This document shows positions 1-64,000 of a stretch of DNA of 64,000 nucleotides, in pieces (position 1 is the first letter of the stretch; each line of letters begins with the position of its first letter). This DNA comes from Blastococcus sp. LR1 (GTDB taxonomy: Bacteria; Actinomycetota; Actinomycetes; Mycobacteriales; Geodermatophilaceae). A program made the translations under genes and the position numbers. Below the pieces are notes generated by a model that worked only from the letters and a program-made list of their open reading frames with translations, had not been told where the DNA came from and searched no databases. The DNA is taken from positions 310,001 through 374,000 of the forward strand of contig NZ_JAIUJY010000003.1 in the NCBI RefSeq assembly GCF_020166105.1, given 5' to 3'.

Positions 1-408
1 GTCGGCCACCACGCGCGCCATGTCGGGGTCGGCGAGGCCACCGCTCACGTCGTTGACGAGCACCGCGCCGGCCTCGAGGGCGGCCGTCGCCACGACCGCG
101 CGGGTGGTGTCGATGCTGACCGCCACCCCGGCGCTCGCGAGCCCGGCGACGACCGGCAGGACGCGGCGGAGCTCCTCCGCCGGCTCCACCCGCCCGGCGC
201 CGGGCCGGGTGGACTCCCCGCCGACGTCGACGGAGTCCGCACCCGCGGCCACCATCGCGAGCCCGTGCGCCACGGCGGCGTCGGTCGAGGCGTAGCGGCC
301 GCCGTCGGAGAAGGAATCGGGCGTGACGTTGAGGATGCCCATGACGGAGCACCGGTCCGAGCGGGGGAGGGCCACCCCGGTTCCGGCCGGCAGCAGGGCC
401 GCGCTCAT
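1..408 (-). CDS. folP: Dihydropteroate synthase, N-terminal half (cut by window edge)
   Basis: Dihydropteroate synthase joins p-aminobenzoate to the pterin diphosphate in cytoplasmic folate synthesis. About 136 N-terminal residues are visible of a family that is usually near 280. The family signature NVTPDSFSDGG is at about residues 27-37 and GGESTRPGAG follows near 63-72; VSIDTTR and VNDVSGG also fit. The ATG overlaps the stop of the upstream fchA-like gene (ATGA), so it is translationally coupled to it. It is the most distal visible member of a minus-strand operon containing pabBC, folD and metF, which suggests it feeds THF to the O-demethylases upstream. The C-terminal half, and whatever follows, lies outside the window. 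Confidence 0.95.
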   Translation of the reverse strand, partial: MSAALLPAGTGVALPRSDRCSVMGILNVTPDSFSDGGRYASTDAAVAHGLAMVAAGADSVDVGGESTRPGAGRVEPAEELRRVLPVVAGLASAGVAVSIDTTRAVVATAALEAGAVLVNDVSGGLADPDMARVVAD

Positions 409-1034
409 CCGCGCAGGACCTTCCGCACGTCGGCCTCGACCGCATCGGCCCGGCGCGTGAGGTCGTCGGCCGCGGCCGTCGCGGCGGCGAGGTCGGCGGC
501 CGCCCCGTCGTCGTCCATGCCGGCGAGGTTGGTCTCGACGGCCAGCAGCGCGGTCGTCGCGGCCGCGCGGGCGGCGGCGGTCGCGGCGGCGACGTCGCTC
601 ACCAGGTTGCGGTTGGCCACCGGGAGGATCCGCTCGGCCAGCGACACCAGGTCGGCGGCGATCCCGAGGATCGCGCGCGGCGGTCGCGCCGCGTCGAGCT
701 GGGCCTCGGCCATGGACCGGCGGCGGGTCTCCTTCTGCTCGTCGGTGTCCCGGGGCAGCTTCATCGCCGCGGCGACGGCGGAGAACGCCTTCTCGTCGGC
801 GGCGGCCGCCTCGAGTGCGGCGTCACGTCCGGTGTCCGCGGCGGCCACGATCCCGCCGACGAGCTCCGCGTGCTGCTCCTCGGTGGTGAACCGGCCGACC
901 ATGGCGACCAGCGACGCGGCCAGCGCCGCCTCGATCGCCGCTGCCGCGCCGGCGCCGGGGGCGGACAGCCGCGCGGCGAGCTCGCCGAGGAACTCGCCCA
1001 TGGTCTGGCGGGGCAGATCGGGGTTGGTGTCCAT
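405..1034 (-). CDS. fchA: Cyclodeaminase/methenyl-THF cyclohydrolase family protein
   Basis: This 209-residue protein belongs to the formiminotransferase-cyclodeaminase C-terminal family, which includes stand-alone methenyl-THF cyclohydrolases (FchA). Seen: the N-terminal block around SAPGAGAAAAIEAALAASLVAMV, the acidic-then-basic helical middle, and an Ala-rich helical C-terminus ending in VRKVLRG, all typical of the all-helical fold. It would hydrolyse 5,10-methenyl-THF to 10-formyl-THF, a step also provided by FolD two genes upstream. Its place between pabBC (46-base gap) and folP (4-base overlap) puts it in the one-carbon/folate part of the aromatic operon. Redundancy with FolD could raise flux of demethylation-derived carbon; that is inference. 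Histidine-degradation context is absent. Confidence 0.85.
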   Translation of the reverse strand: MDTNPDLPRQTMGEFLGELAARLSAPGAGAAAAIEAALAASLVAMVGRFTTEEQHAELVGGIVAAADTGRDAALEAAAADEKAFSAVAAAMKLPRDTDEQKETRRRSMAEAQLDAARPPRAILGIAADLVSLAERILPVANRNLVSDVAAATAAARAAATTALLAVETNLAGMDDDGAAADLAAATAAADDLTRRADAVEADVRKVLRG

Positions 1035-1080
1035 GGCTCCGGTTCGCAGTCTCGGTGGGGAGGGGCGTCGGGGGAGTGGC

Positions 1081-2865
1081 TCAGGGCGTGGGCTGCAGGG
1101 CGGGTCCGGGCGGCTGGTGCACGACGAGGGTCGCCGATCGCCATCCGCGCAGCGAGCTCACGACGGCGATCTCCTCGGCGGCGAGGAGATCCGCCGGCCG
1201 CAGCACGCGTTCGGAGAGCAGGCCCAGGTCGAGCAGGCGTCCCCGTTCGACCCCGGGCAGGCAGCCCGCTGCGGTCGGCGGCGTCCACCACCGCCCGTCC
1301 AGCCGCACGGCCACGGTGGCGATCGTCGTCTCGGTGACCTCGCCGCGGGTGTTGACCAGCACGACGTCGTCGGCCCCCGGATGCCGCAGCGCGGCGGAGA
1401 CGTAGACGTCGCGCCGGGTCGTCTTGTGCTGCAACCAGGGGTCGCCGGGGTCGACCGGCTCGTCGTCCAGCGCCAGCCGCACCGGGGCCGTGCCCGTGCC
1501 GGGCAGCGGATGAAGCTCGACGTCGACGGCGCCGTCGCGGGAGAGCAGGACGCGGATCCGTGCTGGCTCGGCCCGGCCGGCCAACGCGCGCTCGACGGCG
1601 CTCCGGATCTCGTCGGGATCGCAGCGGAAGTCCGACCACGCCGCGGAGTCGGCCATCCGGGCCAGGTGCTGGTCCAGGTTGCGCGGACCGTCGACGGGGT
1701 CGAAGGCCAGGGTCTCCAGCAGCTGGTGCTCGGTGACGTCGTGGGTGAGGACCGCGGCCTTGGCGTGCAGCTCGGCCAGCTCGCGCCCGGCGTCGGAGTC
1801 CCAGGTGATGCCCCCGCCGGCCCCGTAGACGGCCCGCCCGGTCGAGCGGTCCAGGACCACGGTGCGGATGGCGACGTTGAACCGGGCGCGGAACGGCGCC
1901 GACGGCGGCGCGACGAGCCCGACGGCGCCGCAGTAGACGCCCCGCGGGCTCGGCTCCAGCTCGGCGATCAGCTCCATCGTCCGCTGCTTGGGTGCCCCCG
2001 TGACCGAGCCGCAGGGGAAGAGCGCCCGGAAGAGCTCCAGCAGCCCTGTGCCCGGCCGCACCCGTGCGGAGATCTCCGAGGTCAGCTGCCAGACGGTCGG
2101 GTAGCGCTCCAGCGCGAAGAGCTCGTCCACCCGCACGCTCCCGACCTCGGCGATCCGGCCCAGGTCGTTGCGCAGCAGGTCCACGATCATGAGGTTCTCC
2201 GCGCGTTCCTTGGCGCTGGAGAGCAGTGCCGAGGACTGCTCGCGGTCCTCGGCCGTGGTGCGCCCGCGGGTGGCCGTGCCCTTCATCGGTCGGGTGCGCA
2301 CCTCGTCCCCGGCCCACTCGAAGAACAGCTCCGGGCTGGCGCTGGCGACGACGTGCCGCCCCAGGTCCAGGTAGGCGTTGTGCGCGCCGCGCTGGGCCAG
2401 CGCCAGCCGCGCGTAGAGCTCCTCCGGATCGCCCGCGACCGACGACCGCAGCCGGTCGGTGAGGTTGCACTGATAGGTCTCCCCGGCGGCGATCGCCTCG
2501 CGAACGGTGGCGACTCCGTCGGCGTGCTCCCGATCAGACCAGTCGGGCAGCCAGGCGGCGCCGCCGGCGGCGGCGGGGGAGACGACCGGAGCCACCGGCA
2601 CCGGCTCGTCGCAGAGCCCGAACCACACCAGCGGCGGCTCGCCCGGCGCGGTGCTCCCGCCGGGCAGGCGCGGGTCGAGCCCGGACGCCGCCTCGTAGGC
2701 CACGTAGCCGTAGGCCCAACTGCCGGCCTCGGTCGCGTCGTGCACCGCCTGCAGCACGCCGGCGACCTCGTCCGGCCGGGTCGCGGTCAGCACCTCCCGG
2801 GGCGGAGGGCAGCGCAACGCCGTCCCCGCCCGGAGGTCGTCGAACCGCGCCCACGGCCCGGGCAT
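1081..2865 (-). CDS. pabB: Aminodeoxychorismate synthase component I fused to aminodeoxychorismate lyase
   Basis: This 594-residue protein fuses PabB (about 1-375) and PabC (about 385-590) and makes p-aminobenzoate for folate. In the PabB part, PMKGT at 193-197 holds the lysine (K195) that forms the chorismate adduct in PabB enzymes, and FPCGSVTGAPKQR (283-295) is the chorismate-binding signature. In the PabC part, LQHKTTRR holds the aminotransferase class IV PLP lysine (K481), and VTETTIATVAV is the usual cofactor-loop block. The N-terminal TrpG-like insert seen in some PabB proteins is short. The start overlaps the folD stop by one base, so the two are coupled. A glutamine amidotransferase partner (PabA) was not seen here. 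Fused PabBC proteins are common in bacteria, but placement inside an aromatic operon is unusual. Confidence 0.93.
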   Translation of the reverse strand: MPGPWARFDDLRAGTALRCPPPREVLTATRPDEVAGVLQAVHDATEAGSWAYGYVAYEAASGLDPRLPGGSTAPGEPPLVWFGLCDEPVPVAPVVSPAAAGGAAWLPDWSDREHADGVATVREAIAAGETYQCNLTDRLRSSVAGDPEELYARLALAQRGAHNAYLDLGRHVVASASPELFFEWAGDEVRTRPMKGTATRGRTTAEDREQSSALLSSAKERAENLMIVDLLRNDLGRIAEVGSVRVDELFALERYPTVWQLTSEISARVRPGTGLLELFRALFPCGSVTGAPKQRTMELIAELEPSPRGVYCGAVGLVAPPSAPFRARFNVAIRTVVLDRSTGRAVYGAGGGITWDSDAGRELAELHAKAAVLTHDVTEHQLLETLAFDPVDGPRNLDQHLARMADSAAWSDFRCDPDEIRSAVERALAGRAEPARIRVLLSRDGAVDVELHPLPGTGTAPVRLALDDEPVDPGDPWLQHKTTRRDVYVSAALRHPGADDVVLVNTRGEVTETTIATVAVRLDGRWWTPPTAAGCLPGVERGRLLDLGLLSERVLRPADLLAAEEIAVVSSLRGWRSATLVVHQPPGPALQPTP

Positions 2866-3737
2866 CAGCCGCCCAGTTCCTCGAGCAGCCCCTGCTGGGC
2901 GATCGCCGCGGTCAGGGTGTTGGCCAGCAGCATGGCGATGGTCATGGGACCGACGCCGCCGGGCACCGGGGTGAGCAGCCCGGCGACCTCGGCCACCTCG
3001 TCGTACCGGACGTCGCCGACCAGCCCGTTCTCGCCGCGGTGGATGCCGACGTCGATGACGGTGGCGCCGGGCTTCACGGCGTCGGCGCCGATCAGACCCG
3101 GGATCCCGGCGGCGACGACCAGCACGTCGGCGCGGCGGCAGACCTCGGCGACGTCCTTCGTGCGGGAGTGGCAGGTGGTCAGCGTCGCGTGCCGGCCGAG
3201 CAGCAGCTGCGCCATCGGCTTGCCGACCAGCGGGGACCGGCCGACGACGACCGCCTCGACCCCGGACAGGGCGACGTCGTACTCGTCGAGCAGCCGCAGC
3301 ACCCCGGCCGGGGTGCAGGGCCGGAGTCCCGGCCGGCCCTGGGCGAGCAGGCCGGCGTTGAGCGTCGTGAGCCCGTCGACGTCCTTCTCAGCCGGGATGC
3401 GGGCGACGAGGGCGTCCGCATCCAGGTGCTTCGGCACCGGCAGCTGGAGCAGGATGCCGGAGACCGCCGGGTCGGCGGCCAGCTCGTCGAGCAGCGCCTC
3501 GAGGGTCGCCTGGTCGACGTCGCCGGGCAGGTGCCGGTGCAGGTCGACCATGCCGGCCTCGACGCTGAGCCGGCGCTTGTTGCGGACGTAGACCTCCGAC
3601 GCCGGGTCGTCCCCGACCAGCACCGTCGCCAGCCCGGGCGCGGTGCCGCCGGCGGCGAGGAGCCGCTGCACCCCCGAGGCGACCTCGTCCCGGACCTCGC
3701 GCGCGACGGCCTTGCCGTCGATGACCCGGGCGGTCAT
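2865..3737 (-). CDS. folD: Methylene-THF dehydrogenase/methenyl-THF cyclohydrolase
   Basis: FolD interconverts 5,10-methylene-THF, methenyl-THF and 10-formyl-THF. The 290-residue protein starting MTARVIDGKAVAREV is full length for the family. Seen: SEVYVRNKRR with the catalytic lysine near residue 57, LLQLPVPKHLD, the PCTPAGVLRLL block, the Rossmann segment VVVGRSPLVGKPMA and the C-terminal PGGVGPMTIAMLL. I chose the ATG at 3737 because it overlaps the metF stop as ATGA; a longer start 11 codons upstream would push into metF. With MetF, FchA and PurU it forms the route that oxidises methyl groups taken from methoxy-aromatics. Lying directly downstream of metF, in the same frame logic, argues for that dedicated role. 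Confidence 0.96.
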   Translation of the reverse strand: MTARVIDGKAVAREVRDEVASGVQRLLAAGGTAPGLATVLVGDDPASEVYVRNKRRLSVEAGMVDLHRHLPGDVDQATLEALLDELAADPAVSGILLQLPVPKHLDADALVARIPAEKDVDGLTTLNAGLLAQGRPGLRPCTPAGVLRLLDEYDVALSGVEAVVVGRSPLVGKPMAQLLLGRHATLTTCHSRTKDVAEVCRRADVLVVAAGIPGLIGADAVKPGATVIDVGIHRGENGLVGDVRYDEVAEVAGLLTPVPGGVGPMTIAMLLANTLTAAIAQQGLLEELGG

Positions 3738-4600
3738 CCGGCCAGGCCGCGCAGCGTGCGGACCCGCCACTCCTCGGTGGGCTCCAGGTCGTTGAACGTG
3801 AAGACGTGGAAGCCGGCGAGGGAGTTGTCCGGCTTGCCCAGGTGCGGCGCCAGGCCCTTGATGATCTTCGTGGGGTCGTAGCCGCCGGGGACGAAGAACC
3901 GCCAGAGCAGCGTCTGCTGCTTCTTCAGGAACTTCGCCGACTCCCCGATCCCCAGGCCGCCGGAGACGCGGAGCAGCTTCTGCCGGCTGACCGAGCCCGG
4001 GACGCCGACGTGCACCGGGAGGTCGATCCCGCGCCGCTTGAGCTCGCGGGCCCAGCGCAGGATCACAGCGGGGTCGAACACGATCTGGGTGGTGATGTGG
4101 GTGGCGAGCGGCGCCTTGTCCGCGAGCGCCTGGAAGAGGACGTCCTCGCTGACCGAGGGGTGGCCCTCGGGGTGCCCGCCGATGCCGATGTCGGTGAAGC
4201 CGTGGTCGAGCTCGTGCAGGGCCACCAGCAGGGCGTGCGCGTCCTTGAACTCCGTCGGCACCTCGGTCGGGTCACCGCCGACCACGAACGCCCCGGTGAT
4301 CCCGGCCTCGCGGCAGCGGGCGACCAGGTCGGCGAGGTGGGAGCGGTCCCGGACCTGCTGGGCGGAGAAGTGCGGCGCCACCGAGTACCCGGCGGCGGCC
4401 AGGGCGACGGCGAGGTCGATGGTCACGTCCTGGCCCTTGGCCGGCGAGGCGGTCACCGTCAGCGGGACCTCCCGGGGCACGTGCTGCAGCACCTGCTCCT
4501 GGGTCTTCTTGAACGGGATGACCTCGTACCCGAGGTGCTCGAAGGTCGTCAGCAGCGCGGCGCGGGTGCTCGCGTCGCGGACGTTGAGAGCGCGGTTCAC
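3734..4600 (-). CDS. metF: Methylenetetrahydrofolate reductase family protein
   Basis: This 288-residue TIM-barrel flavoprotein family member interconverts 5-methyl-THF and 5,10-methylene-THF. Seen: VTASPAKGQD near residues 49-58, SVAPHFSAQQVRDR, GAFVVGGDPTEVP near 100-112, GIGGHPEGHPSV near 138-149 and the segment THITTQIVFDP, all typical of MetF. It starts with GTG and follows ligB after 34 bases; its stop overlaps the folD start. In Sphingobium SYK-6 a MetF next to ligM recycles methyl-THF made by O-demethylation, and the position here, inside an operon with a LigM-type enzyme, fits the same job in the oxidative direction. It could also serve methionine synthesis, but no methionine gene is near. 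Confidence 0.92.
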   Translation of the reverse strand: MNRALNVRDASTRAALLTTFEHLGYEVIPFKKTQEQVLQHVPREVPLTVTASPAKGQDVTIDLAVALAAAGYSVAPHFSAQQVRDRSHLADLVARCREAGITGAFVVGGDPTEVPTEFKDAHALLVALHELDHGFTDIGIGGHPEGHPSVSEDVLFQALADKAPLATHITTQIVFDPAVILRWARELKRRGIDLPVHVGVPGSVSRQKLLRVSGGLGIGESAKFLKKQQTLLWRFFVPGGYDPTKIIKGLAPHLGKPDNSLAGFHVFTFNDLEPTEEWRVRTLRGLAG

Positions 4601-4634
4601 GGTGCCTTCTCTCGTAGGGGAGGGTCGCCCGCGC

Positions 4635-5483
4635 TCAGGCGGGGCGGTTGTCCAGGAGCGCGATGCCGGCGGCGGTGTTGGACGCCGGCAGGAAGTAGTG
4701 CGAGTGCACCTTGGTGACCTGCGGGTTCATCGCCCCGCGCATGATCAGCCACATGATCAGCTCGATCCCCTCGGAGCCCGCCTGACGGATGAGCTCCTCG
4801 CGGCTGAGCGCGGCCAGCGCCGCGGGATCGGTCTGGATCTTCTCCAGCCACATGGCGTCGAACTCGGGGTTGATGAAGCCGGCCCGGGAGCCCGCGAGCT
4901 GGTGGGACATGCCGCCGGTGCCGAGGATGCCGACGGTGACGTCGTCGCGGTAGGAGGAGATCGCCCGGCCGAGCGCCTGGCCCAGGGCGTAGCAGCGGGA
5001 CGCGGTGGGCTGCGGGTACTGGATGACGTTGACCAGGATCGGCACCACGGGGCACGGCCAGGCGTCGCCCGGGTCCGGGGTCCACACCGAGAGGGGCACG
5101 GTCAGCCCGTGGTCGACCTCGAGCTCCTGGAAGACGGTGAGGTCGAAGCCCTCGTCGACCAGGCTCTCCAGCAGGTGCAGCGACAGGTCCGGGTCGCCGA
5201 TGACGTCGGGCACCTGCCGGGGGCCGTAGCCCTCGTCCGCGACCGTGTAGCTGTCCGCGGTGCCGATCCCGAAGGTCGGGATGATGTCCAGGTCCAGGCC
5301 GTTGGCGTGGTCGTTGTAGACCACGATCGCCACGTCCGGCTTGTGCTCGGCGAGCCACTCCCGGGCGGGGGCGTAGCCGTCGAAGAGGTCCTTCCAGTTC
5401 GGGTCCTCGGTCTTGCCGCGGTCCATGGCCGCGCCGATCGACGGCACGTGCGACGTCGCCAGACCCCAGATCACGTCAGCCAT
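4635..5483 (-). CDS. ligB: LigB-type extradiol ring-cleavage dioxygenase, catalytic subunit
   Basis: This is the beta (catalytic) subunit of a type II extradiol dioxygenase of the protocatechuate 4,5-dioxygenase/gallate dioxygenase family. The 282-residue length fits LigB. The iron ligands expected from SYK-6 LigB are in place: H12 (in ATSHVPS), H59 (in YNDHAN) and E241 (in GIEL); H194 (in GGMSHQL) and H125 (in VDHGLTVP) match the active-site histidines. The start overlaps ligA by eight bases. The genes for both PrpF-type tautomerase and LigJ/LigK occur 19 kb away while LigC and LigI were not seen, so gallate, giving 4-oxalomesaconate directly, is a more likely substrate than protocatechuate. 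That substrate choice is inference. Confidence 0.95.
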   Translation of the reverse strand: MADVIWGLATSHVPSIGAAMDRGKTEDPNWKDLFDGYAPAREWLAEHKPDVAIVVYNDHANGLDLDIIPTFGIGTADSYTVADEGYGPRQVPDVIGDPDLSLHLLESLVDEGFDLTVFQELEVDHGLTVPLSVWTPDPGDAWPCPVVPILVNVIQYPQPTASRCYALGQALGRAISSYRDDVTVGILGTGGMSHQLAGSRAGFINPEFDAMWLEKIQTDPAALAALSREELIRQAGSEGIELIMWLIMRGAMNPQVTKVHSHYFLPASNTAAGIALLDNRPA

Positions 5484-5844
5484 CCCGGCGACCCCCTGCT
5501 CGCAGCTCTGCCTGGAACTCCTCCTCGGTCATGCCGGTGAAGACACCACCGAGGTACTGCATCGACCGGCCGTCCATCATGGCCAGCTTGTAGACGTAGA
5601 AGATGCTGCCGCCGAGGTCGATCATCGCCGTCCAGTCGCGGTCCAGGACCGCCTGCGTCTGCTCGGGGGCGAGCCCGAACTCCGTGCAGTAGGCGGCCTC
5701 GTCGTCGGAGAACCGGTCGCGGTTCTCCGCTGCGCGGAAGCTCATGAGCATCTTGTTCAGACGCAGTCCGCGCCGGCTGGTCTGCCCGTCGAAGATCGGC
5801 GTCCCGGGCACGTTCAGCCGGCCGCCGGTCTCGGGTGTGCTCAT
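5476..5844 (-). CDS. ligA: LigA-type dioxygenase, small alpha subunit
   Basis: This 122-residue protein is the small helical subunit that caps the LigB active site. Seen: RGLRLNKMLMSFRAAENRDRF, EAAYCTEFGLAPEQTQAVLDRDW and LGGSIFYVYKLAMMDG, the standard LigA pattern (known LigA is about 139 residues). A longer upstream reading frame exists, but the ATG at 5844 has a GAGGGG ribosome site about 10 bases upstream and gives the normal N-terminus. Its stop overlaps the ligB start. Separate LigA and LigB genes differ from the fused single-chain gallate dioxygenases (GalA, DesB), so substrate cannot be read from architecture alone. Confidence 0.94.
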   Translation of the reverse strand: MSTPETGGRLNVPGTPIFDGQTSRRGLRLNKMLMSFRAAENRDRFSDDEAAYCTEFGLAPEQTQAVLDRDWTAMIDLGGSIFYVYKLAMMDGRSMQYLGGVFTGMTEEEFQAELRAGGRRDG

Positions 5845-5879
5845 CGGGGTCCCCTCGGTGGTGGGCGCGGTCGCAGTGG

Positions 5880-6161
5880 TCACGTGGTCCGCTCCTGCGG
5901 ATGGGTCGCCAGCGCCTCGACGTGCACGTCGAGCCAGGGGGCCATCGGCAGGGACATGAGGGCGTCGTGCAGGGCGGCCGGGTCCTCGGCCTCGTACAGA
6001 CCGATCGTGGCGTTGCGGCCGGGAACGCGCCACAGCCGCTTCAGCACGCCCTCGGCACGCAGCTCCATGGCCCGCTTGCGCTCGCCGGCCCGCAGCTCCT
6101 CGCGGCGCTCGGCGGGGGTGTCGACGGGCAGCCGGTTCTCCGACCGGACGAGGAACTCCAT
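5880..6161 (-). CDS. Muconolactone isomerase-like small protein
   Basis: The 93-residue protein has the ferredoxin-like alpha/beta fold signature of the muconolactone delta-isomerase (CatC) family: MEFLVRSENRLP at the start, GVLKRLWRVPGRNATIGLYEAEDPAALHDALMSLPMAPWLDVHVEALATHP at the end. Classical CatC acts in ortho cleavage of catechol, but no catA/catB is nearby; the gene is instead one base from an alpha/beta hydrolase and 35 bases from ligA. It may isomerise a product of meta cleavage, for example the double-bond geometry of a muconate-type product. That role is a guess. I chose the ATG at 6161 because it directly follows the upstream stop and gives the family N-terminus. Confidence 0.8.
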   Translation of the reverse strand: MEFLVRSENRLPVDTPAERREELRAGERKRAMELRAEGVLKRLWRVPGRNATIGLYEAEDPAALHDALMSLPMAPWLDVHVEALATHPQERTT

Positions 6162-6162
6162 C

Positions 6163-6879
6163 TCAGGCACCCTTCTCGTTCGCCAGGCGGTCCAGCAGTT
6201 CGGCCAGCTCCGGCGCGGCGGTGACCATGGCCTCGTGGCCGGTGGCGAGCTCGTGCACCGGCCAGCCGCGCTCGCGGGCCCGGTCGGCCTGGCCGGCGAA
6301 GACCCGCATCCAGTCCACGCACTCGATGAAGGCGGCCGGCACCCGATCGACGGCACCGGTCAGCCGCAGGGCGTCGGTGTAGGTCTTCCAGGGGTGCGGC
6401 GTGAGCTTCGGCAGCAGCCAGTCGACGTCGGCCTGCTCGGTCACGCCCAGCACGGAGAGCTTGCGGACCGCGACGAGCCAGCCGAACCCCTGCTCCGCGG
6501 CCGACTCGGCCCAGTGGTGCTCGACGGTCTCCGGCAGCAGGTCCCGGGCGGCCTCGCCGTCGGCGCCGACGAAGGCATCGAGGTAGACGCGCCGCGCCAC
6601 CGTGTCCGGACGGCGGTCGGCGACGGCGGTGACGATCTGGCCGGCGTAGCTGTGCCCGACGAGGACGACGTCGGTCAGCGCGAAGGTGTCGATCAGCCGG
6701 ACGACGTCCTCGACGTGGGTGTCCAGCCCGACCAGCGGGGAGAGCAGGTGCGCCCGCTCCGACAGCCCGGTCAGGGTCGGGGCGTGGACGTCGTGGCCGG
6801 CGTCGCGCAGCGGGCGCGCCACGCGGTCCCAGCACCAGCCGCCGTGCCAGGCCCCGTGCACGAGGACGAACGTGCTCAT
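6163..6879 (-). CDS. Alpha/beta hydrolase of the ligA operon
   Basis: This 238-residue serine hydrolase has the N-terminal HGAWHGGWCWD oxyanion region (residues 9-19), nucleophile elbow GHSYAG near residue 75, and a late GHEAMV segment holding the catalytic histidine. It belongs to the small esterase/methylesterase-like branch of the superfamily. No signal peptide is seen, so it acts in the cytoplasm. It sits first in the second half of the operon, ahead of a muconolactone-isomerase-like gene and ligAB. Cleavage of 3-O-methylgallate by a LigAB-type enzyme can leave a methyl ester of the ring-opened acid, and an esterase in this position would release methanol; this is inference from context. 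An ester or lactone of another aromatic is the alternative. Confidence 0.8.
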   Translation of the reverse strand: MSTFVLVHGAWHGGWCWDRVARPLRDAGHDVHAPTLTGLSERAHLLSPLVGLDTHVEDVVRLIDTFALTDVVLVGHSYAGQIVTAVADRRPDTVARRVYLDAFVGADGEAARDLLPETVEHHWAESAAEQGFGWLVAVRKLSVLGVTEQADVDWLLPKLTPHPWKTYTDALRLTGAVDRVPAAFIECVDWMRVFAGQADRARERGWPVHELATGHEAMVTAAPELAELLDRLANEKGA

Positions 6880-6929
6880 GCGGCAGTGCCCTCCAGAAGA
6901 TCGTGTGCTGGCTCACGTCCACGCTAAGG

Positions 6930-6958
6930 ATCGCGCCGCGCCGGGGGATCGGCGCGAT
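6930..6958. promoter_or_regulatory. Inverted repeat upstream of the hydrolase-ligAB genes
   Basis: ATCGCGCCG at 6930-6938 is mirrored perfectly by CGGCGCGAT at 6950-6958 with 11 bases between. It lies about 50 bases upstream of the hydrolase start in the 145-base gap after the LigM-type gene. The arm resembles the arm of the larger inverted repeat beside the iclR gene (GGAT followed by GCGCCG, also with an 11-base centre). It may be an operator for an internal promoter. Confidence 0.4.
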
Positions 6959-7024
6959 GTCACCGCGACCTCGCCGATGCCGCCCGGGCGGCCTACGTCA
7001 TCTGTCGTGGGCCCGGCCGGCTGC

Positions 7025-8386
7025 TCAGCGGGCCCGGTAGTTCTCGCGGGCGAAGTCCACGAAGGGGACCGGGGCCACGACGGCCCGGATCTCCACCTGG
7101 CTGTGCTCCTCGACCGCCGGCTTCGCCGAGACCGGCTGCTCGCCCCAGAGCACCGTCACCTCGGTGCCGGGCTCGGCGAGTTCCGCCTCGACGACGGCGA
7201 GGGAGACCATCGCCCGCTCGTTGGCGAGGTAGCCGCAGTCCAGGGAGATCCCGACCGGTCGGCCGTCCACCAGCACCTTGTCCTCGTGGTGGGTGGCGTA
7301 CCGGGCCTTGGGCAGCTCGATGTACTTGGCGCCGGGGCCCGGCGCGAGCAGCGACCCCATCGCCGCGGTGACGTCGTCGGCGTTCCACACCAGCGTCACC
7401 TTGGTGCGCGAGGGCTCCTGCGCTCTCCGCTCGAGCGCCTCGCGGCCGATGAACTCGTGGTCGAACTTCACGGTCTTGCCGTAGCCGACCTCGTAGGGGG
7501 TCAGGCACCAGTCGCGGATGTCCTCGGAGTCCATGCTGCCGCCGATCGACCCGACCTTCGTGACCGGGAGCCACTCCCGGTACTCCTTCATCAGCGGGTC
7601 GTCGGAGAACAGCGCGGTCACCGGGGCGGGCACCCATCCGGACTCGAGGTTGGCCGTCGAATAGGCCTTGGCGCCGACGCGCACGAGCCCGTGGTCCTCG
7701 CCGGCCTCCAGCAGCGCCGCGAGCACGGCTTCGCCGTCCTCCCAGGGGCCGAAGAGCTCGAAGCCGGGCTGCCCGGCCATGCCATGGCGGAGGCCGCGGA
7801 CCCGGCGACCGGCGATGGTGAACTCGGCCATGGAGAAGAACCGCACGTCCGGGAGCGGTGCGCCGCTCACCTGCTCGATCAGGCCTGCCGCGGTCGGGCC
7901 CTGCAGTTCGTACCGGTAGAGCCGGGGCGGCCCGGACCTGCGCACCGCGGAGTTGTCGTCGCGCTCCGCGCTGGCCGTGTAGTCGCCGCGCTCGAGGTGG
8001 AAGGTGACCCAGTCGAGAACCATCGGGTGGCCGACGAGGTCGAACAGTTCGTTCTCGAGGTGGAAGAGGATGGCGTCGCCGATCAGGTGGCCCTCCGGGT
8101 CCACCGCGACGAACTGCTTGGCCTTGCCGACGCCGAAGTTCGCGAAGCTGTTGACGCCGACGTCGCTGAACAGCCGGAGCGCGTCGGGACCGGAGACGAA
8201 CAGATCGGTCATGTGGTGGGAGTGGTCCAGCAGCGCGCAGCTCTCCACCCACGACCGCTGCTCGGAGCGCCAGTTGGTGAACTCCGGCCGCACCGGGAAG
8301 GTGCTCGGCGGGAAGCTCAGGTTGCGGAGGAGCTCGACCGGGCTGCCGGCCCGGGCGAGGGCGGAGGCGAGGGACTCGGACGTCAC
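7025..8386 (-). CDS. LigM/DesA-type THF-dependent aromatic O-demethylase (copy 2)
   Basis: This 453-residue protein of the GcvT/aminomethyltransferase fold matches the family of Sphingobium LigM (vanillate/3-O-methylgallate) and DesA (syringate), which move an aryl methyl group to THF. Seen: PEFTNWRSEQRSW near 34-46, the HSHHM motif at 55-59, YELQGP at 159-164, HGMAGQPGFELFGPW at 201-215 and AYSTANLESGWVP at 241-253; Y242 lies where the active-site tyrosine of LigM is expected. It starts with GTG after a GAAAGG ribosome site, 26 bases from the P450 stop. Being in one operon with metF, folD and folate genes supports methyl transfer to THF. It is clearly divergent from copy 1 at 15.4 kb, so the two probably prefer different substrates. 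Confidence 0.9.
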   Translation of the reverse strand: MTSESLASALARAGSPVELLRNLSFPPSTFPVRPEFTNWRSEQRSWVESCALLDHSHHMTDLFVSGPDALRLFSDVGVNSFANFGVGKAKQFVAVDPEGHLIGDAILFHLENELFDLVGHPMVLDWVTFHLERGDYTASAERDDNSAVRRSGPPRLYRYELQGPTAAGLIEQVSGAPLPDVRFFSMAEFTIAGRRVRGLRHGMAGQPGFELFGPWEDGEAVLAALLEAGEDHGLVRVGAKAYSTANLESGWVPAPVTALFSDDPLMKEYREWLPVTKVGSIGGSMDSEDIRDWCLTPYEVGYGKTVKFDHEFIGREALERRAQEPSRTKVTLVWNADDVTAAMGSLLAPGPGAKYIELPKARYATHHEDKVLVDGRPVGISLDCGYLANERAMVSLAVVEAELAEPGTEVTVLWGEQPVSAKPAVEEHSQVEIRAVVAPVPFVDFARENYRAR

Positions 8387-8412
8387 AGGACGCACCTTTC
8401 GTCGGACGGAGC

Positions 8413-9624
8413 TCAGTCGAGGGTGACCCGCACCGGAACGCTCTCCAGCGCCCGCAGGGTGTTGTTGTGGTGCCGGACGGTCGGGCCGTCGAGTTCGATC
8501 GAGCGGACCCGCCGGGCCAGCGCCGTCACGATGGACACCGCCTCCAGGCGGGCGACGTGCTGGCCGACGCACTGGTGGATGCCCATGCCGAAGCCGACGT
8601 GCCCCGACGGATCGCGCGCGAGGTCGAAGCGGTCGGGGTCGGCCCAGCGCCGCGGATCCCGGTTGGCCGCGGCCAGGAACATCAGCACCTTGCGCCCTTC
8701 GGGGACGACGACGTCGCCGATCCGGACGTCGGTGGTCGCGGTCCGGAAGAAGGTCTGCACCGGCGACTCCCAGCGCACCGCCTCGTCGAAGGCGACGCGG
8801 GCCAGCGCCGGCTCGGCGCGCAGCCGCTGCCACTGGTCGGGGTGGGTGGCGAAGGCGTAGAGGATCGCGGAGATGCCGTGCACGGTGGTGTCGACGCCGG
8901 CGGTCAGCAGCGAGCGGACGGCGAGCGGCGCCTGCTCGGGGGTGATCTCGCCCCGGTCGCTGGCGGCCCAGATGTCGGCGCCGAAGCCGGTCGGGGCCAG
9001 CACCTCCCGCCGGCACTGCTCGTTCACCCAGCCGGAGAGCTCGGCCACCCGGGGCGCACCCTTGGCGACCAGGTCGTTGGCCGGGCCGAACGCGTTGAAC
9101 GCGTGGTCGCCGTAGGGCAGCAGCTTCTCCCGCCCGGGCTGTGGAATGCCGACGGCGTCGGGGAACACCCGCAGGGGGAACACCGCCCCGAGGTCCTTCG
9201 CGGCGTCGAAGGTGGTGCCGCGCGCCAGCACCTCGTCGACCAGGGCGTCGGCGTCGGCGGCCCAGTCCTCCCGCAGCCGGCGCAGCGCCCGGGGGTCGAG
9301 CACCTTCTGCAGCACCCGGCGCGGGGCGTCGTGCCGGGGCGGGTCGGCCTCGAGCAGGATGCTGGGCGGGCGCCACGGCTCCTCGTACCGGAAGTTCGAC
9401 AGGCCGACCCCGGCCGAGGACTCGAACTCCTGCCAGTTGACCAGCGCCGCGTGCACGTCGTCGTAGCGGGCCAGCGCGAAGGTGTCGTACCGCTCGAGGA
9501 GCACGACCGGCCCGGCCTCGCGCAACGCCTCGTGCATCGGGAGCGGGTCCTCGAGCACCTCGGAGCCGAAAGGGTCCGCATCGCTGGTCGGAACGGTGCT
9601 GCTGGGGCGCGCGGGAGCGGTCAC
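8413..9624 (-). CDS. CYP199-like cytochrome P450, aromatic acid O-demethylase/hydroxylase
   Basis: This 403-residue soluble P450 has the heme motif GFGMGIHQCVGQ (Cys352), the I-helix AGVDTT (242-247) and the K-helix EAVR (281-284). It resembles CYP199A4 of Rhodopseudomonas palustris (4-methoxybenzoate demethylase) over most of its length. The residues that hold the benzoate carboxylate in CYP199A4 are matched: R85 and S88 in WRPPS, and R237-S238 in VRSLL. A para-substituted benzoate such as anisate, veratrate or 4-hydroxybenzoate is thus the likely substrate. GTG start with a GGAAGG site; it lies 32 bases after a matching reductase gene. Demethylation by P450 would give formaldehyde, unlike the THF route of the next gene. 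Confidence 0.93.
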   Translation of the reverse strand: MTAPARPSSTVPTSDADPFGSEVLEDPLPMHEALREAGPVVLLERYDTFALARYDDVHAALVNWQEFESSAGVGLSNFRYEEPWRPPSILLEADPPRHDAPRRVLQKVLDPRALRRLREDWAADADALVDEVLARGTTFDAAKDLGAVFPLRVFPDAVGIPQPGREKLLPYGDHAFNAFGPANDLVAKGAPRVAELSGWVNEQCRREVLAPTGFGADIWAASDRGEITPEQAPLAVRSLLTAGVDTTVHGISAILYAFATHPDQWQRLRAEPALARVAFDEAVRWESPVQTFFRTATTDVRIGDVVVPEGRKVLMFLAAANRDPRRWADPDRFDLARDPSGHVGFGMGIHQCVGQHVARLEAVSIVTALARRVRSIELDGPTVRHHNNTLRALESVPVRVTLD

Positions 9625-9656
9625 GGGGAGCCTTCCGGAGTTCAGAGGTCGAGGAC

Positions 9657-10634
9657 TCAGAGGTCGAGGACGAGGCGCTCGTCGCGCGAGCGGGAGACGC
9701 AGACGTACATGCAGTCGCCGACCTGCCGTTCGTCGTCGTCGAGCAGGGCGTCGCGGTGGTCGGGCCGCCCGGCCAGCACGGTGGTCTCGCAGGTGCCGCA
9801 GACGCCGCTGCGGCAGGAGGAGAGCACCTCCACCCCGACGCGGTTGAGCGCCTCCAGCACCGTGACGTCCGGCGTCACGGTGACCGTGGTGCCGGTGCGG
9901 GCGAGCTCCACCTCGAACGGCGCGGTCCGCGCCGGCGCCCCGGCGTCGTCGGCGACGAACCGCTCGACGCGCAGGCTGTACGGCGGCCAGTAGGCGCACG
10001 TCCGCTCCATCGCGGCGAGCAGCGGAGCGGGCCCACAGGAGTAGATGCGGACGCCCGCGCGCGGCTCGCCCACGAAGCCGGGCAGGTCGAGCAGGCCGAA
10101 CTCGTCCTCCGGCCGCACCAGCACCCGGTCGCCGTAGCCGGCCAGCTCGTCGAGGAAGGCCATCGAGTCGCGCCGGCGCCCGCCGTAGAGGAGCCGCCAG
10201 TCGGCGCCGAGCTGCTCGGCCTGCGCCACCATCGGCAGGATCGGGGTGATCCCGATGCCGCCGGCCACGAAGAGGTACCGCGCCGAGGGCACCAGCGGGA
10301 AGTTGTTGCGCGGGCCGCCCACGCCCACCAGGTCGCCCACCCGCAGCTGCTCGTGCACGTAGGCCGAGCCGCCGCGGCTCTCCGGTTCGTGCAGCACGCC
10401 GACCCGGTAGGTGCCGGGGTTCCGGCGGTCGCCGCAGAGCGAGTACTGCCGGGTCAGCCCGTTCGGGAGCACCAGGTCGATGTGCGCGCCGGGCGTCCAG
10501 TCGCGGAGCCGGCCGCCGGAGGGTGACGAGAGCTCCAGGGTCAGCACGCCGTCGGCCTGCGGCTGCTTGCCGGTGACCCGCAGGGTGGCGACGTCGGCGG
10601 CCCCTGCCGCTGGTGCCGGGGAGATCGCGGTCAT
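9657..10634 (-). CDS. Phthalate-dioxygenase-reductase-type flavin/2Fe-2S reductase
   Basis: The 325-residue protein feeds electrons from NAD(P)H to an oxygenase. Seen: flavin-binding RQYSLCGD near residue 66, the NAD domain starting FVAGGIGITPILPM near 125-138 with YSCGP later, and a C-terminal plant-type [2Fe-2S] domain with CRSGVCGTC and a final YVCVSRS cysteine, ending in LVLDL. This order (flavin, nucleotide, FeS) is that of VanB and phthalate dioxygenase reductase. The P450 starts 32 bases downstream, and PDR-type reductases are known partners of CYP199-type P450s in actinobacteria (PbdA/PbdB), so it is its probable partner. No Rieske oxygenase is present. The ATG at 10634 was chosen; the frame continues upstream through the operator region. 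Confidence 0.93.
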   Translation of the reverse strand: MTAISPAPAAGAADVATLRVTGKQPQADGVLTLELSSPSGGRLRDWTPGAHIDLVLPNGLTRQYSLCGDRRNPGTYRVGVLHEPESRGGSAYVHEQLRVGDLVGVGGPRNNFPLVPSARYLFVAGGIGITPILPMVAQAEQLGADWRLLYGGRRRDSMAFLDELAGYGDRVLVRPEDEFGLLDLPGFVGEPRAGVRIYSCGPAPLLAAMERTCAYWPPYSLRVERFVADDAGAPARTAPFEVELARTGTTVTVTPDVTVLEALNRVGVEVLSSCRSGVCGTCETTVLAGRPDHRDALLDDDERQVGDCMYVCVSRSRDERLVLDL

Positions 10635-10709
10635 GCGCTGACCGTGGAGCACGCGGCTGTGACCTGGGAAACACCTTCTCAATGGACGAGACGGCCTGCT
10701 GGCCGGACG

Positions 10710-10760
10710 GTGTGCGCGGATGCGCCGTTCTGGCCCCCGAAACGGCGCATCCGCGCACAC
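10710..10760. promoter_or_regulatory. Perfect 20-base inverted repeat between the reductase and iclR genes
   Basis: Bases 10710-10729 (beginning GTGTGCGCGGATGCG) are exactly mirrored by 10741-10760, with an 11-base centre. It sits in the gap between the divergent reductase (start 10634) and iclR (start 10796), 36 bases from the latter. A palindrome of this size here is the best candidate operator for the IclR protein, controlling both directions. It could also form a cruciform or RNA hairpin in the 5' leader of either gene. Confidence 0.7.
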
Positions 10761-10795
10761 TGTTCGCGGTTCGACGGTCGGGCACACTTCCCGTC

Positions 10796-11545
10796 ATGCC
10801 ACGCACCGCGACGGGGGAGTCGTCACTCGCCCGGGCGGTGCGGGTGCTGGACGCCTTCACCGCCGAGGACCCGGAGCTCCGGATCTCCGAGATCGCCCGG
10901 CGGTCCGGGCTGCACGTCGCCACCGCCTCCCGCCTGGTGGGGCAGCTCGCCGACGAGGGGCTCCTGACCCGGGGCGCCGACGGGAGCGTGCGCGTGGGCA
11001 TGCGGCTGTGGGAGCTGGCCTCCCGGGCCGCGCCGACCCGGACGCTGCGCGACGCGGCGCTGCCCTTCCTCGAGGACCTGCACGCCGTCGTGGGCCACCA
11101 CGCCCAGCTCGCGGTCCGGGACGGCGACGAGGTGATCTTCCTGGAGCGGCTGTCGGCGCGGGACGCCGTCATCAACTTCTCGCGGATCGCCGGCCGGCTG
11201 CCGCTGCACATCTCCTCGTCCGGTGTGGTGCTGCTGGCCTACGGCCCACCGGAGCTGCAGGAACGGGTGCTCGCCCGGCCGCTGGAGGGCCGCACGGCGG
11301 CCACCGTCACCTCGCCGGCCCGGCTCCGGAGCCTGCTGGTCCAGGTGCGCCAGCAGGGCTACGCACTCCTGCCCGGGCACGTGCACGAGGACGCGGCGGG
11401 CATCGCGGTTCCCGTGCGGAACGGCCTGGGCGAGGTCGTCGCCTCCCTGTCGGTGATCGTGCCGAACGACGACCGGGCCGCCTCGGCCGTGCCGGTGCTG
11501 CTGGCCGCAGCCCGGGGCATCGGACGGGCCCTGCGGGATCCCTGA
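10796..11545 (+). CDS. IclR-family transcriptional regulator
   Basis: The 249-residue protein has an N-terminal winged helix (about 8-70; LRISEIARRSGLHVATASRLVGQL) and a C-terminal IclR effector domain (about 80-245; HHAQLAVRDGDEVIFLERLS, PLHISSSGVVLLAY, GIAVPVRNGLGEVVASLSVI). IclR proteins PcaR, PobR and PcaU control protocatechuate and hydroxybenzoate genes, binding an aromatic acid. It is divergent from the reductase-P450-ligM operon, with a large inverted repeat between them, so it probably controls that operon in response to an aromatic substrate or intermediate. The frame is open upstream, but the ATG at 10796 is the first that clears the inverted repeat. It ends convergently 16 bases from a hydrolase gene. 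Confidence 0.93.
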   Translation: MPRTATGESSLARAVRVLDAFTAEDPELRISEIARRSGLHVATASRLVGQLADEGLLTRGADGSVRVGMRLWELASRAAPTRTLRDAALPFLEDLHAVVGHHAQLAVRDGDEVIFLERLSARDAVINFSRIAGRLPLHISSSGVVLLAYGPPELQERVLARPLEGRTAATVTSPARLRSLLVQVRQQGYALLPGHVHEDAAGIAVPVRNGLGEVVASLSVIVPNDDRAASAVPVLLAAARGIGRALRDP

Positions 11546-11561
11546 CCCGGCCCGGCCCGGC

Positions 11562-12437
11562 TCAGTCGAGCGCTGCGCGGATGGCCGCGGCGAACGCCTC
11601 CGGCGCCTCGAGCGGGAGGAAGTGCCCCGCGCCCGGCACCGGGGTGACCGTGACGTCGGCGAAGAACTCGTCCAGCCGGTCGGCCCACGCCGAAGGGAAC
11701 AGCGGGTCGTGCTCGGGCCAGAGCACGCGCGTCGGGATGGCGAGCCGGTCCTCCGGAGCGGGTGGCTGCTCGGCCAGCCCCCGGACCAGGATGCCTGGCC
11801 CGACCCGGTACCAGCCGATCGAGGAGGTGAAGGCACCCGGCCGGGCGTAGCCGTCGGCGAGCCGGTCCAGGTCGGCGGCGGCCGGGGTGAACGACGGCCC
11901 GGACCAGTGCGTCCAGAAGTGCTCCAGATAGCCGCGGACGGCGTTCCGGTCGCCGTCCAGCAGCTTCTCGGGCAGGCCGCTCCGGTGCAGGTTCTGGTAC
12001 CAGAACTCGGTCACGACGGCCGGGTCGAGCAGCCGCGCCCCGGCTCCCGGCAGTGGCGGCGCGACCACGAGGGCGCGTACCCGCTCCGGAGCCAGCCGGG
12101 CCACGGTCTGGGCGATCCGGCTGCCGATGTCGTACCCGGCCAGCACGACCGGCCCGAGCTCCAGCTCGTGGAGGAGCCCGACGACGCTGCGCGCCTGCGC
12201 GTCGGCGGAGTAGCCCTCCTCCGGCTCGACCGCGTGCCGGTCGGAGTTCCCGAAGCCGCGCAGATCGGGGACGACGACGTCGGCGACGTCGGTCAGCAGC
12301 GGCGCCAGCAGCCGGTAGTCGGTGCGGTCGCCCGGCCAGCCGTGCAGCAGCACGACCGGCGGGCCGCCGCCGGTGCGGTCGTAGGCCAGCCGGAAACCGT
12401 CCACCGGCCGGCTGTACGTCGTACCGGCTCCGCTCAT
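11562..12437 (-). CDS. Alpha/beta hydrolase, epoxide hydrolase/dehalogenase-like
   Basis: This 291-residue protein has the HGWPGDR oxyanion motif near residue 33 and the elbow GYDIGS near 100, with aspartate rather than serine as nucleophile. That is typical of epoxide hydrolases, haloalkane and fluoroacetate dehalogenases. Further blocks are DLRGFGNSDRH, FWYQNLHRSGLPEKLL in the cap region and GAGHFLPLEAPE with the catalytic histidine. It lies 25 bases downstream of a stand-alone ferredoxin gene. Its substrate is unknown; an epoxide made by the local oxygenase, or an aryl ether side chain, is possible. Confidence 0.85.
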   Translation of the reverse strand: MSGAGTTYSRPVDGFRLAYDRTGGGPPVVLLHGWPGDRTDYRLLAPLLTDVADVVVPDLRGFGNSDRHAVEPEEGYSADAQARSVVGLLHELELGPVVLAGYDIGSRIAQTVARLAPERVRALVVAPPLPGAGARLLDPAVVTEFWYQNLHRSGLPEKLLDGDRNAVRGYLEHFWTHWSGPSFTPAAADLDRLADGYARPGAFTSSIGWYRVGPGILVRGLAEQPPAPEDRLAIPTRVLWPEHDPLFPSAWADRLDEFFADVTVTPVPGAGHFLPLEAPEAFAAAIRAALD

Positions 12438-12462
12438 GTCCAGCCCCTCCTCGTCCGCCCGC

Positions 12463-12756
12463 TCACAGGTCGAGCACCAGCGGTGTCGTGGCCCGCGAGA
12501 CGCAGATGAGCATGGTCTCGCCCCAGGTCCGTTCCTCGTCGCTGAGCAGCCCGTCGCGGTGGTCGGGCCGGCCCTCGAGCACCCAGGTCTCGCAGGCTCC
12601 GCAGAGCCCGTCGGCGCACGGGGCGGGAACGTCCAGGCCGGCCTCCCGCGCCGCGTCGAGGATCGAGGTGTCGGGCGGCACGACCAGGAGCGTCCCGGCC
12701 GTCTCGCAGACCACCTGCAGGTCCGACGGGTCCTCGACCGGATCCGGTGCGGTCAC
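12463..12756 (-). CDS. Stand-alone plant-type [2Fe-2S] ferredoxin
   Basis: The 97-residue protein has cysteines at 47, 52, 55 and 85 in CxxxxCxxC...C spacing, binding one [2Fe-2S] cluster. Its sequence APCADGLCGACETWVLEGRPDHRDGLL and its end PLVLDL closely parallel the C-terminal domain of the reductase at 9.7 kb, with no flavin or nucleotide domain left. It looks like a duplicated and freed FeS domain of a PDR-type reductase. It starts with GTG, and the site resembling one arm of the iclR-side inverted repeat lies 78 bases upstream. It may carry electrons to the P450 or to an oxygenase elsewhere. Confidence 0.85.
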   Translation of the reverse strand: MTAPDPVEDPSDLQVVCETAGTLLVVPPDTSILDAAREAGLDVPAPCADGLCGACETWVLEGRPDHRDGLLSDEERTWGETMLICVSRATTPLVLDL

Positions 12757-12833
12757 GTCGTCCTCCCTCGGCGGGAGGCGCGGCCCAGGGGAGTGGCGCG
12801 GCCTCCGGGTCGGACGCTACGAGGCCCCCGGCC

Positions 12834-12851
12834 TGCGCGGATCGCGCGGTT
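12834..12851. promoter_or_regulatory. Possible IclR half-site upstream of the ferredoxin gene
   Basis: The stretch TGCGCGGATCGCGCGGTT resembles the arm of the inverted repeat at 10710-10729 (TGCGCGGATGCGCCGTT), and lies 78 bases upstream of the ferredoxin start, about the same distance at which the inverted repeat lies from the reductase start (76). It is a single arm in GC-rich DNA, so chance similarity is possible. Confidence 0.3.
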
Positions 12852-12908
12852 GACCGGCCCCGCGGACGCCGGGTGTCCCGTCCGGGCCGCGACATCCGAC
12901 GCGGGGAG

Positions 12909-13571
12909 TCACTGCGGCTGGACGAGCCCCTCCTTGACGGCGAGCAGCGCCGCCTGCGTGCGGGAGGTGAGCCCCATCTTGGTGAGCAGGTGGCTCACGT
13001 GGGTGCGCGCGGTCCGCTCGCTGATCACCAGGTGCCGGGCGATGTCCTTGTTGGAGCGCCCCTCGGCGATCAGCACCAGCACCTCCTTCTCGCGGGCGGT
13101 GAGCACGCCGAGGCCGGTCCGGGGAGCGCGGATCTCCTGGGTGAGCCGGCGGGTCACCGCGGCGTCGAGGAAGACCTCGTCGCGCACCGCGGCGCGCAGG
13201 GCGGCGTGCACCTCGGCCGGGCCGGCGTCCTTGAGCAGGTAGCCCGACGCGCCCCGCTCGAGTGCGGCGTGCACCCGCTCCACCTCGCCGAAGCTGGTCA
13301 GGATCACGACCTTGACGTCGGGGAACCGCCGCACGATCTCCTGGGTGGCGGTGACGCCGTCCATGCCGGGCATCTGCAGGTCCATCAGGGCGACGGCGGG
13401 CAGCCCGTCCAGCGACGCGGCCCGGGCGAGGAAGTCCAGCGCCTCCTGGCCGTTGCCCGCCTCGCCGGCGACCTCGACGTCCTCCAGCGCCTCGAGGTAG
13501 GCGACCACGCCGCGGCGGACGACGGCGTGGTCGTCGACCACCAGGACCCGGATCGGGTGCGGACCGGTCAC
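12909..13571 (-). CDS. NarL/FixJ-family response regulator
   Basis: This 220-residue regulator has a receiver domain (about 5-125: LVVDDHAVVRRG, phosphoacceptor aspartate in ALMDLQMPGMDG, lysine in GYLLKDAGP) and a C-terminal LuxR-type helix-turn-helix (TAREKEVLVLIAEGRSNKDIARHLVISERTARTHVSHLL region, about 155-200). It starts with a GTG that overlaps the histidine kinase stop (GTGA), so kinase and regulator form a coupled pair. The pair lies between the ferredoxin genes and the second LigM-type gene, which hints at control of the aromatic island, but no target site was identified. Confidence 0.95.
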   Translation of the reverse strand: MTGPHPIRVLVVDDHAVVRRGVVAYLEALEDVEVAGEAGNGQEALDFLARAASLDGLPAVALMDLQMPGMDGVTATQEIVRRFPDVKVVILTSFGEVERVHAALERGASGYLLKDAGPAEVHAALRAAVRDEVFLDAAVTRRLTQEIRAPRTGLGVLTAREKEVLVLIAEGRSNKDIARHLVISERTARTHVSHLLTKMGLTSRTQAALLAVKEGLVQPQ

Positions 13572-15256
13572 GGGCTGAACTCCTCGTCGTCGGTGTGCGG
13601 GGTCGGTGTCGGGGTGGTGGGCACGGGGGCGGTGGGAAGGCTGGCGAGCAACGGCAGCGTCAGCTGCACGCGCGTTCCGCCGGAGGGGAGGTCGCGCACC
13701 CGCACGACGCCGCCCCACCGCGACGCGCGCTCCTGCATGGCGGTCATGCCGAAGCCGCCGGAGGGCGGGCCCTCCTCGTGCGGGCGGGGCTCGTCGCCGA
13801 GCCCGCAGCCGTCGTCGATGACCTCGGCGACGAGCCGCCGGCGGCTGCCGTGCGGAGTCACCGCCACCCGGACGCGCATGGTGGCCGCGGACGCGTGCTT
13901 CACGCTGTTGTGCACCGCCTCGGCGATGATCCGGTAGACGTCCTCGACGAGGTCGGGATCGAGCCCCGCCAGCTCGTCGGCGGGGTCGTCCACCTCCAGC
14001 GAGGCGTCCAGGCCGGTCCGCGCCCCGGTGGTGTCGACCAGGCTGCGCAGCGCCGAACCGAGCCCGCGGGCGGTGCCGGTCGCCGGGCGCAGCTCCACGA
14101 CCATGCCGCGCAGGTCGGCGAGCACGTCCTCGGCGCTGGTGCTCAGGTCGTCGGCCACCTGGGCGACCTTCTCCGGCGCCGGTGGGAGGCCGCGCTCCAC
14201 CAGCACCCCGAGCGAGCGCGCCTGCATCATCATCGAGAAGACCTGCTGGACGACGGAGTCGTGCAGGTCGCGGGCCAGGCGCTGGCGCTCCTCGCGGCTG
14301 GCGACGTCCCGCTCGCGTTCGAGGAGCGCGGCGTGGTCGACGGCCATCGCCGCCTGCTCGGCCATCGCGAGCAGGAACTCCAGCTCGGCGTCGCCCACGA
14401 TCTGCCCGGGGGCGAAGTAGGCGTTCAGGATGCCGACCGGTTCCCGGCGGGCCAGGAGGGGGACGCTGGCGAACCAGCCCCAGCGCGGGCTGCCCATCAG
14501 CTCGTGCAGCGGAGCCCAGGCCGGGTCCTGCATCACGGCGTCGTACCGGTCGCCCACGACGACAGGGGTCCGGCTCTCGAGCGCCTCCAGCATCACCAGC
14601 CGGGCGCCCCGCGCACGGCACTCCATGAGCTTGTCGAAGAAGTCCGGCGTACGGACGAATCCTGCCGCGCCCATGACGTGCAGCCGGTCGCCGGTCGAGT
14701 TGACGGTCATGACCTGGACGCCGGCGAGCGAGTCGGCCCGCGCCACCTCGCGGGCCAGGGCCTCGAGGGTGCCGACCAGGGAACGCTTGGTCGCCACGCT
14801 GGACGCCGCCTTGGCGATGGCGGCCAGTCGTCGTTGCTGCTGCCGGCTGACCGTCACGTCGCGGAAGGACACGACCCACTCGTCCCGGTCCGGAACGCGG
14901 TCGACGAGGTAGGCGAACTCGCGCCGGCCGGGCCCGGTCCGCCACTCCACGGTGGTCTCCGTCGCGCCGCCGGCGGCCGGCGTGGAGCCGGGTACGGGGA
15001 AGGGTGAAGGGATGCCCGCGACGTCGCCGGGCGGGAGGCCGCAGAGGGCGCGGGCAGCGGGGTTCGCGGCCACGAAGCGGGCGTCGGCGTCGATGACCGC
15101 CAGCCCCTCGGGCGCGTGCTGGAAGACCTCGCGGGGGGTTCCGTCCGCGGAGGACGGCTGCTGCGCCGGCGGGACGTCGAGCTGCACCGGGGCCACCTCC
15201 CGTCCATGCCGGCCGAATCGGTCGCCGGAATCGATCACCGTGATCGACTCGGCCAT
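13568..15256 (-). CDS. PAS-GAF histidine kinase of the NarL/DegS type
   Basis: This 562-residue kinase has a PAS domain (about 42-155: VFQHAPEGLAVIDADARFVAANPAAR), a GAF domain (about 165-330: VQVMTVNSTGDRLHVMGAAGF, GWFASVPLL), a HisKA_3 dimerisation block with the phosphorylated histidine in LARDLHDSVVQQVF, and a HATPase domain (NSVKHASA, VIDDGCGLG, GGFGMTAMQERA). No membrane segment is seen, so it senses inside the cell, perhaps an aromatic ligand through GAF. I chose the ATG at 15256 (MAESITVID); the open frame continues upstream through a terminator-like repeat. A later start is possible because a palindrome covers the first codons. Confidence 0.93.
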   Translation of the reverse strand: MAESITVIDSGDRFGRHGREVAPVQLDVPPAQQPSSADGTPREVFQHAPEGLAVIDADARFVAANPAARALCGLPPGDVAGIPSPFPVPGSTPAAGGATETTVEWRTGPGRREFAYLVDRVPDRDEWVVSFRDVTVSRQQQRRLAAIAKAASSVATKRSLVGTLEALAREVARADSLAGVQVMTVNSTGDRLHVMGAAGFVRTPDFFDKLMECRARGARLVMLEALESRTPVVVGDRYDAVMQDPAWAPLHELMGSPRWGWFASVPLLARREPVGILNAYFAPGQIVGDAELEFLLAMAEQAAMAVDHAALLERERDVASREERQRLARDLHDSVVQQVFSMMMQARSLGVLVERGLPPAPEKVAQVADDLSTSAEDVLADLRGMVVELRPATGTARGLGSALRSLVDTTGARTGLDASLEVDDPADELAGLDPDLVEDVYRIIAEAVHNSVKHASAATMRVRVAVTPHGSRRRLVAEVIDDGCGLGDEPRPHEEGPPSGGFGMTAMQERASRWGGVVRVRDLPSGGTRVQLTLPLLASLPTAPVPTTPTPTPHTDDEEFSP

Positions 15257-15327
15257 TGTGACCCACGACCCATGGCCGCCGGCCCGGTCATGGGGCGGCG
15301 TCACCCTGTGGGCGGGCGGACACGGAA

Positions 15328-15374
15328 CGGGCCGGGTCGCCACCGCGGAACTGCTGCGGTCGCGACCCGGCCCG
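15328..15374 (-). terminator. Hairpin after the LigM/DesA copy 1 gene
   Basis: CGGGCCGGGTCGC at 15328-15340 pairs perfectly with GCGACCCGGCCCG at 15362-15374, and the 21-base loop contains a further ACCGC/GCGGT pairing. It lies 13 bases past the stop of the upstream minus-strand gene and 70 bases before the kinase. No T-run follows, as is usual in actinomycete terminators. It separates ligM copy 1 from the kinase operon. Confidence 0.7.
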
Positions 15375-15387
15375 GTGCCGGGAGAGG

Positions 15388-16905
<1,518 letters not shown>

Positions 16906-17082
16906 TCATCCGGTCCTCGTCAGCCTAGGCCGGTCGGTGTGTCCCGGCACACAGCCATCCGTCACCTCGCGGCGACCGATGCGGCCGCCCGGACTGCGTC
17001 GGATGACCGGGCCGATGGGTCATTTGACGTATTACCCGGGCGGTCGCGCGACGACGGTCCCGGAATCGGCGACAGTGGCCGC

Positions 17083-18270
17083 GTGCCGAGCGAGGGATAT
17101 CCGGCGACGTCCTGGACCGCCGTCGCCGGGCTGATGGGGGCCGGGGTGGTCGCCGCGGCGCAGATCGGCGGAGCCTCGGCGGCGCTGCCGGTCCTGCAGG
17201 ACGAGTTCGGGCTGAGCTCGACGGCCGCCGCCTGGTACCTCTCGACGGTGAGCGCCCTGGGCGCGATCGGCGGCGCTCTGCTCGGGTGGCTCGGGCAGAC
17301 GCTGGGGTTCGGCCGTCAGGTCCGGCTCGGGCTGCTCGCGATCGTCCTCGCCGACCTGGGCGGCGCCGCTGTCGACTCGCTGGCCGGGCTGCTGGTCGCG
17401 CGGGTGGGGGAGGGACTGGGCCTGGTGATGGTCATCCTCGCCGCTCCGCCCCTGCTCGCCGAGGTCTCCTCGCCGTCGCACCGGAGGCTGGTGTCGGGTG
17501 CGTGGGGCGCCTACCTGCCGGTCGGCTCCGGGCTGGCCGCGCTGCTGGTGCCGCCGGCGATCGGGGAGTGGGGCTGGCGGGGTGCCTCGGTCGCCGACGG
17601 CGTCCTGGCGGCGGTGGTCCTCGTCCTCGCCCTGCGCTGGGTGCCGTCCGGGGGCGGACGGGGGAGAGCCACGGCCGCGGGGTTGCTGGGGGCCTTCCGC
17701 TCGCGGTCGGTGCTGATCATCGCCGCCGCGTTCGGGCTCTACTCCGCGCAGTTCCTCGCGGTGGTCGGGCTGCTGCCGGCCTCGCTGGTCGCCGACGAGG
17801 GGCTGACGGTCGCCGCCGCAGGAGTGCTGGGCGCGATCGCGTTCCTGGTCAGCGCGCCGGGCAACTTCCTGGGCGCCTACCTCCTGCACCGGGGAGCGCC
17901 GCTGCGGTGGGTGATCCCCGCGGGCTGCCTCGGCATGGTCGCCTCCGCGTGGGCGGTGCTGGACCCGGCGCACCCGATGGAGCTCCGGGTCGCCGCCGCG
18001 CTGGTCTTCTCGTTCGCCGGCGGGATGGTGCCCGCCAGCCTCTTCGCCGCGCTGGCCGCCGTCTCCGCGGGCACCGGCGCGGCCGGCGCGGCCATCGGCC
18101 TGCTGACCCAGGGATCGGCCCTGGGGCAGCTGCTCGGCCCGCCACTGGTCGTCGCCGTCGGCACGGCCCTGGCCGCCGGGGCGACGGCGCAGTCGCTGCT
18201 GCTCGGGTGCTTCGCCGGGCTGGTCGCGCTCGGTGCGGTGATGTTGCCGCGTGGGGAGCGGATCGCGTGA
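17083..18270 (+). CDS. MFS transporter, possible aromatic acid uptake
   Basis: The protein of about 395 residues has twelve likely membrane segments in two halves (for example VAGLMGAGVVAAAQIGGAS, GAIGGALLGWLGQTLGFGRQVRLG with the MFS loop 2-3 pattern, and FAGGMVPASLFAALAAV). The reading frame is open 48 codons further up, but the GTG at 17083 begins a normal short N-terminal tail and the upstream part has no transporter character; the start is uncertain. It is divergent from ligM copy 1 and precedes the Liv-type importer, so methoxy-benzoate uptake or product export is plausible, by context only. Confidence 0.8.
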   Translation: MPSEGYPATSWTAVAGLMGAGVVAAAQIGGASAALPVLQDEFGLSSTAAAWYLSTVSALGAIGGALLGWLGQTLGFGRQVRLGLLAIVLADLGGAAVDSLAGLLVARVGEGLGLVMVILAAPPLLAEVSSPSHRRLVSGAWGAYLPVGSGLAALLVPPAIGEWGWRGASVADGVLAAVVLVLALRWVPSGGGRGRATAAGLLGAFRSRSVLIIAAAFGLYSAQFLAVVGLLPASLVADEGLTVAAAGVLGAIAFLVSAPGNFLGAYLLHRGAPLRWVIPAGCLGMVASAWAVLDPAHPMELRVAAALVFSFAGGMVPASLFAALAAVSAGTGAAGAAIGLLTQGSALGQLLGPPLVVAVGTALAAGATAQSLLLGCFAGLVALGAVMLPRGERIA

Positions 18271-18315
18271 GGCAGAGGGGCCTCCAGATGACGACGCGAC
18301 AACTTTCCCGCCAGG

Positions 18316-18348
18316 ATTGTTGTCAATCCCACCGGCGGTCCGTAGGTT
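18316..18348 (+). promoter_or_regulatory. Promoter and GntR operator of the liv operon
   Basis: TTGTCA (18320-18325), a 17-base spacer and TAGGTT (18343-18348) form a good vegetative promoter. Overlapping the -35 is ATTGTTGTCAATC (18316-18328), a pseudo-palindrome with ATTG and CAAT ends. The same 13-mer with one change, in the same position relative to the -35, occurs at the gntR promoter at 23.36 kb. A further GACAAC lies at 18298-18303. GntR repression of the importer is the simplest reading. Confidence 0.65.
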
Positions 18349-18426
18349 CCGACCGCGAGCGGGCTGTGACGCGCACCACCGGCGCCGGCACCGCGGAGAT
18401 CGATCCGACGGCGGGAGAGACGGTTC

Positions 18427-19209
18427 ATGGCGGCTGAGCTGACCCTGCAGGACGTGAGTCTGCAGTTCGGCGGCATCAAGGTCCTGCAAGAGGTGAGTTT
18501 CACCGTCGAGCCGGGCCAGATCTTCGGTCTCGTCGGGCCCAACGGCGCGGGCAAGACGTCGTTGTTCAACTGCATCAGCGGGCACTACAAGCCGACCGCG
18601 GGCACCATCCGGATCGACGACGCCGAGGTGCACGGCGCGCGTCCGGCGACCCTCGCCCGGCACGGCCTGGCCCGGACGTTCCAGCACCCGGCCCTCCAGC
18701 TGCACGCGACAGTGCTCGAGAACGTCCTGCTCGGCGCGCACTCCCGCCTTCCCGGCGGCGCGCTCGAGTGGGCGCTGCGGCTGCCGCGCACCCGGCGTGC
18801 GGAGAAGGAGCTGCGCGCCGAGGCGCTCGACCTCCTGGAGCGCAACGGCCTGGGCTGGGCGGCGCACCTGCCGGCCGACGAGCTGTCGCACGGCCTCCAC
18901 AAGGGCGTGGAGCTCTGCCGCGCGCTGCTGATGAAGCCGAAGCTGCTGCTCCTGGACGAGCCCGCGGCCGGCCTGCCGCACAGCGAGGTCGAGACGCTGA
19001 TCGCGACCGTGCGGCGACTGCGCTCCGACGACGACATCACCGTCGTCATCGTCGAGCACCACATGGGCCTCATCGCCGCCCTCACCGACCGCGTCGTCGT
19101 GCTCGACCACGGCGCCAAGCTCATGGAGGGGACGGCCGCCGAGGCGCAGTCCGACCCCCGGGTCATCGAGGCCTACATCGGAAAGGACGCGGCGGATGAC
19201 GCTGCTTGA
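18427..19209 (+). CDS. livG: Branched-chain-type ABC transporter ATP-binding protein (LivG-like)
   Basis: The 260-residue ATPase has Walker A GPNGAGKTS near residues 38-46, Walker B LLLLDEP near 177-183 and the switch histidine in VVIVEHHMGL. The ABC signature is unusual, DELSHGLHKGVELCRAL, with SHG in place of SGG; this variant occurs in some Liv-type LivG proteins. The C-terminal part (EAYIGKD) is LivG-like. First gene of a five-gene operon livG-livF-livH-livM-livK; its stop region overlaps the livF start. A GGGAGAG site precedes the ATG. In lignin-monomer and benzoate degraders, Liv-type importers carry aromatic acids, and this context supports that over amino acids. Confidence 0.92.
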   Translation: MAAELTLQDVSLQFGGIKVLQEVSFTVEPGQIFGLVGPNGAGKTSLFNCISGHYKPTAGTIRIDDAEVHGARPATLARHGLARTFQHPALQLHATVLENVLLGAHSRLPGGALEWALRLPRTRRAEKELRAEALDLLERNGLGWAAHLPADELSHGLHKGVELCRALLMKPKLLLLDEPAAGLPHSEVETLIATVRRLRSDDDITVVIVEHHMGLIAALTDRVVVLDHGAKLMEGTAAEAQSDPRVIEAYIGKDAADDAA

Positions 19210-19906
19210 GCTCGAGGACGTCACGGCGTCCTACGGACCCGTGCAGGTGCTGGACGGTGTGTCGCTGAGCGTTCCGGAGAACGGCGCCTTCGGCATCCTC
19301 GGCGCCAACGGCGCCGGCAAGACCACCACGCTGCGCGCGATCAGCGGCGCCGTCCGCACCGGCGGCCGGATCGTCTTCGACGGCAAGGACATCAGCGGGA
19401 TGCGGCCCGACCAGGTCGCCGCGCTCGGCATCGCGCACGTCCCGGAGGGCCGCGGTTCCTTCGGTGACCTCACCGTCCGCGAGAACCTGCGGGTCGGCGC
19501 CTACCTGCGCAAGGACCGCAAGGGCATCGACGAGGACATCGACTACTGCCTGGACCTGTTCCCGAACCTGCAGGACCGGATCAAGTCCAACGCCTCGGCG
19601 CTGTCCGGCGGTGAGCAGCAGATGCTCGCCGTTGCCCGCGCGATCATGAGCAAGCCGCGGATGCTGCTGCTGGACGAGGCCTCGCTCGGCCTCGCGCCGA
19701 GCACAGCGAAGAACGTCTACGACGCGATCCGCCGACTGCGCCTGGAGTCCGGCATCGCCATGGTCGTGGTCGAGCAGAACGCCAACCTCGCCTTCACCGT
19801 CGTCGACGACGCGACCGTCCTGGAAACCGGGCGGAGCGTGCTGACCGGCACGTCCGCCGAGCTCAAAGGCATGGACGAGATCCGCCGCGCCTACCTGGGA
19901 GGCTGA
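19196..19906 (+). CDS. livF: Branched-chain-type ABC transporter ATP-binding protein (LivF-like)
   Basis: The 236-residue ATPase has Walker A GANGAGKTTTLR near 37-48, the normal signature LSGGEQQML near 139-147, Walker B MLLLDEASLGLAP near 159-171 and the switch VVVEQN. The VPEGRGSFGDLTVRENL block is characteristic of LivF. It overlaps livG by 14 bases and is followed after one base by the first permease gene. It would form a heterodimeric motor with LivG. Confidence 0.94.
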   Translation: MTLLELEDVTASYGPVQVLDGVSLSVPENGAFGILGANGAGKTTTLRAISGAVRTGGRIVFDGKDISGMRPDQVAALGIAHVPEGRGSFGDLTVRENLRVGAYLRKDRKGIDEDIDYCLDLFPNLQDRIKSNASALSGGEQQMLAVARAIMSKPRMLLLDEASLGLAPSTAKNVYDAIRRLRLESGIAMVVVEQNANLAFTVVDDATVLETGRSVLTGTSAELKGMDEIRRAYLGG

Positions 19907-19907
19907 C

Positions 19908-20789
19908 ATGGAGAAATTCGTCCAACTCGTCATCGACGGGCTGTCCACCGGCTCGGTCTACGCCGCGCTCGCCCTCGCGATCGTGCTCGTCCACTCGGCG
20001 ACCGGCCTGGTCAACTTCGCGCAGGGCGGCATGGCCGTCCTGGCCGCCTACGTCGCCTGGGTGCTGACGAACCAGGGCGTGCCGCTCGTCCTCGCCATCC
20101 TGGCGTCGATCGTCTTCTCCTTCCTGCTCGGCGCAGTGCTGGAGCGGTTCCTGATGCGGCGGTTCGAGCGCGGTGACCCCGACACCGCCGTCGTCGTCAC
20201 GATCGGTCTGCTGACCCTGATCACCGGCATCGCCGGCTGGCTGTGGGGGTACAACAACCAGCAGTTCCCCTCGCTGTTCCCCCTGGACACCGTGTCGCTC
20301 CTGGGCGTCTCGGTCAGCATCCGCTCGATCGGGACCACGCTGGTGATCGTCGTGGCGATGGTCGCGATGCAGGCGCTCTTCGTCGGCACGAAGCTCGGCC
20401 TGGCCCTGCGGGCCGTCGCGATCAACCCGCAGTCGGCGTCCTACTCCGGACTCCCGGTCGAGCGCCTCCTCATGGTCGGCTGGGGCCTCGCCGCGGTGCT
20501 CGGCGCCATCGCCGGAGCGCTCGTCGCCCCGCAGCTCACCCTGACGCCGGGCATGCTCGACAACGCCCTCGTGTACGCGCTGGCCGCCGTCATCCTCGGC
20601 GGTCTCACGAGCCCGGTCGGCGTCGTCATCGCGGCGTGGTTGATCGGCGTCCTGGAGAACCTGGCCGCGGTGTACGTCGGCTTCATCGGCTTCGACCTGA
20701 AGGTCGCCGTGCCCTTCATCCTCATCTTCGTCGTGCTCATCGTCCGACCCCAGGGCCTGTTCGGCCGGAAGACCGTGGTGCGTGTGTGA
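19908..20789 (+). CDS. livH: Branched-chain-type ABC transporter permease (LivH-like)
   Basis: This 293-residue membrane protein has about eight hydrophobic segments. Its N-terminus MEKFVQLVIDGLSTGSVYAAL, the ATGLVNFAQGGMAVLAAY block and the EAA-like region near LAAVILGGLTSPVGVVIAAWLIGVLENL are typical of LivH. It forms the import channel with LivM. The stop shares one base with the livM start. Confidence 0.94.
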   Translation: MEKFVQLVIDGLSTGSVYAALALAIVLVHSATGLVNFAQGGMAVLAAYVAWVLTNQGVPLVLAILASIVFSFLLGAVLERFLMRRFERGDPDTAVVVTIGLLTLITGIAGWLWGYNNQQFPSLFPLDTVSLLGVSVSIRSIGTTLVIVVAMVAMQALFVGTKLGLALRAVAINPQSASYSGLPVERLLMVGWGLAAVLGAIAGALVAPQLTLTPGMLDNALVYALAAVILGGLTSPVGVVIAAWLIGVLENLAAVYVGFIGFDLKVAVPFILIFVVLIVRPQGLFGRKTVVRV

Positions 20790-21916
20790 TGGCCTCCTCC
20801 TCGAAGACGTCCGTCCCGACGACGTCCGCCCCGGCGTCGTCGGCCACCTCGTCGCCGGCCTCGTCCTTCCGGCAGAGCCCGTGGGTGCGCTGGGGAGCTC
20901 CGCTGCTGCTCCTGGTCGGGCTCGCCGTCCTGCCGCTCGTGATGACGGAGTCCGCCAACGACACGCTCGCCCGCATCGGCGTCTTCGCCGTCGCCGTGCT
21001 GGGGCTCAACGTGGTGATGGGCTACACCGGGCAGGTCTCGCTCGGCCAGATCTTCTTCCTCGGCCTGGGCGCCTACGTCACCGCGTACGGGGTCTCGCAG
21101 GAGTGGAACATCGTCCTGGTCTTCGTGCTCACCTGCGCCATCCCCGCCGTCGCGGGACTGCTCGTGGCACTGGCCGCCGCACGCCTGGGCGGGCTGGCGA
21201 TCGCCATGGTCACCATCGCGCTGCCCATCGTCGGTGTGCCGCTGGCGAAGCGGCTGAGCGACTTCACCGGCGGCTCGCAGGGCATGTCCGCGCGCTTCGT
21301 CGCGGCGCCGGAGGGAAGCGGGCTCTACGACGACCAGTGGCAGCTCTACCTCGTGCTGGTCATCGGCGGGATCGTGTTCCTGCTGACGTACTTCCTCGTC
21401 CGAGGCAAGTACGGCCGGGCCTTCGCGATCGTCAAGGGCAACGAGAACGTGGCGTCGTCCATGGGCATCTCGCCCTACCGGTACAAGGTCCTGGCCTTCA
21501 CCATCGCGTCGCTCATCGGCGGCGTGAGCGGCTTCCTCTACATGGTCGTCGTCCAGTACACGTCGCCGGAGACGATGAGCTTCGGGCACTCGATCGAGCT
21601 GCTCGTCGCCATGGTCATCGGCGGCGCCGGCAGCATCGTGGGCTCGATCCTGGGCGGCGTGTTCTACGTGGTCGTCCCCGACATCACGAACGCCATCGAC
21701 CCGAGCCTGACGGCGCTGCTGCAGGGCGCGCTCCTGCTGGCCGTGCTGTTCGTCCTGCCTGGCGGCCTCGTGTCGCTGCCCCGCGCGGTCATGCGCGGGC
21801 TGCGGCGCTCCTCCGCCGGTCGCGGCTCTGCCGCACCACCGACCACTCCGTCATCGACCCCCGGGTCGGGCACCGCGGCGGAGCAAACCGAGACAGAAAG
21901 GCACGGTCACGCATGA
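20789..21916 (+). CDS. livM: Branched-chain-type ABC transporter permease (LivM-like)
   Basis: The 375-residue membrane protein begins with a Ser/Thr/Ala-rich cytoplasmic tail (residues 2-30), followed by about nine to ten hydrophobic segments. LNVVMGYTGQVSLGQIFFLGLGAYV and the EAA-like VKGNENVASSMGISPYRYKVLAF match LivM. A hydrophilic tail of about 35 residues (rich in Ser, Thr, Pro) ends the protein. The ATG shares a base with the livH stop and the stop overlaps the livK start (ATGA). Confidence 0.93.
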   Translation: MASSSKTSVPTTSAPASSATSSPASSFRQSPWVRWGAPLLLLVGLAVLPLVMTESANDTLARIGVFAVAVLGLNVVMGYTGQVSLGQIFFLGLGAYVTAYGVSQEWNIVLVFVLTCAIPAVAGLLVALAAARLGGLAIAMVTIALPIVGVPLAKRLSDFTGGSQGMSARFVAAPEGSGLYDDQWQLYLVLVIGGIVFLLTYFLVRGKYGRAFAIVKGNENVASSMGISPYRYKVLAFTIASLIGGVSGFLYMVVVQYTSPETMSFGHSIELLVAMVIGGAGSIVGSILGGVFYVVVPDITNAIDPSLTALLQGALLLAVLFVLPGGLVSLPRAVMRGLRRSSAGRGSAAPPTTPSSTPGSGTAAEQTETERHGHA

Positions 21917-23175
21917 ACAGGCACTTTGGATCGCGACACGCGATCGGCATCGCCGCGGTGTCGGCGCTCGCGCTGACGCTCACCGCCTGCGGCGGCGGCG
22001 GCGACAGCGGGCGCAGCGGCGACGCGGCCGAGGGAGCACCCAGCCCCGGCATCACCGATGAGTCGGTCACCCTCGGCATCACCACCCCGCTCAGCGGTGC
22101 CACCGCGGGGCCGGGCACGTGCACGGTCGCCGGCGTCACCGCGTACTTCGGCATGAAGAACGCCGAGGGCGGCATCGAGTTCGGCGACGGGAAGACCCGG
22201 ACCGTCGAGATCGAGGCGCTGGACGACACCTACGACCCGCAGCAGGCGGCGGCGAACTACGACTCGCTCAAGGGTGACGTCTTCGCGATGACGGCGGGGC
22301 TCGGTACGCCGACCAACCGCGCCTGGCGCGACGCGGCGATCGCCGACGGGGTCCCGCAGGCGCTGATCATGACCGGCGACCCGATCTTCAGCGACACCGA
22401 CGAGAGCCCCATGCAGCTCGGCTTCGTGCCGATCTACCAGAACGAGGGCGAAGCCTTCGGCGAGCTGCTGGCCGGCTCCACCGCGGAGCACAAGGTCGCG
22501 ATCCTGTCGCAGAACGACGACTTCGGTGAGGGCTACGTCGAGGGCTTCAAGTCGGCCATCGAGGGCTCGGACAACATCGAGATCGTCCAGGAGCTCACCT
22601 ACGAGGCGACCGACACCACCGTCGACGCGCAGATCACCGAGCTCGCCAGCAGCGGTGCCGACGTCATCTTCAACGCGATGTCGGTGACCCCGCTGACGAT
22701 CGCGGCCCTGCAGAAGGCGCAGCAGCTGAACTGGACGCCGAACTGGTTCCTGCCGTCGAACACGTCGAGCCCGGGGGCGATCCTCGAGCCCGGCGGCGCC
22801 GCGGCCTTCCCCGGCGTCTACTCGGTGTCCTTCGCGAAGGCGCCGGCCAGCCCGGCGTTCGCCCAGGACGAGGACGTCGTCGAGTACCTGGCGGCCCTCA
22901 AGGAGTACGGCAACTACCCGGACCCGCCGGCGTTCCCGCACTGCCAGTGGAGCTGGATGGTCGGCGCGACGCTGGAGCAGGCCTTCGCGGAGATGGAGGA
23001 GCCCACCCGGGAGTCCTTCATGGAGGCCCTGCGTGGCATCGAGGGCTTCGAGGCCCCGCTCATGCTGCCGGACACCTCGGTGACCACCACCGAGGACGGT
23101 CAGCCCGCGGTCTCGACCGTGGTCGTCCAGAAGTACAACGGCAAGGGCTACGACACGGTCGAGTCCTTCGAGTGA
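21913..23175 (+). CDS. livK: ABC transporter substrate-binding lipoprotein (LivK-like)
   Basis: This 420-residue protein starts with a lipoprotein signal (MNRHFGSRHAIGIAAVSALALTLTAC), with the lipidated cysteine at 26 in LTAC, followed by a Gly/Ser-rich linker and a type I periplasmic-binding fold (ITDESVTLGITTPLSGAT, then the YDPQQAAANYDSLKGDVFAMTAGLGTPTNRAWRDA region). It captures the ligand outside the membrane for LivHM-GF. Its position next to LigK/LigU/LigJ genes suggests an aromatic acid ligand. It is the last gene of the operon and a strong hairpin follows. Confidence 0.92.
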   Translation: MNRHFGSRHAIGIAAVSALALTLTACGGGGDSGRSGDAAEGAPSPGITDESVTLGITTPLSGATAGPGTCTVAGVTAYFGMKNAEGGIEFGDGKTRTVEIEALDDTYDPQQAAANYDSLKGDVFAMTAGLGTPTNRAWRDAAIADGVPQALIMTGDPIFSDTDESPMQLGFVPIYQNEGEAFGELLAGSTAEHKVAILSQNDDFGEGYVEGFKSAIEGSDNIEIVQELTYEATDTTVDAQITELASSGADVIFNAMSVTPLTIAALQKAQQLNWTPNWFLPSNTSSPGAILEPGGAAAFPGVYSVSFAKAPASPAFAQDEDVVEYLAALKEYGNYPDPPAFPHCQWSWMVGATLEQAFAEMEEPTRESFMEALRGIEGFEAPLMLPDTSVTTTEDGQPAVSTVVVQKYNGKGYDTVESFE

Positions 23176-23190
23176 TCCCGGCGTGAGGCC

Positions 23191-23222
23191 CGGGGCGGCC
23201 CGTCTCCGGACGGGCCGCCCCG
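23191..23222 (+). terminator. Terminator of the liv operon
   Basis: A 14-base perfect stem (23191-23204 with 23209-23222, first arm beginning CGGGGCGGCCCG) closes on a TCCG tetraloop, 15 bases after the livK stop. There is no T-run. The rest of the 225-base gap up to gntR holds its promoter. Confidence 0.85.
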
Positions 23223-23351
23223 TGGCACCGGCCTCACCTCGGGCACGCGCCCCTCTCGCTGGAGCGGGGTCGGACCCCGCCCCTCGTCCCGGCGTCCTCT
23301 GGGCCATCTCCGGCCGGCGCCCGGACCGGGCAGAACCGCAACTCCCGAGAA

Positions 23352-23395
23352 TTGTCAGCAAGATTGTTGGCAATCGGTGGAGAGTGGGTTAGCGT
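23352..23395 (+). promoter_or_regulatory. Leaderless promoter and operator of the gntR-lig operon
   Basis: TTGGCA (23367-23372), a 17-base spacer and TAGCGT (23390-23395) lie just before the gntR ATG at 23402, so the transcript should start at or within a base or two of the start codon. ATTGTTGGCAATC (23363-23375) overlaps the -35, and a related TTGTCAGCAA (23352-23361) precedes it by 12 bases. The same arrangement stands before livG. No ribosome site precedes the ATG, which supports a leaderless message. Autoregulation by GntR is inferred. Confidence 0.65.
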
Positions 23396-23401
23396 GCGCC
23401 C

Positions 23402-24052
23402 ATGCCTTCCCCGGCCCAGGAAACGGCGGAACGCGCCCTGCGGGACGCCATCTCCCGCGGCGACATGCCGCCGGGATACCGGCTGGTCGAGGCGGAGATG
23501 GTGGAGCTCATCGGCGTCAGCCGCAACGCCGTCCGGCTGGCGATCGACACGCTGGCGGCCGAGGGGCTCGTCGAGCGGATCCCGAACAAGGGCGCCCGCG
23601 TGCGGGTCGTCTCCACGGACGAGGCGATCGCCATCACCGAGTGCCGGGTCCCGCTCGAGGGGCTGCTCGCCGCGAAGGCCGCCGAACGGATCACCGACGC
23701 CGAGGCCGAGCAGCTGAGCGCCCACCTGGTCACCATGACCGCCGCGGTCGACTCCGGCGACGTCCGGAAGTACTCCGAGCTCATCCGCCAGATGTACGGC
23801 CTCGTCGCCGAGGCGGCCCGCCACCCGATCGCCGCCGACCTGGTCGGCCGGCTGCAGGCGCAGCTGGTCCGCCACCAGTTCCAGCTCTCCCTGCGCCCCG
23901 GCCGCCCCCGCGTGAGCCTCGGCGGCCTGACCGCACTGGTGCACGCGATCGTCGACCGCGACCCCGAGCGGGCCGAGGCAGCGGCGAGCGACCACCTCCG
24001 CGGCGTCATCGCCGCACTGTCCGACCCCAGCCCTTCCGGAGGACCTGCATGA
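23402..24052 (+). CDS. GntR-family (FCD-type) regulator of the lig operon
   Basis: The 216-residue protein has an N-terminal winged helix (about 8-70: ALRDAISRGDMPPGYRLVEAEMVELIGVSRNAVRLAIDTLAAEGLVERIPNKGARV region) and an all-helical FCD effector domain (about 78-205). FCD-type GntR proteins usually bind carboxylic acid ligands and repress. It is the first gene of a six-gene operon; its stop overlaps the aldolase start (ATGA). The shared operator before livG and before itself suggests that it controls both uptake and the lower gallate pathway, with a pathway acid as inducer. Confidence 0.93.
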   Translation: MPSPAQETAERALRDAISRGDMPPGYRLVEAEMVELIGVSRNAVRLAIDTLAAEGLVERIPNKGARVRVVSTDEAIAITECRVPLEGLLAAKAAERITDAEAEQLSAHLVTMTAAVDSGDVRKYSELIRQMYGLVAEAARHPIAADLVGRLQAQLVRHQFQLSLRPGRPRVSLGGLTALVHAIVDRDPERAEAAASDHLRGVIAALSDPSPSGGPA

Positions 24053-24750
24053 GGAACGTCGTCGTCACCGATCCGCCGCGCGCCGACGCGGAGGACGCCG
24101 CCCGCCTGGGCGAGCTCGGCGTCGCGACCGTGCACGAGGCGCTGGGCCGGGTCGGCTACCTCGGCCCGGAGCTGCGCCCCGCGTGGCCGGGCGCCCGCAT
24201 CGGCGGGACCGCGGTCACGGTGCTCTGCTGGCCGGGCGACAACCTGATGATCCACGTCGCCGTGGAGCAGTGCCGGCCCGGCGACGTGCTGGTCGTGGCC
24301 ACCAACTCACCGTCCACCGACGGCCTGTTCGGCGAGCTGTTCGCCACCGCGCTGGCCCACCGCGGCGTGCGCGGCGTGATCCTCGGCTGCGGGGTCCGCG
24401 ACGTCGCCGAGCTCCAGGAGATGGGTTTCCCCGCCTGGTCGCGCGCGGTGAGCGCGCAGGGCTCGGTCAAGGCGACCGCCGGAGCGGTGAACGTGCCCAT
24501 CGTGCTCGGCGGCCAGACCATCCACCCCGGCGACGTCGTGCTGGCCGACGACGACGGCGTCATGGTCGTTCCGCGCGCCGACGTGCCGCGGGCGCTGACC
24601 GCGGGCCAGGCCCGCATCGACAAGGAGGCCGCCAGCCGCGCGGCCTTCCAGCAGGGGGAGCTGGGGCTGGACCGCTACGGCCTGCGCGACCAGCTGGCCG
24701 GCTTCGGCATCGAGTACGTCTCCTACGAGGAGCACGTCGGGGGACAGTGA
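24049..24750 (+). CDS. ligK: 4-Carboxy-4-hydroxy-2-oxoadipate/HMG aldolase (RraA-like fold)
   Basis: This 233-residue class II aldolase splits 4-carboxy-4-hydroxy-2-oxoadipate into pyruvate and oxaloacetate, the last step of the protocatechuate 4,5- and gallate pathways. Seen: ATVHEALGRVGYLGPELRPAW, GDVLVVATNSPSTDGLFGELFATALAHRGVRGVILGCGVRDV with the metal/substrate Arg-Asp motif (RDV), and VLADDDGVMVVPR, all typical of LigK/ProA/GalC. It overlaps gntR by four bases and shares one base with the next start. Homology to RraA is structural only; context with LigU and LigJ settles the pathway role. Confidence 0.93.
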   Translation: MRNVVVTDPPRADAEDAARLGELGVATVHEALGRVGYLGPELRPAWPGARIGGTAVTVLCWPGDNLMIHVAVEQCRPGDVLVVATNSPSTDGLFGELFATALAHRGVRGVILGCGVRDVAELQEMGFPAWSRAVSAQGSVKATAGAVNVPIVLGGQTIHPGDVVLADDDGVMVVPRADVPRALTAGQARIDKEAASRAAFQQGELGLDRYGLRDQLAGFGIEYVSYEEHVGGQ

Positions 24751-25826
24751 TGGACTACGACGACACCGGGGTCCGCTGCACGATGCTGCGCGGCGGCACG
24801 TCGCGGGGGCTGTTCTTCGAGGCGCGCGACCTCCCGGAGGACCCGGCGGAGCGTGACGACCTGCTGCTGCGGCTGATGGGCACCCCCGACCCGCGCCAGA
24901 TCGACGGGCTCGGCGGCTCCACCACGCTCACCAGCAAGGTCGCGATCGTCTCGCCCTCGCCGGCCGACGACGTCGACGTGGACTACCTGTTCCTGCAGCT
25001 GGGCGTGGACGAGGCGACGGTCAGCGACCGGCAGAACTGCGGCAACATGCTCTCGGGCATCGGGCCGTTCGCCGTCGAGCGCGGGCTGGTGCCGGCCGCG
25101 GACGGCGAGACCAGCGTGCGCATCCGGATGGTCAACTCCGACAGCGTCGCCGTCGCCACCTTCCCGACGCCTGGCGGCCGGGTCGAGTACCGCGGCGACG
25201 TCGGGATCGCCGGGGTCCCGGGCACGGCGGCGCCGATCGTGCTCGCGTTCACCGACACCGAGGGCTCGGCCACCGGCGCGCTGCTGCCCACGGGCAACGT
25301 CCGCGATCGCGTCGAGGGCATCGAGGTGACCTGCGTCGACAACGGCATGCCCGTCGTCCTGGCGCTGGCGGAGTCCTTCGGGCTCACCGGGTACGAGTCG
25401 CACGAGGAGCTCGCCGCCGACAGCTCCCTGCTCGAGCGGGTCGACGCCTTCCGCCGCAAGGCCGCCGAGCTCATGGGCATGGGCGACGTCTCCGCCGCGT
25501 CGGTGCCCAAGACCGTGCTGCTGTCGGCGCCGCGCGACGGCGGCCAGGTGTGCACCCGCTCGTTCATCCCGGTGCAGCCGCACAGCTCGATCGGCGTGCT
25601 GGGGGCGGTCAGCGTCGTCACGGGGATGCTGCTGCCCGGCGCCGTGGGCCACGAGCTCACCGCCGACTGGCCGGCCGACACCTCGCGAGTCGACGTCGAG
25701 CACCCCACCGGCCACCTGGTGGTCGACGTCGTCGTCGACGGCTCGGTCACCCCGCCCCGGGTGGTCCGCTCGGGCGTCGTCCGCACCGCCCGCAAGCTCT
25801 TCGACGGCACCGCCTACCCCCGCTGA
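24750..25826 (+). CDS. ligU: 4-Oxalomesaconate tautomerase (PrpF family, LigU/GalD-like)
   Basis: This 358-residue protein of the diaminopimelate-epimerase-like PrpF family isomerises 4-oxalomesaconate between its forms before hydration. Seen: the N-terminal MLRGGTSRGLFFEARDLP with GGTS motif, RQIDGLGGSTTLTSKVAIVSPS, the RQNCGNMLSGIGPFA cysteine block near 92-106, and TCVDNGMPVVL. Length and motifs fit GalD and LigU. It shares one base with the ligK stop and is 19 bases before the next gene. PrpF homologues also act in methylcitrate metabolism, but no prp genes are near. Confidence 0.9.
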   Translation: MDYDDTGVRCTMLRGGTSRGLFFEARDLPEDPAERDDLLLRLMGTPDPRQIDGLGGSTTLTSKVAIVSPSPADDVDVDYLFLQLGVDEATVSDRQNCGNMLSGIGPFAVERGLVPAADGETSVRIRMVNSDSVAVATFPTPGGRVEYRGDVGIAGVPGTAAPIVLAFTDTEGSATGALLPTGNVRDRVEGIEVTCVDNGMPVVLALAESFGLTGYESHEELAADSSLLERVDAFRRKAAELMGMGDVSAASVPKTVLLSAPRDGGQVCTRSFIPVQPHSSIGVLGAVSVVTGMLLPGAVGHELTADWPADTSRVDVEHPTGHLVVDVVVDGSVTPPRVVRSGVVRTARKLFDGTAYPR

Positions 25827-25845
25827 CCCGACCTCAGGAGATCCA

Positions 25846-26808
25846 GTGCCGCCGCTGCACGACATCGCGCACCTCGCCCACGTCGAGCTGCTGACCGACA
25901 AGCCCGAGGAGTGCCTCGACTTCTACGTGCGCTACCTCGGCATGACCGAGAACGGCCGGGACGGCGACTCGGTCTTCCTGCGCGCGTGGGACGACTACGA
26001 GAACACCACGATCAAGCTCACCGCCGCTCCGCGTCCCGGGGTCGGCCGCACGAACTTCCGGGCGAGCAGCCCCGAGGCGCTGCAGCGGCGGGTCGAGGCG
26101 ATCGAGGCGACCGGTCTGGGACAGGGCTGGCAGGACGGCGACCCCGGCTACGGCCCGGTCTACGTCTTCACCGACCCCGACGGCCACGAGATGGGCGTCT
26201 ACTACGAGACCGAGTGGTACCGGCCCGAGGGTGACCTCAAGCCGGCGCTGAAGAACCAGGCGCAGGCCTATCCGGGCCGGGGCGTGAGCGTCCGCCGCAT
26301 CGACCACATCAACTACCTGGCGGTCGACCCGGTCGCCAACCGCGACTTCGCCGTCGACACCCTCGGCGGGATGATCACCGAGCAGATCGTGCTCGACGAC
26401 GGCGTCGCCGGCAGCTGGACGACGTTCACGAACAAGGGCTACGACGCCGTGTGGACCCGGGACAACACCGGCACCGCGGGGCGGCTGCACCACCTGTCCT
26501 TCGCCGTCGACAGCCGGGACGACGTCATCCGGGCCGCGGACCTGGCGCTCGAGCACGGGATCCACATCGAGACCGGCCCGCACAAGCACACCATCCAGCA
26601 GAGCTTCTTCCTCTACGTCTGGGACCCGGCCGGCAACCGGATCGAGCTGGACAACCCGGGCGCCCGGCTGGTGTTCGCCCCGGACTGGCAGCCGATCGAC
26701 TGGAACGCCGCGGAGCGGGCGAAGGGCCAGGCGTGGGGGCTGCAGACCATCTCCACGTTCCACACCCACGGCACCCCGCCGGTCGAGCAGCCGGGCGCCC
26801 AGGGATGA
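25846..26808 (+). CDS. Type I extradiol dioxygenase (VOC fold, catechol 2,3-dioxygenase-like)
   Basis: This 320-residue protein has two VOC modules (about 5-125 and 150-275). Metal ligands of type I extradiol dioxygenases are in place: H154 in IDHINYLAVD, H216 in LHHLSFAVD and E267 in NRIELDNPG. It starts with GTG after a CAGGAG site. It is thus a second, unrelated ring-cleavage enzyme in the same island as LigAB. Possible substrates are 3-O-methylgallate, a catechol, or another methoxylated catechol; sequence alone does not decide. The C-terminal tail (about 285-320) is rich in Thr, His and Pro. Confidence 0.88.
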   Translation: MPPLHDIAHLAHVELLTDKPEECLDFYVRYLGMTENGRDGDSVFLRAWDDYENTTIKLTAAPRPGVGRTNFRASSPEALQRRVEAIEATGLGQGWQDGDPGYGPVYVFTDPDGHEMGVYYETEWYRPEGDLKPALKNQAQAYPGRGVSVRRIDHINYLAVDPVANRDFAVDTLGGMITEQIVLDDGVAGSWTTFTNKGYDAVWTRDNTGTAGRLHHLSFAVDSRDDVIRAADLALEHGIHIETGPHKHTIQQSFFLYVWDPAGNRIELDNPGARLVFAPDWQPIDWNAAERAKGQAWGLQTISTFHTHGTPPVEQPGAQG

Positions 26809-27584
26809 CGACGCGCATCGCCCTCCTGGGGCTCGGTGAGGCGGGCACGGAGATCGGCCGCGACCTGGTCGCCGCCGGGGCCGACGTCCGCGGGTACGAC
26901 CCGAAGGGCCTGGTCGTCGACGGCGTGCAGTCGCGCGGCAGCGAGGCCGAGGCGGTCGCCGACGCCGACGTCGTCCTGAGCATGAACAGCTCGCACGACG
27001 CGCTCACCGCGCTGACCAACGCCCTGCCGGGGCTGCGGCCGGGAACGGTGTTCGCCGAGCTGAACACCGCCGCGCCCGGGGTGAAGGTTGCCGTGGCCGA
27101 GGCGGCGGGGGAGGGGATCGACGTCGTCGACGTCGCCCTGATGGCGCCGGTGCCGGGCAAGGGCATCCGGACGCCGATGCTCGTCTCCGGGCCGGCCGCG
27201 CAGCGCTACGCCGAGATCATGACGCCGCTGGGCGCCGAGGTGACCGTGCAGCCCGGCCCGGTGGGCGAGGCGATCTCGCGGAAGCTGCTGCGCAGCGTCT
27301 TCTACAAGGGCCTCGCGGCCGCGGTGGTCGAGGCGCTGGAGGCCGGCGAGGCGGCCGGCTGCGCGGACTGGCTGCGGGACAACATCAGCGCCGAGCTGGC
27401 CGCCTTCGACGACCGCACCATCGACCGGCTGGTCGAGGGCACGCACCGGCACGCGCGCCGGCGGGCCGACGAGATGGCCGCGGCCACCGACCAGCTCGTC
27501 GAGCTGGGCGTGAGCCCGCGGGTCGCCACCGCCGCCCGCGACCTGCTCGCCGAGCTGCGCGACGCCCAGGAGGGAACTGCGTGA
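26805..27584 (+). CDS. NAD(P)-dependent dehydrogenase with DUF1932 domain
   Basis: The 259-residue protein has an N-terminal Rossmann fold of the 6-phosphogluconate/hydroxyisobutyrate dehydrogenase type (MTTRIALLGLGEAGTEIGRDLVAAGADVRGYD, 1-31) and a C-terminal DUF1932 helical domain (about 170-250; ISRKLLRSVFYKGLAAAVVEALEAGE). It overlaps both neighbours by four bases, so it belongs to the lower pathway. It might act in place of LigC (oxidising 2-hydroxy-4-carboxymuconate semialdehyde) or reduce a keto-acid intermediate. LigC itself belongs to a different dehydrogenase family. The function is unassigned. Confidence 0.85.
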   Translation: MTTRIALLGLGEAGTEIGRDLVAAGADVRGYDPKGLVVDGVQSRGSEAEAVADADVVLSMNSSHDALTALTNALPGLRPGTVFAELNTAAPGVKVAVAEAAGEGIDVVDVALMAPVPGKGIRTPMLVSGPAAQRYAEIMTPLGAEVTVQPGPVGEAISRKLLRSVFYKGLAAAVVEALEAGEAAGCADWLRDNISAELAAFDDRTIDRLVEGTHRHARRRADEMAAATDQLVELGVSPRVATAARDLLAELRDAQEGTA

Positions 27585-28600
27585 TCATCGACTGCCACGG
27601 CCACTACACGACCGCCCCGGCCGCCCACACGGCCTGGCGGGAGGAGCAGGTGTCGGCCTGGAAGGCGGGCACCACCCCGGCGGCGTACCCGACGATCAGC
27701 GACGACGAGCTCCGGGAGACCATCGAGGGCAGCCAGCTGCGGCTCATGGACGAGCGCGGCATCGACCTCACGCTCTTCTCCCCGCGTGCCTCGGCGATGG
27801 CCCACCACGTCGGCGACGGCGCGGTGAGCCTGGAGTGGGCCCGCCGGAACAACGACCTGATCCACCGGGTGACGCAGCTCTACCCGGACCGGTTCATCGG
27901 CGTCTGCCAGCTGCCGCAGTCGCCCGGCGAGCCGATCGAGGGGTCCATCGCGGAACTGCGCCGCTGCGTCGAGGAGCTCGGCTTCATCGGGTGCAACCTC
28001 AACCCCGACCCGAGTGGTGGGCACTGGAGCTCCCCGGCCCTGACCGACCGCAGCTGGTACCCGTTCTACGAGGCCATGGTGGAGCTCGACGTGCCGGCGA
28101 TGGTGCACGTCTCCGGCTCGGCGACGCCGTTCTTCCACGCCACAGGCGCCTACTACATCAGCGCCGACACCACGGCGTTCATGCAGCTCATCCAGGGGAA
28201 CCTGTTCACCGACCTCCCCGACCTGCGGCTGGTCATCCCGCACGGCGGGGGAGCGGTGCCTTACCACTGGGGCCGCTACCGGGGCCTGGCCGACATGCTC
28301 GGGCAGCCGCCTGTCGAGGCCAACGTCATGGGCAACGTCTTCTTCGACACCTGCGTCTACCACCAGCCGGGGATCGACCTGCTGCTCGACGTCGTCGACA
28401 CCCCGAACGTGCTCTTCGGCTCGGAGATGGTGGGTGCGGTCCGCGGCATCGACGAGCGGACCGGGCACCACTACGACGACACCCGCCGCTACATCGAGGC
28501 AGCGTTCGAGAAGGGAACCATCGACGACGCGGCCCGCGCCGACGTCTTCGAGCACAACGTCAAGCGGGTCTACCCCCGGCTGGCCGCCGCGCTCGCCTAG
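27581..28600 (+). CDS. ligJ: 4-Oxalomesaconate hydratase (amidohydrolase family)
   Basis: The 339-residue amidohydrolase-superfamily protein adds water to 4-oxalomesaconate to give 4-carboxy-4-hydroxy-2-oxoadipate. The start VIIDCHGHY carries the HxH metal motif; the ISDDELRETIEGSQLRLMDERG, TLFSPRASAMAHHVGD and RFIGVCQLPQSPGEP blocks are those of SYK-6 LigJ. Further histidines are in VHVSGS and VIPHGGGAVPYHWGR. GTG start overlapping the previous stop (GTGA). It differs from LigI, which begins with another motif and was not found. Last gene of the operon; a hairpin shared with the convergent neighbour follows. Confidence 0.93.
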   Translation: MIIDCHGHYTTAPAAHTAWREEQVSAWKAGTTPAAYPTISDDELRETIEGSQLRLMDERGIDLTLFSPRASAMAHHVGDGAVSLEWARRNNDLIHRVTQLYPDRFIGVCQLPQSPGEPIEGSIAELRRCVEELGFIGCNLNPDPSGGHWSSPALTDRSWYPFYEAMVELDVPAMVHVSGSATPFFHATGAYYISADTTAFMQLIQGNLFTDLPDLRLVIPHGGGAVPYHWGRYRGLADMLGQPPVEANVMGNVFFDTCVYHQPGIDLLLDVVDTPNVLFGSEMVGAVRGIDERTGHHYDDTRRYIEAAFEKGTIDDAARADVFEHNVKRVYPRLAAALA

Positions 28601-28603
28601 GCA

Positions 28604-28639
28604 GGGTGCCCGGGACTGCTCAGAGCGTCTCGGGCACCC
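28604..28639. terminator. Bidirectional hairpin between convergent genes
   Basis: GGGTGCCCG (28604-28612) pairs with CGGGCACCC (28631-28639) across an 18-base loop. It lies between the stops of ligJ (28600) and the convergent minus-strand gene (28620), running into the last codons of the latter, and can stop transcription from both sides. Confidence 0.55.
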
Positions 28640-29249
28640 GCAGGTGGGCGATCGCCACCTCGAACTCCGCGGTCTCCAGGGCCTCGATGCCCATGGTCGG
28701 CGCGAACTCCTCCCGGAACTCGCGGGCTCCCTCGGCTGAGGCGGCCAGGTCGTCGGCGGTGTCGTAGGAGACCGCCGCGACGGTCAGCCCGTCCTCGCGG
28801 CGGACCATCACGCTGACGCTGCAGAAGCCGGGCAGGTCGTCGAGCTTGGGCATGAGGGAGAGCCGGACGGCGTCCACCGCCCGGTCCACCGAGCCCGGAT
28901 CGCTGCGCAGCCAGGTGACCCGGCAGGCGGTGGCCGGGTGCGGCTCGTGCACCCGGTGCATCGCGGCGATCTCCCACTCCTGCAGCTCCGGGGTGCCGCC
29001 GAGGGTCTGCACGGTGCGCTCGGCGAGCTCCCGGACGCCGGCCTCGCTCGCGCGCAGCGCTGCCTCGTCGGCCCACGACGTCGTGACGAGGCAGGAGCCC
29101 GACGTCCGGTCGGCGAGCATGGACAGGCCGACGCAGCCGTCCATCGCGCGCATCCGCGGCATGACCTCGTCGCGCACGTAGGCGATGCCGGCGTCCATCG
29201 ACGCAGGGTCGGCGGAGAGAGTCGTGGAGCGGGCGTGCATGCGGGCCAT
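28620..29249 (-). CDS. Duplicated dimeric alpha/beta-barrel (ABM-like) protein
   Basis: The 209-residue protein looks like two tandem ABM/dimeric alpha-beta-barrel units. Unit 1 (about 1-100) has IAYVRDEVMPRMRAMDGCVGLSMLADRTSGSCLVTTSWADEAALRAS; unit 2 (about 107-205) has VDAVRLSLMPKLDDLPGFCSVSVMVRREDGLTVAAVSYDTADDLAASAEGAREFREEFAP. Small proteins of this fold include quinol monooxygenases and heme-degrading or decarboxylating enzymes, but no specific active site is recognised. It is convergent with ligJ and divergent from purU. A motif upstream (CCTACGTC near 29359) resembles one before the hydrolase-ligAB genes, so co-regulation with the island is possible. Confidence 0.8.
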   Translation of the reverse strand: MARMHARSTTLSADPASMDAGIAYVRDEVMPRMRAMDGCVGLSMLADRTSGSCLVTTSWADEAALRASEAGVRELAERTVQTLGGTPELQEWEIAAMHRVHEPHPATACRVTWLRSDPGSVDRAVDAVRLSLMPKLDDLPGFCSVSVMVRREDGLTVAAVSYDTADDLAASAEGAREFREEFAPTMGIEALETAEFEVAIAHLRVPETL

Positions 29250-29508
29250 GGGTCCTCCGGGTGCGGCGGGGCGGTGCGGCACAGGGTGCGCGTCGGCGGT
29301 GCCCGCGGCAAGAGCCGGACCACCGTCCGCGGAGGAGAGGAGACGAGCGCTGCTGCCGCCTACGTCGATTGTCGCGGACCGGGTGGCAGGTCCTGCTGTC
29401 CGCGAGACGTCATCTGCGGCATCCGTCACACTCGTTCGCTGCATACGTTTCGCACGGACCACTCGAAGCGGCCGGTGGACGACCGCGTGACCCTCAGGAG
29501 GAGACGCG

Positions 29509-30381
29509 ATGACGCGGCTCGCCGGCGCACAGCACGGTGTCCTGGTGCTCTCCTGCCAGGACGCCCCCGGGATCGTGCACGCGGTGTCGGGATTCCTGAT
29601 GCGCGAGCACTGCACCATCCTGGAGAGCCACCAGTTCGACAGCCCGACCAGCGGCATGTTCTACATGCGGGTCGAGTTCGCCGATCTCGACGGCGGCCCG
29701 CTGGACTTCCCGGCCCTCTGCGCCGCGTTCGAGGAGACCGCCACCGGGTTCGGCATGAACTGGCGGCTGGCCGACTCCGCCGAGCGGCAGCGGGTGCTGA
29801 TCATGGTCAGCAAGTACGCGCACTGCCTCAACGACCTGCTGTTCCGCAACTCGATCGGCGAGCTGAACCTCGACGTCGTCGCCGTCGTCTCCAACCACCC
29901 GGACCTGCAGAACATCGCGGACTTCTACGGCATCCCGTTCCGGCACATCCCGGTGACGCGCGAGACGAAGGCCGAGGCCGAGGCGGCGCTGCTGGAGATC
30001 GTGCGCGAGGAGGACGTGCAGCTGGTGGTCCTCGCCCGCTACATGCAGATCCTCAGCGACAACCTGTGCCGCCAGCTCGCCGGCCGCGCGATCAACATCC
30101 ACCACTCGATGCTGCCGAGCTTCAAGGGCGCCCGCCCCTACCACCAGGCGCACGCCCGCGGCGTGAAGTTCATCGGCGCCACCGCGCACTACGTGACGGC
30201 GGACCTGGACGAGGGCCCGATCATCGAGCAGGAGATGCTCCGGGTCGACCACGGCCTGGACCCCGACCAGCTCGCCGCCCGTGGCCGGGAGGCCGAGACC
30301 CGCGCGCTCGCGCACGCGGTCCGCTGGCACACCGAGAACCGCATCGTGATCCACGGCAGCCGGACCGTCGTCTTCGAGTGA
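29509..30381 (+). CDS. purU: Formyltetrahydrofolate deformylase
   Basis: PurU hydrolyses 10-formyl-THF to formate and THF. The 290-residue protein has an N-terminal ACT domain (about 8-85: VLSCQDAPGIVHAVSGFLMREHCTILESHQF) and a C-terminal formyltransferase-like domain with INIHHSMLPSFKGARPYHQAHARGVKFIGATAHYVTADLDEGPIIEQ holding the catalytic Asn, His and Asp. An AGGAGGAG site precedes the ATG. In this window it closes the one-carbon loop: methyl-THF from O-demethylation, then MetF, FolD/FchA and PurU, returning free THF. It stands alone as a transcription unit at the right end of the island. The 259-base gap before it holds the divergent promoters. Confidence 0.96.
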   Translation: MTRLAGAQHGVLVLSCQDAPGIVHAVSGFLMREHCTILESHQFDSPTSGMFYMRVEFADLDGGPLDFPALCAAFEETATGFGMNWRLADSAERQRVLIMVSKYAHCLNDLLFRNSIGELNLDVVAVVSNHPDLQNIADFYGIPFRHIPVTRETKAEAEAALLEIVREEDVQLVVLARYMQILSDNLCRQLAGRAINIHHSMLPSFKGARPYHQAHARGVKFIGATAHYVTADLDEGPIIEQEMLRVDHGLDPDQLAARGREAETRALAHAVRWHTENRIVIHGSRTVVFE

Positions 30382-30409
30382 GCCCTCGAGTGACCGCTGG
30401 CGGCTGAGC

Positions 30410-31354
30410 TCAGCCGGCGCGCGGAACGCCCAGCCACGCGGCGAACCGGTCCAGCCGGGATCCGGTGACGGACGGCTGCGCGGCGGTCGGGCCTGCCTGT
30501 GCGCGGAGAGCGGTCAGCCGTGCCTCCAGGGCCTCGACGTCGGCGAGCACCGCGCTGCGACGGGTCGTCGCGGCGGAGTCCAGGCGCGTCCGCTCGGCGG
30601 CGGCCTCGTCGTCGGCGCGGCGCCGCTCGTCACGACCGGTGGACAGCATCCGGAGGGTCTCGTCCCGGGCCTGCAGGTGCGCGGCGAGCACCTGCTCGGC
30701 GGCCTGCCTGCGGAGCAGGTCGGCGTCCTCCTCGGCCGTGCGGGCGGTCAGCCGCGCCGCGGTCAGGTGGCGCTCGGACTCCTCCCGCAGCGCCGCACAG
30801 GCCTGCTCGGCCTCGGCCGTGGCGCGTCGCGCGTCGGCGAGCAGCGCCGCGGCCTCGGTGGACGCCGCGGCCATCCGCCGGGCTGCCTCGTCGTCCGCGG
30901 CGGCGAGTGCCTGCTCCGCCTGCTCGGCGAGCCGGGCAGCCGCCTCGGCGGCCGCGGCGCGCTCGGCCTCGGCGTCGGCCCGGATGCCGTCGGCCTCGTC
31001 GGCCGCGGCGGCGAGCAGGGTGCCGATCCGCTGGGAGGTCCCGAGGAACTCCCGGCCGCCGCTGGAGTGGTCCAGCAGACGGCGGGCGTCGTCGAGGGCG
31101 GTCACGGTGTTGAGGTGCCGCACCATGAGGTGCTCGCGCTCCCGCTCCGCGGTCGCCAGCTCCTCCTCCGACCAGCGGACGTAGGTGTCGACCTCGAAGC
31201 GGTCGTAGCCGGCCAGCGCCCGGCGGAACATGGGCGCGGACTGCAGCACGCTCGTCAGGTCACCGGAGACCTTCGGGCTCTCGCGGGGCGCGTCCGGCTC
31301 GGCCGCGTCCATGCCCGGGACGACGTCGTCCCGTGTCGATGTCTGGGTGTTCAT
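30410..31354 (-). CDS. DivIVA-like coiled-coil protein
   Basis: This 314-residue protein has no catalytic motif. Residues about 45-70 (MFRRALAGYDRFEVDTYVRWSEEELATAER) resemble the N-terminal DivIVA-type segment, followed by a very long Ala/Glu/Arg-rich coiled coil (about 75-285) and a short tail ending RFAAWLGVPRAG. Such proteins organise envelope or polar structures in actinomycetes. I chose the ATG at 31354 (MNTQTSTRDD); a start 10 codons earlier is possible. It is convergent with purU and separated from the purine cluster by a small membrane protein. Confidence 0.75.
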   Translation of the reverse strand: MNTQTSTRDDVVPGMDAAEPDAPRESPKVSGDLTSVLQSAPMFRRALAGYDRFEVDTYVRWSEEELATAEREREHLMVRHLNTVTALDDARRLLDHSSGGREFLGTSQRIGTLLAAAADEADGIRADAEAERAAAAEAAARLAEQAEQALAAADDEAARRMAAASTEAAALLADARRATAEAEQACAALREESERHLTAARLTARTAEEDADLLRRQAAEQVLAAHLQARDETLRMLSTGRDERRRADDEAAAERTRLDSAATTRRSAVLADVEALEARLTALRAQAGPTAAQPSVTGSRLDRFAAWLGVPRAG

Positions 31355-31551
31355 CCGGATGTCTCCCCGCGCAGTCCCGTCCACGAGAGGGCGACGCTAC
31401 GGCCGCCGGACCGCCGGAACGGCCGGTCGGCGGGACCTCCTCACCCCGACGGGGCGGGCGGTGCGGCGCGTCGCGGGGAGCTCCTGACCCCACGGGGTGA
31501 GGACGCCGCCAGGGGCGTTTCCCGGCGGGTGCCCGGGCGCATCCTGGGGAC

Positions 31552-31767
31552 GTGGAACCGACTCCGACCGCGCCCCTGCCGGGCAGCCTGACGGTCTCGC
31601 CGCTCTTCGAGTGGGAGACCGTCGCTGCCGTCGTGGCTCTCGCGGTCGTCGTCGCCCTGGTCGCGGCCCTGCTCCTCGTGGCCGGCCTGGGCAGGCGCAG
31701 CCGCCCGGACTGGGAGGACTTCCTCTCGTCCCGCTCGGCTGCGCGTGAGGACCCCGACCAGCGCTGA
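31552..31767 (+). CDS. Small single-pass membrane protein
   Basis: The 71-residue protein starts with GTG and has one hydrophobic segment (about 23-46: VAAVVALAVVVALVAALLLVAGLG) with a short Pro-rich outside part and a charged tail (RRSRPDWEDFLSSRSAAREDPDQR). No family is recognised. It is convergent with urate oxidase, nine bases away, and divergent from the coiled-coil gene. Codon use is like its neighbours. Confidence 0.6.
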   Translation: MEPTPTAPLPGSLTVSPLFEWETVAAVVALAVVVALVAALLLVAGLGRRSRPDWEDFLSSRSAAREDPDQR

Positions 31768-31776
31768 TCCCGCCGT

Positions 31777-32640
31777 TCAGGTCCAGGCGAGCGGCGCCTC
31801 GTCGGCGTCGTCCGCCAGCACCGTGCCCTCGATGAGCCCGTAGGGGCGGTCGGCGGCGAGGTAGACCTCGTCGTCGTTCGGCAGGTCGAACGGCGTCAGG
31901 TCGACGAGGAAGTGGTGCTTGTTCGGCAGCACGAGGCGGACCTCGCAGATCGCGTCGACCGCGTCGAGGATGCGGGCGCCCATCGCGAAGAGCGTCTGCT
32001 GCAGCGAGTAGCTGTAGGTGTCGGCGAAGGCGGTCAGCAGCGCCTCGCGGGCTCCCGTGCGTGCGGCGGCCCAGTCCACGTCGGTGCCGCGGAACCGCCA
32101 CTGGGCGGTGACCTGGGTGGCCAGGATGCGGTCCTTCGTCTCGGCCAGGGTCGTGTACTCGTCCTTGGCGAAGCCCCAGAACTCCGAGTTGGTCGTGTTG
32201 AGCAGGACCAGGTCGCGGATGCCCGAGACCACGTGCGTCCCCTCGCTCGCGTCGTGGACGACGGTGGTGGTCCGCACCTCTCCGCCGTCGCGCACGAACG
32301 CATGCCCGGCCGCACCCCGGCTCCAGCCGTACTCCTCGACGGCCAGCCGGGCGCGGGTGATCGCCGGCTGGCTGCTCACGAAGTGCTCGGCCAGCGCCAG
32401 GGCGAAGGCCTCGGGCTCGACCCCGCCGAGCCGCTGGGCGAAGGCGTAGGCGGTGTTCTTCTGCGAGTCCGTGGGCAGCACGTTGCCGTTGTCGCCGGAG
32501 AGGTGCACCGCCTCGAGCTCCCCGGAGAGGCTGCTCGACACGTTCCAGTCGCGCAGCGCGTCGCCGTCGGCGCCGCCGCGGGTGACCCGGAGCAGCCGGA
32601 CCTCTGCCTTGCCGTACCGGTTGGTCCCGAGTCGGGGCAT
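31777..32640 (-). CDS. pucL: Urate oxidase
   Basis: Cofactor-free uricase oxidises urate to 5-hydroxyisourate. The 287-residue protein shows the catalytic lysine near its start (GKAEVRLLRVTR), the GDNGNVLPTDSQKNTAYAFA block with the catalytic threonine, LLNTTNSEFWGFAKDEYTTL, and KHHFLVDLTPFDLPNDDEVYLAADRPYG at the C-terminus. It is the most distal gene of the minus-strand purine operon, 52 bases after the xanthine dehydrogenase-type gene. Its product goes to the hydroxyisourate hydrolase and OHCU decarboxylase encoded upstream. Confidence 0.97.
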   Translation of the reverse strand: MPRLGTNRYGKAEVRLLRVTRGGADGDALRDWNVSSSLSGELEAVHLSGDNGNVLPTDSQKNTAYAFAQRLGGVEPEAFALALAEHFVSSQPAITRARLAVEEYGWSRGAAGHAFVRDGGEVRTTTVVHDASEGTHVVSGIRDLVLLNTTNSEFWGFAKDEYTTLAETKDRILATQVTAQWRFRGTDVDWAAARTGAREALLTAFADTYSYSLQQTLFAMGARILDAVDAICEVRLVLPNKHHFLVDLTPFDLPNDDEVYLAADRPYGLIEGTVLADDADEAPLAWT

Positions 32641-32692
32641 GTCGCGTGTCCTCTCCTGGCGGTGGTGCCGGCCGTTCGTCGCCGGCGGTGGG

Positions 32693-35335
32693 TCAGTGCG
32701 TCTGGTGCTGGAGCCGTTCGGCCCGCAGCGCGGCGTGCACCCGGTCGGCGGTGAACGGCAGCCGGGTGAGCCGGACACCGGTGGCGTCGCGGACCGCGTT
32801 GCCCAGCGCCGGGGCCACCGGGTTGAACGGCGCCTCGCTCATCGGCTTGGCGCCCAGCGGCCCGAGCGGGTCGTCGGTGCGGGCGAAGAAGACCTCCGTC
32901 GCCGGCACGTCGCCGAGCGCGGGGACGTGGTAGTTCCGCAGCGTGCGGGTGGTGACCTGCCCGGTGCCGTCGACGTCCACGTGCTCGTGCAGAGCAGCCC
33001 CCAACGCCTGCGTCGCGCCGCCCTCCACCTGCCCGCGCAGCTGCCGCGGGTTGAGAACGGTTCCGGCGTCGACCGCCTGCACGCTCTGCAGCACCCGGAT
33101 CTCGCCGGTCTCCGCGCGCACCGCCACCCGCAGGCCGTGGACGGCGAAGGCGACCGTGCGGGGGGTGCCGTCGGCCCGGCCCTCGGTCTCCAGCCGCCCC
33201 TCGGCGCCGCTCTCGACGAGCGCGGCCATCGCCTGGGCGGCGCGCAGGGTCGCCGCCCCCGCGACCATCGTGCCGGTGGAGCCGAAGGCACCGGTGTCGT
33301 GCCCGGTCAGCGCGGTGTCGGAGGAGACGACGCGGATCGCGTCGGCCGTCGTGCCGAGCCCCGCGGCGGCTAGCTGGGCGTGCACGGTGGTCGTGCCGTT
33401 GCCGAACTCGGCGGTGCCGACGAACAGCGTGTACCCGCCGTCCTCGCCCCGGACGAGGCGGGCGGTGGCGACGTGGCCGCGCGGCGGCGAGCTGTCGAGC
33501 ATGGTGATCCCGACCCCGCGGCCGGTCGACCAGCCGGGCCCGGTCGGCACGGGCTCGCCGCGGCCGCTGTCCAGGGCCGCCTCGACCAGGTCGAGGCACT
33601 CGGTCAGCCCGTAGCTGTGCAGGTCGACGTCCGGATGGCTGCCGGCGATGGAGATCATCGGGTCGCCGGGGTGGACGACGTTGCGCCGGCGCAGCTCCAC
33701 CGGGTCCAGGCCGAGGCGGCGGGCCAGCTCGTCCAGCGTCGACTCGATGGCGAACGCCGTCTGGCTCATGCCGTAGCCGCGGAACGCCCCGGCCGGCACC
33801 GTGTGCGTGTAGGCGGCGACCGCCTCGACGTGCTTGACCGGGCAGTTGTACAGGGCGATCGACTCGCCGCAGGAGTGGAAGAGGACGCCGGCGCCGTGGT
33901 TGCCGTAGGCGCCGGTGTTCGACAGCACCCGCACCTCGAGCGCGGTCAGGGCCCCGTCCGCGTCGGCCCCGGCCCGCACGGTGATCTCCATGGGGTGCCG
34001 GGTGGAGGTCGCGATGAACTGCTCCTCGCGGGTGAACTCGAGCTGGACCGGGCGGCCGGTGCGCAGCGCGGCGAGGGTGACGACGTCCTCGGTGAACATC
34101 TCCTGCTTGCCGCCGAACCCGCCACCGACCCGGCCGCTGACCACCCGGACGGCGTCGCGGGGGAGGTCGAAGAGCCGGCACAGCGCGTCCCGGGTCAGGA
34201 AGGGCACCTGGGTGCTGCTCCGGACGACGACGCCCTCGCCCTCGGGCCAGGCGATCGCGGCGTGCGTCTCCAGCGCCACGTGCTGGACCCGCTGGACGCC
34301 GAAGGAGAGCTCGACGGTCTCCGCGGCCCGGGCGAGGCCGGCGTCGAGGTCGCCGATCCGGCTGGAGATGTGCGCGGCCATGTTCTGCGCGGGGTCGTGG
34401 ATGCGGCGGGCCAGCGCCTCGGCGACGTCGGCCTTGTCGCCGTGCACGAGGGGCGCACCCGGGGCGATCGCCGCCCGCGGGTCGAACACGGCGGGCAGCA
34501 CGTCGTAGTCCACGACCAGACGGCGGCAGCCCTCCTCGGCCGCGGCCCGGGTCTCCGCGACCACCGCGGCCACCCGTTGTCCGGCGAAGCGCACGGTCCG
34601 GTCGAACAGGAGCGTGTCGTCCGGGTCGTCCTCGCGGTTCTCGTGCCGCGCGGTGGAGTAGGCGACGTCGGGGGAGTCCTGCCAGGTCAGCACGGTGACG
34701 ACGCCGGGGACGGCGAGGGCCGGGGCTGCGTCGACCGACCGGATCCAGGCCGAGGGGTGCGGCGAGCGGGCCAGCACCGCGTGCAGGGCGCCGGGCACCT
34801 CGACGTCCAGGGTGTAGCGGGCCCGGCCGGTGACGACGTCGGGGCCGGCGGGTGCGGGGACGTCGGTCCCGACGGGGCCCTCGGCCGACTGCACCGGAGG
34901 GACGGTGCCGCGGAGGGCGTCGGCGATCGGCCGGTAGCCGGTGCACCGGCACAGGTTGCCCTTGAGCGCCTCGGGCAGGTCGTGCGCGTGCTCCTCGGGC
35001 AGCGCGGCGGCGGTCATGACCATCCCGGCGGTGCAGAACCCGCACTGGAACGCCTGGCCCTGCAGGAAGCAGCGCTGCACGGGATGGAGGTCGTCTCCGG
35101 CCGCCGCCTCCGACCCCGAGAGCCCCTCGATCGTGGTGACCTCGTGGCCGACGGCGCGGCGGGCTGGATAGATGCAGCTGTGCACCGGCTGCCCGTCGAC
35201 GTGCACGGTGCAGGCGCCGCAGTCCCCGGTGTCGCAGCCCTTCTTCACGCCGAACCAGCCCTGCTCGCGCAGGTGGGTGCGCAGGCACTGGCCGGGGGCG
35301 GGCTCGTGCTCGGCGGGGCGTCCGTTGACGTTCAT
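32693..35335 (-). CDS. Xanthine dehydrogenase-type protein, fused [2Fe-2S] and molybdopterin domains
   Basis: This 880-residue protein fuses what are usually two subunits. Residues 1-145 form the double [2Fe-2S] domain with C34, C39, C42, C54 and C98, C101, C129, C131 (CGFC and LCRCTG patterns). Residues about 165-870 form the molybdenum-binding large subunit, with RVGGGFGGKQEMF, the GAFRGYGMSQ loop and KPMSEAPFNPVAPALGNAV near the C-terminus. It would oxidise xanthine or hypoxanthine to urate with the FAD subunit encoded next upstream (ATGA overlap). The fused order FeS-Mo with a separate FAD protein is uncommon compared with separate coxS/coxL-type genes. The maturation gene xdhC was not seen in the window. 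Confidence 0.93.
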   Translation of the reverse strand: MNVNGRPAEHEPAPGQCLRTHLREQGWFGVKKGCDTGDCGACTVHVDGQPVHSCIYPARRAVGHEVTTIEGLSGSEAAAGDDLHPVQRCFLQGQAFQCGFCTAGMVMTAAALPEEHAHDLPEALKGNLCRCTGYRPIADALRGTVPPVQSAEGPVGTDVPAPAGPDVVTGRARYTLDVEVPGALHAVLARSPHPSAWIRSVDAAPALAVPGVVTVLTWQDSPDVAYSTARHENREDDPDDTLLFDRTVRFAGQRVAAVVAETRAAAEEGCRRLVVDYDVLPAVFDPRAAIAPGAPLVHGDKADVAEALARRIHDPAQNMAAHISSRIGDLDAGLARAAETVELSFGVQRVQHVALETHAAIAWPEGEGVVVRSSTQVPFLTRDALCRLFDLPRDAVRVVSGRVGGGFGGKQEMFTEDVVTLAALRTGRPVQLEFTREEQFIATSTRHPMEITVRAGADADGALTALEVRVLSNTGAYGNHGAGVLFHSCGESIALYNCPVKHVEAVAAYTHTVPAGAFRGYGMSQTAFAIESTLDELARRLGLDPVELRRRNVVHPGDPMISIAGSHPDVDLHSYGLTECLDLVEAALDSGRGEPVPTGPGWSTGRGVGITMLDSSPPRGHVATARLVRGEDGGYTLFVGTAEFGNGTTTVHAQLAAAGLGTTADAIRVVSSDTALTGHDTGAFGSTGTMVAGAATLRAAQAMAALVESGAEGRLETEGRADGTPRTVAFAVHGLRVAVRAETGEIRVLQSVQAVDAGTVLNPRQLRGQVEGGATQALGAALHEHVDVDGTGQVTTRTLRNYHVPALGDVPATEVFFARTDDPLGPLGAKPMSEAPFNPVAPALGNAVRDATGVRLTRLPFTADRVHAALRAERLQHQTH

Positions 35336-36126
35336 CGGGCCAGCTCCGCGCGCACGTCCTCGGCGAGCAGCCCGGTCATGTGCGCCCGCCAGGCCGGCAG
35401 TCCGTGCACGTCGTCGTGCCACGGGAGGGCGGCGGCGTCGAGCGCGGCGGCGAGCTCCTCGGCGTCCGGCAGCCGGTCGAAGCGCAGCTGCACCGGCCGC
35501 ACGGTCGCGGCGGTCACGGTGAGCACCGCGCCGGCGCCGTCGCGGCGGCCGATCACCAGTGCGGCGGAGCGGCCGTGCGGGCTCAGCGAGGTGCGGCGGA
35601 ACGCCATTTCGCTGCGCAGCGCGGACGCCGGCAGGTGCACCGAGCGCAGCAGCTCACCGGGGCGCAGCACGTTCGTGCCGTTGCCGGTGACGAATTCCGA
35701 CGCCCGGACCGACCGCTGCGTGCCGTCGGCGGCCCACAGCGTGCAGACGCCGTCGAGCGCGGCGGCCAGCGCCGTCATCGGGCCGGCCGGCAGCGCGAGG
35801 CAGAGGTTGCCGCCGACGGTGGCCAGCGAGCGCACCTTGAACGAGCCGAGCAGGGCCTCGCAGCACCGACGGAACAGGGCGGCGGCCGGCCACTCCGCGG
35901 GAGCTGCGTACCGGGCGAGCTCGGTCAGCGTGCAGGTGGCGGCGATCTCCAGGCCGTCGTCGCCGGCGGTGAGCGGCGGCCAGCCGAAGGCCTGCAGGTC
36001 CAGCAGCCGGCGCAGCTGCGGCTGCGGCTCGGAGAAGAGCCAGGTGCCGCCGGCCAGCCAGGCGTCGCCGGGCTGCCACTCGCCGAGGGCGGCGGGCGCG
36101 AACTCCTCGACGGTGCCGAGGTCCAT
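35332..36126 (-). CDS. Xanthine dehydrogenase-type FAD-binding subunit
   Basis: The 264-residue protein has the FAD-binding CoxM/XdhB fold: AWLAGGTWLFSEPQPQLRRLLDL near residues 22-44, SFKVRSLATVGGNLCLALPAGPMTALAAALDG near 94-125 with the TVGGNLC motif, and a C-terminal CO-dehydrogenase flavoprotein domain. It passes electrons from the FeS clusters to the acceptor. It shares one base with the upstream deaminase stop and overlaps the fused Mo/FeS gene by four bases, so all are translated together. Confidence 0.93.
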   Translation of the reverse strand: MDLGTVEEFAPAALGEWQPGDAWLAGGTWLFSEPQPQLRRLLDLQAFGWPPLTAGDDGLEIAATCTLTELARYAAPAEWPAAALFRRCCEALLGSFKVRSLATVGGNLCLALPAGPMTALAAALDGVCTLWAADGTQRSVRASEFVTGNGTNVLRPGELLRSVHLPASALRSEMAFRRTSLSPHGRSAALVIGRRDGAGAVLTVTAATVRPVQLRFDRLPDAEELAAALDAAALPWHDDVHGLPAWRAHMTGLLAEDVRAELAR

Positions 36127-37478
36127 CAGCGCTCGCCCCGCATCGCGGCCGCCGAGCGGGCGACGCCGGCGGCGAGCTCGTCGGGGTCGGCGGTGCACAG
36201 CCGGCCCCCGGCGACGACCTCCCGGCCGCCGACGTACAGCCGGTCCAGCGCCGGGGCGCCGAGGACCAGCGTCGCGACCGGGTCGGCGATCCCGGCGCCG
36301 GCCAGCCCGTCGACCCGCCAGACGGCGAGGTCGGCGAGCTTGCCCGGCTCCAGCGAGCCGATCTCGTCCTGGCGGCCCAGGCACTGCGCGCCGCCCATCG
36401 TCGCCATCCGCAGCGACTCCCGGGCGGTCAGCGCCTGCGGGCCACCGGCGGCGCGGGCTACCAGCAGCGACTGGTGCAGCTCGTCCACCATCCGGCCGGA
36501 CTCGTTGGACGCCGAGCCGTCGACGCCCAGGCCCACCGGCGCGCCGGCGTCCAGCAGCCGTCGGACCGGGGCGATGCCCGCGCCGAGCCGGCCGTTCGAC
36601 GTCGGGCAGTGCGCCACGCCGGTGCCGGTCGTGGCCAGCCGGGCGACGGCGTCGGGGGAGAGGTGCACGCCGTGGGCGAGCCAGACGTCGGGGCCGAGCC
36701 AGCCCAGGTCCTCGGCGTACTCCGCGGGAGTGCGGCCGTAGGTCTCCCGGCAGAAGTCGTCCTCGTCGGTCGTCTCGGCGAGGTGGGTGTGCAGCCGGAC
36801 GCCGCGCCGGCGGGCGAGCGCGGCGGACTCGCGCATCAGCTGCTCGGTGACGGAGAACGGGGAGCACGGTGCCACCGCGATCCGCACCATCGCGTCGGAC
36901 GCCGGGTCGTGCCAGCGGTCGATCGCCGCCTCGGTCGCGGCCAGGATCGTGTCCAGGTCCTCCACGACGGAGTCCGGCGGCAGACCTCCGGCCGACTGCC
37001 CGAGGTCCATCGAGCCGCGGCACGGATGGAAGCGCAGCCCGATCCGCGTCGCGGCCGAGATCTCCGCCTCGAGCAGGTCGCCGCCGTCGGTGGGGAAGAC
37101 GTACTGGTGGTCGGTGGAGGTGGTGCAGCCCGACAGCGCCAGCCAGGCCAGGTTGCCCGAGGCGCCGTCGTACAGCCGCTCGGCGTCCAGCCGCGCCCAC
37201 ACCGGATAGAGCTCGGTGAGCCAGCCGAAGAGCGTGGCGTCGGGGGCGTAGCCGCGGGTCAGCCACTGGTAGAGGTGGTGATGGGTGTTGACCAGGCCCG
37301 GGGTGACCAGGCAGCCGGCGGCGTCGACCCGGGTGGCGTCGGGTGCGGCGTACTGCGGCGGGGCCGAGCCCGGGCCGACGGCGACGATGCGCCCGGCGTC
37401 GAGGACGACGTGTCCGCTCGCGTGCTCGGTGCCCGCGGCGTCCACGGTCGCGATCGCGGCGTTCTCCAGGATGATCAT
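36126..37478 (-). CDS. 8-Oxoguanine deaminase-like amidohydrolase
   Basis: This 450-residue protein of the amidohydrolase superfamily has the metal motif NTHHHLYQWLTRG near residues 65-77, HTHLAETTDED near 230-240, AHGVHLS and GLGVDGSASNESGRM. These match the 8-oxoguanine deaminase/TrzN-AtzB-like group found in purine clusters of actinobacteria. Deaminating 8-oxoguanine would give urate directly, next to urate oxidase; guanine deamination to xanthine is the alternative. It shares one base with the genes on either side. Confidence 0.9.
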   Translation of the reverse strand: MIILENAAIATVDAAGTEHASGHVVLDAGRIVAVGPGSAPPQYAAPDATRVDAAGCLVTPGLVNTHHHLYQWLTRGYAPDATLFGWLTELYPVWARLDAERLYDGASGNLAWLALSGCTTSTDHQYVFPTDGGDLLEAEISAATRIGLRFHPCRGSMDLGQSAGGLPPDSVVEDLDTILAATEAAIDRWHDPASDAMVRIAVAPCSPFSVTEQLMRESAALARRRGVRLHTHLAETTDEDDFCRETYGRTPAEYAEDLGWLGPDVWLAHGVHLSPDAVARLATTGTGVAHCPTSNGRLGAGIAPVRRLLDAGAPVGLGVDGSASNESGRMVDELHQSLLVARAAGGPQALTARESLRMATMGGAQCLGRQDEIGSLEPGKLADLAVWRVDGLAGAGIADPVATLVLGAPALDRLYVGGREVVAGGRLCTADPDELAAGVARSAAAMRGER

Positions 37479-37789
37479 CAGCTGCCCCGGTAGGTCGAGT
37501 AGGCGAAGGGGCTGAGCGCCAGCGGCACGTGGACGTGCGCCGCCGGGTCGGTGATGCGGAAGGCGACGACGACCTCCGGGTAGAAGGCGTCCTCCCCGGC
37601 GGATCCGGCGACGTCGAAGGTCAGGCGATAGACGCCGGCCGGGAGGTCGCCGGCGAGGTCGGGCACCCGGCCGTCGGCGTCGGTGACGCGGTCGGCGACC
37701 ACGTCGCCGTCCCCGGACGCCAGCCGGACGGCCATGCCCCGGACCGGACGGCCGACAGCGGTGTCGAGGACGTGCGTGGAGATGCTCAT
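37478..37789 (-). CDS. pucM: 5-Hydroxyisourate hydrolase (transthyretin-like)
   Basis: The 103-residue protein hydrolyses 5-hydroxyisourate to OHCU. Seen: the N-terminal STHVLDTAVGRPVRGMAVRL with the active-site histidine, and the hallmark C-terminus PLALSPFAYSTYRGS. It overlaps the OHCU decarboxylase stop by four bases and precedes the 8-oxoguanine deaminase-like gene. Confidence 0.97.
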   Translation of the reverse strand: MSISTHVLDTAVGRPVRGMAVRLASGDGDVVADRVTDADGRVPDLAGDLPAGVYRLTFDVAGSAGEDAFYPEVVVAFRITDPAAHVHVPLALSPFAYSTYRGS

Positions 37790-38307
37790 ACCAGTGCCTT
37801 CGCCAGTCGGAGTTCCACGATCGCGGCCAGCTCGCGGCGGACGACGTCGTGCTCGGTGTCGGGGTCGTGCGCCAGCCGGGCGGTCGCGTCCGCGAGCAGC
37901 TCCTCGGCGGTGCGACCGGTGGCGCAGACCAGGTAGACGTGCCCGAACCGCTCCTCGTAGGCGACGTTGGCCCGGCGCAGCGCATCCTGCGTTCCCGCCG
38001 GTGCGGCCGACGCGCCCGACTGCTCCTGGCGGGACCAGGCCGCCTCGCGGTCGGCGCCCGCCGCGCGCTCGCCGATCCGGGGGTGCGCGGCGAGCGCCTG
38101 CTCGACGTCGGGCCAGGGCAGCGCCAGGACGGCGTCGCGGCCGACGGCGGTGAGCCGCGCGAGGTCGCCGTAGGGACGGCCGGCCAGCAGCTGGGCCACC
38201 CAGCGGTCGCTGGCACAGCAGGCGCGCAGCACCGCGGCGGCGTCGGCCTCCGGCGCGGAGTCCAGCGCCTCCAGGGGGAGGGATGCGGTCATTCCGATCT
38301 CGCTCAT
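37786..38307 (-). CDS. 2-Oxo-4-hydroxy-4-carboxy-5-ureidoimidazoline decarboxylase
   Basis: OHCU decarboxylase makes (S)-allantoin. The 173-residue all-helical protein has the family blocks ALAAHPRIGERAAG (with the catalytic histidine) and RRANVAYEERFGHVYLVCATGRTAEELLADATARLAHDPDTE. It is the first gene of the minus-strand purine operon. Two in-frame ATGs, at 38307 and 38292, are both possible. A TAGCGT box lies 9 bases upstream of the first (38316-38321 on the minus strand), so the message may be nearly leaderless. The 133-base gap to allB is the divergent promoter region of the cluster. Confidence 0.94.
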   Translation of the reverse strand: MSEIGMTASLPLEALDSAPEADAAAVLRACCASDRWVAQLLAGRPYGDLARLTAVGRDAVLALPWPDVEQALAAHPRIGERAAGADREAAWSRQEQSGASAAPAGTQDALRRANVAYEERFGHVYLVCATGRTAEELLADATARLAHDPDTEHDVVRRELAAIVELRLAKALV

Positions 38308-38440
38308 CGGCGGGGACGCTAACGCCGATTCGTTGCCGGTTGGTTGCTCACGTTTCCGCCGCGTTTCGCCGCCCCGGCGCGGCGGGACGGCGTCGGCCGG
38401 GATGCCAGGATGACCGCCCTGACCCCCTGGAAGGAGTGCC

Positions 38441-39781
38441 GTGCCCGACGCCGAGTTCGCCCTGGAGGCGCGCCGCATCGTCGTCCCCGGAGGTGAGCGG
38501 TCCGGAGCCGTGACCGTCTCCGGCGGCCGGATCACCGCGATCTCCGACGAGCCTCCGGCCGGGGTGCGCACCGTGCGCCTCGACCCCGACTGCGTGCTGC
38601 TGCCCGGCCTGGTCGACAGCCACGTGCACGTCAACGAGCCGGGCCGGACGGAGTGGGAGGGGTTCGCGACGGCGACCGCCGCGGCCGCCGCGGGCGGCGT
38701 CACGACGATCGTCGACATGCCGCTCAACAGCATTCCGGCGACCGTCGACGTCGCGGCGCTGGAGACCAAGCGGGCGGCGACCGCGGGCAAGCTCGGCGTC
38801 GACGTCGCGTTCTGGGGCGGCGCCGTGCCCGGCAACGCCGGCGACCTCGGCCCGCTGCACGCCGCCGGGGTCGTGGGCGTGAAGTGCTTCCTGCTGCCGT
38901 CGGGGGTCGACGAGTTCCCGCCGCTGGGCCCCGCGGAGCTCCGGGCAGCCATGACGGCGGTCGCGGCGGTCGGCGGGCTGCTCATCGCGCATGCCGAGGA
39001 CCCCGACGTCATCGACACCGCGCCGGCGCCGGACCGGACCTACGGCTCCTTCCTCCGCTCCCGGCCGCCGGTGGCCGAGACCCGGGCGCTGGAACTGCTG
39101 ATCGCGACCGCGCGGGAGACCGGCTGCCGGGTCCACGTGGTGCACGTGTCGGCCGGCGAGGGCCTGGACCTGATCGCGGCGGCCAAGGCCGAGGGGCTGC
39201 CGGTCACCGCGGAGACCTGCCCGCACTACCTGGTGCTCACGGCGGAGGAGGTGCCCGACGGGGCCACCCAGTTCAAGTGCTGCCCGCCGATCCGCGGAGC
39301 GGCGAACCGCGACCGGCTCTGGCAGGGCCTGGCCGACGGGACGATCGGCTGCGTGGTGTCCGACCACTCGCCGTGCACCGCGGAGGCCAAGCGGCTCGAC
39401 GTCGGCGACTTCGACCTCGCCTGGGGCGGCATCGCCTCGCTCCAGCTCGGCCTGCCGCTGGTGTGGACCGAGGCCGCGCGGCGCGGGTTCGCCCCTGCCG
39501 ACGTCGTCCGCTGGATGGCGGGCGCGCCGGCGGCACTCACCGGCCTGACCGACCGGGGGGCGATCGAGGTGGGGCGGCAGGCGGACTTCTGCGTGCTCGC
39601 GCCGGACGAGAGCTTCGTGGTGGACGTGGCGGCGCTGCGGCACCGGAACCCGGTGACGCCGTACGCGGGGCGGGAGCTGCGCGGCGTCGTCCGCAGCACC
39701 TGGCTGCGCGGCGAGCCGGTGTACGACGTGAGCGACCCCGGCCGGGTGCCCCGGACCGGGCGGACCGTGGTGCCGGCGTGA
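38441..39781 (+). CDS. allB: Allantoinase
   Basis: The 446-residue dihydroorotase-like amidohydrolase opens allantoin to allantoate. Seen: [21 protein letters not shown] with the metal Hx[11 protein letters not shown] with the lysine that is carboxylated, [27 protein letters not shown] and [11 protein letters not shown] start after GGAAGGAG. First gene of the plus-strand half of the purine cluster; its stop overlaps the allantoicase GTG. No allantoate amidohydrolase is seen, which agrees with the allantoicase route. Confidence 0.96.
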
Positions 39782-40836
39782 ACGCCGGAGGAGACGAGGT
39801 CAGGGTGGACGAGTCGCTGAGGTCGCTGCCGGACGTGGCCGGCCGGGCGCTGGGCGGCAGCGTGGTGTGGTGCAACGACGAGTTCTTCGCCGACGTGCAC
39901 GCGCTGATCACCGCGGCGCCGCCGACGCACGACCTGTCGGCCTACGCCGCGCGCGGCAAGGTCTACGACGGCTGGGAGACCCGACGCCGGCGCACACCCG
40001 GCGACGACGAGGCCATCGTCCGGCTCGCCGCTCCCGCCCTGGTGCGCTCGGTGGTCGTGGACACCGCGTTCTTCCGGGGCAACTTCCCGGAGGCCGCCGC
40101 GATCGACGGCGTGGCGCTGCTCGGCCATCCCGGCGCCGACCAGCTCCGGAACGCCGCCTGGCAACCGCTCGTCGACTGGACCCCGCTGCAGGGCGACGCC
40201 CTGAACGTGCTGCCGGTCGACGGGCCAGAGCGGCTGGTCACGCACGTCCGGCTGCGGATCCGCCCCGACGGCGGCGTCGCGCGGCTGCGGGTGCTCGGCG
40301 AGGTGGTGTCCGATCCGCGCTGGCTCGGTGGCCGGCCGGATCTCGCCGCCACGCTCACCGGCGGTCGGGTGCTCGACTGCAGCAACATGTTCTATTCGTC
40401 GCCGGCGAACGTGCTGGCTCCCGGGCGGGCCACCGTGATGAGCGACGGCTGGGAGACCGCTCGCCGCCGGGGGCCGGGCAACGACTGGCTCGAGGTCGCG
40501 CTCGCCGTTCCCGGTCTGCTGCACGACGTGGTCGTCGACACCACCCGGTTCGTCGGCAACGCACCGGGCTGGGCCCGGCTCTCCGACGCCGGCACCGGCC
40601 GCGAGCTGCTGCCCCGCACGGCGCTGGTCCCCGACACCGTGCACCGGTTCCGGCTGCTGCCCGGCGAGCCGGTGAGCGCCGTCCGGCTGGACATCTATCC
40701 CGACGGCGGGGTCTCCCGCTTCCACGTGCACGGCGAGGTGGCGCCGGAGGTCCGCGCCGCGGCCGCCGACCGCTGGCTGTCGCTGCTGCCGCCCGACGAG
40801 GCCGCCCGGGTGCACCCGGACGAGCTCCGAGGCTGA
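39778..40836 (+). CDS. alc: Allantoicase
   Basis: Allantoicase cleaves allantoate to ureidoglycolate and urea. The 352-residue protein has the twin-repeat structure of the family: [25 protein letters not shown] and [19 protein letters not shown] in repeat 1 (about 55-110), [23 protein letters not shown] and [19 protein letters not shown] in repeat 2 (about 220-270). The GTG at 39778 overlaps the allB stop (GTGA). A GTG at 39805 is an alternative start, with GGAGGAG just upstream of it. The DUF6986 gene follows after four bases. Confidence 0.95.
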
Positions 40837-40840
40837 GCCG

Positions 40841-42043
40841 ATGCGAACCGACGCCCTGCTCGCCTCCCTGGACACCGCGCTCGCCGCCGACGACGCGGCC
40901 CGGACCGCCCGCTATCCCGGACCGGCGATCGGCCGCCAGCCGGTGCACACCGTCTACGTGCCCGCCGACCGGATCACCGCGGACACGCCTCAGGTCTGGG
41001 GCGCGGCCGCCGTCGCGGTGCTGGACGAGCACGGCCCTCTGGCGGAGTTCGCGCCGCTGGAGGAGCGGATCCGCGCGAAGCTCGCCACCGAGCCGATCGA
41101 GGACCTCCGCGTCGACGCGGAGGACGGCTACGGCGTCCGGTCCGACGACGACGAGGACCGCGACGTCCGGGCCGCGGCGCAGGCCGTCGGCGCGATGCTT
41201 TCCGGACCGGCCGCGCCGCCGTTCGTCGGGCTGCGGCTCAAGTCGCTGGAGGCCGCGACCCGGCGCCGGGGCCTGCGCAGCGCGGAGCTGTTCCTGGACA
41301 CGCTGCTCGCGGCCGGGCCGCTGCCGCCCGGGTTCCGGTTCACCCTGCCCAAGGTCACCTCGGTGGCCCAGGTCGAGGCGATGGCCGCCGTCTGCGAGGC
41401 CCTGGAGCAGGGCTTCGGCGTGTCCGGCCTGCGCTTCGAGATCCAGGTCGAGACGCCGCAGGCGGTGCTCGGAGCCGACGGCCGCGCGCTGGTGGCCCCG
41501 ATGATCACCGCCGCGTCCGGCCGCTGCGCCGGACTGCACTACGGCACCTACGACTACAGCGCCGCGCTCGGCGTGGCCGCCTCGGAGCAGAGCCTGGAGC
41601 ACCCGGTCGCCGACCACGCGAAGGCGGTGATGCAGGTGGCCGCCGCCGGCACCGGCGTCCCGGTCTGCGACGGCTCGACCAACGTGTTGCCCGTCGGGGA
41701 CGCCGCCGCCGTGGAGGCGGCCCGCCGGCTGCACGCCGACCTGGTCACCCGGTCGCTGCGCCGTGGCTTCTACCAGGGCTGGGACCTGCATCCCGGCCAG
41801 CTGCCCACCCGGTACGCCGCCACCTTCCGGTTCTTCCGGGACGGGATGCAGGTCGCCGCCGACCGGCTGGTGCGCTGGCTCGACCGCGCCGACTCCGGCG
41901 TGCTCGACGAGCCGGCCACCGCCCGTGCGCTGGCCGGCTACCTGGTCCGCGGCCTGGACAGCGGAGCGCTCGACGCCGCCGAGGTCGTCGCGGCCGGCGG
42001 ACCCGACCGGGCCACGCTCGACCGGCTGCTCACCGCGACCTGA
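40841..42043 (+). CDS. DUF6986 aldolase/lyase-like protein
   Basis: The 400-residue protein looks like the HpcH/HpaI-citrate lyase TIM barrel. Seen: VDAEDGYGVRSDDDEDRD (acidic, metal-type), FVGLRLKSLE, FRFTLPKVTSVAQVEAMAAV, LRFEIQVETPQAVLG with the family glutamate, and HYGTYDYSAALGV. It is known to me only as a domain of unknown function. Its place between allantoicase and malate synthase G means it probably handles ureidoglycolate or glyoxylate; a ureidoglycolate lyase was not otherwise found. The catalytic role is unproven. Confidence 0.8.
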   Translation: MRTDALLASLDTALAADDAARTARYPGPAIGRQPVHTVYVPADRITADTPQVWGAAAVAVLDEHGPLAEFAPLEERIRAKLATEPIEDLRVDAEDGYGVRSDDDEDRDVRAAAQAVGAMLSGPAAPPFVGLRLKSLEAATRRRGLRSAELFLDTLLAAGPLPPGFRFTLPKVTSVAQVEAMAAVCEALEQGFGVSGLRFEIQVETPQAVLGADGRALVAPMITAASGRCAGLHYGTYDYSAALGVAASEQSLEHPVADHAKAVMQVAAAGTGVPVCDGSTNVLPVGDAAAVEAARRLHADLVTRSLRRGFYQGWDLHPGQLPTRYAATFRFFRDGMQVAADRLVRWLDRADSGVLDEPATARALAGYLVRGLDSGALDAAEVVAAGGPDRATLDRLLTAT

Positions 42044-42056
42044 CAGGGAGACCACC

Positions 42057-44201
42057 ATGACCGAGGCAACCGGCCTGCGGACCGACCCCGCGCTGCGGAG
42101 CTTCGTGGCCGAGGAGCTGCTCCCCGGCCTCGACCTGACGCCGGAGCAGTTCTGGTCCACAGTGGCCGGCCTGCAGGAGCGCTTCGCCGGCCGGGTCGAG
42201 GAGCTGCTGCGCCGTCGCGACGAGCTGCAGGAGCAGATCGACGCCTGGCACCGGGAGCACGGCCCGGGCGACGCCGACACGCTCGAGGAGTTCCTCACCG
42301 GGATCGGCTACCTGGTGCCCGTCGAGGAGCCGGTGCTGGACGTCCGGGACGTCGATCCTGAGCTGGCGACGGTGCCCGGGCCCCAGTTGGTGGTTCCGGC
42401 GACGGTGCCGCGGTACGCGCTCAACGCCGTCAACGCGCGGTGGGGCTCGCTGTACGACGCCCTCTACGGAACCGACGCGCTGCCCCACGACGGCCCCGTG
42501 GCCCCGGGCTACGACGAACGCCGCGGCACGCAGGTGGTCGCGGAGGCGGCGCGGCTGCTCGACCGCTTCTTCCCGCTCGCCGAGGGCAGCCACGCCGACG
42601 TCGTCGCCCACCGCGTGGCGGACGGCGCACTCGTCCTGGAGACGACGGCGGGCACGACCGCGCTCGCCGATCCGGCGCAGTTCGCCGGGCACCGGGACGA
42701 CGACGGCCGCCTCGCCGGGGTGCTGCTGCGCCGGCACGGCCTGCACGTCGAGCTGGTTCTCGACCCGGCGACGACGGTGGGCGCTCAGCACCCGGCCGGG
42801 CTCGCCGACGTCCTGGTGGAGTCCGCGGTCAGCACGATCGTCGACCTGGAGGACTCCGTCGCCACGGTCGACGGCCCGGACAAGGTGGGCGCCTACCGGA
42901 CGTGGCTGGGGCTCCGGACCGGCGAGCTGACCGCCACCTTCGCCAAGGACGGCGGCACCGTGACCCGCACGATCGCCGGGGACCGCGTCTACGTCGGCCG
43001 CGACGGCGCGGAGTTCGTCCTGCCCGGGCGCTCGCTGCTGCTGGTGCGGCACGTCGGGCACCACCTGCGGCTGGACGCGGTCCGCACCGCGGCGGGTGAG
43101 CCGCTGCTCGAAGGAGTGCTCGACGCGATGGTGTCGGCGGTGGCCGCGCTGCACGACCTGCGAGGTCGGGGGCGGCACAGCCACACGCGGACCGGCAGCG
43201 TCTACGTGGTCAAGCCGAAGATGCACGGGCCCGACGAGGTGGCGCTCACCGTCGAGTTGCTGGCGGCGGTGGAGCAGGCGCTGGGGCTGGCGCCGGCCAC
43301 GCTCAAGCTCGGGATCATGGACGAGGAGAAGCGCACCTCGGCCAACCTCGAGGCCTGCATCGCCCGCGCGGCCGACCGCGTCGTCTTCGTCAACACAGGC
43401 TTCCTGGACCGCACCGGCGACGAGATCCACACGCACGTCGAGGCCGGGCCCGTCGTCGGCAAGGGCGAGCAGCGGTCGCAGCCGTGGTTCGCCGCCTACG
43501 AGGACCGCAACGTCGAGGTGGCGCTGCGGGCCGGGTTCCGCGGACGGGCCCAGATCGGCAAGGGGATGTGGGCCAAGCCGGCCGCGATGCGGGAGATGCT
43601 CGACACCAAGGGTGCCCATCCCCGCGCGGGGGCCACCACCGCCTGGGTGCCGTCACCGACCGCCGCCACGCTGCACGCGCTGCACTACCTGGAGACCGAC
43701 GTGCTCGCCGTCCAGGAGGAGCTGTCCCGGCGGCCGCTGACCGACCGGCGACGGCTGCTGCCCCCGCCGGTGCTGCCGGGCGGGGGCGCGGAGCTGACGG
43801 CGGAGCAGGTCCGGCACGAGCTGGAGACGAACGCGCAGTCGATCCTCGGCTACGTCGTCCGCTGGATCGGGCTCGGCATCGGCTGCTCGACGGTGCCCGA
43901 CCTCGACGGGGTGGGGCTGATGGAGGACCGGGCGACGCTGCGGATCTCCAGCCAGCAGCTCGCCAACTGGCTGCACCACGGCCTGGTCGACGAGGCACAG
44001 CTGCGCGAGACCTTCGCCCGGATGGCGGTGCTCGTGGACGCGCAGAACGCCCGCGAGCCGGGCTACCGGCCGATGGCCGCGGACCTGGACGGCAGCCCCT
44101 CGTTCCAGGCCGCCCTCGACCTGGTCCTCACCGGACGGCGGGAGCCGAACGGCTACACCGAGCGGGTGCTCACCCGGTGGCGGCAGCAGGTGAAGCGCTG
44201 A
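42057..44201 (+). CDS. glcB: Malate synthase G
   Basis: The 714-residue enzyme condenses glyoxylate with acetyl-CoA to malate. Seen: NAVNARWGSLYDALYGTD (N-terminal), the ESAVSTIVDLEDSVATVDGPDKV acidic block, KPKMHGPDEVALT, LGIMDEEKRTSANLEACI, and a C-terminal LDGVGLMEDRATLRISSQQLANWL with the catalytic aspartate region nearby. Length fits the G isoform (about 720). It follows DUF6986 after 13 bases with a GGGAG site, so it uses glyoxylate from purine breakdown. It ends convergently, two bases from an MFS gene stop. Confidence 0.97.
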   Translation: MTEATGLRTDPALRSFVAEELLPGLDLTPEQFWSTVAGLQERFAGRVEELLRRRDELQEQIDAWHREHGPGDADTLEEFLTGIGYLVPVEEPVLDVRDVDPELATVPGPQLVVPATVPRYALNAVNARWGSLYDALYGTDALPHDGPVAPGYDERRGTQVVAEAARLLDRFFPLAEGSHADVVAHRVADGALVLETTAGTTALADPAQFAGHRDDDGRLAGVLLRRHGLHVELVLDPATTVGAQHPAGLADVLVESAVSTIVDLEDSVATVDGPDKVGAYRTWLGLRTGELTATFAKDGGTVTRTIAGDRVYVGRDGAEFVLPGRSLLLVRHVGHHLRLDAVRTAAGEPLLEGVLDAMVSAVAALHDLRGRGRHSHTRTGSVYVVKPKMHGPDEVALTVELLAAVEQALGLAPATLKLGIMDEEKRTSANLEACIARAADRVVFVNTGFLDRTGDEIHTHVEAGPVVGKGEQRSQPWFAAYEDRNVEVALRAGFRGRAQIGKGMWAKPAAMREMLDTKGAHPRAGATTAWVPSPTAATLHALHYLETDVLAVQEELSRRPLTDRRRLLPPPVLPGGGAELTAEQVRHELETNAQSILGYVVRWIGLGIGCSTVPDLDGVGLMEDRATLRISSQQLANWLHHGLVDEAQLRETFARMAVLVDAQNAREPGYRPMAADLDGSPSFQAALDLVLTGRREPNGYTERVLTRWRQQVKR

Positions 44202-44203
44202 CG

Positions 44204-45406
44204 TCACCCACCTGCCGGCGCCGTCCGGGGCAGTGACAGGGCGGCCAGCAGACCGGCGCCGATGACGACGGCGGTGACGGCGAACGCCCACTGGAACGAG
44301 GCGACGTCGGCGAGCCACCCGGCGATCAGCGGCCCGGCGACCGCCCCGAGGTCCGCAGACATCTGGAACACCGCGACCAGCCGGCCGCCGCGCGCCGGGC
44401 TGACGTCGGCGACCAGCGCGGCGGGCGCGGCGGAGAGCAGCGAGGCGGCCAGCCCGAAGAGGGCCATGGACGCGAGGAAGACGATCAGCTGCGGAGGGAA
44501 CACCAGCGCCACGACCGAGACGGTGGCCAGCGCCGAGCCGAGCACCAGCGAGGGCCGCCGTCCCCACTGGTCGACCAGCCGACCCGCGCGGAGCAGGCCC
44601 AGCGCCTGCGCCAGCGACCCGGCGAGGAGTCCGGCGCCGGCCCAGGCGACGGTCCGGCCGAGCTCCTCGGTGACGTAGAGAGGAACCAGGGAGTTGCGCA
44701 CGCCGAAGAGGAACCAGCCGGTGCCCAGGTTGGCGATCAGCGCGGCGAGGTAGGCGCGGTTCCGCATCGCGGTGGCCAGCCGCACCGGCCCGGGATCGAG
44801 GTCGGGGCCGGCGGTGGGAGAGGCGCCCTCCGGCCCGGCCGGTGCGGCCCGCAGCAGGACGAGGGCCACGGCGCCCGCCACGAGCAGGAAGCCGGCGTAG
44901 AGGAAGAACGGCAGCCGCGGCGAGAGCTCGGCCAGGAGTCCGCCGGCTGCCGGCCCGGCGATGCCGCCGAGGATGAACCCGCCCTGCCAGGTCGCGGCGG
45001 CGCGGCCTCGATGGGTCGGCGGCGCCACCCGGAAGAGCAGCGACAGCGCCGCGACCGTGAACATCGCGCTGCCCACGCCGCCGGCTGCGCGCAGCGCCAG
45101 GAAGAGCGGGAACGAGCCGGCCAGCCCCGCCAGACCCGTGGTGACGGCGACCAGCCCGAGGCCTGCGGCGAGCACCACCCGCTCGCCGAACCGCTCGACC
45201 AGCGAGCCGCCGCCGAACGCCGAGACGAAGCGGAAGAAGGCGAAGGCGCTGACCGCCAGCCCGACCGCGGTCCGGCCGACGCCGAAGTCCCGGGCGAACA
45301 GCGGGATGGCCGGGGCGACGATGCCGAAGCCCAGCGCCACGACGAAGGCGACGACCGCGAGGACGCGGACCTCGCGGGGAAGGCCGTCCGGCGGTTCTTG
45401 GCGCAC
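44204..45406 (-). CDS. MFS drug/sugar-type efflux transporter
   Basis: This 400-residue protein has twelve likely membrane segments, the MFS loop motif GGSLVERFGERVVLAAG in the first half and GRLVDQWGRRPSLVLGS in the second. It resembles multidrug or metabolite exporters of the TCR/Tet type. GTG start; divergent from the patatin gene. It does not share an operon with the purine genes, whose last gene is convergent with it. The substrate is unknown. Confidence 0.85.
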   Translation of the reverse strand: MRQEPPDGLPREVRVLAVVAFVVALGFGIVAPAIPLFARDFGVGRTAVGLAVSAFAFFRFVSAFGGGSLVERFGERVVLAAGLGLVAVTTGLAGLAGSFPLFLALRAAGGVGSAMFTVAALSLLFRVAPPTHRGRAAATWQGGFILGGIAGPAAGGLLAELSPRLPFFLYAGFLLVAGAVALVLLRAAPAGPEGASPTAGPDLDPGPVRLATAMRNRAYLAALIANLGTGWFLFGVRNSLVPLYVTEELGRTVAWAGAGLLAGSLAQALGLLRAGRLVDQWGRRPSLVLGSALATVSVVALVFPPQLIVFLASMALFGLAASLLSAAPAALVADVSPARGGRLVAVFQMSADLGAVAGPLIAGWLADVASFQWAFAVTAVVIGAGLLAALSLPRTAPAGG

Positions 45407-45482
45407 GACCCCCGATCGTGCCCGGCCACCTCGACCACGTCGTCGCCGGGTCCCTCACCGCGCTGGATGACACGATGCGGCC

Positions 45483-46325
45483 ATGTCGTCGCCACCGGTA
45501 CCGGCCACCGACAGCGGCACTGCCTTCGTCCTGGGCGGTGGGGGAGTGCTCGGCGCGGCGGAGGTCGGCATGCTCCGGGCCCTGTTCGAGCGCGGCGTCC
45601 GACCCGATCTCGTCGTCGGCACGTCGGTGGGCGCGATCAACGGCGCGCTGGTCGCTGCCGATCCCACGCCGGTCGCGGTCGAGCGGTTGCGCGAGGTGTG
45701 GCAGGAGCTGGGGTCCCGGGGCGTCTTCGCCGGATCCGTGCTCGCCCGGGCACGGACGCTGGCGCGCACCCGCACGCACCTGCACCCGCGCGAGCCCTTG
45801 CGCGAGCTGCTCGCCGATCACCTGCCGGTGCGGAGCTTCGCCGAGCTGCAGGTTCCGTTCCAGTGCGTGGCCGCCAGCATCGAGCGCGCCGCGGAGCACT
45901 GGTTCACCGAGGGGAGCCTGATCGACGCCGTGCTCGCCTCCTCCGCCGTCCCCGGGCTGCTGCCGCCGGTCGAGATCGACGGCGAGCACTACCTGGACGG
46001 CGGGCTGGTGCACAGCATCCCGGTCGGCCGGGCGGTGGCGCTCGGAGCCGGCACGATCTACGTGCTGCACGTCGGCCGGATCGATCGTCCGCTGCGCCCG
46101 CCGACGCGGCCCTGGGAGGTCGGGGTGGTCGCGTTCGAGATCGCCCGCCGGCACCGGCTGGCCGCGGACCTGGCCGCGCTGCCCGCGGACGTGACCGTGC
46201 ACGTGCTGCCCTCGGGGAACCTGGTGGGGGCGGGCTCCCTGCGCTACCGCGACTTCTCCGGTGCCGCGGAGCGGATCGATCGCGCGTACGACGCGGCCCG
46301 CAGCTACCTGGACGGAGTGATCTGA
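45483..46325 (+). CDS. Patatin-like phospholipase/esterase
   Basis: The 280-residue protein has the patatin glycine-rich oxyanion loop LGGGGVLGAAEVG (residues 18-30), the nucleophile elbow GTSVG near 46-50 and the Asp dyad motif DGG near 175. No signal peptide, so probably cytoplasmic lipid hydrolase. It is followed after one base by an acyltransferase gene, pointing to a lipid-remodelling pair. Confidence 0.9.
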   Translation: MSSPPVPATDSGTAFVLGGGGVLGAAEVGMLRALFERGVRPDLVVGTSVGAINGALVAADPTPVAVERLREVWQELGSRGVFAGSVLARARTLARTRTHLHPREPLRELLADHLPVRSFAELQVPFQCVAASIERAAEHWFTEGSLIDAVLASSAVPGLLPPVEIDGEHYLDGGLVHSIPVGRAVALGAGTIYVLHVGRIDRPLRPPTRPWEVGVVAFEIARRHRLAADLAALPADVTVHVLPSGNLVGAGSLRYRDFSGAAERIDRAYDAARSYLDGVI

Positions 46326-46326
46326 C

Positions 46327-47349
46327 GTGCTGCCGTCCCGACCCGTCCGACGGGTGACCGGCCCGCTGCTGATCGCCGCGCTGGGCGCGGGCGTGCTGCT
46401 GCTGCCCGCGCTCGTCGTCGTGGGCGCGATCGTCTCGGTGTTCCTGCCGGGCCGCTGGCGCGCGCTGCGGCTGCTGGCCTTCGCGTTCGTGTATCTCGCG
46501 CTCGAGGTGGTCGGGCTGGTGGCCGCGGGGGTCCTCTGGCTGCGAGCGGGCTTCGGGCGCCGGCTGCGCACCCCGGCGTCCCGGCGGGTGCACTACACCG
46601 TGCTGCGCCGGCTGCTGGACGTGATGATGCGCGCGGCACAACGGCTCTTCGCGCTGCGGCTGGTCACCGACGGCGCCTCGTGGTCACCACTGGACGACGG
46701 GGTGCCCGGATCGACCAACGCCATGGTCGTGCTCTCCCGGCACGCAGGCCCGGGCGACTCGTTCCTGCTGGTGCACACGCTGATGAACCGCGACCACCTG
46801 CGGCAGCCGCGGATCGTGCTCAAGGACGTGCTGCAGCTGGACCCGCTGCTCGACGTCTACCTCAACCGGCTGCCCAACCACTTCGTCCCGTCCGAGCGCG
46901 CCGACGGGTACAGCTCCGAGGGCGCGATCGCCGACCTGGCCCGCGGGCTGGGCGAGGAGGACGCGCTGCTGATCTTCCCCGAGGGCGCGAACTTCACCCC
47001 GCGGCGCAAGGTCCGGGCGATCGAGCGGCTGCGCGACCGGGGGCTGGCCGCCGCCGTGCGCCGGGCCGAGGCGATGCGGCACGTCCTGCCGCCGAGGCCT
47101 GCTGGCGTGTCCGCGGCGCTGGGCGCCGCGCCGCACGCCGACGTCGTCTTCGTGGCGCACACCGGGCTGGAGCACCTGAGCACGGTGCGGGACCTCTGGC
47201 GCGGCCTGCCCATGGACAAGACCCTGCACCTGCGGTGGTGGTTCGTCCCGGCCGACGAGGTGCCGCGCGACCGGGACGAGCAGACCGAGTGGCTGTACCG
47301 CTGGTGGGAGACGATCGACACCTGGATCGCCACGACCGCCGGCCGCTGA
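46327..47349 (+). CDS. Membrane 1-acylglycerol-3-phosphate acyltransferase-like protein
   Basis: The 340-residue protein has two N-terminal hydrophobic segments (about 12-37 and 45-70), then a PlsC-type domain with the HX4D motif in SRHAGPGDS and FPEGANFTPRRK as the second conserved block. It likely acylates lysophosphatidate or a related lipid at the membrane. It starts with GTG one base after the patatin stop, so both are co-transcribed. Confidence 0.87.
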   Translation: MLPSRPVRRVTGPLLIAALGAGVLLLPALVVVGAIVSVFLPGRWRALRLLAFAFVYLALEVVGLVAAGVLWLRAGFGRRLRTPASRRVHYTVLRRLLDVMMRAAQRLFALRLVTDGASWSPLDDGVPGSTNAMVVLSRHAGPGDSFLLVHTLMNRDHLRQPRIVLKDVLQLDPLLDVYLNRLPNHFVPSERADGYSSEGAIADLARGLGEEDALLIFPEGANFTPRRKVRAIERLRDRGLAAAVRRAEAMRHVLPPRPAGVSAALGAAPHADVVFVAHTGLEHLSTVRDLWRGLPMDKTLHLRWWFVPADEVPRDRDEQTEWLYRWWETIDTWIATTAGR

Positions 47350-47359
47350 CCCTCGTGGC

Positions 47360-47644
47360 TCAGCCCTCCGCAGGCCCCCGAGGAGCCAGGACGACGACCT
47401 TGCCGCCCCGCGCGGCGATGACCGACTGCAGCTGGTCGAGGGCCAGCAGCCCGGCGTCGTCGGTCCCGTGCACGGCCTGCAGGTCGAGGACGACGCGCTC
47501 GTGGCCGTCGCGGTGCAGCGTCGCGACGGTCCCGGACAGCAGGTCCGCGGCCTGGACGCTCAGGTGTCCCCGGGCCCGGACCACTCCTGACCGGCCGTCC
47601 ACCTGCTCGCTGAACGCCGACTTCTCGTGGGTCACTGTTCTCAT
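47360..47644 (-). CDS. STAS-domain protein
   Basis: The 94-residue protein has a single STAS fold: SGVVRARGHLSVQAADLLSG, HERVVLDLQAVHGTDDAGLLALDQLQSVIAARGGKVVVLAP. In anti-sigma factor antagonists a serine stands near the aspartates of this loop; here the block reads TDDAGLLAL, so phosphorylation is not assured. The ATG at 47644 follows the csp-like gene by 20 bases, so it is probably co-transcribed with it. Role unknown. Confidence 0.75.
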   Translation of the reverse strand: MRTVTHEKSAFSEQVDGRSGVVRARGHLSVQAADLLSGTVATLHRDGHERVVLDLQAVHGTDDAGLLALDQLQSVIAARGGKVVVLAPRGPAEG

Positions 47645-47664
47645 CTCGTCAGGGGTCGTCCGGG

Positions 47665-48072
47665 TCAGCCGAGCGAGCTGAGCAGCTCGAGGCAGGCCTG
47701 CTCGCACGCGCGGCAGCTCTCCGCGCAGACCCGGCAGTGCTCGTGCATCTGCGCGTGGCCCGAGCACTCGTCGCCGCAGGCCCTGCAGGCCGCGGCGCAG
47801 GCCTCGAGGACGGCCCGGGTGAGGGTGGCGTCGTAGCCCGTGCGCCGGGACAGGACCCGGCCGGTGGCCTCGCAGACGTCGGCGCAGTCGAGGTTGGTGC
47901 GGATGCACGTCCGGAGCTCAGCGACCATGTCCTCGCTCAGGCAGGCGTCGGCGCAGGCCGTGCACGCCTGGGCGCACTCCACGCACGCCTCGATGCAGGC
48001 GCGGAGCTTCTCGCGGTCGATACCGCCGAGGTCCTGCGGATAGGTCTCGAGCATCTGTCCGGCAACGGTCAC
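47665..48072 (-). CDS. Cys-rich four-helix copper-binding protein (DUF326, Csp-like)
   Basis: The 135-residue protein has about 18 cysteines spaced every three to four residues along helices (CIEACVECAQACTACADACLSED, then CADVCEAT, CAAACRACGDECS, CRVCAESCRACEQACLELL). This is the pattern of the copper storage protein family, whose cysteines line a four-helix bundle and bind many Cu(I). No export signal is seen, so it is cytosolic. Site A of a direct repeat (48162-48177) lies about 90 bases upstream of its start, suggesting control by the OmpR-type system at 54 kb. Confidence 0.88.
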   Translation of the reverse strand: MTVAGQMLETYPQDLGGIDREKLRACIEACVECAQACTACADACLSEDMVAELRTCIRTNLDCADVCEATGRVLSRRTGYDATLTRAVLEACAAACRACGDECSGHAQMHEHCRVCAESCRACEQACLELLSSLG

Positions 48073-48161
48073 TGGTCCTCCTCGGTACGGCGTACGGACA
48101 GCACTCTTCGTACCGCTGATGCCTGCAGATCCACCGCGGAAAGGGCCTGTGGAGGGCTGAT

Positions 48162-48177
48162 GTCACAGGACTGTCAC
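48162..48177 (+). promoter_or_regulatory. Direct repeat site A (GTCAC-N6-GTCAC)
   Basis: GTCAC at 48162-48166 and GTCAC at 48173-48177, 11 bases apart, stand upstream of the Csp-like gene (start 48072). The 11-base period is that of OmpR-family regulator sites. Site B at 48939 shares 17 of 19 bases with the extended site. Confidence 0.55.
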
Positions 48178-48198
48178 GTCCTCCGCGTCGTTCCGGCC

Positions 48199-48807
48199 TC
48201 AGCCGCCGGGGCAGTCGCGGAGGGCCTCGGCCGGGAACTCCGGCACCGGCCGTGCGGCTGCTTCCCCGGCGGTGGTGGCCGGACCGTTGCGCTCGATGTC
48301 CGCGAGGAGCCACTCCATCTCGCGGATCTCCCGCCGCTGCGCCTCGCTGATCTCCACGGCCAGCCGGCAGACGCGGACGTCGTCGATGGTCGCCCGCTCC
48401 GACCGGGTGATGGCCAGCGAGTGGTGCGGGATCATCGCGCTCATCCAGTTGCTGCCGTTCACCGTCACCTGGCTGCGGTCGAGGAACACGCCGCCACCGA
48501 TCAGCAGGAGGCTCGCCGCCACGATGGCGATGTTGGCCTTCAGGTTCCTGTACATGGTGAGCATCCAGCCGAGCATGACCAGGCCCATGGTGCCGCCCAT
48601 GGTCAGCGCCATGAAGAGGCGGCTCTCGCTCCAGCGCACGTGGTCCCACACGTAGGTTCCGGCGTACATGACCGCGTACATCACGACCATGCCGGTCAGG
48701 ATCATGGCGCCGAAGCGCAGGTACATCGCCGTCTGGTGGGACATGCCCTTCTGCTGGCCGTCCCCGGAGGAGTCGTCCTCGGGGTGTGTGTGGGGCTCGG
48801 TGGGCAC
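48199..48807 (-). CDS. DUF305 membrane protein
   Basis: The 202-residue protein has a hydrophilic N-terminus with a His-containing start (MPTEPHTHPEDD), three likely membrane helices (about 28-50, 64-84, 92-110) and a C-terminal DUF305 domain with the hallmark NWMSAMIPHHSLAITRSERA. DUF305 proteins are often found with copper and other metal genes. It starts with GTG, is divergent from the antiporter, and is followed by the Csp-like gene on the same strand. A copper-related envelope role is likely but unproven. Confidence 0.85.
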   Translation of the reverse strand: MPTEPHTHPEDDSSGDGQQKGMSHQTAMYLRFGAMILTGMVVMYAVMYAGTYVWDHVRWSESRLFMALTMGGTMGLVMLGWMLTMYRNLKANIAIVAASLLLIGGGVFLDRSQVTVNGSNWMSAMIPHHSLAITRSERATIDDVRVCRLAVEISEAQRREIREMEWLLADIERNGPATTAGEAAARPVPEFPAEALRDCPGG

Positions 48808-48938
48808 GGGGTGTCTCCGTTCTGTCGCGCCGGTCCCCGGTGGACGCCTGCCGCACGCGGGGTGCCGGTGGACCGCGGAGGGCGCACCGGGCCGGACGGG
48901 GCCGGGGCGTACCCCCAGGTCCGGAGGGCGATCCCGTT

Positions 48939-48954
48939 GTCACAGGACCGTCAT
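48939..48954 (+). promoter_or_regulatory. Direct repeat site B (GTCAC-N6-GTCAT)
   Basis: GTCAC at 48939-48943 and GTCAT at 48950-48954 lie midway in the 269-base gap between the divergent DUF305 and antiporter genes, about 130 bases from each start. Extended sequence TGTCACAGGAC is identical to site A. Nothing else was recognised in that gap. Confidence 0.55.
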
Positions 48955-49076
48955 GTGATGCATCCATGCCTGGCCGGTTCCCGGGTAAGGGGCGACGGGC
49001 GCTCGAGGCGACCTGGCCGCGGAGGCCGGGCTCCGTCCGCAGCTGTGACCGTCGAGCGGGGAGGTGCTGTCCGGTG

Positions 49077-50303
49077 ATGCTGATCGACGTCGTGCTCGCC
49101 GTCTCGGGGCTGCTCGGTCTCGCGGTCGCGGCGCTGTCGGACCGATTGCGGCGGTGGCCGGTGTCGGCCCCCGTCATGGGCCTGGCCTGCGGCATCCTGC
49201 TGGGGCCCGAGGTCACCGGGGTCCTGGTGATCCCGCCGGTCACCGAGGACACCGCCTGGGTGCACACCGCGGCCCGGCTGCTGCTGGCCATCTCGGTGAT
49301 GTCGGTGGCGCTGCGCTATCCCGTGCGTGACGCGCGGACCCGGCTGCGTCCGGTCCTGCTGCTGCTGGCGATCGCTCTGCCCGCCATGGCGCTGGTGACC
49401 GCGGGCCTGGCTGCGCTCACCCTGGGCGTCGGCCTCGGCGCGGCCGCGCTGCTGGGGGCGGCGCTCTGCCCCACCGATCCGGTACTCGCGTCCAGCGTGG
49501 TCACCGGCGGGCCCGCCGAGAAGGATCTCCCGGCCCGGGACCGGCAGATCCTCTCGCTGGAGTCCGGCGCCAACGACGGGCTGGCGCTGCCGCTGGTGCT
49601 GGTGGCCCTCGCGCTGGCGGGAGCGGACAGCGTCGGTGCGGCGCTCGCGGAGTCGCTGTGGCAGGTCGCCGGCGCGGTGCTGCTCGGCGTCCCCGCGGGC
49701 TGGCTCGGAGCCCGGGCCCTGCGCGCCGGCGAGGAGCACGGCTCCACCGATCCCGCGCCGCGGATGCTGTTCACCGTCGTCCTCGCCTTCGCCGTGCTCG
49801 GTGCTGCCGGGCTGATCCACGTGGACGGGATCCTGGCGGTGTTCGTCGCCGGTCTGGCCTTCAACCACGTCGCGACCGGGCCGGAGCGGACCGAGGACGC
49901 CCCGATCGACGAGGCGGTCAACCGCTTCCTGGTCCTGCCGTTGTTCCTCGCCTTCGGGCTGGTCCTGCCCTGGTCGGCCTGGGCGGAGCTCGGCTGGGGC
50001 GGCGTCGGCCTGGTGGCCGGGGTGCTCCTGTTCCGGCGGCTGCCGGTGATCTGGCTGCTGCGGCGCCCCCTGGGACTCGGGCGACCGGACGCCGCCTTCG
50101 TGGGGTGGTTCGGCCCGATCGGGGTGTCGGCGATGTTCTACCTGGCCATGGAGGCCGAGCGGCTCGCCGTGGATCCGGTGGTCCTGGCCGCCGGCACCCT
50201 CGTCGTCGCCGCGAGCACGGTGGTCCACGGGATCACCTCTGCCCCTGGACGGGTGCTCTACCGCCGGGCCACCGCGCCGGTCGACGAACGGTCCGGCGTC
50301 TGA
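49077..50303 (+). CDS. CPA-type monovalent cation/proton antiporter
   Basis: The 408-residue protein has about twelve hydrophobic segments. Key blocks are ALCPTDPVLASSVV (unwound helix with the TDP motif), SLESGANDGLALPLVL (with the paired acidic ND motif) and GPIGVSAMFYLAMEAERL. These are NhaP/CPA1-like. The ATG at 49077 was chosen; a GTG one codon earlier is in frame too. The DUF421 gene follows after 16 bases with a GAGGAGG site, so they are co-transcribed. Exchange of Na+ or K+ for H+ is inferred. Confidence 0.9.
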   Translation: MLIDVVLAVSGLLGLAVAALSDRLRRWPVSAPVMGLACGILLGPEVTGVLVIPPVTEDTAWVHTAARLLLAISVMSVALRYPVRDARTRLRPVLLLLAIALPAMALVTAGLAALTLGVGLGAAALLGAALCPTDPVLASSVVTGGPAEKDLPARDRQILSLESGANDGLALPLVLVALALAGADSVGAALAESLWQVAGAVLLGVPAGWLGARALRAGEEHGSTDPAPRMLFTVVLAFAVLGAAGLIHVDGILAVFVAGLAFNHVATGPERTEDAPIDEAVNRFLVLPLFLAFGLVLPWSAWAELGWGGVGLVAGVLLFRRLPVIWLLRRPLGLGRPDAAFVGWFGPIGVSAMFYLAMEAERLAVDPVVLAAGTLVVAASTVVHGITSAPGRVLYRRATAPVDERSGV

Positions 50304-50319
50304 GGAGGAGGGGTACCGC

Positions 50320-50850
50320 ATGTGGTTCGACTCGTGGTCCGACCTGGGCCGCATCCTCGCGGTGGGGGCGAGCGCCTACGTGAGCGTCCTGCTCGTGCTC
50401 CGGCTGTCGGGGAAGCGCACGCTGGCCAAGCTGAACGCCTTCGACCTGGTGGTCACCGTGGCGCTCGGTTCCACGCTGGCCACCATCCTGCTCAGCAGTG
50501 ACGTCTCCTGGTCCGAGGGCGTCGTCGCACTCGGCCTGCTCGCGTCGGCGCAGTACCTGGTCGCCTGGGTGACGGTGCGGCGACCGGGGTTGCGGGCCGT
50601 GGTGACCGCCCGCCCGACCCTCCTGCTCCGGGACGGACGGGCGCTGGAGGGCGCGCTCCGGGAGCAGCGGGTGTCGATGGACGAGCTGCGCCAGGCAGTC
50701 CGCGCCAGCGGCTCCGGTGACCTGTCCTCGATCGCCGCCGTCGTCCTGGAGAGCGACGGCTCGCTGAGCGTCGTCCCCGCGAGCTCGCTGGGGGACGGGT
50801 CGAGCCTCGAGGGGGTGCAGCACGCCCCGGCGGGGACCGCGGACGGTTGA
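50320..50850 (+). CDS. DUF421/YetF-type membrane protein
   Basis: The 176-residue protein has three N-terminal hydrophobic segments (about 10-28, 42-60, 66-84), the family block LRLSGKRTLAKLNAFDLVVTVALGS and a C-terminal soluble YetF domain (about 90-165: TLLLRDGRALEGALREQRVSMDELRQAVRASG). Function of the family is not settled. Co-transcribed with the antiporter. Its C-terminus is convergent with the DUF2254 gene. Confidence 0.88.
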   Translation: MWFDSWSDLGRILAVGASAYVSVLLVLRLSGKRTLAKLNAFDLVVTVALGSTLATILLSSDVSWSEGVVALGLLASAQYLVAWVTVRRPGLRAVVTARPTLLLRDGRALEGALREQRVSMDELRQAVRASGSGDLSSIAAVVLESDGSLSVVPASSLGDGSSLEGVQHAPAGTADG

Positions 50851-50853
50851 GGC

Positions 50854-52176
50854 TCAGGTACCGGCCGGCCACCGGCCGGCCAGCGCCTCGTGGAGCGTGA
50901 CCATCCACTGCTCGGTCTCCGCCGACTCGATCGCGGTGCTGTCCCCGGCGAGGTCGACGACCCGCTGGGCGTGCCGCAGCAGCTCTCCGTCCAGCAGGCC
51001 GTCGGGCGCGCGGTACGCCAGCTCGCGCAGCAGGGCGGCCAGCCGGCGGAGCACGGCGGGCTGCCCGCCGGCGAACTGGAGCGGCTCCTCGAGGCCCTGC
51101 TGCACCAGCCCGGAGGCGTTCCACTGCGGGAGGACGAACCGCGCCGCGCCGGCCGCGTCCCGCTGAACGGCGGGCCGCAGCGGGCGCGTGACGAGCTCGC
51201 CGAGCAGCGCCGAGATGTGCGACAGCCCGTGCACGGCCGTCGTGGGGTCGTTGGTGCCGGGGGAGAGAGCGCGGACGGTGATGTCCACCGATTTCCGCAG
51301 GCTGTAGGCCACGTCGCGCTCGGGCGTCCGCTCGAAGCCCAGGCGCACCCCTTCCCGCAGCGCCTCCTCGACCGCGGCCAGGTCCACGGAGGTCCCGGGA
51401 GGGTGCGCCCAGACGTGGGCCAGCGGCGTGCCCGCGACCACGGAGTCGCCGATCCGCCGGGCCAGGACCACGAGGGCGCCGGCCTGCTCCGCCGCCCGGG
51501 CGATCCCGGGGCCGTCGGCGTCCACGACGAACCCGCTGCCGCTCGCCGGGACGACGGTGCCAGGGGTGGCGGGGAGGGGGAACGGCGGCTCCGCGGTGTC
51601 CGGGGAGTCGTGCGGGAGCTCCCGCTCGAACGTGGCGTGCGCCTCGACCGAGACGTCCCGGAGCATGCTCTCGACCCGCAGGGACCGGGCCAGATGGCCG
51701 AGGAAGAGGATCAGGCCGACCACGCTGAGGACGGCGAGGACGAAACCGACGGTCACCGCCAGCCGCGGGACGAACGCGGAACCCTCCGACTGCTCGGTGC
51801 GCACCGTCCGGAGCACCGTGAGGGCGTAGACGAAGGTGCCCACGAGGCTCGCCAGCGTGGTCTGGACGACCCGGTCGGTGACGAACGTCTGCAGCAGCCG
51901 CGGCGAGTGCTGGCTGCTGCTCAGCTGCAGGGCCACGACGGTGAAGGAGAAGGTCAGGCCGGTCACCGAGATCAGCGAGCCGGCGATGGCCGCGAGCACG
52001 TCGCGGGCCACCGTCGGCCCGCCGCCGAAGACGAAGGTCAGCGGGTGCTCGCCGCCGGGCTGCTCGAGCGCCTGGTCCAGTGCCGGCAGGCCGATGCCGA
52101 GGCCGATGGCCAGGACGACGGCGAGCACCGGCAGCGGCCAGAGCGAGCTGCGCAGCCGTCCCCGGAGCCGGCTCAC
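50854..52176 (-). CDS. DUF2254 membrane protein
   Basis: The 440-residue protein has four hydrophobic segments in its first 170 residues (LWPLPVLAVVLAIGLGIGLPAL, the LISVTGLTFSFTVVALQLSSSQ block, VGTFVYALTVLRTV, VTVGFVLAVLSVVGLILFLGHL) and a large soluble C-terminal part. The block SFTVVALQLSSSQHSPRLLQTFVTDRVVQ and the SVDITVRALSPGTNDPTTA segment are diagnostic of DUF2254. It overlaps the GerMN lipoprotein stop by four bases, so it is the last gene of the two-component operon. No mechanism is known. Confidence 0.85.
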   Translation of the reverse strand: MSRLRGRLRSSLWPLPVLAVVLAIGLGIGLPALDQALEQPGGEHPLTFVFGGGPTVARDVLAAIAGSLISVTGLTFSFTVVALQLSSSQHSPRLLQTFVTDRVVQTTLASLVGTFVYALTVLRTVRTEQSEGSAFVPRLAVTVGFVLAVLSVVGLILFLGHLARSLRVESMLRDVSVEAHATFERELPHDSPDTAEPPFPLPATPGTVVPASGSGFVVDADGPGIARAAEQAGALVVLARRIGDSVVAGTPLAHVWAHPPGTSVDLAAVEEALREGVRLGFERTPERDVAYSLRKSVDITVRALSPGTNDPTTAVHGLSHISALLGELVTRPLRPAVQRDAAGAARFVLPQWNASGLVQQGLEEPLQFAGGQPAVLRRLAALLRELAYRAPDGLLDGELLRHAQRVVDLAGDSTAIESAETEQWMVTLHEALAGRWPAGT

Positions 52177-52790
52177 CCCGGCCTCCGACGGCTGGGCGAG
52201 GTGACCGCGGGAGGAGAGGTGGCCGACGGCGGACCCTCGGCGGGGGGAGGCGTCGGCTCAGGGGTGATCGACGGGTAGTCGTCGCGGCCGACCGGTCCGG
52301 CCGTCAGCCCGTCGTCGGTCGGTACCTCCAGCGCCTGGCCGTCGCCGGTGAACCGCACGCCGTCGACGCCGGGGAACTGCGTCACCGTCCACACCACCTG
52401 CGCGACGGCGAGCTGCTGGCCGCCGCCCACGAGCCCGCTGAACCCCCGGGTCACCGAGACCGTCACCGTCGGGTCCTCCTCACTCGGCCCCGAGGTGCGC
52501 AGTGGCTCGGGTGTCAGCGCGGTGCTCAGTCCACCGTCGACCTCGACCGTGGTGGGCCCCGCCACCAGCGCGTCCAGGGCGGTGCGGGGGTCGGCCGGGG
52601 TCACGGGCCGGAACACCGGTTCCAGGCGGTCGTCGCGGACGAACCACACCTGGACCTCTTGCGCGCCGAGGGTCGGATCCGCGGTACCGGTCCGTTCCGG
52701 CACCGGGACGCTGAGCGGCTCGGGGCGGTCCTGGGTCGGCACTCCGCACCCCGCCACTGTGATCAGCGCGAGGGAGCAGAGGGCGGTCAT
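52173..52790 (-). CDS. GerMN-domain lipoprotein
   Basis: The 205-residue protein has a very short lipoprotein signal with the lipobox VAGC (C15), then a GerMN domain (about 45-165: EVQVWFVRDDRLEPVFRPVTPADPRTALDALVAGPTTVEVDGGLSTALT). A Pro/Ser-rich tail follows. The order response regulator, kinase, GerMN lipoprotein recalls MtrA-MtrB-LpqB and CseB-CseC-CseA of actinomycetes, in which the lipoprotein tunes the kinase. LpqB is much larger, so this is closer to the short CseA kind. Overlaps both neighbours by four bases. Confidence 0.85.
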   Translation of the reverse strand: MTALCSLALITVAGCGVPTQDRPEPLSVPVPERTGTADPTLGAQEVQVWFVRDDRLEPVFRPVTPADPRTALDALVAGPTTVEVDGGLSTALTPEPLRTSGPSEEDPTVTVSVTRGFSGLVGGGQQLAVAQVVWTVTQFPGVDGVRFTGDGQALEVPTDDGLTAGPVGRDDYPSITPEPTPPPAEGPPSATSPPAVTSPSRRRPG

Positions 52791-54181
52791 CCGCACGACG
52801 ACTCCCGGAGGGGCAGGCGCACGGTGAAGCGGGCGCCACCGGCGGGGCTGTCGGAGACGGTCACCGTTCCTCCCATCGCTGCGACGTGCCGCGCCACCAG
52901 TGACAGACCGAGACCGGCGCCGTCGGTGCGGGCACGGTTGATGTCCCGGCCGCGGGCGAACCGCTCGAAGATCCGGGACCTTTCGCTCTCCGGGATCCCG
53001 GGGCCTGCGTCCTCCACGAGGACGCAGGCGGTGTCCGGGCCGGCCTCGACCCGCACCGCCGTCACGCCACCCCCGTGCTTGTCGGCGTTCTCGACGAGGT
53101 TGCGGAGAACCCGTTCGAGGCGGCGCTTGTCGGCCTGCACGACGGTCACGTCCGCCTCCGGCGCGACGGTCAGCAGCCCGCGCCGTCCCGGTGCCGAGGT
53201 CTGCCGGTCGAGCGACTCCCGCACGAGGGCTGCCAGATTGACCTCCTCGAGAACGGTGTCGGCACCGCCGGCGTCGGCGCGGGAGATCTCCAGGAGGTCG
53301 GCCACCAGCCGCTCGAACCGGGTGACCTCCGCCCGGAGCATCGCCAGTCCCTCCCGGCCGTCGTCGGGGAGGTCCTCCTCGTAGGCCTCCAGGAACGCCA
53401 GCGACGTCAGCATGGTGGTCAGCGGGCTGCGGAGTTCGTGGCTCACGTCGGCGGCGAAGCGGGCGTCGCGCCGCACCCGATCCTGCAGCGCCTCGACCGT
53501 CGCGTTGAACGAACGGGCGATGGGGATCAGCGACGGGTCGCCGTGCGGGTCGATGCGGACGGTCAGGTCGCCCCCGGCGACGGCGGTGGCCGCCCCGGCG
53601 ACGCGGTCCAGCGGGCGGAGCGTCGGGCGGGTGGCCCAGCTGCCGACCAGGAGCGAGACGGGGACCACCGCGATCACCGCCGCGGCCAGCACGCCGGCCA
53701 GCACGCGGTAGGTGTGGTCGAGCTCCTCCAGCGGGAAGACCTCGAAGTAGGCCGCCCCCGACGGCTGCAGGGGCAGACCGATGGCCAGGACCGGCTGCCC
53801 CTCGACGACGAACCGCTGGCGCGCGGGCGTCCCGTCGAGGACGGTCCGGCGCAGGTCCGCGGGGAGGTCGTCGCGGCCGATGCCCAGGGAACTGGTGATC
53901 CACCGGTCGTCGTCGGCCAGCAGCGACGTGGACCCGTTCTCCCGGGGCAGCTGGGAGAGCAGCTGTTCCGGGGAGAGCCCCGCGGAGTCCGCGGCCCGCT
54001 GGACCTGGGCGCCGTTCGCCGTCGTCTGGGCGAGGGTCGCGCGCTCGCGGCCCAGGAGGAGGTAGCGCGACACCGCCAGCCACACACCCACGGCGAGGAC
54101 CAGGCTCAGCACCACCGCCACGGCGGTGAAGGCCGACGTGACGCGTCCCCGCAGACTGCTGGGCCACCAGGGAATCCTCAC
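52787..54181 (-). CDS. OmpR-system sensor histidine kinase
   Basis: This 464-residue kinase has a first membrane helix (about 10-33), an extracytoplasmic part (about 34-150), a second helix (about 152-176), HAMP (about 177-228), a HisKA domain with the phosphorylated histidine in FAADVSHELRSPLTTM, and an HATPase domain (NLVENADKHGGG, VEDAGPGIPESERSRIFERFARG, GAGLGLSLVARHV). Overlaps the regulator gene and the lipoprotein gene by four bases each. Signal unknown; the sites near copper-storage and antiporter genes hint at copper or envelope stress. Confidence 0.95.
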   Translation of the reverse strand: MRIPWWPSSLRGRVTSAFTAVAVVLSLVLAVGVWLAVSRYLLLGRERATLAQTTANGAQVQRAADSAGLSPEQLLSQLPRENGSTSLLADDDRWITSSLGIGRDDLPADLRRTVLDGTPARQRFVVEGQPVLAIGLPLQPSGAAYFEVFPLEELDHTYRVLAGVLAAAVIAVVPVSLLVGSWATRPTLRPLDRVAGAATAVAGGDLTVRIDPHGDPSLIPIARSFNATVEALQDRVRRDARFAADVSHELRSPLTTMLTSLAFLEAYEEDLPDDGREGLAMLRAEVTRFERLVADLLEISRADAGGADTVLEEVNLAALVRESLDRQTSAPGRRGLLTVAPEADVTVVQADKRRLERVLRNLVENADKHGGGVTAVRVEAGPDTACVLVEDAGPGIPESERSRIFERFARGRDINRARTDGAGLGLSLVARHVAAMGGTVTVSDSPAGGARFTVRLPLRESSCG

Positions 54182-54912
54182 GCCGGCACGCGGTACCCCA
54201 TGCCCCGCACCGTCGTGACCACCACGGGGTTGGCGGGGTCCAGCTCGACCTTCTTGCGCAGCCGCCGGATGTGCACGTCGACCAGCCGGGAGTCACCGAA
54301 GTAGTCGTAGCCCCACACGCGCTGGAGGAGCTCCTCACGGCTCAGCGCCCGGCCCCGGTCGGCGGCCAGCTCGACGAGGAGGCGGAACTCGGTCTTCGTC
54401 AGGTCCAGGGGGCTGCCGGCCCGGGTGACGCTCGCCGCCAGTGGAGAGATCTCCAGGTCGCCGACGGTGAGCACCGGGTGCTCGTCGCCGTCGCGGGCCC
54501 GCCGGGTGATCGCGCGGACGCGGGCGAGCAGCTCCTTGGGGACGAAGGGCTTGGTGACGTAGTCGTCGGCTCCGGCCTCCAGCCCGGCGACGACGTCGTC
54601 GCTGTCCGAGCGGGCGGTCACCATGATCACCGGCGTCGTGCTGGTGCGGCGGATCTCCCGGCACACCTGGAAGCCGTCCAGCCCGGGCAGCCGGAGGTCC
54701 AGGAGGACGACGTCGAAGGCGCGGCCGGCGAGGTGGAGGAGGGCCTCCTCCCCGGAGGACGCCTCGGCGACGTCGAAGCCTTCCCGCCGCAGGGTCAGCT
54801 GGACCATCCGGCGGATGCGGGCGTCGTCCTCGACGACCAGTACTGACCGGGGCACATCCAGCAGTGTGCCCGCGTCCACGGCTGCGGCGCGCTCCATGAC
54901 CGCACTCTGCAC
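54178..54912 (-). CDS. OmpR-family response regulator
   Basis: The 244-residue regulator has a receiver (about 23-135; acidic VVEDDARIRR, phosphoacceptor aspartate in VVLLDLRLPGLDGF, lysine in DDYVTKPFVPKELL) and an OmpR/PhoB winged helix (about 150-242; LTKTEFRLLVELAADRGRALSREELLQRVWGYDYFGDSRLVDVHIRRLRKKVE region). First gene of a coupled four-gene operon (regulator, kinase, lipoprotein, DUF2254). The start is uncertain: ATGs at 54912 and 54897 are in frame and the family usually begins nearer VPRSVLVVEDD. A GTCAC direct repeat lies 37-52 bases upstream, so it may control itself. Confidence 0.95.
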   Translation of the reverse strand: MQSAVMERAAAVDAGTLLDVPRSVLVVEDDARIRRMVQLTLRREGFDVAEASSGEEALLHLAGRAFDVVLLDLRLPGLDGFQVCREIRRTSTTPVIMVTARSDSDDVVAGLEAGADDYVTKPFVPKELLARVRAITRRARDGDEHPVLTVGDLEISPLAASVTRAGSPLDLTKTEFRLLVELAADRGRALSREELLQRVWGYDYFGDSRLVDVHIRRLRKKVELDPANPVVVTTVRGMGYRVPA

Positions 54913-54948
54913 GCCTCATCGAGGCCGCTCCGCGGTCGCCGGCCGATC

Positions 54949-54964
54949 GTCACGGAGCTGTCAC
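54949..54964 (+). promoter_or_regulatory. Direct repeat site C (GTCAC-N6-GTCAC)
   Basis: GTCAC at 54949-54953 and 54960-54964, with the same 11-base period as sites A and B, sits just upstream of the response-regulator operon in the 259-base gap to the next lipoprotein gene. Confidence 0.55.
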
Positions 54965-55049
54965 ACGTGGGCGCGGCTCCGCACGCCGCCCGGAGGTCTG
55001 GGGCCTGGACGCGCTGTTCGCACCGACGAGCACCCTGGCCGCCGGGCTC

Positions 55050-55065
55050 GTGTCGGTTTCATGAC
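55050..55065 (-). promoter_or_regulatory. Weaker direct repeat site D
   Basis: Read on the minus strand, GTCAT (55065-55061) is followed 11 bases on by GACAC (55054-55050). It is a weaker match to sites A-C and is 107 bases upstream of the lipoprotein gene at 55172. Confidence 0.3.
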
Positions 55066-55171
55066 AGAGCCACGGAGCGTCGTTACCGGGCGGACCGACC
55101 GGGCACGGATCCCGCACGGAGGTTGCCGGCGCGAGGCCGCCGGCCACGCGGGAACGAGAGGGAGAGCGACG

Positions 55172-55711
55172 ATGCGGAGCACGAGAGCGGCCGGCCGCAG
55201 ATCCGTCCTGGCCGTGGTCGGGGTGCTGGCGGTCGCCGGCTGCGGCGACGAGACGCCGGCCCCGGACGACAGCGGAGCAGTGGGCCCCGACGAGGCAGTC
55301 ACCGAGGAGATCAAGGTCCTGCAGGTGCAGCTGGCCTATCCGCTGGACGGCGCCTACGACGTGGGCGAGGACGTGCCGCTCTACCTGGGTATCGCGAACA
55401 CCGGCACGGTGGAGGACGACCTGCTCGACGTCCGCGGACCTGACTTCACCGACGCCGCCCTCACCGTCGACGGCGCATCGGGACCGATCCGCGTGGCGGA
55501 GAACGACAACGTCTACGTCGGTGCCGAGGGAGCGCCGTCCATCGTGCTCGAGGATCTGCAGACCTCACTGCGGTCGTCGCAGTCCATCCCGGTGACCTTC
55601 GTCTTCGAGGAGGCCGGGGAGGTCACGGTCGACGCCGTCGTCGCCGCAGAGGGCCAGACGCCGAGTGTCCCCTTCGACTTCCCGGACCCCGCGGAGGACC
55701 CGACGGGCTGA
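55172..55711 (+). CDS. Secreted lipoprotein, PCu(A)C-like fold
   Basis: The 179-residue protein has a signal with lipobox VAGC (C24), an acidic linker, then a beta-rich domain (about 45-165) with VLQVQLAYPLDGAYDVGEDVPLYLGIANTGTVEDDLLDVRGPDF and ending VPFDF. This resembles the copper chaperone PCu(A)C domain in outline, but the mature part has no His, Met or Cys to bind copper, so a chaperone role is doubtful. GGGAGAG ribosome site. Divergent from the two-component operon, with repeats between, so it may belong to the same regulon. Confidence 0.7.
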   Translation: MRSTRAAGRRSVLAVVGVLAVAGCGDETPAPDDSGAVGPDEAVTEEIKVLQVQLAYPLDGAYDVGEDVPLYLGIANTGTVEDDLLDVRGPDFTDAALTVDGASGPIRVAENDNVYVGAEGAPSIVLEDLQTSLRSSQSIPVTFVFEEAGEVTVDAVVAAEGQTPSVPFDFPDPAEDPTG

Positions 55712-55745
55712 GGTCCGCGCCCGGCGGGGCCAGGTGCCGGACGGG

Positions 55746-56027
55746 TCAGGCGGAGAGTCGGTCCGCGTCCGGACTGAGCACGAGTCCCGCCCGGCCCAGG
55801 GCGGTCAGCAGCCGGTCGACCCGGTCGGCGAGCAGTCCCGCGCCCGCCGCCTCGAGGGCGTCCGGGCCGCTGCTCAGGAAACGGGCGAGCAGCGCCGCGA
55901 CCTCGGGAGGGTGACCGGTGGAGGGCTTCCGGGGAGCGGGGATCCGGGTGACCATGCCGCAGGGGCACGATCCTCCGGACCGGGGCGCCAGGTGCCGGCC
56001 GCCGGAGCACACAGCAGTTTCGAGCAT
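55746..56027 (-). CDS. Small hypothetical protein
   Basis: The 93-residue frame starts MLETAVCSGGRHLAPRSGGSCPCGMVTRIP, then a helical C-terminal half (EVAALLARFLSSGPDALEAAGAGLLADRVDRLLTALGRAGLVL). Its three cysteines are all near the start (C7, C21, C23), so a metal site is possible but weak. A GAGGAG ribosome site (minus strand, about 56037-56042) precedes the ATG. No family is recognised. Convergent with the preceding lipoprotein gene; it may be a real small gene or chance. Confidence 0.5.
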   Translation of the reverse strand: MLETAVCSGGRHLAPRSGGSCPCGMVTRIPAPRKPSTGHPPEVAALLARFLSSGPDALEAAGAGLLADRVDRLLTALGRAGLVLSPDADRLSA

Positions 56028-56239
56028 CGCCCAACTCCTCCTCAGAGCCGGGCCCCGACCTCATCCGTGAGCGGGGCTTGGGCGGAGAAGTTCCGGCACC
56101 GCCAGGTGCCACCCGACGAGGCGCGCCACGTCGTAGCCTGATCGTGATGTCGGCCACAGTGGTGGGGGCGCTGGCGCGGACCGCGCCGCGCGGCCAGGAT
56201 CCACGCGGGGCGCGACCGCGCCGCAGGAGGAGGAACCCC

Positions 56240-56668
56240 GTGATCGACGACGTGATCGCCCGCTGGCACCGGTACATGGCGGGGGAGCTGCCGGGCGGGC
56301 TCGACGAGCTGCTCGCCGACGACGTCGTCTTCTACTCACCGGTGGTGTACACCCCGCAGCGGGGCAAGGAGATCACCACGGGCTATCTCGAGGCGGCCAC
56401 GAAGAGCCTGGCCGGCGGCGACCCCGGCGGCGTCTTCACCTACGTGAAGGAGGTGCTCGCCGGCGACACCGCGGTGCTGGAGTTCGAGACGAGCGTGGCC
56501 GGCAAGTACGTCAACGGCGTCGACATCATCCGCTGCGACGACGCCGGCCGGATCGTGGAGTTCCGCGTGATGATGCGCCCGCTCCAGGCGATCCAGGTGG
56601 TGCACGAGGAGATGGGCCGCCGACTGGCCGCCGGTGTCCAGGAGGTCAGCCGCTCCGCGACCGAATGA
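56240..56668 (+). CDS. NTF2-like (SnoaL-type) protein 1
   Basis: The 142-residue protein has an NTF2-like cone fold: VIDDVIARWHRYMAGELPGGLDELLADDVVFYSPVVYTPQRGKEITTGYLEAA at the start, VAGKYVNGVDIIRCDDAGRIVEFRVMMRPLQAI at the end. The GTG at 56240 is preceded by AGGAGGAGG, which sets the start although the frame is open further up. It overlaps the kynureninase stop on the other strand by 23 bases. Catalytic role unknown. Confidence 0.8.
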   Translation: MIDDVIARWHRYMAGELPGGLDELLADDVVFYSPVVYTPQRGKEITTGYLEAATKSLAGGDPGGVFTYVKEVLAGDTAVLEFETSVAGKYVNGVDIIRCDDAGRIVEFRVMMRPLQAIQVVHEEMGRRLAAGVQEVSRSATE

Positions 56669-57890
56669 GCTGCTCGACGTGCGCCAGCGCCGTCGCCAGT
56701 TCGGTGAAGCTCGTGCTGAGCGGGGAGAGCCCGATCCGCAGGCCGCGGGGGCGCCGGAAGTCGGGGATGACGCCGCGGCGCCACAGCTCGTCGACGACGT
56801 CGCGCATCGCGTCGTGCTCGAGCGTGACGTGCCCCGCCCGGCGTGCGGGGTTCCGCGGGGAGGCGACGGTGACCCCGAGGGGGCCGAGGACCTCGTCGGC
56901 GACGGCGATCGCGAATTCCGTGAGCAGCACCGACTTCTGGCGTACGGCGGGCATCCCCGCCCGCTCGGTCAGCGTCAGCATGTCCTCGACCGGGATCATC
57001 GACAGGATCGGCGGCGTCCCGCTCAGGAACCGCCGGATGCCGCTCGCCGGGACGTAGTCGGGGCCCATCGCGAACGGCTCCGCGTGCCCCATCCAGCCCG
57101 GGATCGGCTGCACCAGCTCGTCCTGCAGCCGCCGGGCGACGTAGCCGAACGCGGGGGCGCCCGGTCCGCCGTTCAGGAACTTGTAGCCGCAGCCCACGGC
57201 GAGGTCGACGTCGGCGGCGTCGAGCTGCACGTCGACGACGCCGGCGGAGTGGCAGAGGTCCCAGAGGACCAGCGCGCCGGCGCGGTGGGCGGCGGCCGTG
57301 ATGCCGGGCAGGTCGGCGAGGTGGGCCGACTTGTAGGCGACGTGGCTGAGCACGACCAGCGCCGTCCGGTCGCTCAGCACTTCTTCGACCTCCGCGAGCT
57401 CGACGCCGGTGGCCGGGTCGGGCTCGATCCAGCGGACGGTCCGGCCGGTCTCGGTGGCGACGGCGGTGAGGATGTACCGGTCGGTGGGGAAGTTCTCGGT
57501 GTCGGCGACGATCTCGGTGCGGTCGGGACGCGCGTCGACCGCCGCCCGGACGAGTTTGTAGAGCAGCACCGACGTCGAGTCACCGACCACGGTCTGACCC
57601 GGCGCCGCGCCCAGCACGGTGCGCCCGATCAGGTCGCCGACGACGGTGGGGCGATCGAGCCACTGCTCGTCCCAGGCGCGGATCAGCCGCTCGCCCCACT
57701 CGTCCTCGACGAACCGCGTCAGCCGGCCGGCGGTGACCGCCAGCGGCCGGCCGAGCGAGTTGCCGTCGAGGTAGGCGAGCACGCCGGCGGGGAGCACGAA
57801 CTCCGACCGGAAGCCGGCCAGCGGGTCGGAGGCGTCCAGTGCGGCCGCGCGATCGACGAGCTCCTGGGGGAGGGTCGGGTCCTCGGTCAC
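56646..57890 (-). CDS. kynU: Kynureninase
   Basis: PLP-dependent kynureninase splits kynurenine to anthranilate and alanine. The 414-residue protein shows AYLDGNSLGRPLAVT near residues 40-54, VVGDSTSVLLYKLVRAAVDAR, VVLSHVAYKSAHLADLPG, LWDLCHSAGVVDVQLDAADVDLAVGCGYKFLNGGPGAPAF with the PLP lysine in CGYKFLNGG, and GHAEPFAMGPDY. It is divergent from a formamidase-like hydrolase 85 bases away, so two steps of tryptophan breakdown sit together. Tryptophan dioxygenase was not seen here. Confidence 0.96.
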   Translation of the reverse strand: MTEDPTLPQELVDRAAALDASDPLAGFRSEFVLPAGVLAYLDGNSLGRPLAVTAGRLTRFVEDEWGERLIRAWDEQWLDRPTVVGDLIGRTVLGAAPGQTVVGDSTSVLLYKLVRAAVDARPDRTEIVADTENFPTDRYILTAVATETGRTVRWIEPDPATGVELAEVEEVLSDRTALVVLSHVAYKSAHLADLPGITAAAHRAGALVLWDLCHSAGVVDVQLDAADVDLAVGCGYKFLNGGPGAPAFGYVARRLQDELVQPIPGWMGHAEPFAMGPDYVPASGIRRFLSGTPPILSMIPVEDMLTLTERAGMPAVRQKSVLLTEFAIAVADEVLGPLGVTVASPRNPARRAGHVTLEHDAMRDVVDELWRRGVIPDFRRPRGLRIGLSPLSTSFTELATALAHVEQLIRSRSG

Positions 57891-57975
57891 GGGGCCGACC
57901 GTAGCGCCGGCCGGTGCGCTGCCCGCCGGTCGAGTAGGACTGGGGCATGCACACCACCCGAACGACGGTGCCCTG

Positions 57976-58713
57976 ATGGCCGACGAGGACCGCTCGGTGC
58001 TGAGCCGGCCGTCGGCGCCGCTCGACGCCGTCCTGACCTACGGGCCGGACGCCGACCACGTCGCCGACGTCCGGTACGCCCGGGATCCGTCGACTGACCG
58101 CCCGGTGCTGGTGTTCCTGCACGGCGGCTTCTGGCGCCCCGCGATCGACCGGACGAACATCCGGCCGATGACCGAGGCGCTCGCCGCCGCCGGCTGGACG
58201 ACGGTGGCGCCGGAGTACCGGCGGGTGCCCGGCAGCCCGGACCTGATGATCGACGACGTGCACGCCGCCGTACGCGCGGTGGGGGAGCAGTTCCCCGGCC
58301 GGCCCGTCGTCCTGGGCGGGCACTCCGCCGGCGGGCACCTGGCCCTGCAGGCGGCCGCGACGTCGGAACCACGGCTCGCGCCGCACGGCGTCCTGGCCCT
58401 CGCCCCGGCGGCCGACCTCCGGCTGGCCGAGGAACTGGACCTGGGGGACGGCGCGGTGTCGGCGTTCCTGGGGGAGGCCGCTGCCGATCGTCCCGACCTG
58501 GACCCGGTCCGGCTGCCGACGCCCGGGGGAGCGGTCCGCATCGTGCACGGGGTCGACGACGGGATCGTGCCGATCGAGGTCGGCGAGTCCTACGTGCGCG
58601 CACATCCCGCAGCGGTGCTGGTCCGGGTCGACGGCGGCCACTTCCCGGTCATCGATCCGCTGAGCGCCGCCTGGCCGGCGGTGCTGGAGGCGCTGGACGA
58701 CCTCGCGCGCTGA
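57976..58713 (+). CDS. Alpha/beta hydrolase, probable kynurenine formamidase
   Basis: The 245-residue protein has the oxyanion motif LHGGFWRP near residues 49-56, nucleophile elbow GGHSAGG near 115-121, the aspartate in HGVDDGIVP and the histidine in VDGGHFPVIDP. This is the arylformamidase-like esterase type. Being divergent from kynureninase suggests it cleaves N-formylkynurenine, the step just before. Bacterial KynB is usually of another fold, so this would be the animal/yeast-like type; a general esterase cannot be excluded. Confidence 0.8.
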   Translation: MADEDRSVLSRPSAPLDAVLTYGPDADHVADVRYARDPSTDRPVLVFLHGGFWRPAIDRTNIRPMTEALAAAGWTTVAPEYRRVPGSPDLMIDDVHAAVRAVGEQFPGRPVVLGGHSAGGHLALQAAATSEPRLAPHGVLALAPAADLRLAEELDLGDGAVSAFLGEAAADRPDLDPVRLPTPGGAVRIVHGVDDGIVPIEVGESYVRAHPAAVLVRVDGGHFPVIDPLSAAWPAVLEALDDLAR

Positions 58714-58740
58714 CCGCCGCGGGACCCTGCGAGGAAGGCC

Positions 58741-59553
58741 CTACCGCGGGGCGCGCCCGACCGGCGCCACCCGGAAGACGGGCCAGCCGATCTCCGTCCG
58801 CCAGGCCGCGGGATCCGCGGTGTCCCGCGGGCCGACCAGGTAGGACTCGCGGACCGGGCCGGCCACGGCCAGCGCGTTGGCCACGGTCCACGCGCCCAGC
58901 TCCCCGTAGGTCACGTCGATGTCGTCGTGCGCGCCGACGTGGGTCGTGACGGCCAGCTCCACGGCCGGCAGCGTCACCGGCCGTACCCGCCCGCTGCGCG
59001 GCGGTCGGGCCGTCGTCCGGTACACGATCGCGTGTCCGCGCCCGACCTCGAACAGCGCGTTGTCGAAGAGCCCGCCCGGGGCGCCGACCGGCTCGCCGAC
59101 GACGGCGTCGAGTTCGGCCATGGCGCCGCTGTACCAGGTGAGGACGTCGTCGAGCGTCACGTCGTCCTCGACCGCGGCGACCGTCGTCGAGGGGACCGCG
59201 CGCAGCTCGACGTCCAGCGCGGCCGGCTCGGGCCGGAGCAGTCGGCGCAGCGACGCCACCGCCGCCCGGGTCCGCTCCAGCTCCGACTCGAGGCGCTGGA
59301 GGTGGTCGGTGACGAGCGCGGCCCGGGCCGCGGGGTCGGGGGAGCGGAGGATGCGCTGGACGTCGGGCAGCGGGACGTCGAGCTCGCGCAGGCGATGGAT
59401 GACCTGCGCGGCGGGGATCTGGTCGGGGGAGTAGGAGCGGTAGCCGGTCACGGGGTCCACCGTCGAGGGCTCGAGCAACCCCGCGTCGTGGTAGCGGCGC
59501 AGGGTGCGCACGCTCAGGTGGGTCAGCCGGGAGAACTCGCCGATCGCCAGCAC
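58741..59553 (-). CDS. MerR-family regulator with GyrI-like effector domain
   Basis: The 270-residue regulator has a MerR winged helix (LAIGEFSRLTHLSVRTLRRYHDAGLLEPSTVDPVTGYRSYSPDQI region, 2-48), a coiled-coil dimer helix (about 80-112) and a C-terminal GyrI/BmrR-like effector-binding domain (about 115-268). The GTG at 59553 gives the standard N-terminus; a GTG five codons further up is possible. It is divergent from an NTF2-like gene, with a typical operator between. Such proteins bind bulky cationic or aromatic drugs. Confidence 0.92.
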   Translation of the reverse strand: MLAIGEFSRLTHLSVRTLRRYHDAGLLEPSTVDPVTGYRSYSPDQIPAAQVIHRLRELDVPLPDVQRILRSPDPAARAALVTDHLQRLESELERTRAAVASLRRLLRPEPAALDVELRAVPSTTVAAVEDDVTLDDVLTWYSGAMAELDAVVGEPVGAPGGLFDNALFEVGRGHAIVYRTTARPPRSGRVRPVTLPAVELAVTTHVGAHDDIDVTYGELGAWTVANALAVAGPVRESYLVGPRDTADPAAWRTEIGWPVFRVAPVGRAPR

Positions 59554-59566
59554 GGGTGCACTCTGC

Positions 59567-59600
59567 ACCCTCCCCCCGAGAGAGGGTCCAGCGCTGGACC
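59567..59600 (+). promoter_or_regulatory. MerR operator/promoter and adjoining 16-base palindrome
   Basis: ACCCTC (59567-59572), nine bases, GAGGGT (59582-59587) form a MerR-type operator, with TGCACC and TCCAGCGCT around it as weak -35 and -10 with a long spacer, as in actinobacterial MerR promoters. Overlapping it is GGTCCAGCGCTGGACC (59585-59600), a perfect palindrome. Serves the NTF2-like gene and probably the regulator itself. Confidence 0.6.
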
Positions 59601-59631
59601 TTCCCGCCCCGGGAGCCTGCACGCTGGGCGC

Positions 59632-59985
59632 ATGTCCGCACCGACCGCCATTGCACCCGACCAGCTCCCGCCGACGATCCGCGGCTACCTCGCCGCGCAC
59701 CTGGCCCGCGATACCGACACCGCGCTCCGGTCCTTCACCGGCACCGCCGTCGTCGTGGACGACGGCACCACCTATCGCGGGACCGAGGAGATTCGCCTCT
59801 TCCTGTCCCGCGCGGGCGCCGAGTTCAGCTACACCACCGAGCTCGTCGGTGCCGAGCGCGTCGACGACGCGCGCTGGGTCGCCGTCAACCGCCTGGAGGG
59901 CGACTTCCCGGGGAGCGTCGTCGAGCTCCGGTACCGCTTCACGATGGACGGCGAGCGCATCGCCGAACTCGTCATCGCCCCCTGA
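59632..59985 (+). CDS. NTF2-like protein 2, MerR target
   Basis: The 117-residue protein has an NTF2/SnoaL-like fold: PPTIRGYLAAHLARDTDTALRSFTGTAVVVDDGTTYRGTEEIRLFLSRAGAEFSYTTEL and VVELRYRFTMDGERIAELVIAP. It is the only gene in reach of the MerR promoter, so it is the regulated product, maybe a drug- or ligand-handling protein. The frame is open upstream, but the ATG at 59632 lies just after the operator. No catalytic residues recognised. Confidence 0.82.
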   Translation: MSAPTAIAPDQLPPTIRGYLAAHLARDTDTALRSFTGTAVVVDDGTTYRGTEEIRLFLSRAGAEFSYTTELVGAERVDDARWVAVNRLEGDFPGSVVELRYRFTMDGERIAELVIAP

Positions 59986-60093
59986 CGACGGGAACCTGCC
60001 GGTCCCGATGTCGATCGCAGCGGTGACGTGCGGCCCTGTTCCCGGGCGGGCGAGCGGATCAGGCTGGTCGGGTCATCGACGAGAGGAGTCGTC

Positions 60094-60438
60094 ATGTCCA
60101 CCGTCAGCGGTTCGGCGAAGGTTCCCCGCGGCCCCGGTGCCGGGTCGGGTCTGTGGGACCCGATCGGGATGACCGAGGCGGAGAAGCTCGCCGCCGAGCG
60201 CGAGGCACGGCACGACGTCGTCGCCCGTGGTCGCCGCCCTGCCCAGGAGAGCCTCCAGCACTACCTGGCGCACGAGCGGCTCACCCATGGCGGCGAGCGG
60301 CGCACCGTTCACCGGGGTGGCGGCACGCCGGCCGCCGGTGCCGCGGTCACCCGGCCCGCACCGCCGCCGGAGGAGCCGGCCGCCCCGGCGCCCCGGCCCG
60401 GCGGGCTGTTCGCTCGCCTCTTCCGCCGCCGTCGCTGA
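60094..60438 (+). CDS. Hypothetical protein with basic Pro-rich tail
   Basis: The 114-residue protein is hydrophilic: a central MTEAEKLAAEREARHDVVARGRRPAQESLQHYLAHERLTHGGERR helical stretch, then an Ala/Pro-rich linker and an end FARLFRRRR. No family is recognised. A GAGAGGAG ribosome site precedes the ATG, supporting it as a real gene. It is followed convergently by an esterase gene. Confidence 0.6.
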   Translation: MSTVSGSAKVPRGPGAGSGLWDPIGMTEAEKLAAEREARHDVVARGRRPAQESLQHYLAHERLTHGGERRTVHRGGGTPAAGAAVTRPAPPPEEPAAPAPRPGGLFARLFRRRR

Positions 60439-60472
60439 CCGAGCGGTCAGCGCGCCCGTACCGCGGAGGTCG

Positions 60473-61288
60473 TCAGAGCAGGGAGGAGCGGAGGAACGCA
60501 CCGACCGCTGCGAGTGAGGCCGGGGAGTCGAAGGCGGGATCCTCGTGGTTCGCGCCGGACAGCAGCCACAACGTCGAGTCGGCGCCCTCCGCCCGCAGCG
60601 CGCGGTGCAGGTCGCGGCTGTGCGTCGAGGGGACGAGCCCGTCACGGTCGCCGTGCACGAGGAGGAAGGGCGGAGCGTCCGGACGGGCGTGCGCCACCGG
60701 ACTGGCCGCCACCGCCGCCTCGCGGGCGTCCCGCACGTCCTCGACACCGAGCAGCCGGGCCTCGAACGACGGCTCGGGCAACGGCCCGGTGACGAACGGC
60801 GGAAGCGGCCCCTCGGGGACGTCGGAGCCCCGGCGCAGCAGATCGGTCGTGGGGAACCAGGCGACGACGGCCTGCACCGACGAGTCGCCCAGCTGCGCGT
60901 CCGCCTCGTCGTCGGTGAGCCCCAGGAGCGCGGCGAGGTGGCCGCCGGCCGACGCTCCCCACGCGCCGATCCGGTCGGCGTCCAGGCCGTGGTCGGCGGC
61001 GTGCGCCCGCAGCCAGCGGATCGCCGCCCGCGCGTCGTCCAGCGGCGCCGGGAAGGAGGCCTGGTCGCTGAGCCGGTACTGCACCGCGGCGACCGCCACC
61101 CCGCTCGCGGTCAGCGGGGCGAGGCGCTGGTCCGCGCGGTCGGTGCGCGATCCACGCAGCCAACCGCCCCCGTGCAGCCAGACGCACAGCGGAGCGGGCC
61201 GGACGTCGGGCAGGTACAGGTCCAGCCGCAGCTCGACGCCGTCGACGGCCGCGTAGACGAGGTCGCGGTGCACCGTCGTCGCGGTCAC
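60473..61288 (-). CDS. Alpha/beta hydrolase (BD-FAE-like esterase)
   Basis: The 271-residue protein has WLHGGGWLRGSRTDR near residues 38-52, the nucleophile elbow GASAGGH near 110-116, and the catalytic Asp and His in HGDRDGLVP and GANHEDPAF. This is the carbohydrate-esterase/feruloyl-esterase-like (BD-FAE) branch, often acting on small acyl or feruloyl esters. GTG start overlapping the LLM gene stop (GTGA). A role in releasing hydroxycinnamic acids would suit the lignin theme but is speculative. Confidence 0.87.
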   Translation of the reverse strand: MTATTVHRDLVYAAVDGVELRLDLYLPDVRPAPLCVWLHGGGWLRGSRTDRADQRLAPLTASGVAVAAVQYRLSDQASFPAPLDDARAAIRWLRAHAADHGLDADRIGAWGASAGGHLAALLGLTDDEADAQLGDSSVQAVVAWFPTTDLLRRGSDVPEGPLPPFVTGPLPEPSFEARLLGVEDVRDAREAAVAASPVAHARPDAPPFLLVHGDRDGLVPSTHSRDLHRALRAEGADSTLWLLSGANHEDPAFDSPASLAAVGAFLRSSLL

Positions 61289-62382
61289 GGCCGCGCCGCG
61301 GCCCGGACGGCGGGGACGACCTGGTCGCGGAAGAGCCGCACCGACGTCAGGACCGTGTCCACGTCGAGCGAGCCCCAGGCGAAGGCGCCGGCGAAGTAGT
61401 TGATCTCGCCGATCTCCCGGGCGCGCGCCACCTGCGCCGCGACGGTCTCCGGCGAACCGACGAACAGCTTCTCCCCGGCCACGAGCGCGTCGAAGTCGAC
61501 CGGGCCGGTGAACCGGTCGCTGCCGTGGGCCCGCCAGAGGTGGGTGAAGCTCTCGTAGTGCGCCTCGAACGCCGGGCGGGCGAGCGCGACGGCGGCCTCG
61601 TCGGTCTCGGCGACCAGGACGTGGCGCAGCATGCCGAACCGCGGCGGGGCGCCCGGCAGGCTGTACCGGACCCCGCCCCGGGCCGCGGACCGCTGGAAGG
61701 AGTCGAAGAAGATCCGGCTCTGCTCGCGGACGGCCTCCAACGGCGGCGAGGCGAAACCGAAGCCGAACAGCACGTTGTAGCCCTCGTCGCCCAGCCGCGG
61801 GATCGAGGCCGCGTTGGACGTCGGGTACCAGAGCGGCGGGTGCGGGCGCTGATGGGGGAGGACGTGCAGCGGCACCTCCTCGCCCGGCTGCCCGTCGAGG
61901 CCGGGCCAGCGGAAGCGGCCGGTCTCCAAGGCCTCGACGATGGCGGGGAACGACGTCTCGAAGCGCGCCGCGGTCTCGGCGGGACCGAGGCCGTACATCG
62001 CCGCCTCGATGGGGGACGAGCCCTTTCCGACGCCGATGTCCAGCCGGCCGTGGCTGAGCTGGTCGAGCATGCAGATCTCCTGCACGAGCCGCAGCGGGTC
62101 GTAGAGCGGCACGATGAAGGTGGTGGGCGCCAGCCGGATGCGCTCGGTCACCCGGGCGGCCGCGGCGATGAACACGGCGGGGGAGGGCGACAGGCCCAGC
62201 GGCGTGCCGTGGTGCTCGGCCAGGTGGTAAGTGGTGAACCCGCCCTGGTCGGCCTCGGCGAGCACGCGGAGCCGGGCGTCGTAGATCTCGGCCGTGGACG
62301 ACCCGGGCACGGCGTCCACCCAGTCGAACAAGCCGAACTCGAGGTCGTCCCGGACGTCGTTCCCGGCCTGCTGCGCTGACAT
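61285..62382 (-). CDS. LLM-class flavin-dependent oxidoreductase
   Basis: The 365-residue protein of the luciferase-like monooxygenase family has FGLFDWVDAVPG, TYHLAEHHGTPLGLSPSPAVFIAAAARVTERIRLAPTTFIVPLYDPLRLVQEICMLDQLSHGRLDIGVGKGSSPIEAAMYGL, the usual flavin/F420 site region. It uses FMNH2 or F420. First gene of a two-gene unit with the esterase; substrate unknown. Confidence 0.9.
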   Translation of the reverse strand: MSAQQAGNDVRDDLEFGLFDWVDAVPGSSTAEIYDARLRVLAEADQGGFTTYHLAEHHGTPLGLSPSPAVFIAAAARVTERIRLAPTTFIVPLYDPLRLVQEICMLDQLSHGRLDIGVGKGSSPIEAAMYGLGPAETAARFETSFPAIVEALETGRFRWPGLDGQPGEEVPLHVLPHQRPHPPLWYPTSNAASIPRLGDEGYNVLFGFGFASPPLEAVREQSRIFFDSFQRSAARGGVRYSLPGAPPRFGMLRHVLVAETDEAAVALARPAFEAHYESFTHLWRAHGSDRFTGPVDFDALVAGEKLFVGSPETVAAQVARAREIGEINYFAGAFAWGSLDVDTVLTSVRLFRDQVVPAVRAAARP

Positions 62383-62522
62383 CGCATCCCCTTAGCTGCC
62401 GGCCCCGGTGCGCGGTGGAACGGAACCTACCGACACCCCGTGACGGCGCGTCCTGGGGTGGCGCCGGGCGCCTTCCGGGTGTCCGATCGGAGCGGCCGGA
62501 CGCACGAGCGAGGAGGACGGGC

Positions 62523-63626
62523 ATGAGGATCACCGCTGCCGTCGTGGAGGAGCTGCACGGCCCGTTCGTCGTGCGGGAGGTCGAGCTGGACGAGCCGGGC
62601 CCCGGGGACGTCCTGGTCAAAGTGGCCGCCACCGGGTTCTGCCACACCGACGGCATCGCGCGCGACGGCGACCTGCCCTTTCCGCTGCCCGGCGTGCTCG
62701 GCCACGAGGGCGCCGGGACGGTGGTCGCGGTGGGGGACGGGGTGACCGGCGTCCGCGAGGGCCAGGACGTCGTCCTCGGCTGGCCGTCGTGCGGAGCCTG
62801 CCGTAACTGCGGAGCCGGGGAGCCGCGCTACTGCCTGCGCATGGGCGAGCTGGTCGGCGGCGGCCACCGGCTCGACGGCGCCTCTGCCCTGCGCGGAACC
62901 GACGGGTCCCCGCTGGCCAGCCACTTCTTCGGGCAGTCCTCCTTCGGGACCTACGCGATCACCACGGCGTCGTCGCTGGTCCCCGTTCCGGACGGCCTGC
63001 CCGTGGAGCTCCTGGGCCCGCTCGCCTGCGGGCTGGCCACCGGCGCCGGGGCGGTGTTCAACACGCTGAGGCCCCAGCCGGGCAGCTCGATCGTCGTCTA
63101 CGGCACCGGCACCGTCGGCCTGGCCGCGGTGATGGCCGCCCGCAACTCCGCGGCGACGACGATCATCGCCGTCGACCGGCACGCCGGCCGGCTGCGGCTG
63201 GCCGAGGGCCTGGGCGCCACGCACACGATCGACGCGACCGACACCGACCCGGTGGCGGCGGTGACCGACATCTGCGGAGGTCCCGCCGACGCGTCGCTGG
63301 ACTGCACCGGCAACCTCGCGGTGATCCGGCAGGCGATCGACTCGGTGGGCATGCTCGGAACGGCGCTGCTCATCGGCGGCGCTCCCGCCGGAGCGGAGTT
63401 CAGCGCCGACCACCTGACCACCCTGTGGGGCAAGACGATCCGCGGCACCCTCGGCGGCAGTGGCCATGGCCAGCAGCTGATCGCCGCCCTGATGGACCTC
63501 CACCTGCAGGGTCGGTTCCCGTTCGACCAGCTGGTGCAGTACTTCTCGCTGGACCGCATCGAGGACGCCGTCGAGGCCTCCTACAGCGGCGCCGTCGTCA
63601 AGCCGATCCTGACCATGCCGCACTGA
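62523..63626 (+). CDS. Zinc-dependent alcohol dehydrogenase, aryl/benzyl alcohol type
   Basis: The 367-residue MDR-family enzyme has catalytic zinc ligands in GFCHTDGIARD (C39) and GVLGHEGAGTV (H61,E62), structural zinc cysteines in SCGACRNCGAGEPRYC (about 90-105), and the Rossmann segment VVYGTGTVGLAAVMAARN near 194-211. It resembles aryl-alcohol and benzyl alcohol dehydrogenases. NAD-linked oxidation of an aromatic alcohol would suit the island at 1-30 kb, but it stands alone, with GAGGAGG before the ATG. A convergent MHS transporter gene follows. Confidence 0.9.
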   Translation: MRITAAVVEELHGPFVVREVELDEPGPGDVLVKVAATGFCHTDGIARDGDLPFPLPGVLGHEGAGTVVAVGDGVTGVREGQDVVLGWPSCGACRNCGAGEPRYCLRMGELVGGGHRLDGASALRGTDGSPLASHFFGQSSFGTYAITTASSLVPVPDGLPVELLGPLACGLATGAGAVFNTLRPQPGSSIVVYGTGTVGLAAVMAARNSAATTIIAVDRHAGRLRLAEGLGATHTIDATDTDPVAAVTDICGGPADASLDCTGNLAVIRQAIDSVGMLGTALLIGGAPAGAEFSADHLTTLWGKTIRGTLGGSGHGQQLIAALMDLHLQGRFPFDQLVQYFSLDRIEDAVEASYSGAVVKPILTMPH

Positions 63627-63644
63627 CGCCCGGCCGGGCGGTCG

Positions 63645-64000
63645 TCACACGTTCTCGGGTGCCCGCTCGCCGCGGATCTCCTCCTTGGTGCGGGTCTCGC
63701 GCAGGACGAGCGCCGAGATGAACGTGATCACGCCCATGACGCAGATGTAGGCCGACACCGAGGCGGAGGAGTCCGTGGCCGCCAGCAACGCGGTCATGAT
63801 GAACGGCGTCGCACCGCTCACCAGGATGGCCGCCAGCTGATAGGCCAGGGACGCACCGGAGTAGCGGATCCGCGGCTCGAACATCTCGGCCAGGAAGGCG
63901 GCCAGCGGCCCGTAGGTGAGCGAGGAGCCGATCAGCCCGCCGACGAGCGCCACGAAGATCCACGGCAGCGACGCCGTGTCGATCAGCCAGAAGAACGGGA
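63645..64000 (-). CDS. MHS-family MFS transporter, C-terminal part (cut by window edge)
   Basis: The last 118 residues of a metabolite:H+ symporter-family MFS protein are visible. MFEPRIRYSGASLAYQLAAILVSGATPFIMTALL is the conserved MHS block between helices 10 and 11, followed by the last two helices and the charged end RETRTKEEIRGERAPENV. MHS transporters import aromatic or dicarboxylic acids such as shikimate or alpha-ketoglutarate. A 14-base palindrome (63627-63640) between its stop and that of the dehydrogenase may act as a shared terminator. The N-terminal part is outside the window. Confidence 0.88.
   Translation of the reverse strand, partial: PFFWLIDTASLPWIFVALVGGLIGSSLTYGPLAAFLAEMFEPRIRYSGASLAYQLAAILVSGATPFIMTALLAATDSSASVSAYICVMGVITFISALVLRETRTKEEIRGERAPENV

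Follow-up and report, generated by a model that had tools for sequence, protein, structure and literature searches.

A predicted methoxy-aromatic regulon in Blastococcus sp. LR1 that includes folate-synthesis genes

Introduction

In Sphingobium lignivorans SYK-6, the GCV_T-type O-demethylase LigM loads tetrahydrofolate (THF) with a methyl group, which is then taken further by a divergent methylene-THF reductase, S6MTHFR (PMC12585457). Plasmid pCMU01 of Methylobacterium extorquens CM4 encodes a THF pathway for chloromethane with folD, metF2, purU and folC2 (PMC3621897).

The locus described here, from Blastococcus sp. LR1, resembles SYK-6 in combining a GCV_T-type O-demethylase with a divergent methylene-THF reductase, but differs in containing pabBC and a second folP, whereas PMC12585457 mentions no folate-synthesis gene. 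Like pCMU01, it consists of DNA for a THF-dependent methyl pathway that carries a second folate-synthesis gene (folC2 in that plasmid). However, the methyl source and the first enzymes (CmuA, CmuB) of pCMU01 are others and its gene table contains no copy of folP, pabA, pabB or pabC, so that the plasmid, as far as the available parts of PMC3621897 go, represents a partial precedent. The original prediction, made from the DNA sequence, knew of no O-demethylation operon with folate-synthesis genes; no description of one was found in the literature searched, and nothing on folate genes appears in the accessible portions of PMC9404685 or PMC10602745.

Results

Gene content and order

The window comprises 64,000 nucleotides of contig NZ_JAIUJY010000003.1. 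Genes were called across its edge and named by profile searches against Pfam and NCBIfam, which confirmed the predicted minus-strand series from a reductase to FolP. The series starts with a flavin/2Fe-2S reductase (9657..10652; gene call, Pfam Fer2 and NAD_binding_1), the likely partner of the CYP199-like cytochrome P450 that follows (8413..9558). The closest solved sequences of the latter are the CYP199 enzymes 9g9q (639 bits) and CYP199A4 (481 bits), and a GcoA-type P450 was rejected on this ground. The next gene (7025..8386) encodes a predicted O-demethylase of the DesA/LigM-like GCV_T group. It had been proposed to be of the LigM type but scores below both NCBIfam equivalog cut-offs (562 of 800 bits for DesA, 493 of 580 bits for LigM), so that on its sequence it can be classed as DesA-like only. 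A clear LigM, the vanillate/3-O-methylgallate O-demethylase, is encoded by a second gene at 15388..16788 on the same strand (NF047885, 896.8 bits; cut-off 580).

Downstream of the DesA-like gene lie genes for an alpha/beta hydrolase (6163..6879; Pfam Abhydrolase_6), a muconolactone-isomerase family protein (5880..6161; Pfam MIase), LigA, the alpha subunit of protocatechuate 4,5-dioxygenase (5476..5844), and LigB, a class III extradiol dioxygenase beta subunit (4635..5483). The LigA equivalog model TIGR02792 (117.3 bits, cut-off 108.6) and the LigB subfamily model NF009903 (378.4 bits, cut-off 317) both assign these proteins to their groups. Ring cleavage by LigAB is also used in SYK-6, as it would be by the Blastococcus series. 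The one-carbon part begins with a divergent, MetF-like methylene-THF reductase (3734..4600; Pfam MTHFR, 33 bits, cut-off 24), whose nearest solved sequence is 7xg9 (113.8 bits), which we take to be the SYK-6 enzyme S6MTHFR. It is followed by FolD (2865..3737; Pfam and NCBIfam), a PabB-PabC fusion (1081..2865) and an FchA-like methenyl-THF cyclohydrolase (405..1034) that matches Pfam FTCD_C clearly (131.9 bits) while lying far under the equivalog cut-off of NF045657 (93.5 of 275 bits). A second dihydropteroate synthase (DHPS), FolP, occupies positions 1..408 and the 555 bases before the window (L005:17446-18408; TIGR01496, 304.2 bits, cut-off 162.6). The series extends 2 kb past the window edge to the gene next after folP, encoding an aldehyde dehydrogenase (L005:15953-17449, minus strand; gene call).

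From the reductase to the aldehyde dehydrogenase, the junctions measure 98, 26, 145, 1, 35, -8, 34, -4, -1, 46, -4 and -4 bases (negative values denote overlaps). The predicted predominance of overlaps and gaps under 50 bases thus holds, with the reductase/P450 (98 bases) and DesA-like/hydrolase (145 bases) junctions as the sole exceptions. Relatives keep the same gene order, which indicates that the series is more than a chance arrangement. An IclR-family regulator (10844..11545, plus strand; Pfam IclR_C) is divergent from the reductase, followed by a response regulator (12909-13571) and a histidine kinase (13568-15187; Pfam), together covering 12909..15187 on the minus strand; in relatives, this pair stays close to the folate module. 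PurU, a formyl-THF deformylase, is encoded at 29509..30381 on the plus strand (Pfam Formyl_trans_N and ACT).

Folate genes and their copy number

Pfam and NCBIfam identified two folate-synthesis genes in the operon, pabBC and folP. The claim that it carries its own de novo pterin/p-aminobenzoate genes stands for these two; it does not extend to a complete cluster (folE, folB, folK, folP, pab, folC and folA together), with folE, folB and folK being located elsewhere, at C2, and DHFR at C6. A full folate operon elsewhere, raised earlier as a possible argument against a special role, was found in half, as a folE-folP-folB-folK set with no pabB among its genes. The operon FolP comes in addition to a housekeeping FolP, with which it shares 69.5% identity. 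PabBC, in turn, is the sole PabB found in the genome; the idea that it is an extra copy was rejected on this ground, and its basal expression must also serve housekeeping. Its PabB part scores above the cut-off of TIGR00553 (351.8 of 328.4 bits) yet under that of PRK07508 (384.8 of 452 bits), and its PabC part is a class IV aminotransferase domain (Pfam Aminotran_4, 128.6 bits) with a putative lyase role.

The linked FolP and PabBC might make a dedicated or modified pterin cofactor for the demethylases, in keeping with the joint retention of FolP, PabBC and, at some loci, a FolC-like ligase, and with the separate clades of linked FolPs described below. However, FolP and PabB score in NCBIfam as an ordinary DHPS and aminodeoxychorismate synthase, the operon proteins contain what we take to be the expected DHPS motifs and synthase lysine, and the operon showed no gene for an unusual pterin enzyme. 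We therefore regard this explanation as very improbable.

Promoter regions and a shared motif

The 145-base gap (6880..7024, minus strand) contains the motif CGACAGATGACGTA at 6994-7007, and a second copy lies upstream of purU (29361..29374, minus strand). These are its only two occurrences in the whole genome, both within this cluster. The motif is common to the gap, to ring-cleavage promoters and to the promoters of a separate folate module in relatives, as judged with a matrix derived from the METF promoters found in relatives and with an exact pattern written after the other sites had been seen; of the nine DesA-positive genomes in the count, four (G146, G352, G016, G379) belong to the training set through their METF site, as does G120. 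The reductase promoter is without the motif. Because it carries the shared motif, the gap is probably a second promoter region, and the start of a further transcription unit there is more likely than continuity across it, in line with the break considered possible at this place. Common control of the folate and demethylation genes, likewise predicted, is supported by the presence of one motif before both the putative unit ending in folP and the separate folate module of relatives.

No Rfam RNA reached the gathering score in window positions 1-31000, which argues against a THF riboswitch in this region, and a sigma-70 promoter scan found none. One weak terminator-like site lies inside the MetF-like gene; shuffled sequences give as many.

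Linkage of folate genes to demethylase genes

The search of other actinobacterial demethylase loci that had been suggested was performed on 80 DesA-like loci, the best of at least 540 relatives, 59 of these loci having full flanks. A folate-synthesis gene (folP, pabB, pabC, folC, folE, folB or folK) was found nearby in 40 of them, spread over eight actinobacterial families; this number includes matches by tblastn only (for example a cut FolE in L147, a 170-bit PabB in L112, FolP pieces in L098) and FolC matches counted without confirmation by a family model (L107, L113). At the same 80 loci, neither trpE nor menF nor DHFR was found. None of the counted genes occurred at 40 loci of the Rieske vanillate demethylase VanA, a control drawn from 51 places in the source's own order, with some loci ended by contig ends (749 kb of DNA, compared with 1,536 kb for the DesA-like loci). 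The VanA locus L285 holds a DHFR gene, which is outside the counted list. The link of pabBC and folP to THF-dependent demethylation, predicted from one locus, thus recurs at many and is not local chance. Demethylation does not require it, given the 40 DesA-like loci without counted genes, which include 13 of 14 from Microbacterium and all five from Micrococcaceae within the best 80.

Among genomes of the family, a second FolP (E <1e-90) was present in 20 of the 31 with a DesA/LigM-type protein, vs 1 of the 81 without (Fisher 2.4e-13, by a test that ignores kinship); the remaining 11 positive genomes have none at this threshold. In the lone DesA/LigM-negative case, FolP adjoins sarcosine-oxidase-type genes. 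The distribution of pabBC is wider, covering 37 of the 81 DesA-negative relatives (one copy partial), some of which hold a PabBC of 60-66% in a different gene context. In one genome without a DesA/LigM match, G397, a 46-aa remnant with both FolD ends directly precedes an intact PabBC, indicating that pabBC was kept while the rest was lost. These two observations, and the status of PabBC as the only PabB in LR1, would fit a relocation of movable family housekeeping genes, in which pabBC and perhaps folP serve general folate synthesis and their position is functionless. This appears unlikely in view of the second FolP copy, the absence of counted genes from the VanA loci, the linkage of different folate genes (folE, folB, folK, folC) in other taxa, and the finding that four of the seven outside genomes examined encode a PabAB-type PabB besides the linked one.

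Evolution and mobility

A FolP tree was built from 94 proteins, reduced to 73 by leaving out rows shorter than 200 residues as well as those identical to or contained in others; two over-long frames entered with 300 residues each, and seven rows were hand-labelled as linked from their coordinates. In this tree, which contains several long branches, the linked/unlinked label changes six times, indicating that linkage arose or was lost repeatedly. Linked FolPs do not form one clade but fall into clades separate from the housekeeping FolPs, and the linked FolP of S. coffeae clusters with those of Pseudonocardia and Klenkia, not with its own housekeeping FolP. Among the plasmid annotations examined (4 of 78 with a related protein), folate-synthesis genes were found in R. 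opacus, whose plasmid carries a FolC-like Mur ligase, pabB, folP and the demethylation genes, and in N. pentaromativorans; none were annotated on the Rhizobium and Thermomicrobium plasmids.

The plasmid-borne copy of R. opacus and the position of the S. coffeae FolP would suit genes that move with the operon to provide for folate-poor hosts, the benefit lying in transfer and not in a bigger pool in an established host. Such hosts may exist, since at most two Chorismate_bind proteins were counted by us in 34 of 96 near-complete family genomes, which probably lack PabB. Portability is compatible with a role in methyl-acceptor supply, but as the explanation itself we consider it rather improbable: the extra FolP is retained despite the host's own FolP (the 20 of 31 genomes above), and the shared motif suggests regulation together with the pathway.

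Discussion

The best explanation, which we hold to be reasonably probable, is a regulon for methoxy-aromatic catabolism that itself provides for the methyl acceptor. The CYP199-like P450, the DesA-like enzyme and LigM would take off methyl groups from the predicted substrates, with the two GCV_T enzymes transferring them to THF. The MetF-like enzyme, presumably working in the oxidative direction, would then act with FolD, FchA and PurU to oxidise methyl-THF stepwise to formate and regenerate THF, while LigAB would cleave the aromatic ring. PabBC would make p-aminobenzoate, and the second FolP would couple it to the pterin. If both were made with the demethylation enzymes by co-transcription, the THF pool would grow as flux rises. 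On the best reading of these sequences, THF-dependent demethylation regulons would thus include THF-synthesis steps for a larger methyl-acceptor pool, and the linkage in many bacteria suggests more synthesis of the folate carrier when methyl loading is imminent.

In lignin-methoxyl catabolism, methyl-acceptor supply, besides enzymes, may accordingly represent a limit met more than once in evolution. For engineered LigM routes, the addition of folP, pabBC or folC is suggested; p-aminobenzoate auxotrophy is predicted in many Geodermatophilaceae, and stray folP genes may guide the way to new THF-dependent demethylases beside them. More tentatively, there may be a general rule by which O- and N-demethylation regulons repeatedly capture folate steps, with the only p-aminobenzoate synthase of Geodermatophilaceae being placed under a methoxy-aromatic operator. 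If true, whole-cell folate supply in this family would be tied to lignin catabolism.

Dimethylglycine/sarcosine-type N-demethylation operons of relatives (L220, L221, L222, L234) resemble the Blastococcus locus in a GCV_T domain that would load THF, but differ in the N-methyl type of substrate and in having an FAD oxidase/dehydrogenase domain. No paper on folate-synthesis genes in such operons was found in the literature listing. FchA, FolD, PurU, FolP and PabBC are encoded in L220-L222, two of which (L220, L222) also encode a FolC-like ligase, and the FolP proteins of these N-demethylation operons share no more than 49-50% identity with the housekeeping query.

Operon organization and enzyme identities

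Gene calling across the window edge, combined with Pfam and NCBIfam searches, bore out the predicted minus-strand gene series in the window, which spans contig positions 310001-374000 in the 4.02-Mb genome of Blastococcus sp. LR1. The operon runs past base 1 of the window, with folP extending 555 bases further and overlapping an aldehyde dehydrogenase gene by 4 bases, after which the next called gene lies on the opposite strand. The twelve junctions from reductase to aldehyde dehydrogenase measure 98, 26, 145, 1, 35, -8, 34, -4, -1, 46, -4 and -4 bases. The P450 resembles CYP199, and the aldehyde dehydrogenase stayed below every NCBIfam cut-off shown (best: BADH, 333 vs. 668.6). A LigM-type O-demethylase had been assigned to the operon; the operon copy scored below both the DesA and the LigM cut-offs and is referred to as DesA-like, and a clear LigM by NCBIfam is encoded elsewhere, at 15388-16788. 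Among the matches listed, the nearest named relative of the DesA-like protein was from Blastococcus sp. TBT05-19 (91%). PurU, which converts formyl-tetrahydrofolate (formyl-THF) to THF, was identified with Pfam at 29509-30381. The genes at 17134-28600 (MFS and branched-chain-type ABC transporter, GntR regulator, RraA/aldolase, PrpF, glyoxalase-type, NAD-binding and amidohydrolase genes) look like functions for uptake and later steps of a 4,5-cleavage pathway. Judged from N-termini, the region 32693-42043 has the look of purine/ureide catabolism.

Linkage of folate-synthesis genes to DesA-like loci

The best 80 of at least 540 DesA-like relatives in named genomes were kept and their loci searched by tblastn; doubtful cases were checked with NCBIfam. 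At least one of folE, folB, folK, folP, pabB, pabC and folC was found in 40 of the 80 loci, which span 8 families and 16 of the 32 genus groups sampled. PabB occurred in 31 loci, FolP in 20, PabC in 19, FolE in 4, FolC or a FolC-like protein in 3, and FolB and FolK in 1 each; metF, folD, purU or fchA were present in 53, and TrpE and MenF in none of the 80. NCBIfam supported FolE in Quadrisphaera, Agromyces and Naasia; for Naasia it also supported PabB, and tblastn added FolB and FolK. Further NCBIfam support was obtained for DHPS in both A. sacchari and S. hyderabadensis, for FolC in Pseudonocardia ICBG1293, and for a PabB carrying a PabA-type domain in both Actinomadura and Phycicoccus. The other 40 loci, including 13 of 14 from Microbacterium and all five from Micrococcaceae, held no listed folate-synthesis gene, which counts against the linkage. 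The Rieske vanillate demethylase VanA is not known to need THF. At VanA loci from the order to which LR1 belongs, the same gene list gave 0 of 40 (Fisher's exact test vs. DesA-like loci, 1.2e-9, kinship ignored); one of them holds DHFR, which is outside the counted list.

On R. opacus plasmid pRop44186_a, a single 21-kb stretch contains genes for a Mur-ligase family protein, PabB, the DesA-like protein, MetF, PurU and FolP as well as folD-type and LigAB-type genes. On N. pentaromativorans pLA3, a folD-type gene and a dihydroneopterin aldolase gene adjoin those for LigAB, PurU and MTHFR. One plasmid record each from Rhizobium and Thermomicrobium had no folate-synthesis genes annotated.

The folate module in Geodermatophilaceae

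A DesA/LigM-type protein was detected in 37 of 397 genomes of the order (1e-60) and in 31 of 112 of the family. Comparison of 17-20 kb neighbourhoods showed MetF-FolD-PabBC-(FchA)-(FolP)-(ALDH) to be conserved as a unit in many Geodermatophilaceae. Both in the window and at the Blastococcus loci L077-L081, it comes directly after LigAB; L079 and L080 carry PurU between MetF and FolD, and L078 ends at FolD. In many other loci, the module is transcribed away from a histidine kinase/response regulator pair, which is followed by hydrolase-MIase-LigA-LigB. Counting against such conservation, PabBC and FolP were absent, within the stretches compared, from L051, PabBC from L047, and FolP from L044, L050, L054, L055, L056, L058 and L071; L052 shows just an edge fragment of MetF, with PabBC and FolP located beyond the stretch.

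A second FolP (E < 1e-90) was found in 20 of 31 DesA/LigM-positive vs. 1 of 81 other family genomes (Fisher, 2.4e-13, kinship ignored), and PabBC in 27 of 31 vs. 37 of 81, the latter including one partial copy (8.3e-5, kinship likewise ignored). In the sole negative genome with a second FolP (G257), this gene adjoins those for a serine-dehydratase-like and a sarcosine-oxidase-alpha-type protein; PabB-like pieces next to it (L234:8953-9741) are perhaps a broken copy. G397, which gave no DesA/LigM hit, carries a 46-residue remnant with both FolD ends directly before an intact PabBC (L217:10180-12137): here, pabBC stayed and the catabolic genes are gone.

Three loci of family members lacking DesA (L220-L222) represent another type of demethylation operon that carries genes for folate synthesis. 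Pfam analysis of single members identified a DAO+GCV_T protein of the dimethylglycine/sarcosine type, accompanied by FchA, FolD, FolP (49-50% identical to the housekeeping query), serine dehydratase, PurU and PabBC; L220 and L222 additionally encode a FolC-like ligase. The link thus seems to be tied to THF as methyl acceptor rather than to lignin.

Copy number and origin of FolP and PabB

The LR1 genome contains four Pterin_bind matches: the operon FolP, a housekeeping FolP (69.5% identical to it) in the order folE-folP-folB-folK, the gene names being assigned by position and N-terminal sequence, a third protein (42.7% identical), and a 1273-residue open frame taken for MetH by its length. Its three Chorismate_bind matches are TrpE and isochorismate synthase, each above its own cut-off, and the operon PabBC, above that for PabB. 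The operon FolP is thus an extra copy and PabBC the only PabB found in the genome. No more than two Chorismate_bind matches (1e-20) were obtained in 34 of 96 family genomes of at least 90% completeness, which therefore probably lack PabB and may need external p-aminobenzoate.

In a FolP tree of 73 rows labelled by linkage to C1 genes, six label changes were needed (shuffled mean, 24.7), and branches with good support force five of these. A 20-row Geodermatophilaceae group (support 88/81) with a 17-row core (99/89) contains the operon FolP and is separate from the housekeeping FolPs; a 7-row group (97/91) of FolPs from Klenkia, Pseudonocardia and S. coffeae joins at an unresolved fork. Other positions in the tree are taken by Amycolatopsis together with Saccharopolyspora, by S. 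hyderabadensis, by A. sacchari grouped with the dimethylglycine-type operons, and by single rows. Each change may be a gain or a loss, and several rows are long-branched; one gain alone does not fit the pattern. The remaining Chorismate_bind genes of seven outside genomes were sampled in part: the linked PabB came on top of a PabAB-type enzyme in four of these genomes and seemed to be the sole one in the other three.

Promoter motif

Separate folate-module promoters of the relatives share a common block. A matrix was built from their METF-class sites, with the window left out of training, and applied at the 99% shuffle level. Among upstream regions, this level was exceeded in 16 of 21 for METF (mostly training data), 20 of 23 for the hydrolase-LigAB unit, 8 of 24 for LIGM, 3 of 28 for DESA, 1 of 4 for the reductase (with a low score) and 0 of 17 for the ABC transporter. 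Scores in the window were 20.4 before purU, 10.4 in the 145-base gap (6880-7024), and 5.0 and -1.8 in front of LigM and the reductase, respectively. Genome-wide, CGACRNNYGACGTA has two exact matches, one in this gap and one before purU; with one mismatch allowed, its count in the window was not above chance (3 vs. 2.1). In nine DesA-positive genomes, 21 of 26 pattern hits lay within 25 kb of a DesA-like gene (G120, 0 of 2), four DesA-negative genomes had 2 hits in all, and a reversed control pattern gave 0-2 per genome. The gap, suspected earlier as a break in the operon, thus probably holds a second, commonly controlled promoter. The conserved response regulator is a candidate for its regulator.

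Proposed function

Judging from the known chemistry of these families, methyl groups of the presumed methoxy-aromatic substrates would be transferred to THF and then oxidized to formate, with THF being returned; MetF would act in this direction by analogy to SYK-6 (PMC12585457). As the carrier is catalytic, flux can be limited by the THF pool, which more DHPS and p-aminobenzoate synthase from the putatively co-transcribed genes would enlarge. We consider a methoxy-aromatic regulon supplying its own methyl acceptor the best reading and a reasonably probable one. Among the open-access matches listed, titles and abstract openings gave no description of folP or pabB in an O-demethylation locus; the nearest precedent among them is pCMU01 with folC2 (PMC3621897). 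We rate the operon as a new case within a known kind, catabolic clusters with cofactor-synthesis genes.

A short MetE-like (Meth_synt_2) protein is encoded near DesA-like genes in ten loci (e.g. L099:6736-7896) and also on N. pentaromativorans pLA3 (L269:12780-13907), and could provide a further outlet for methyl-THF.
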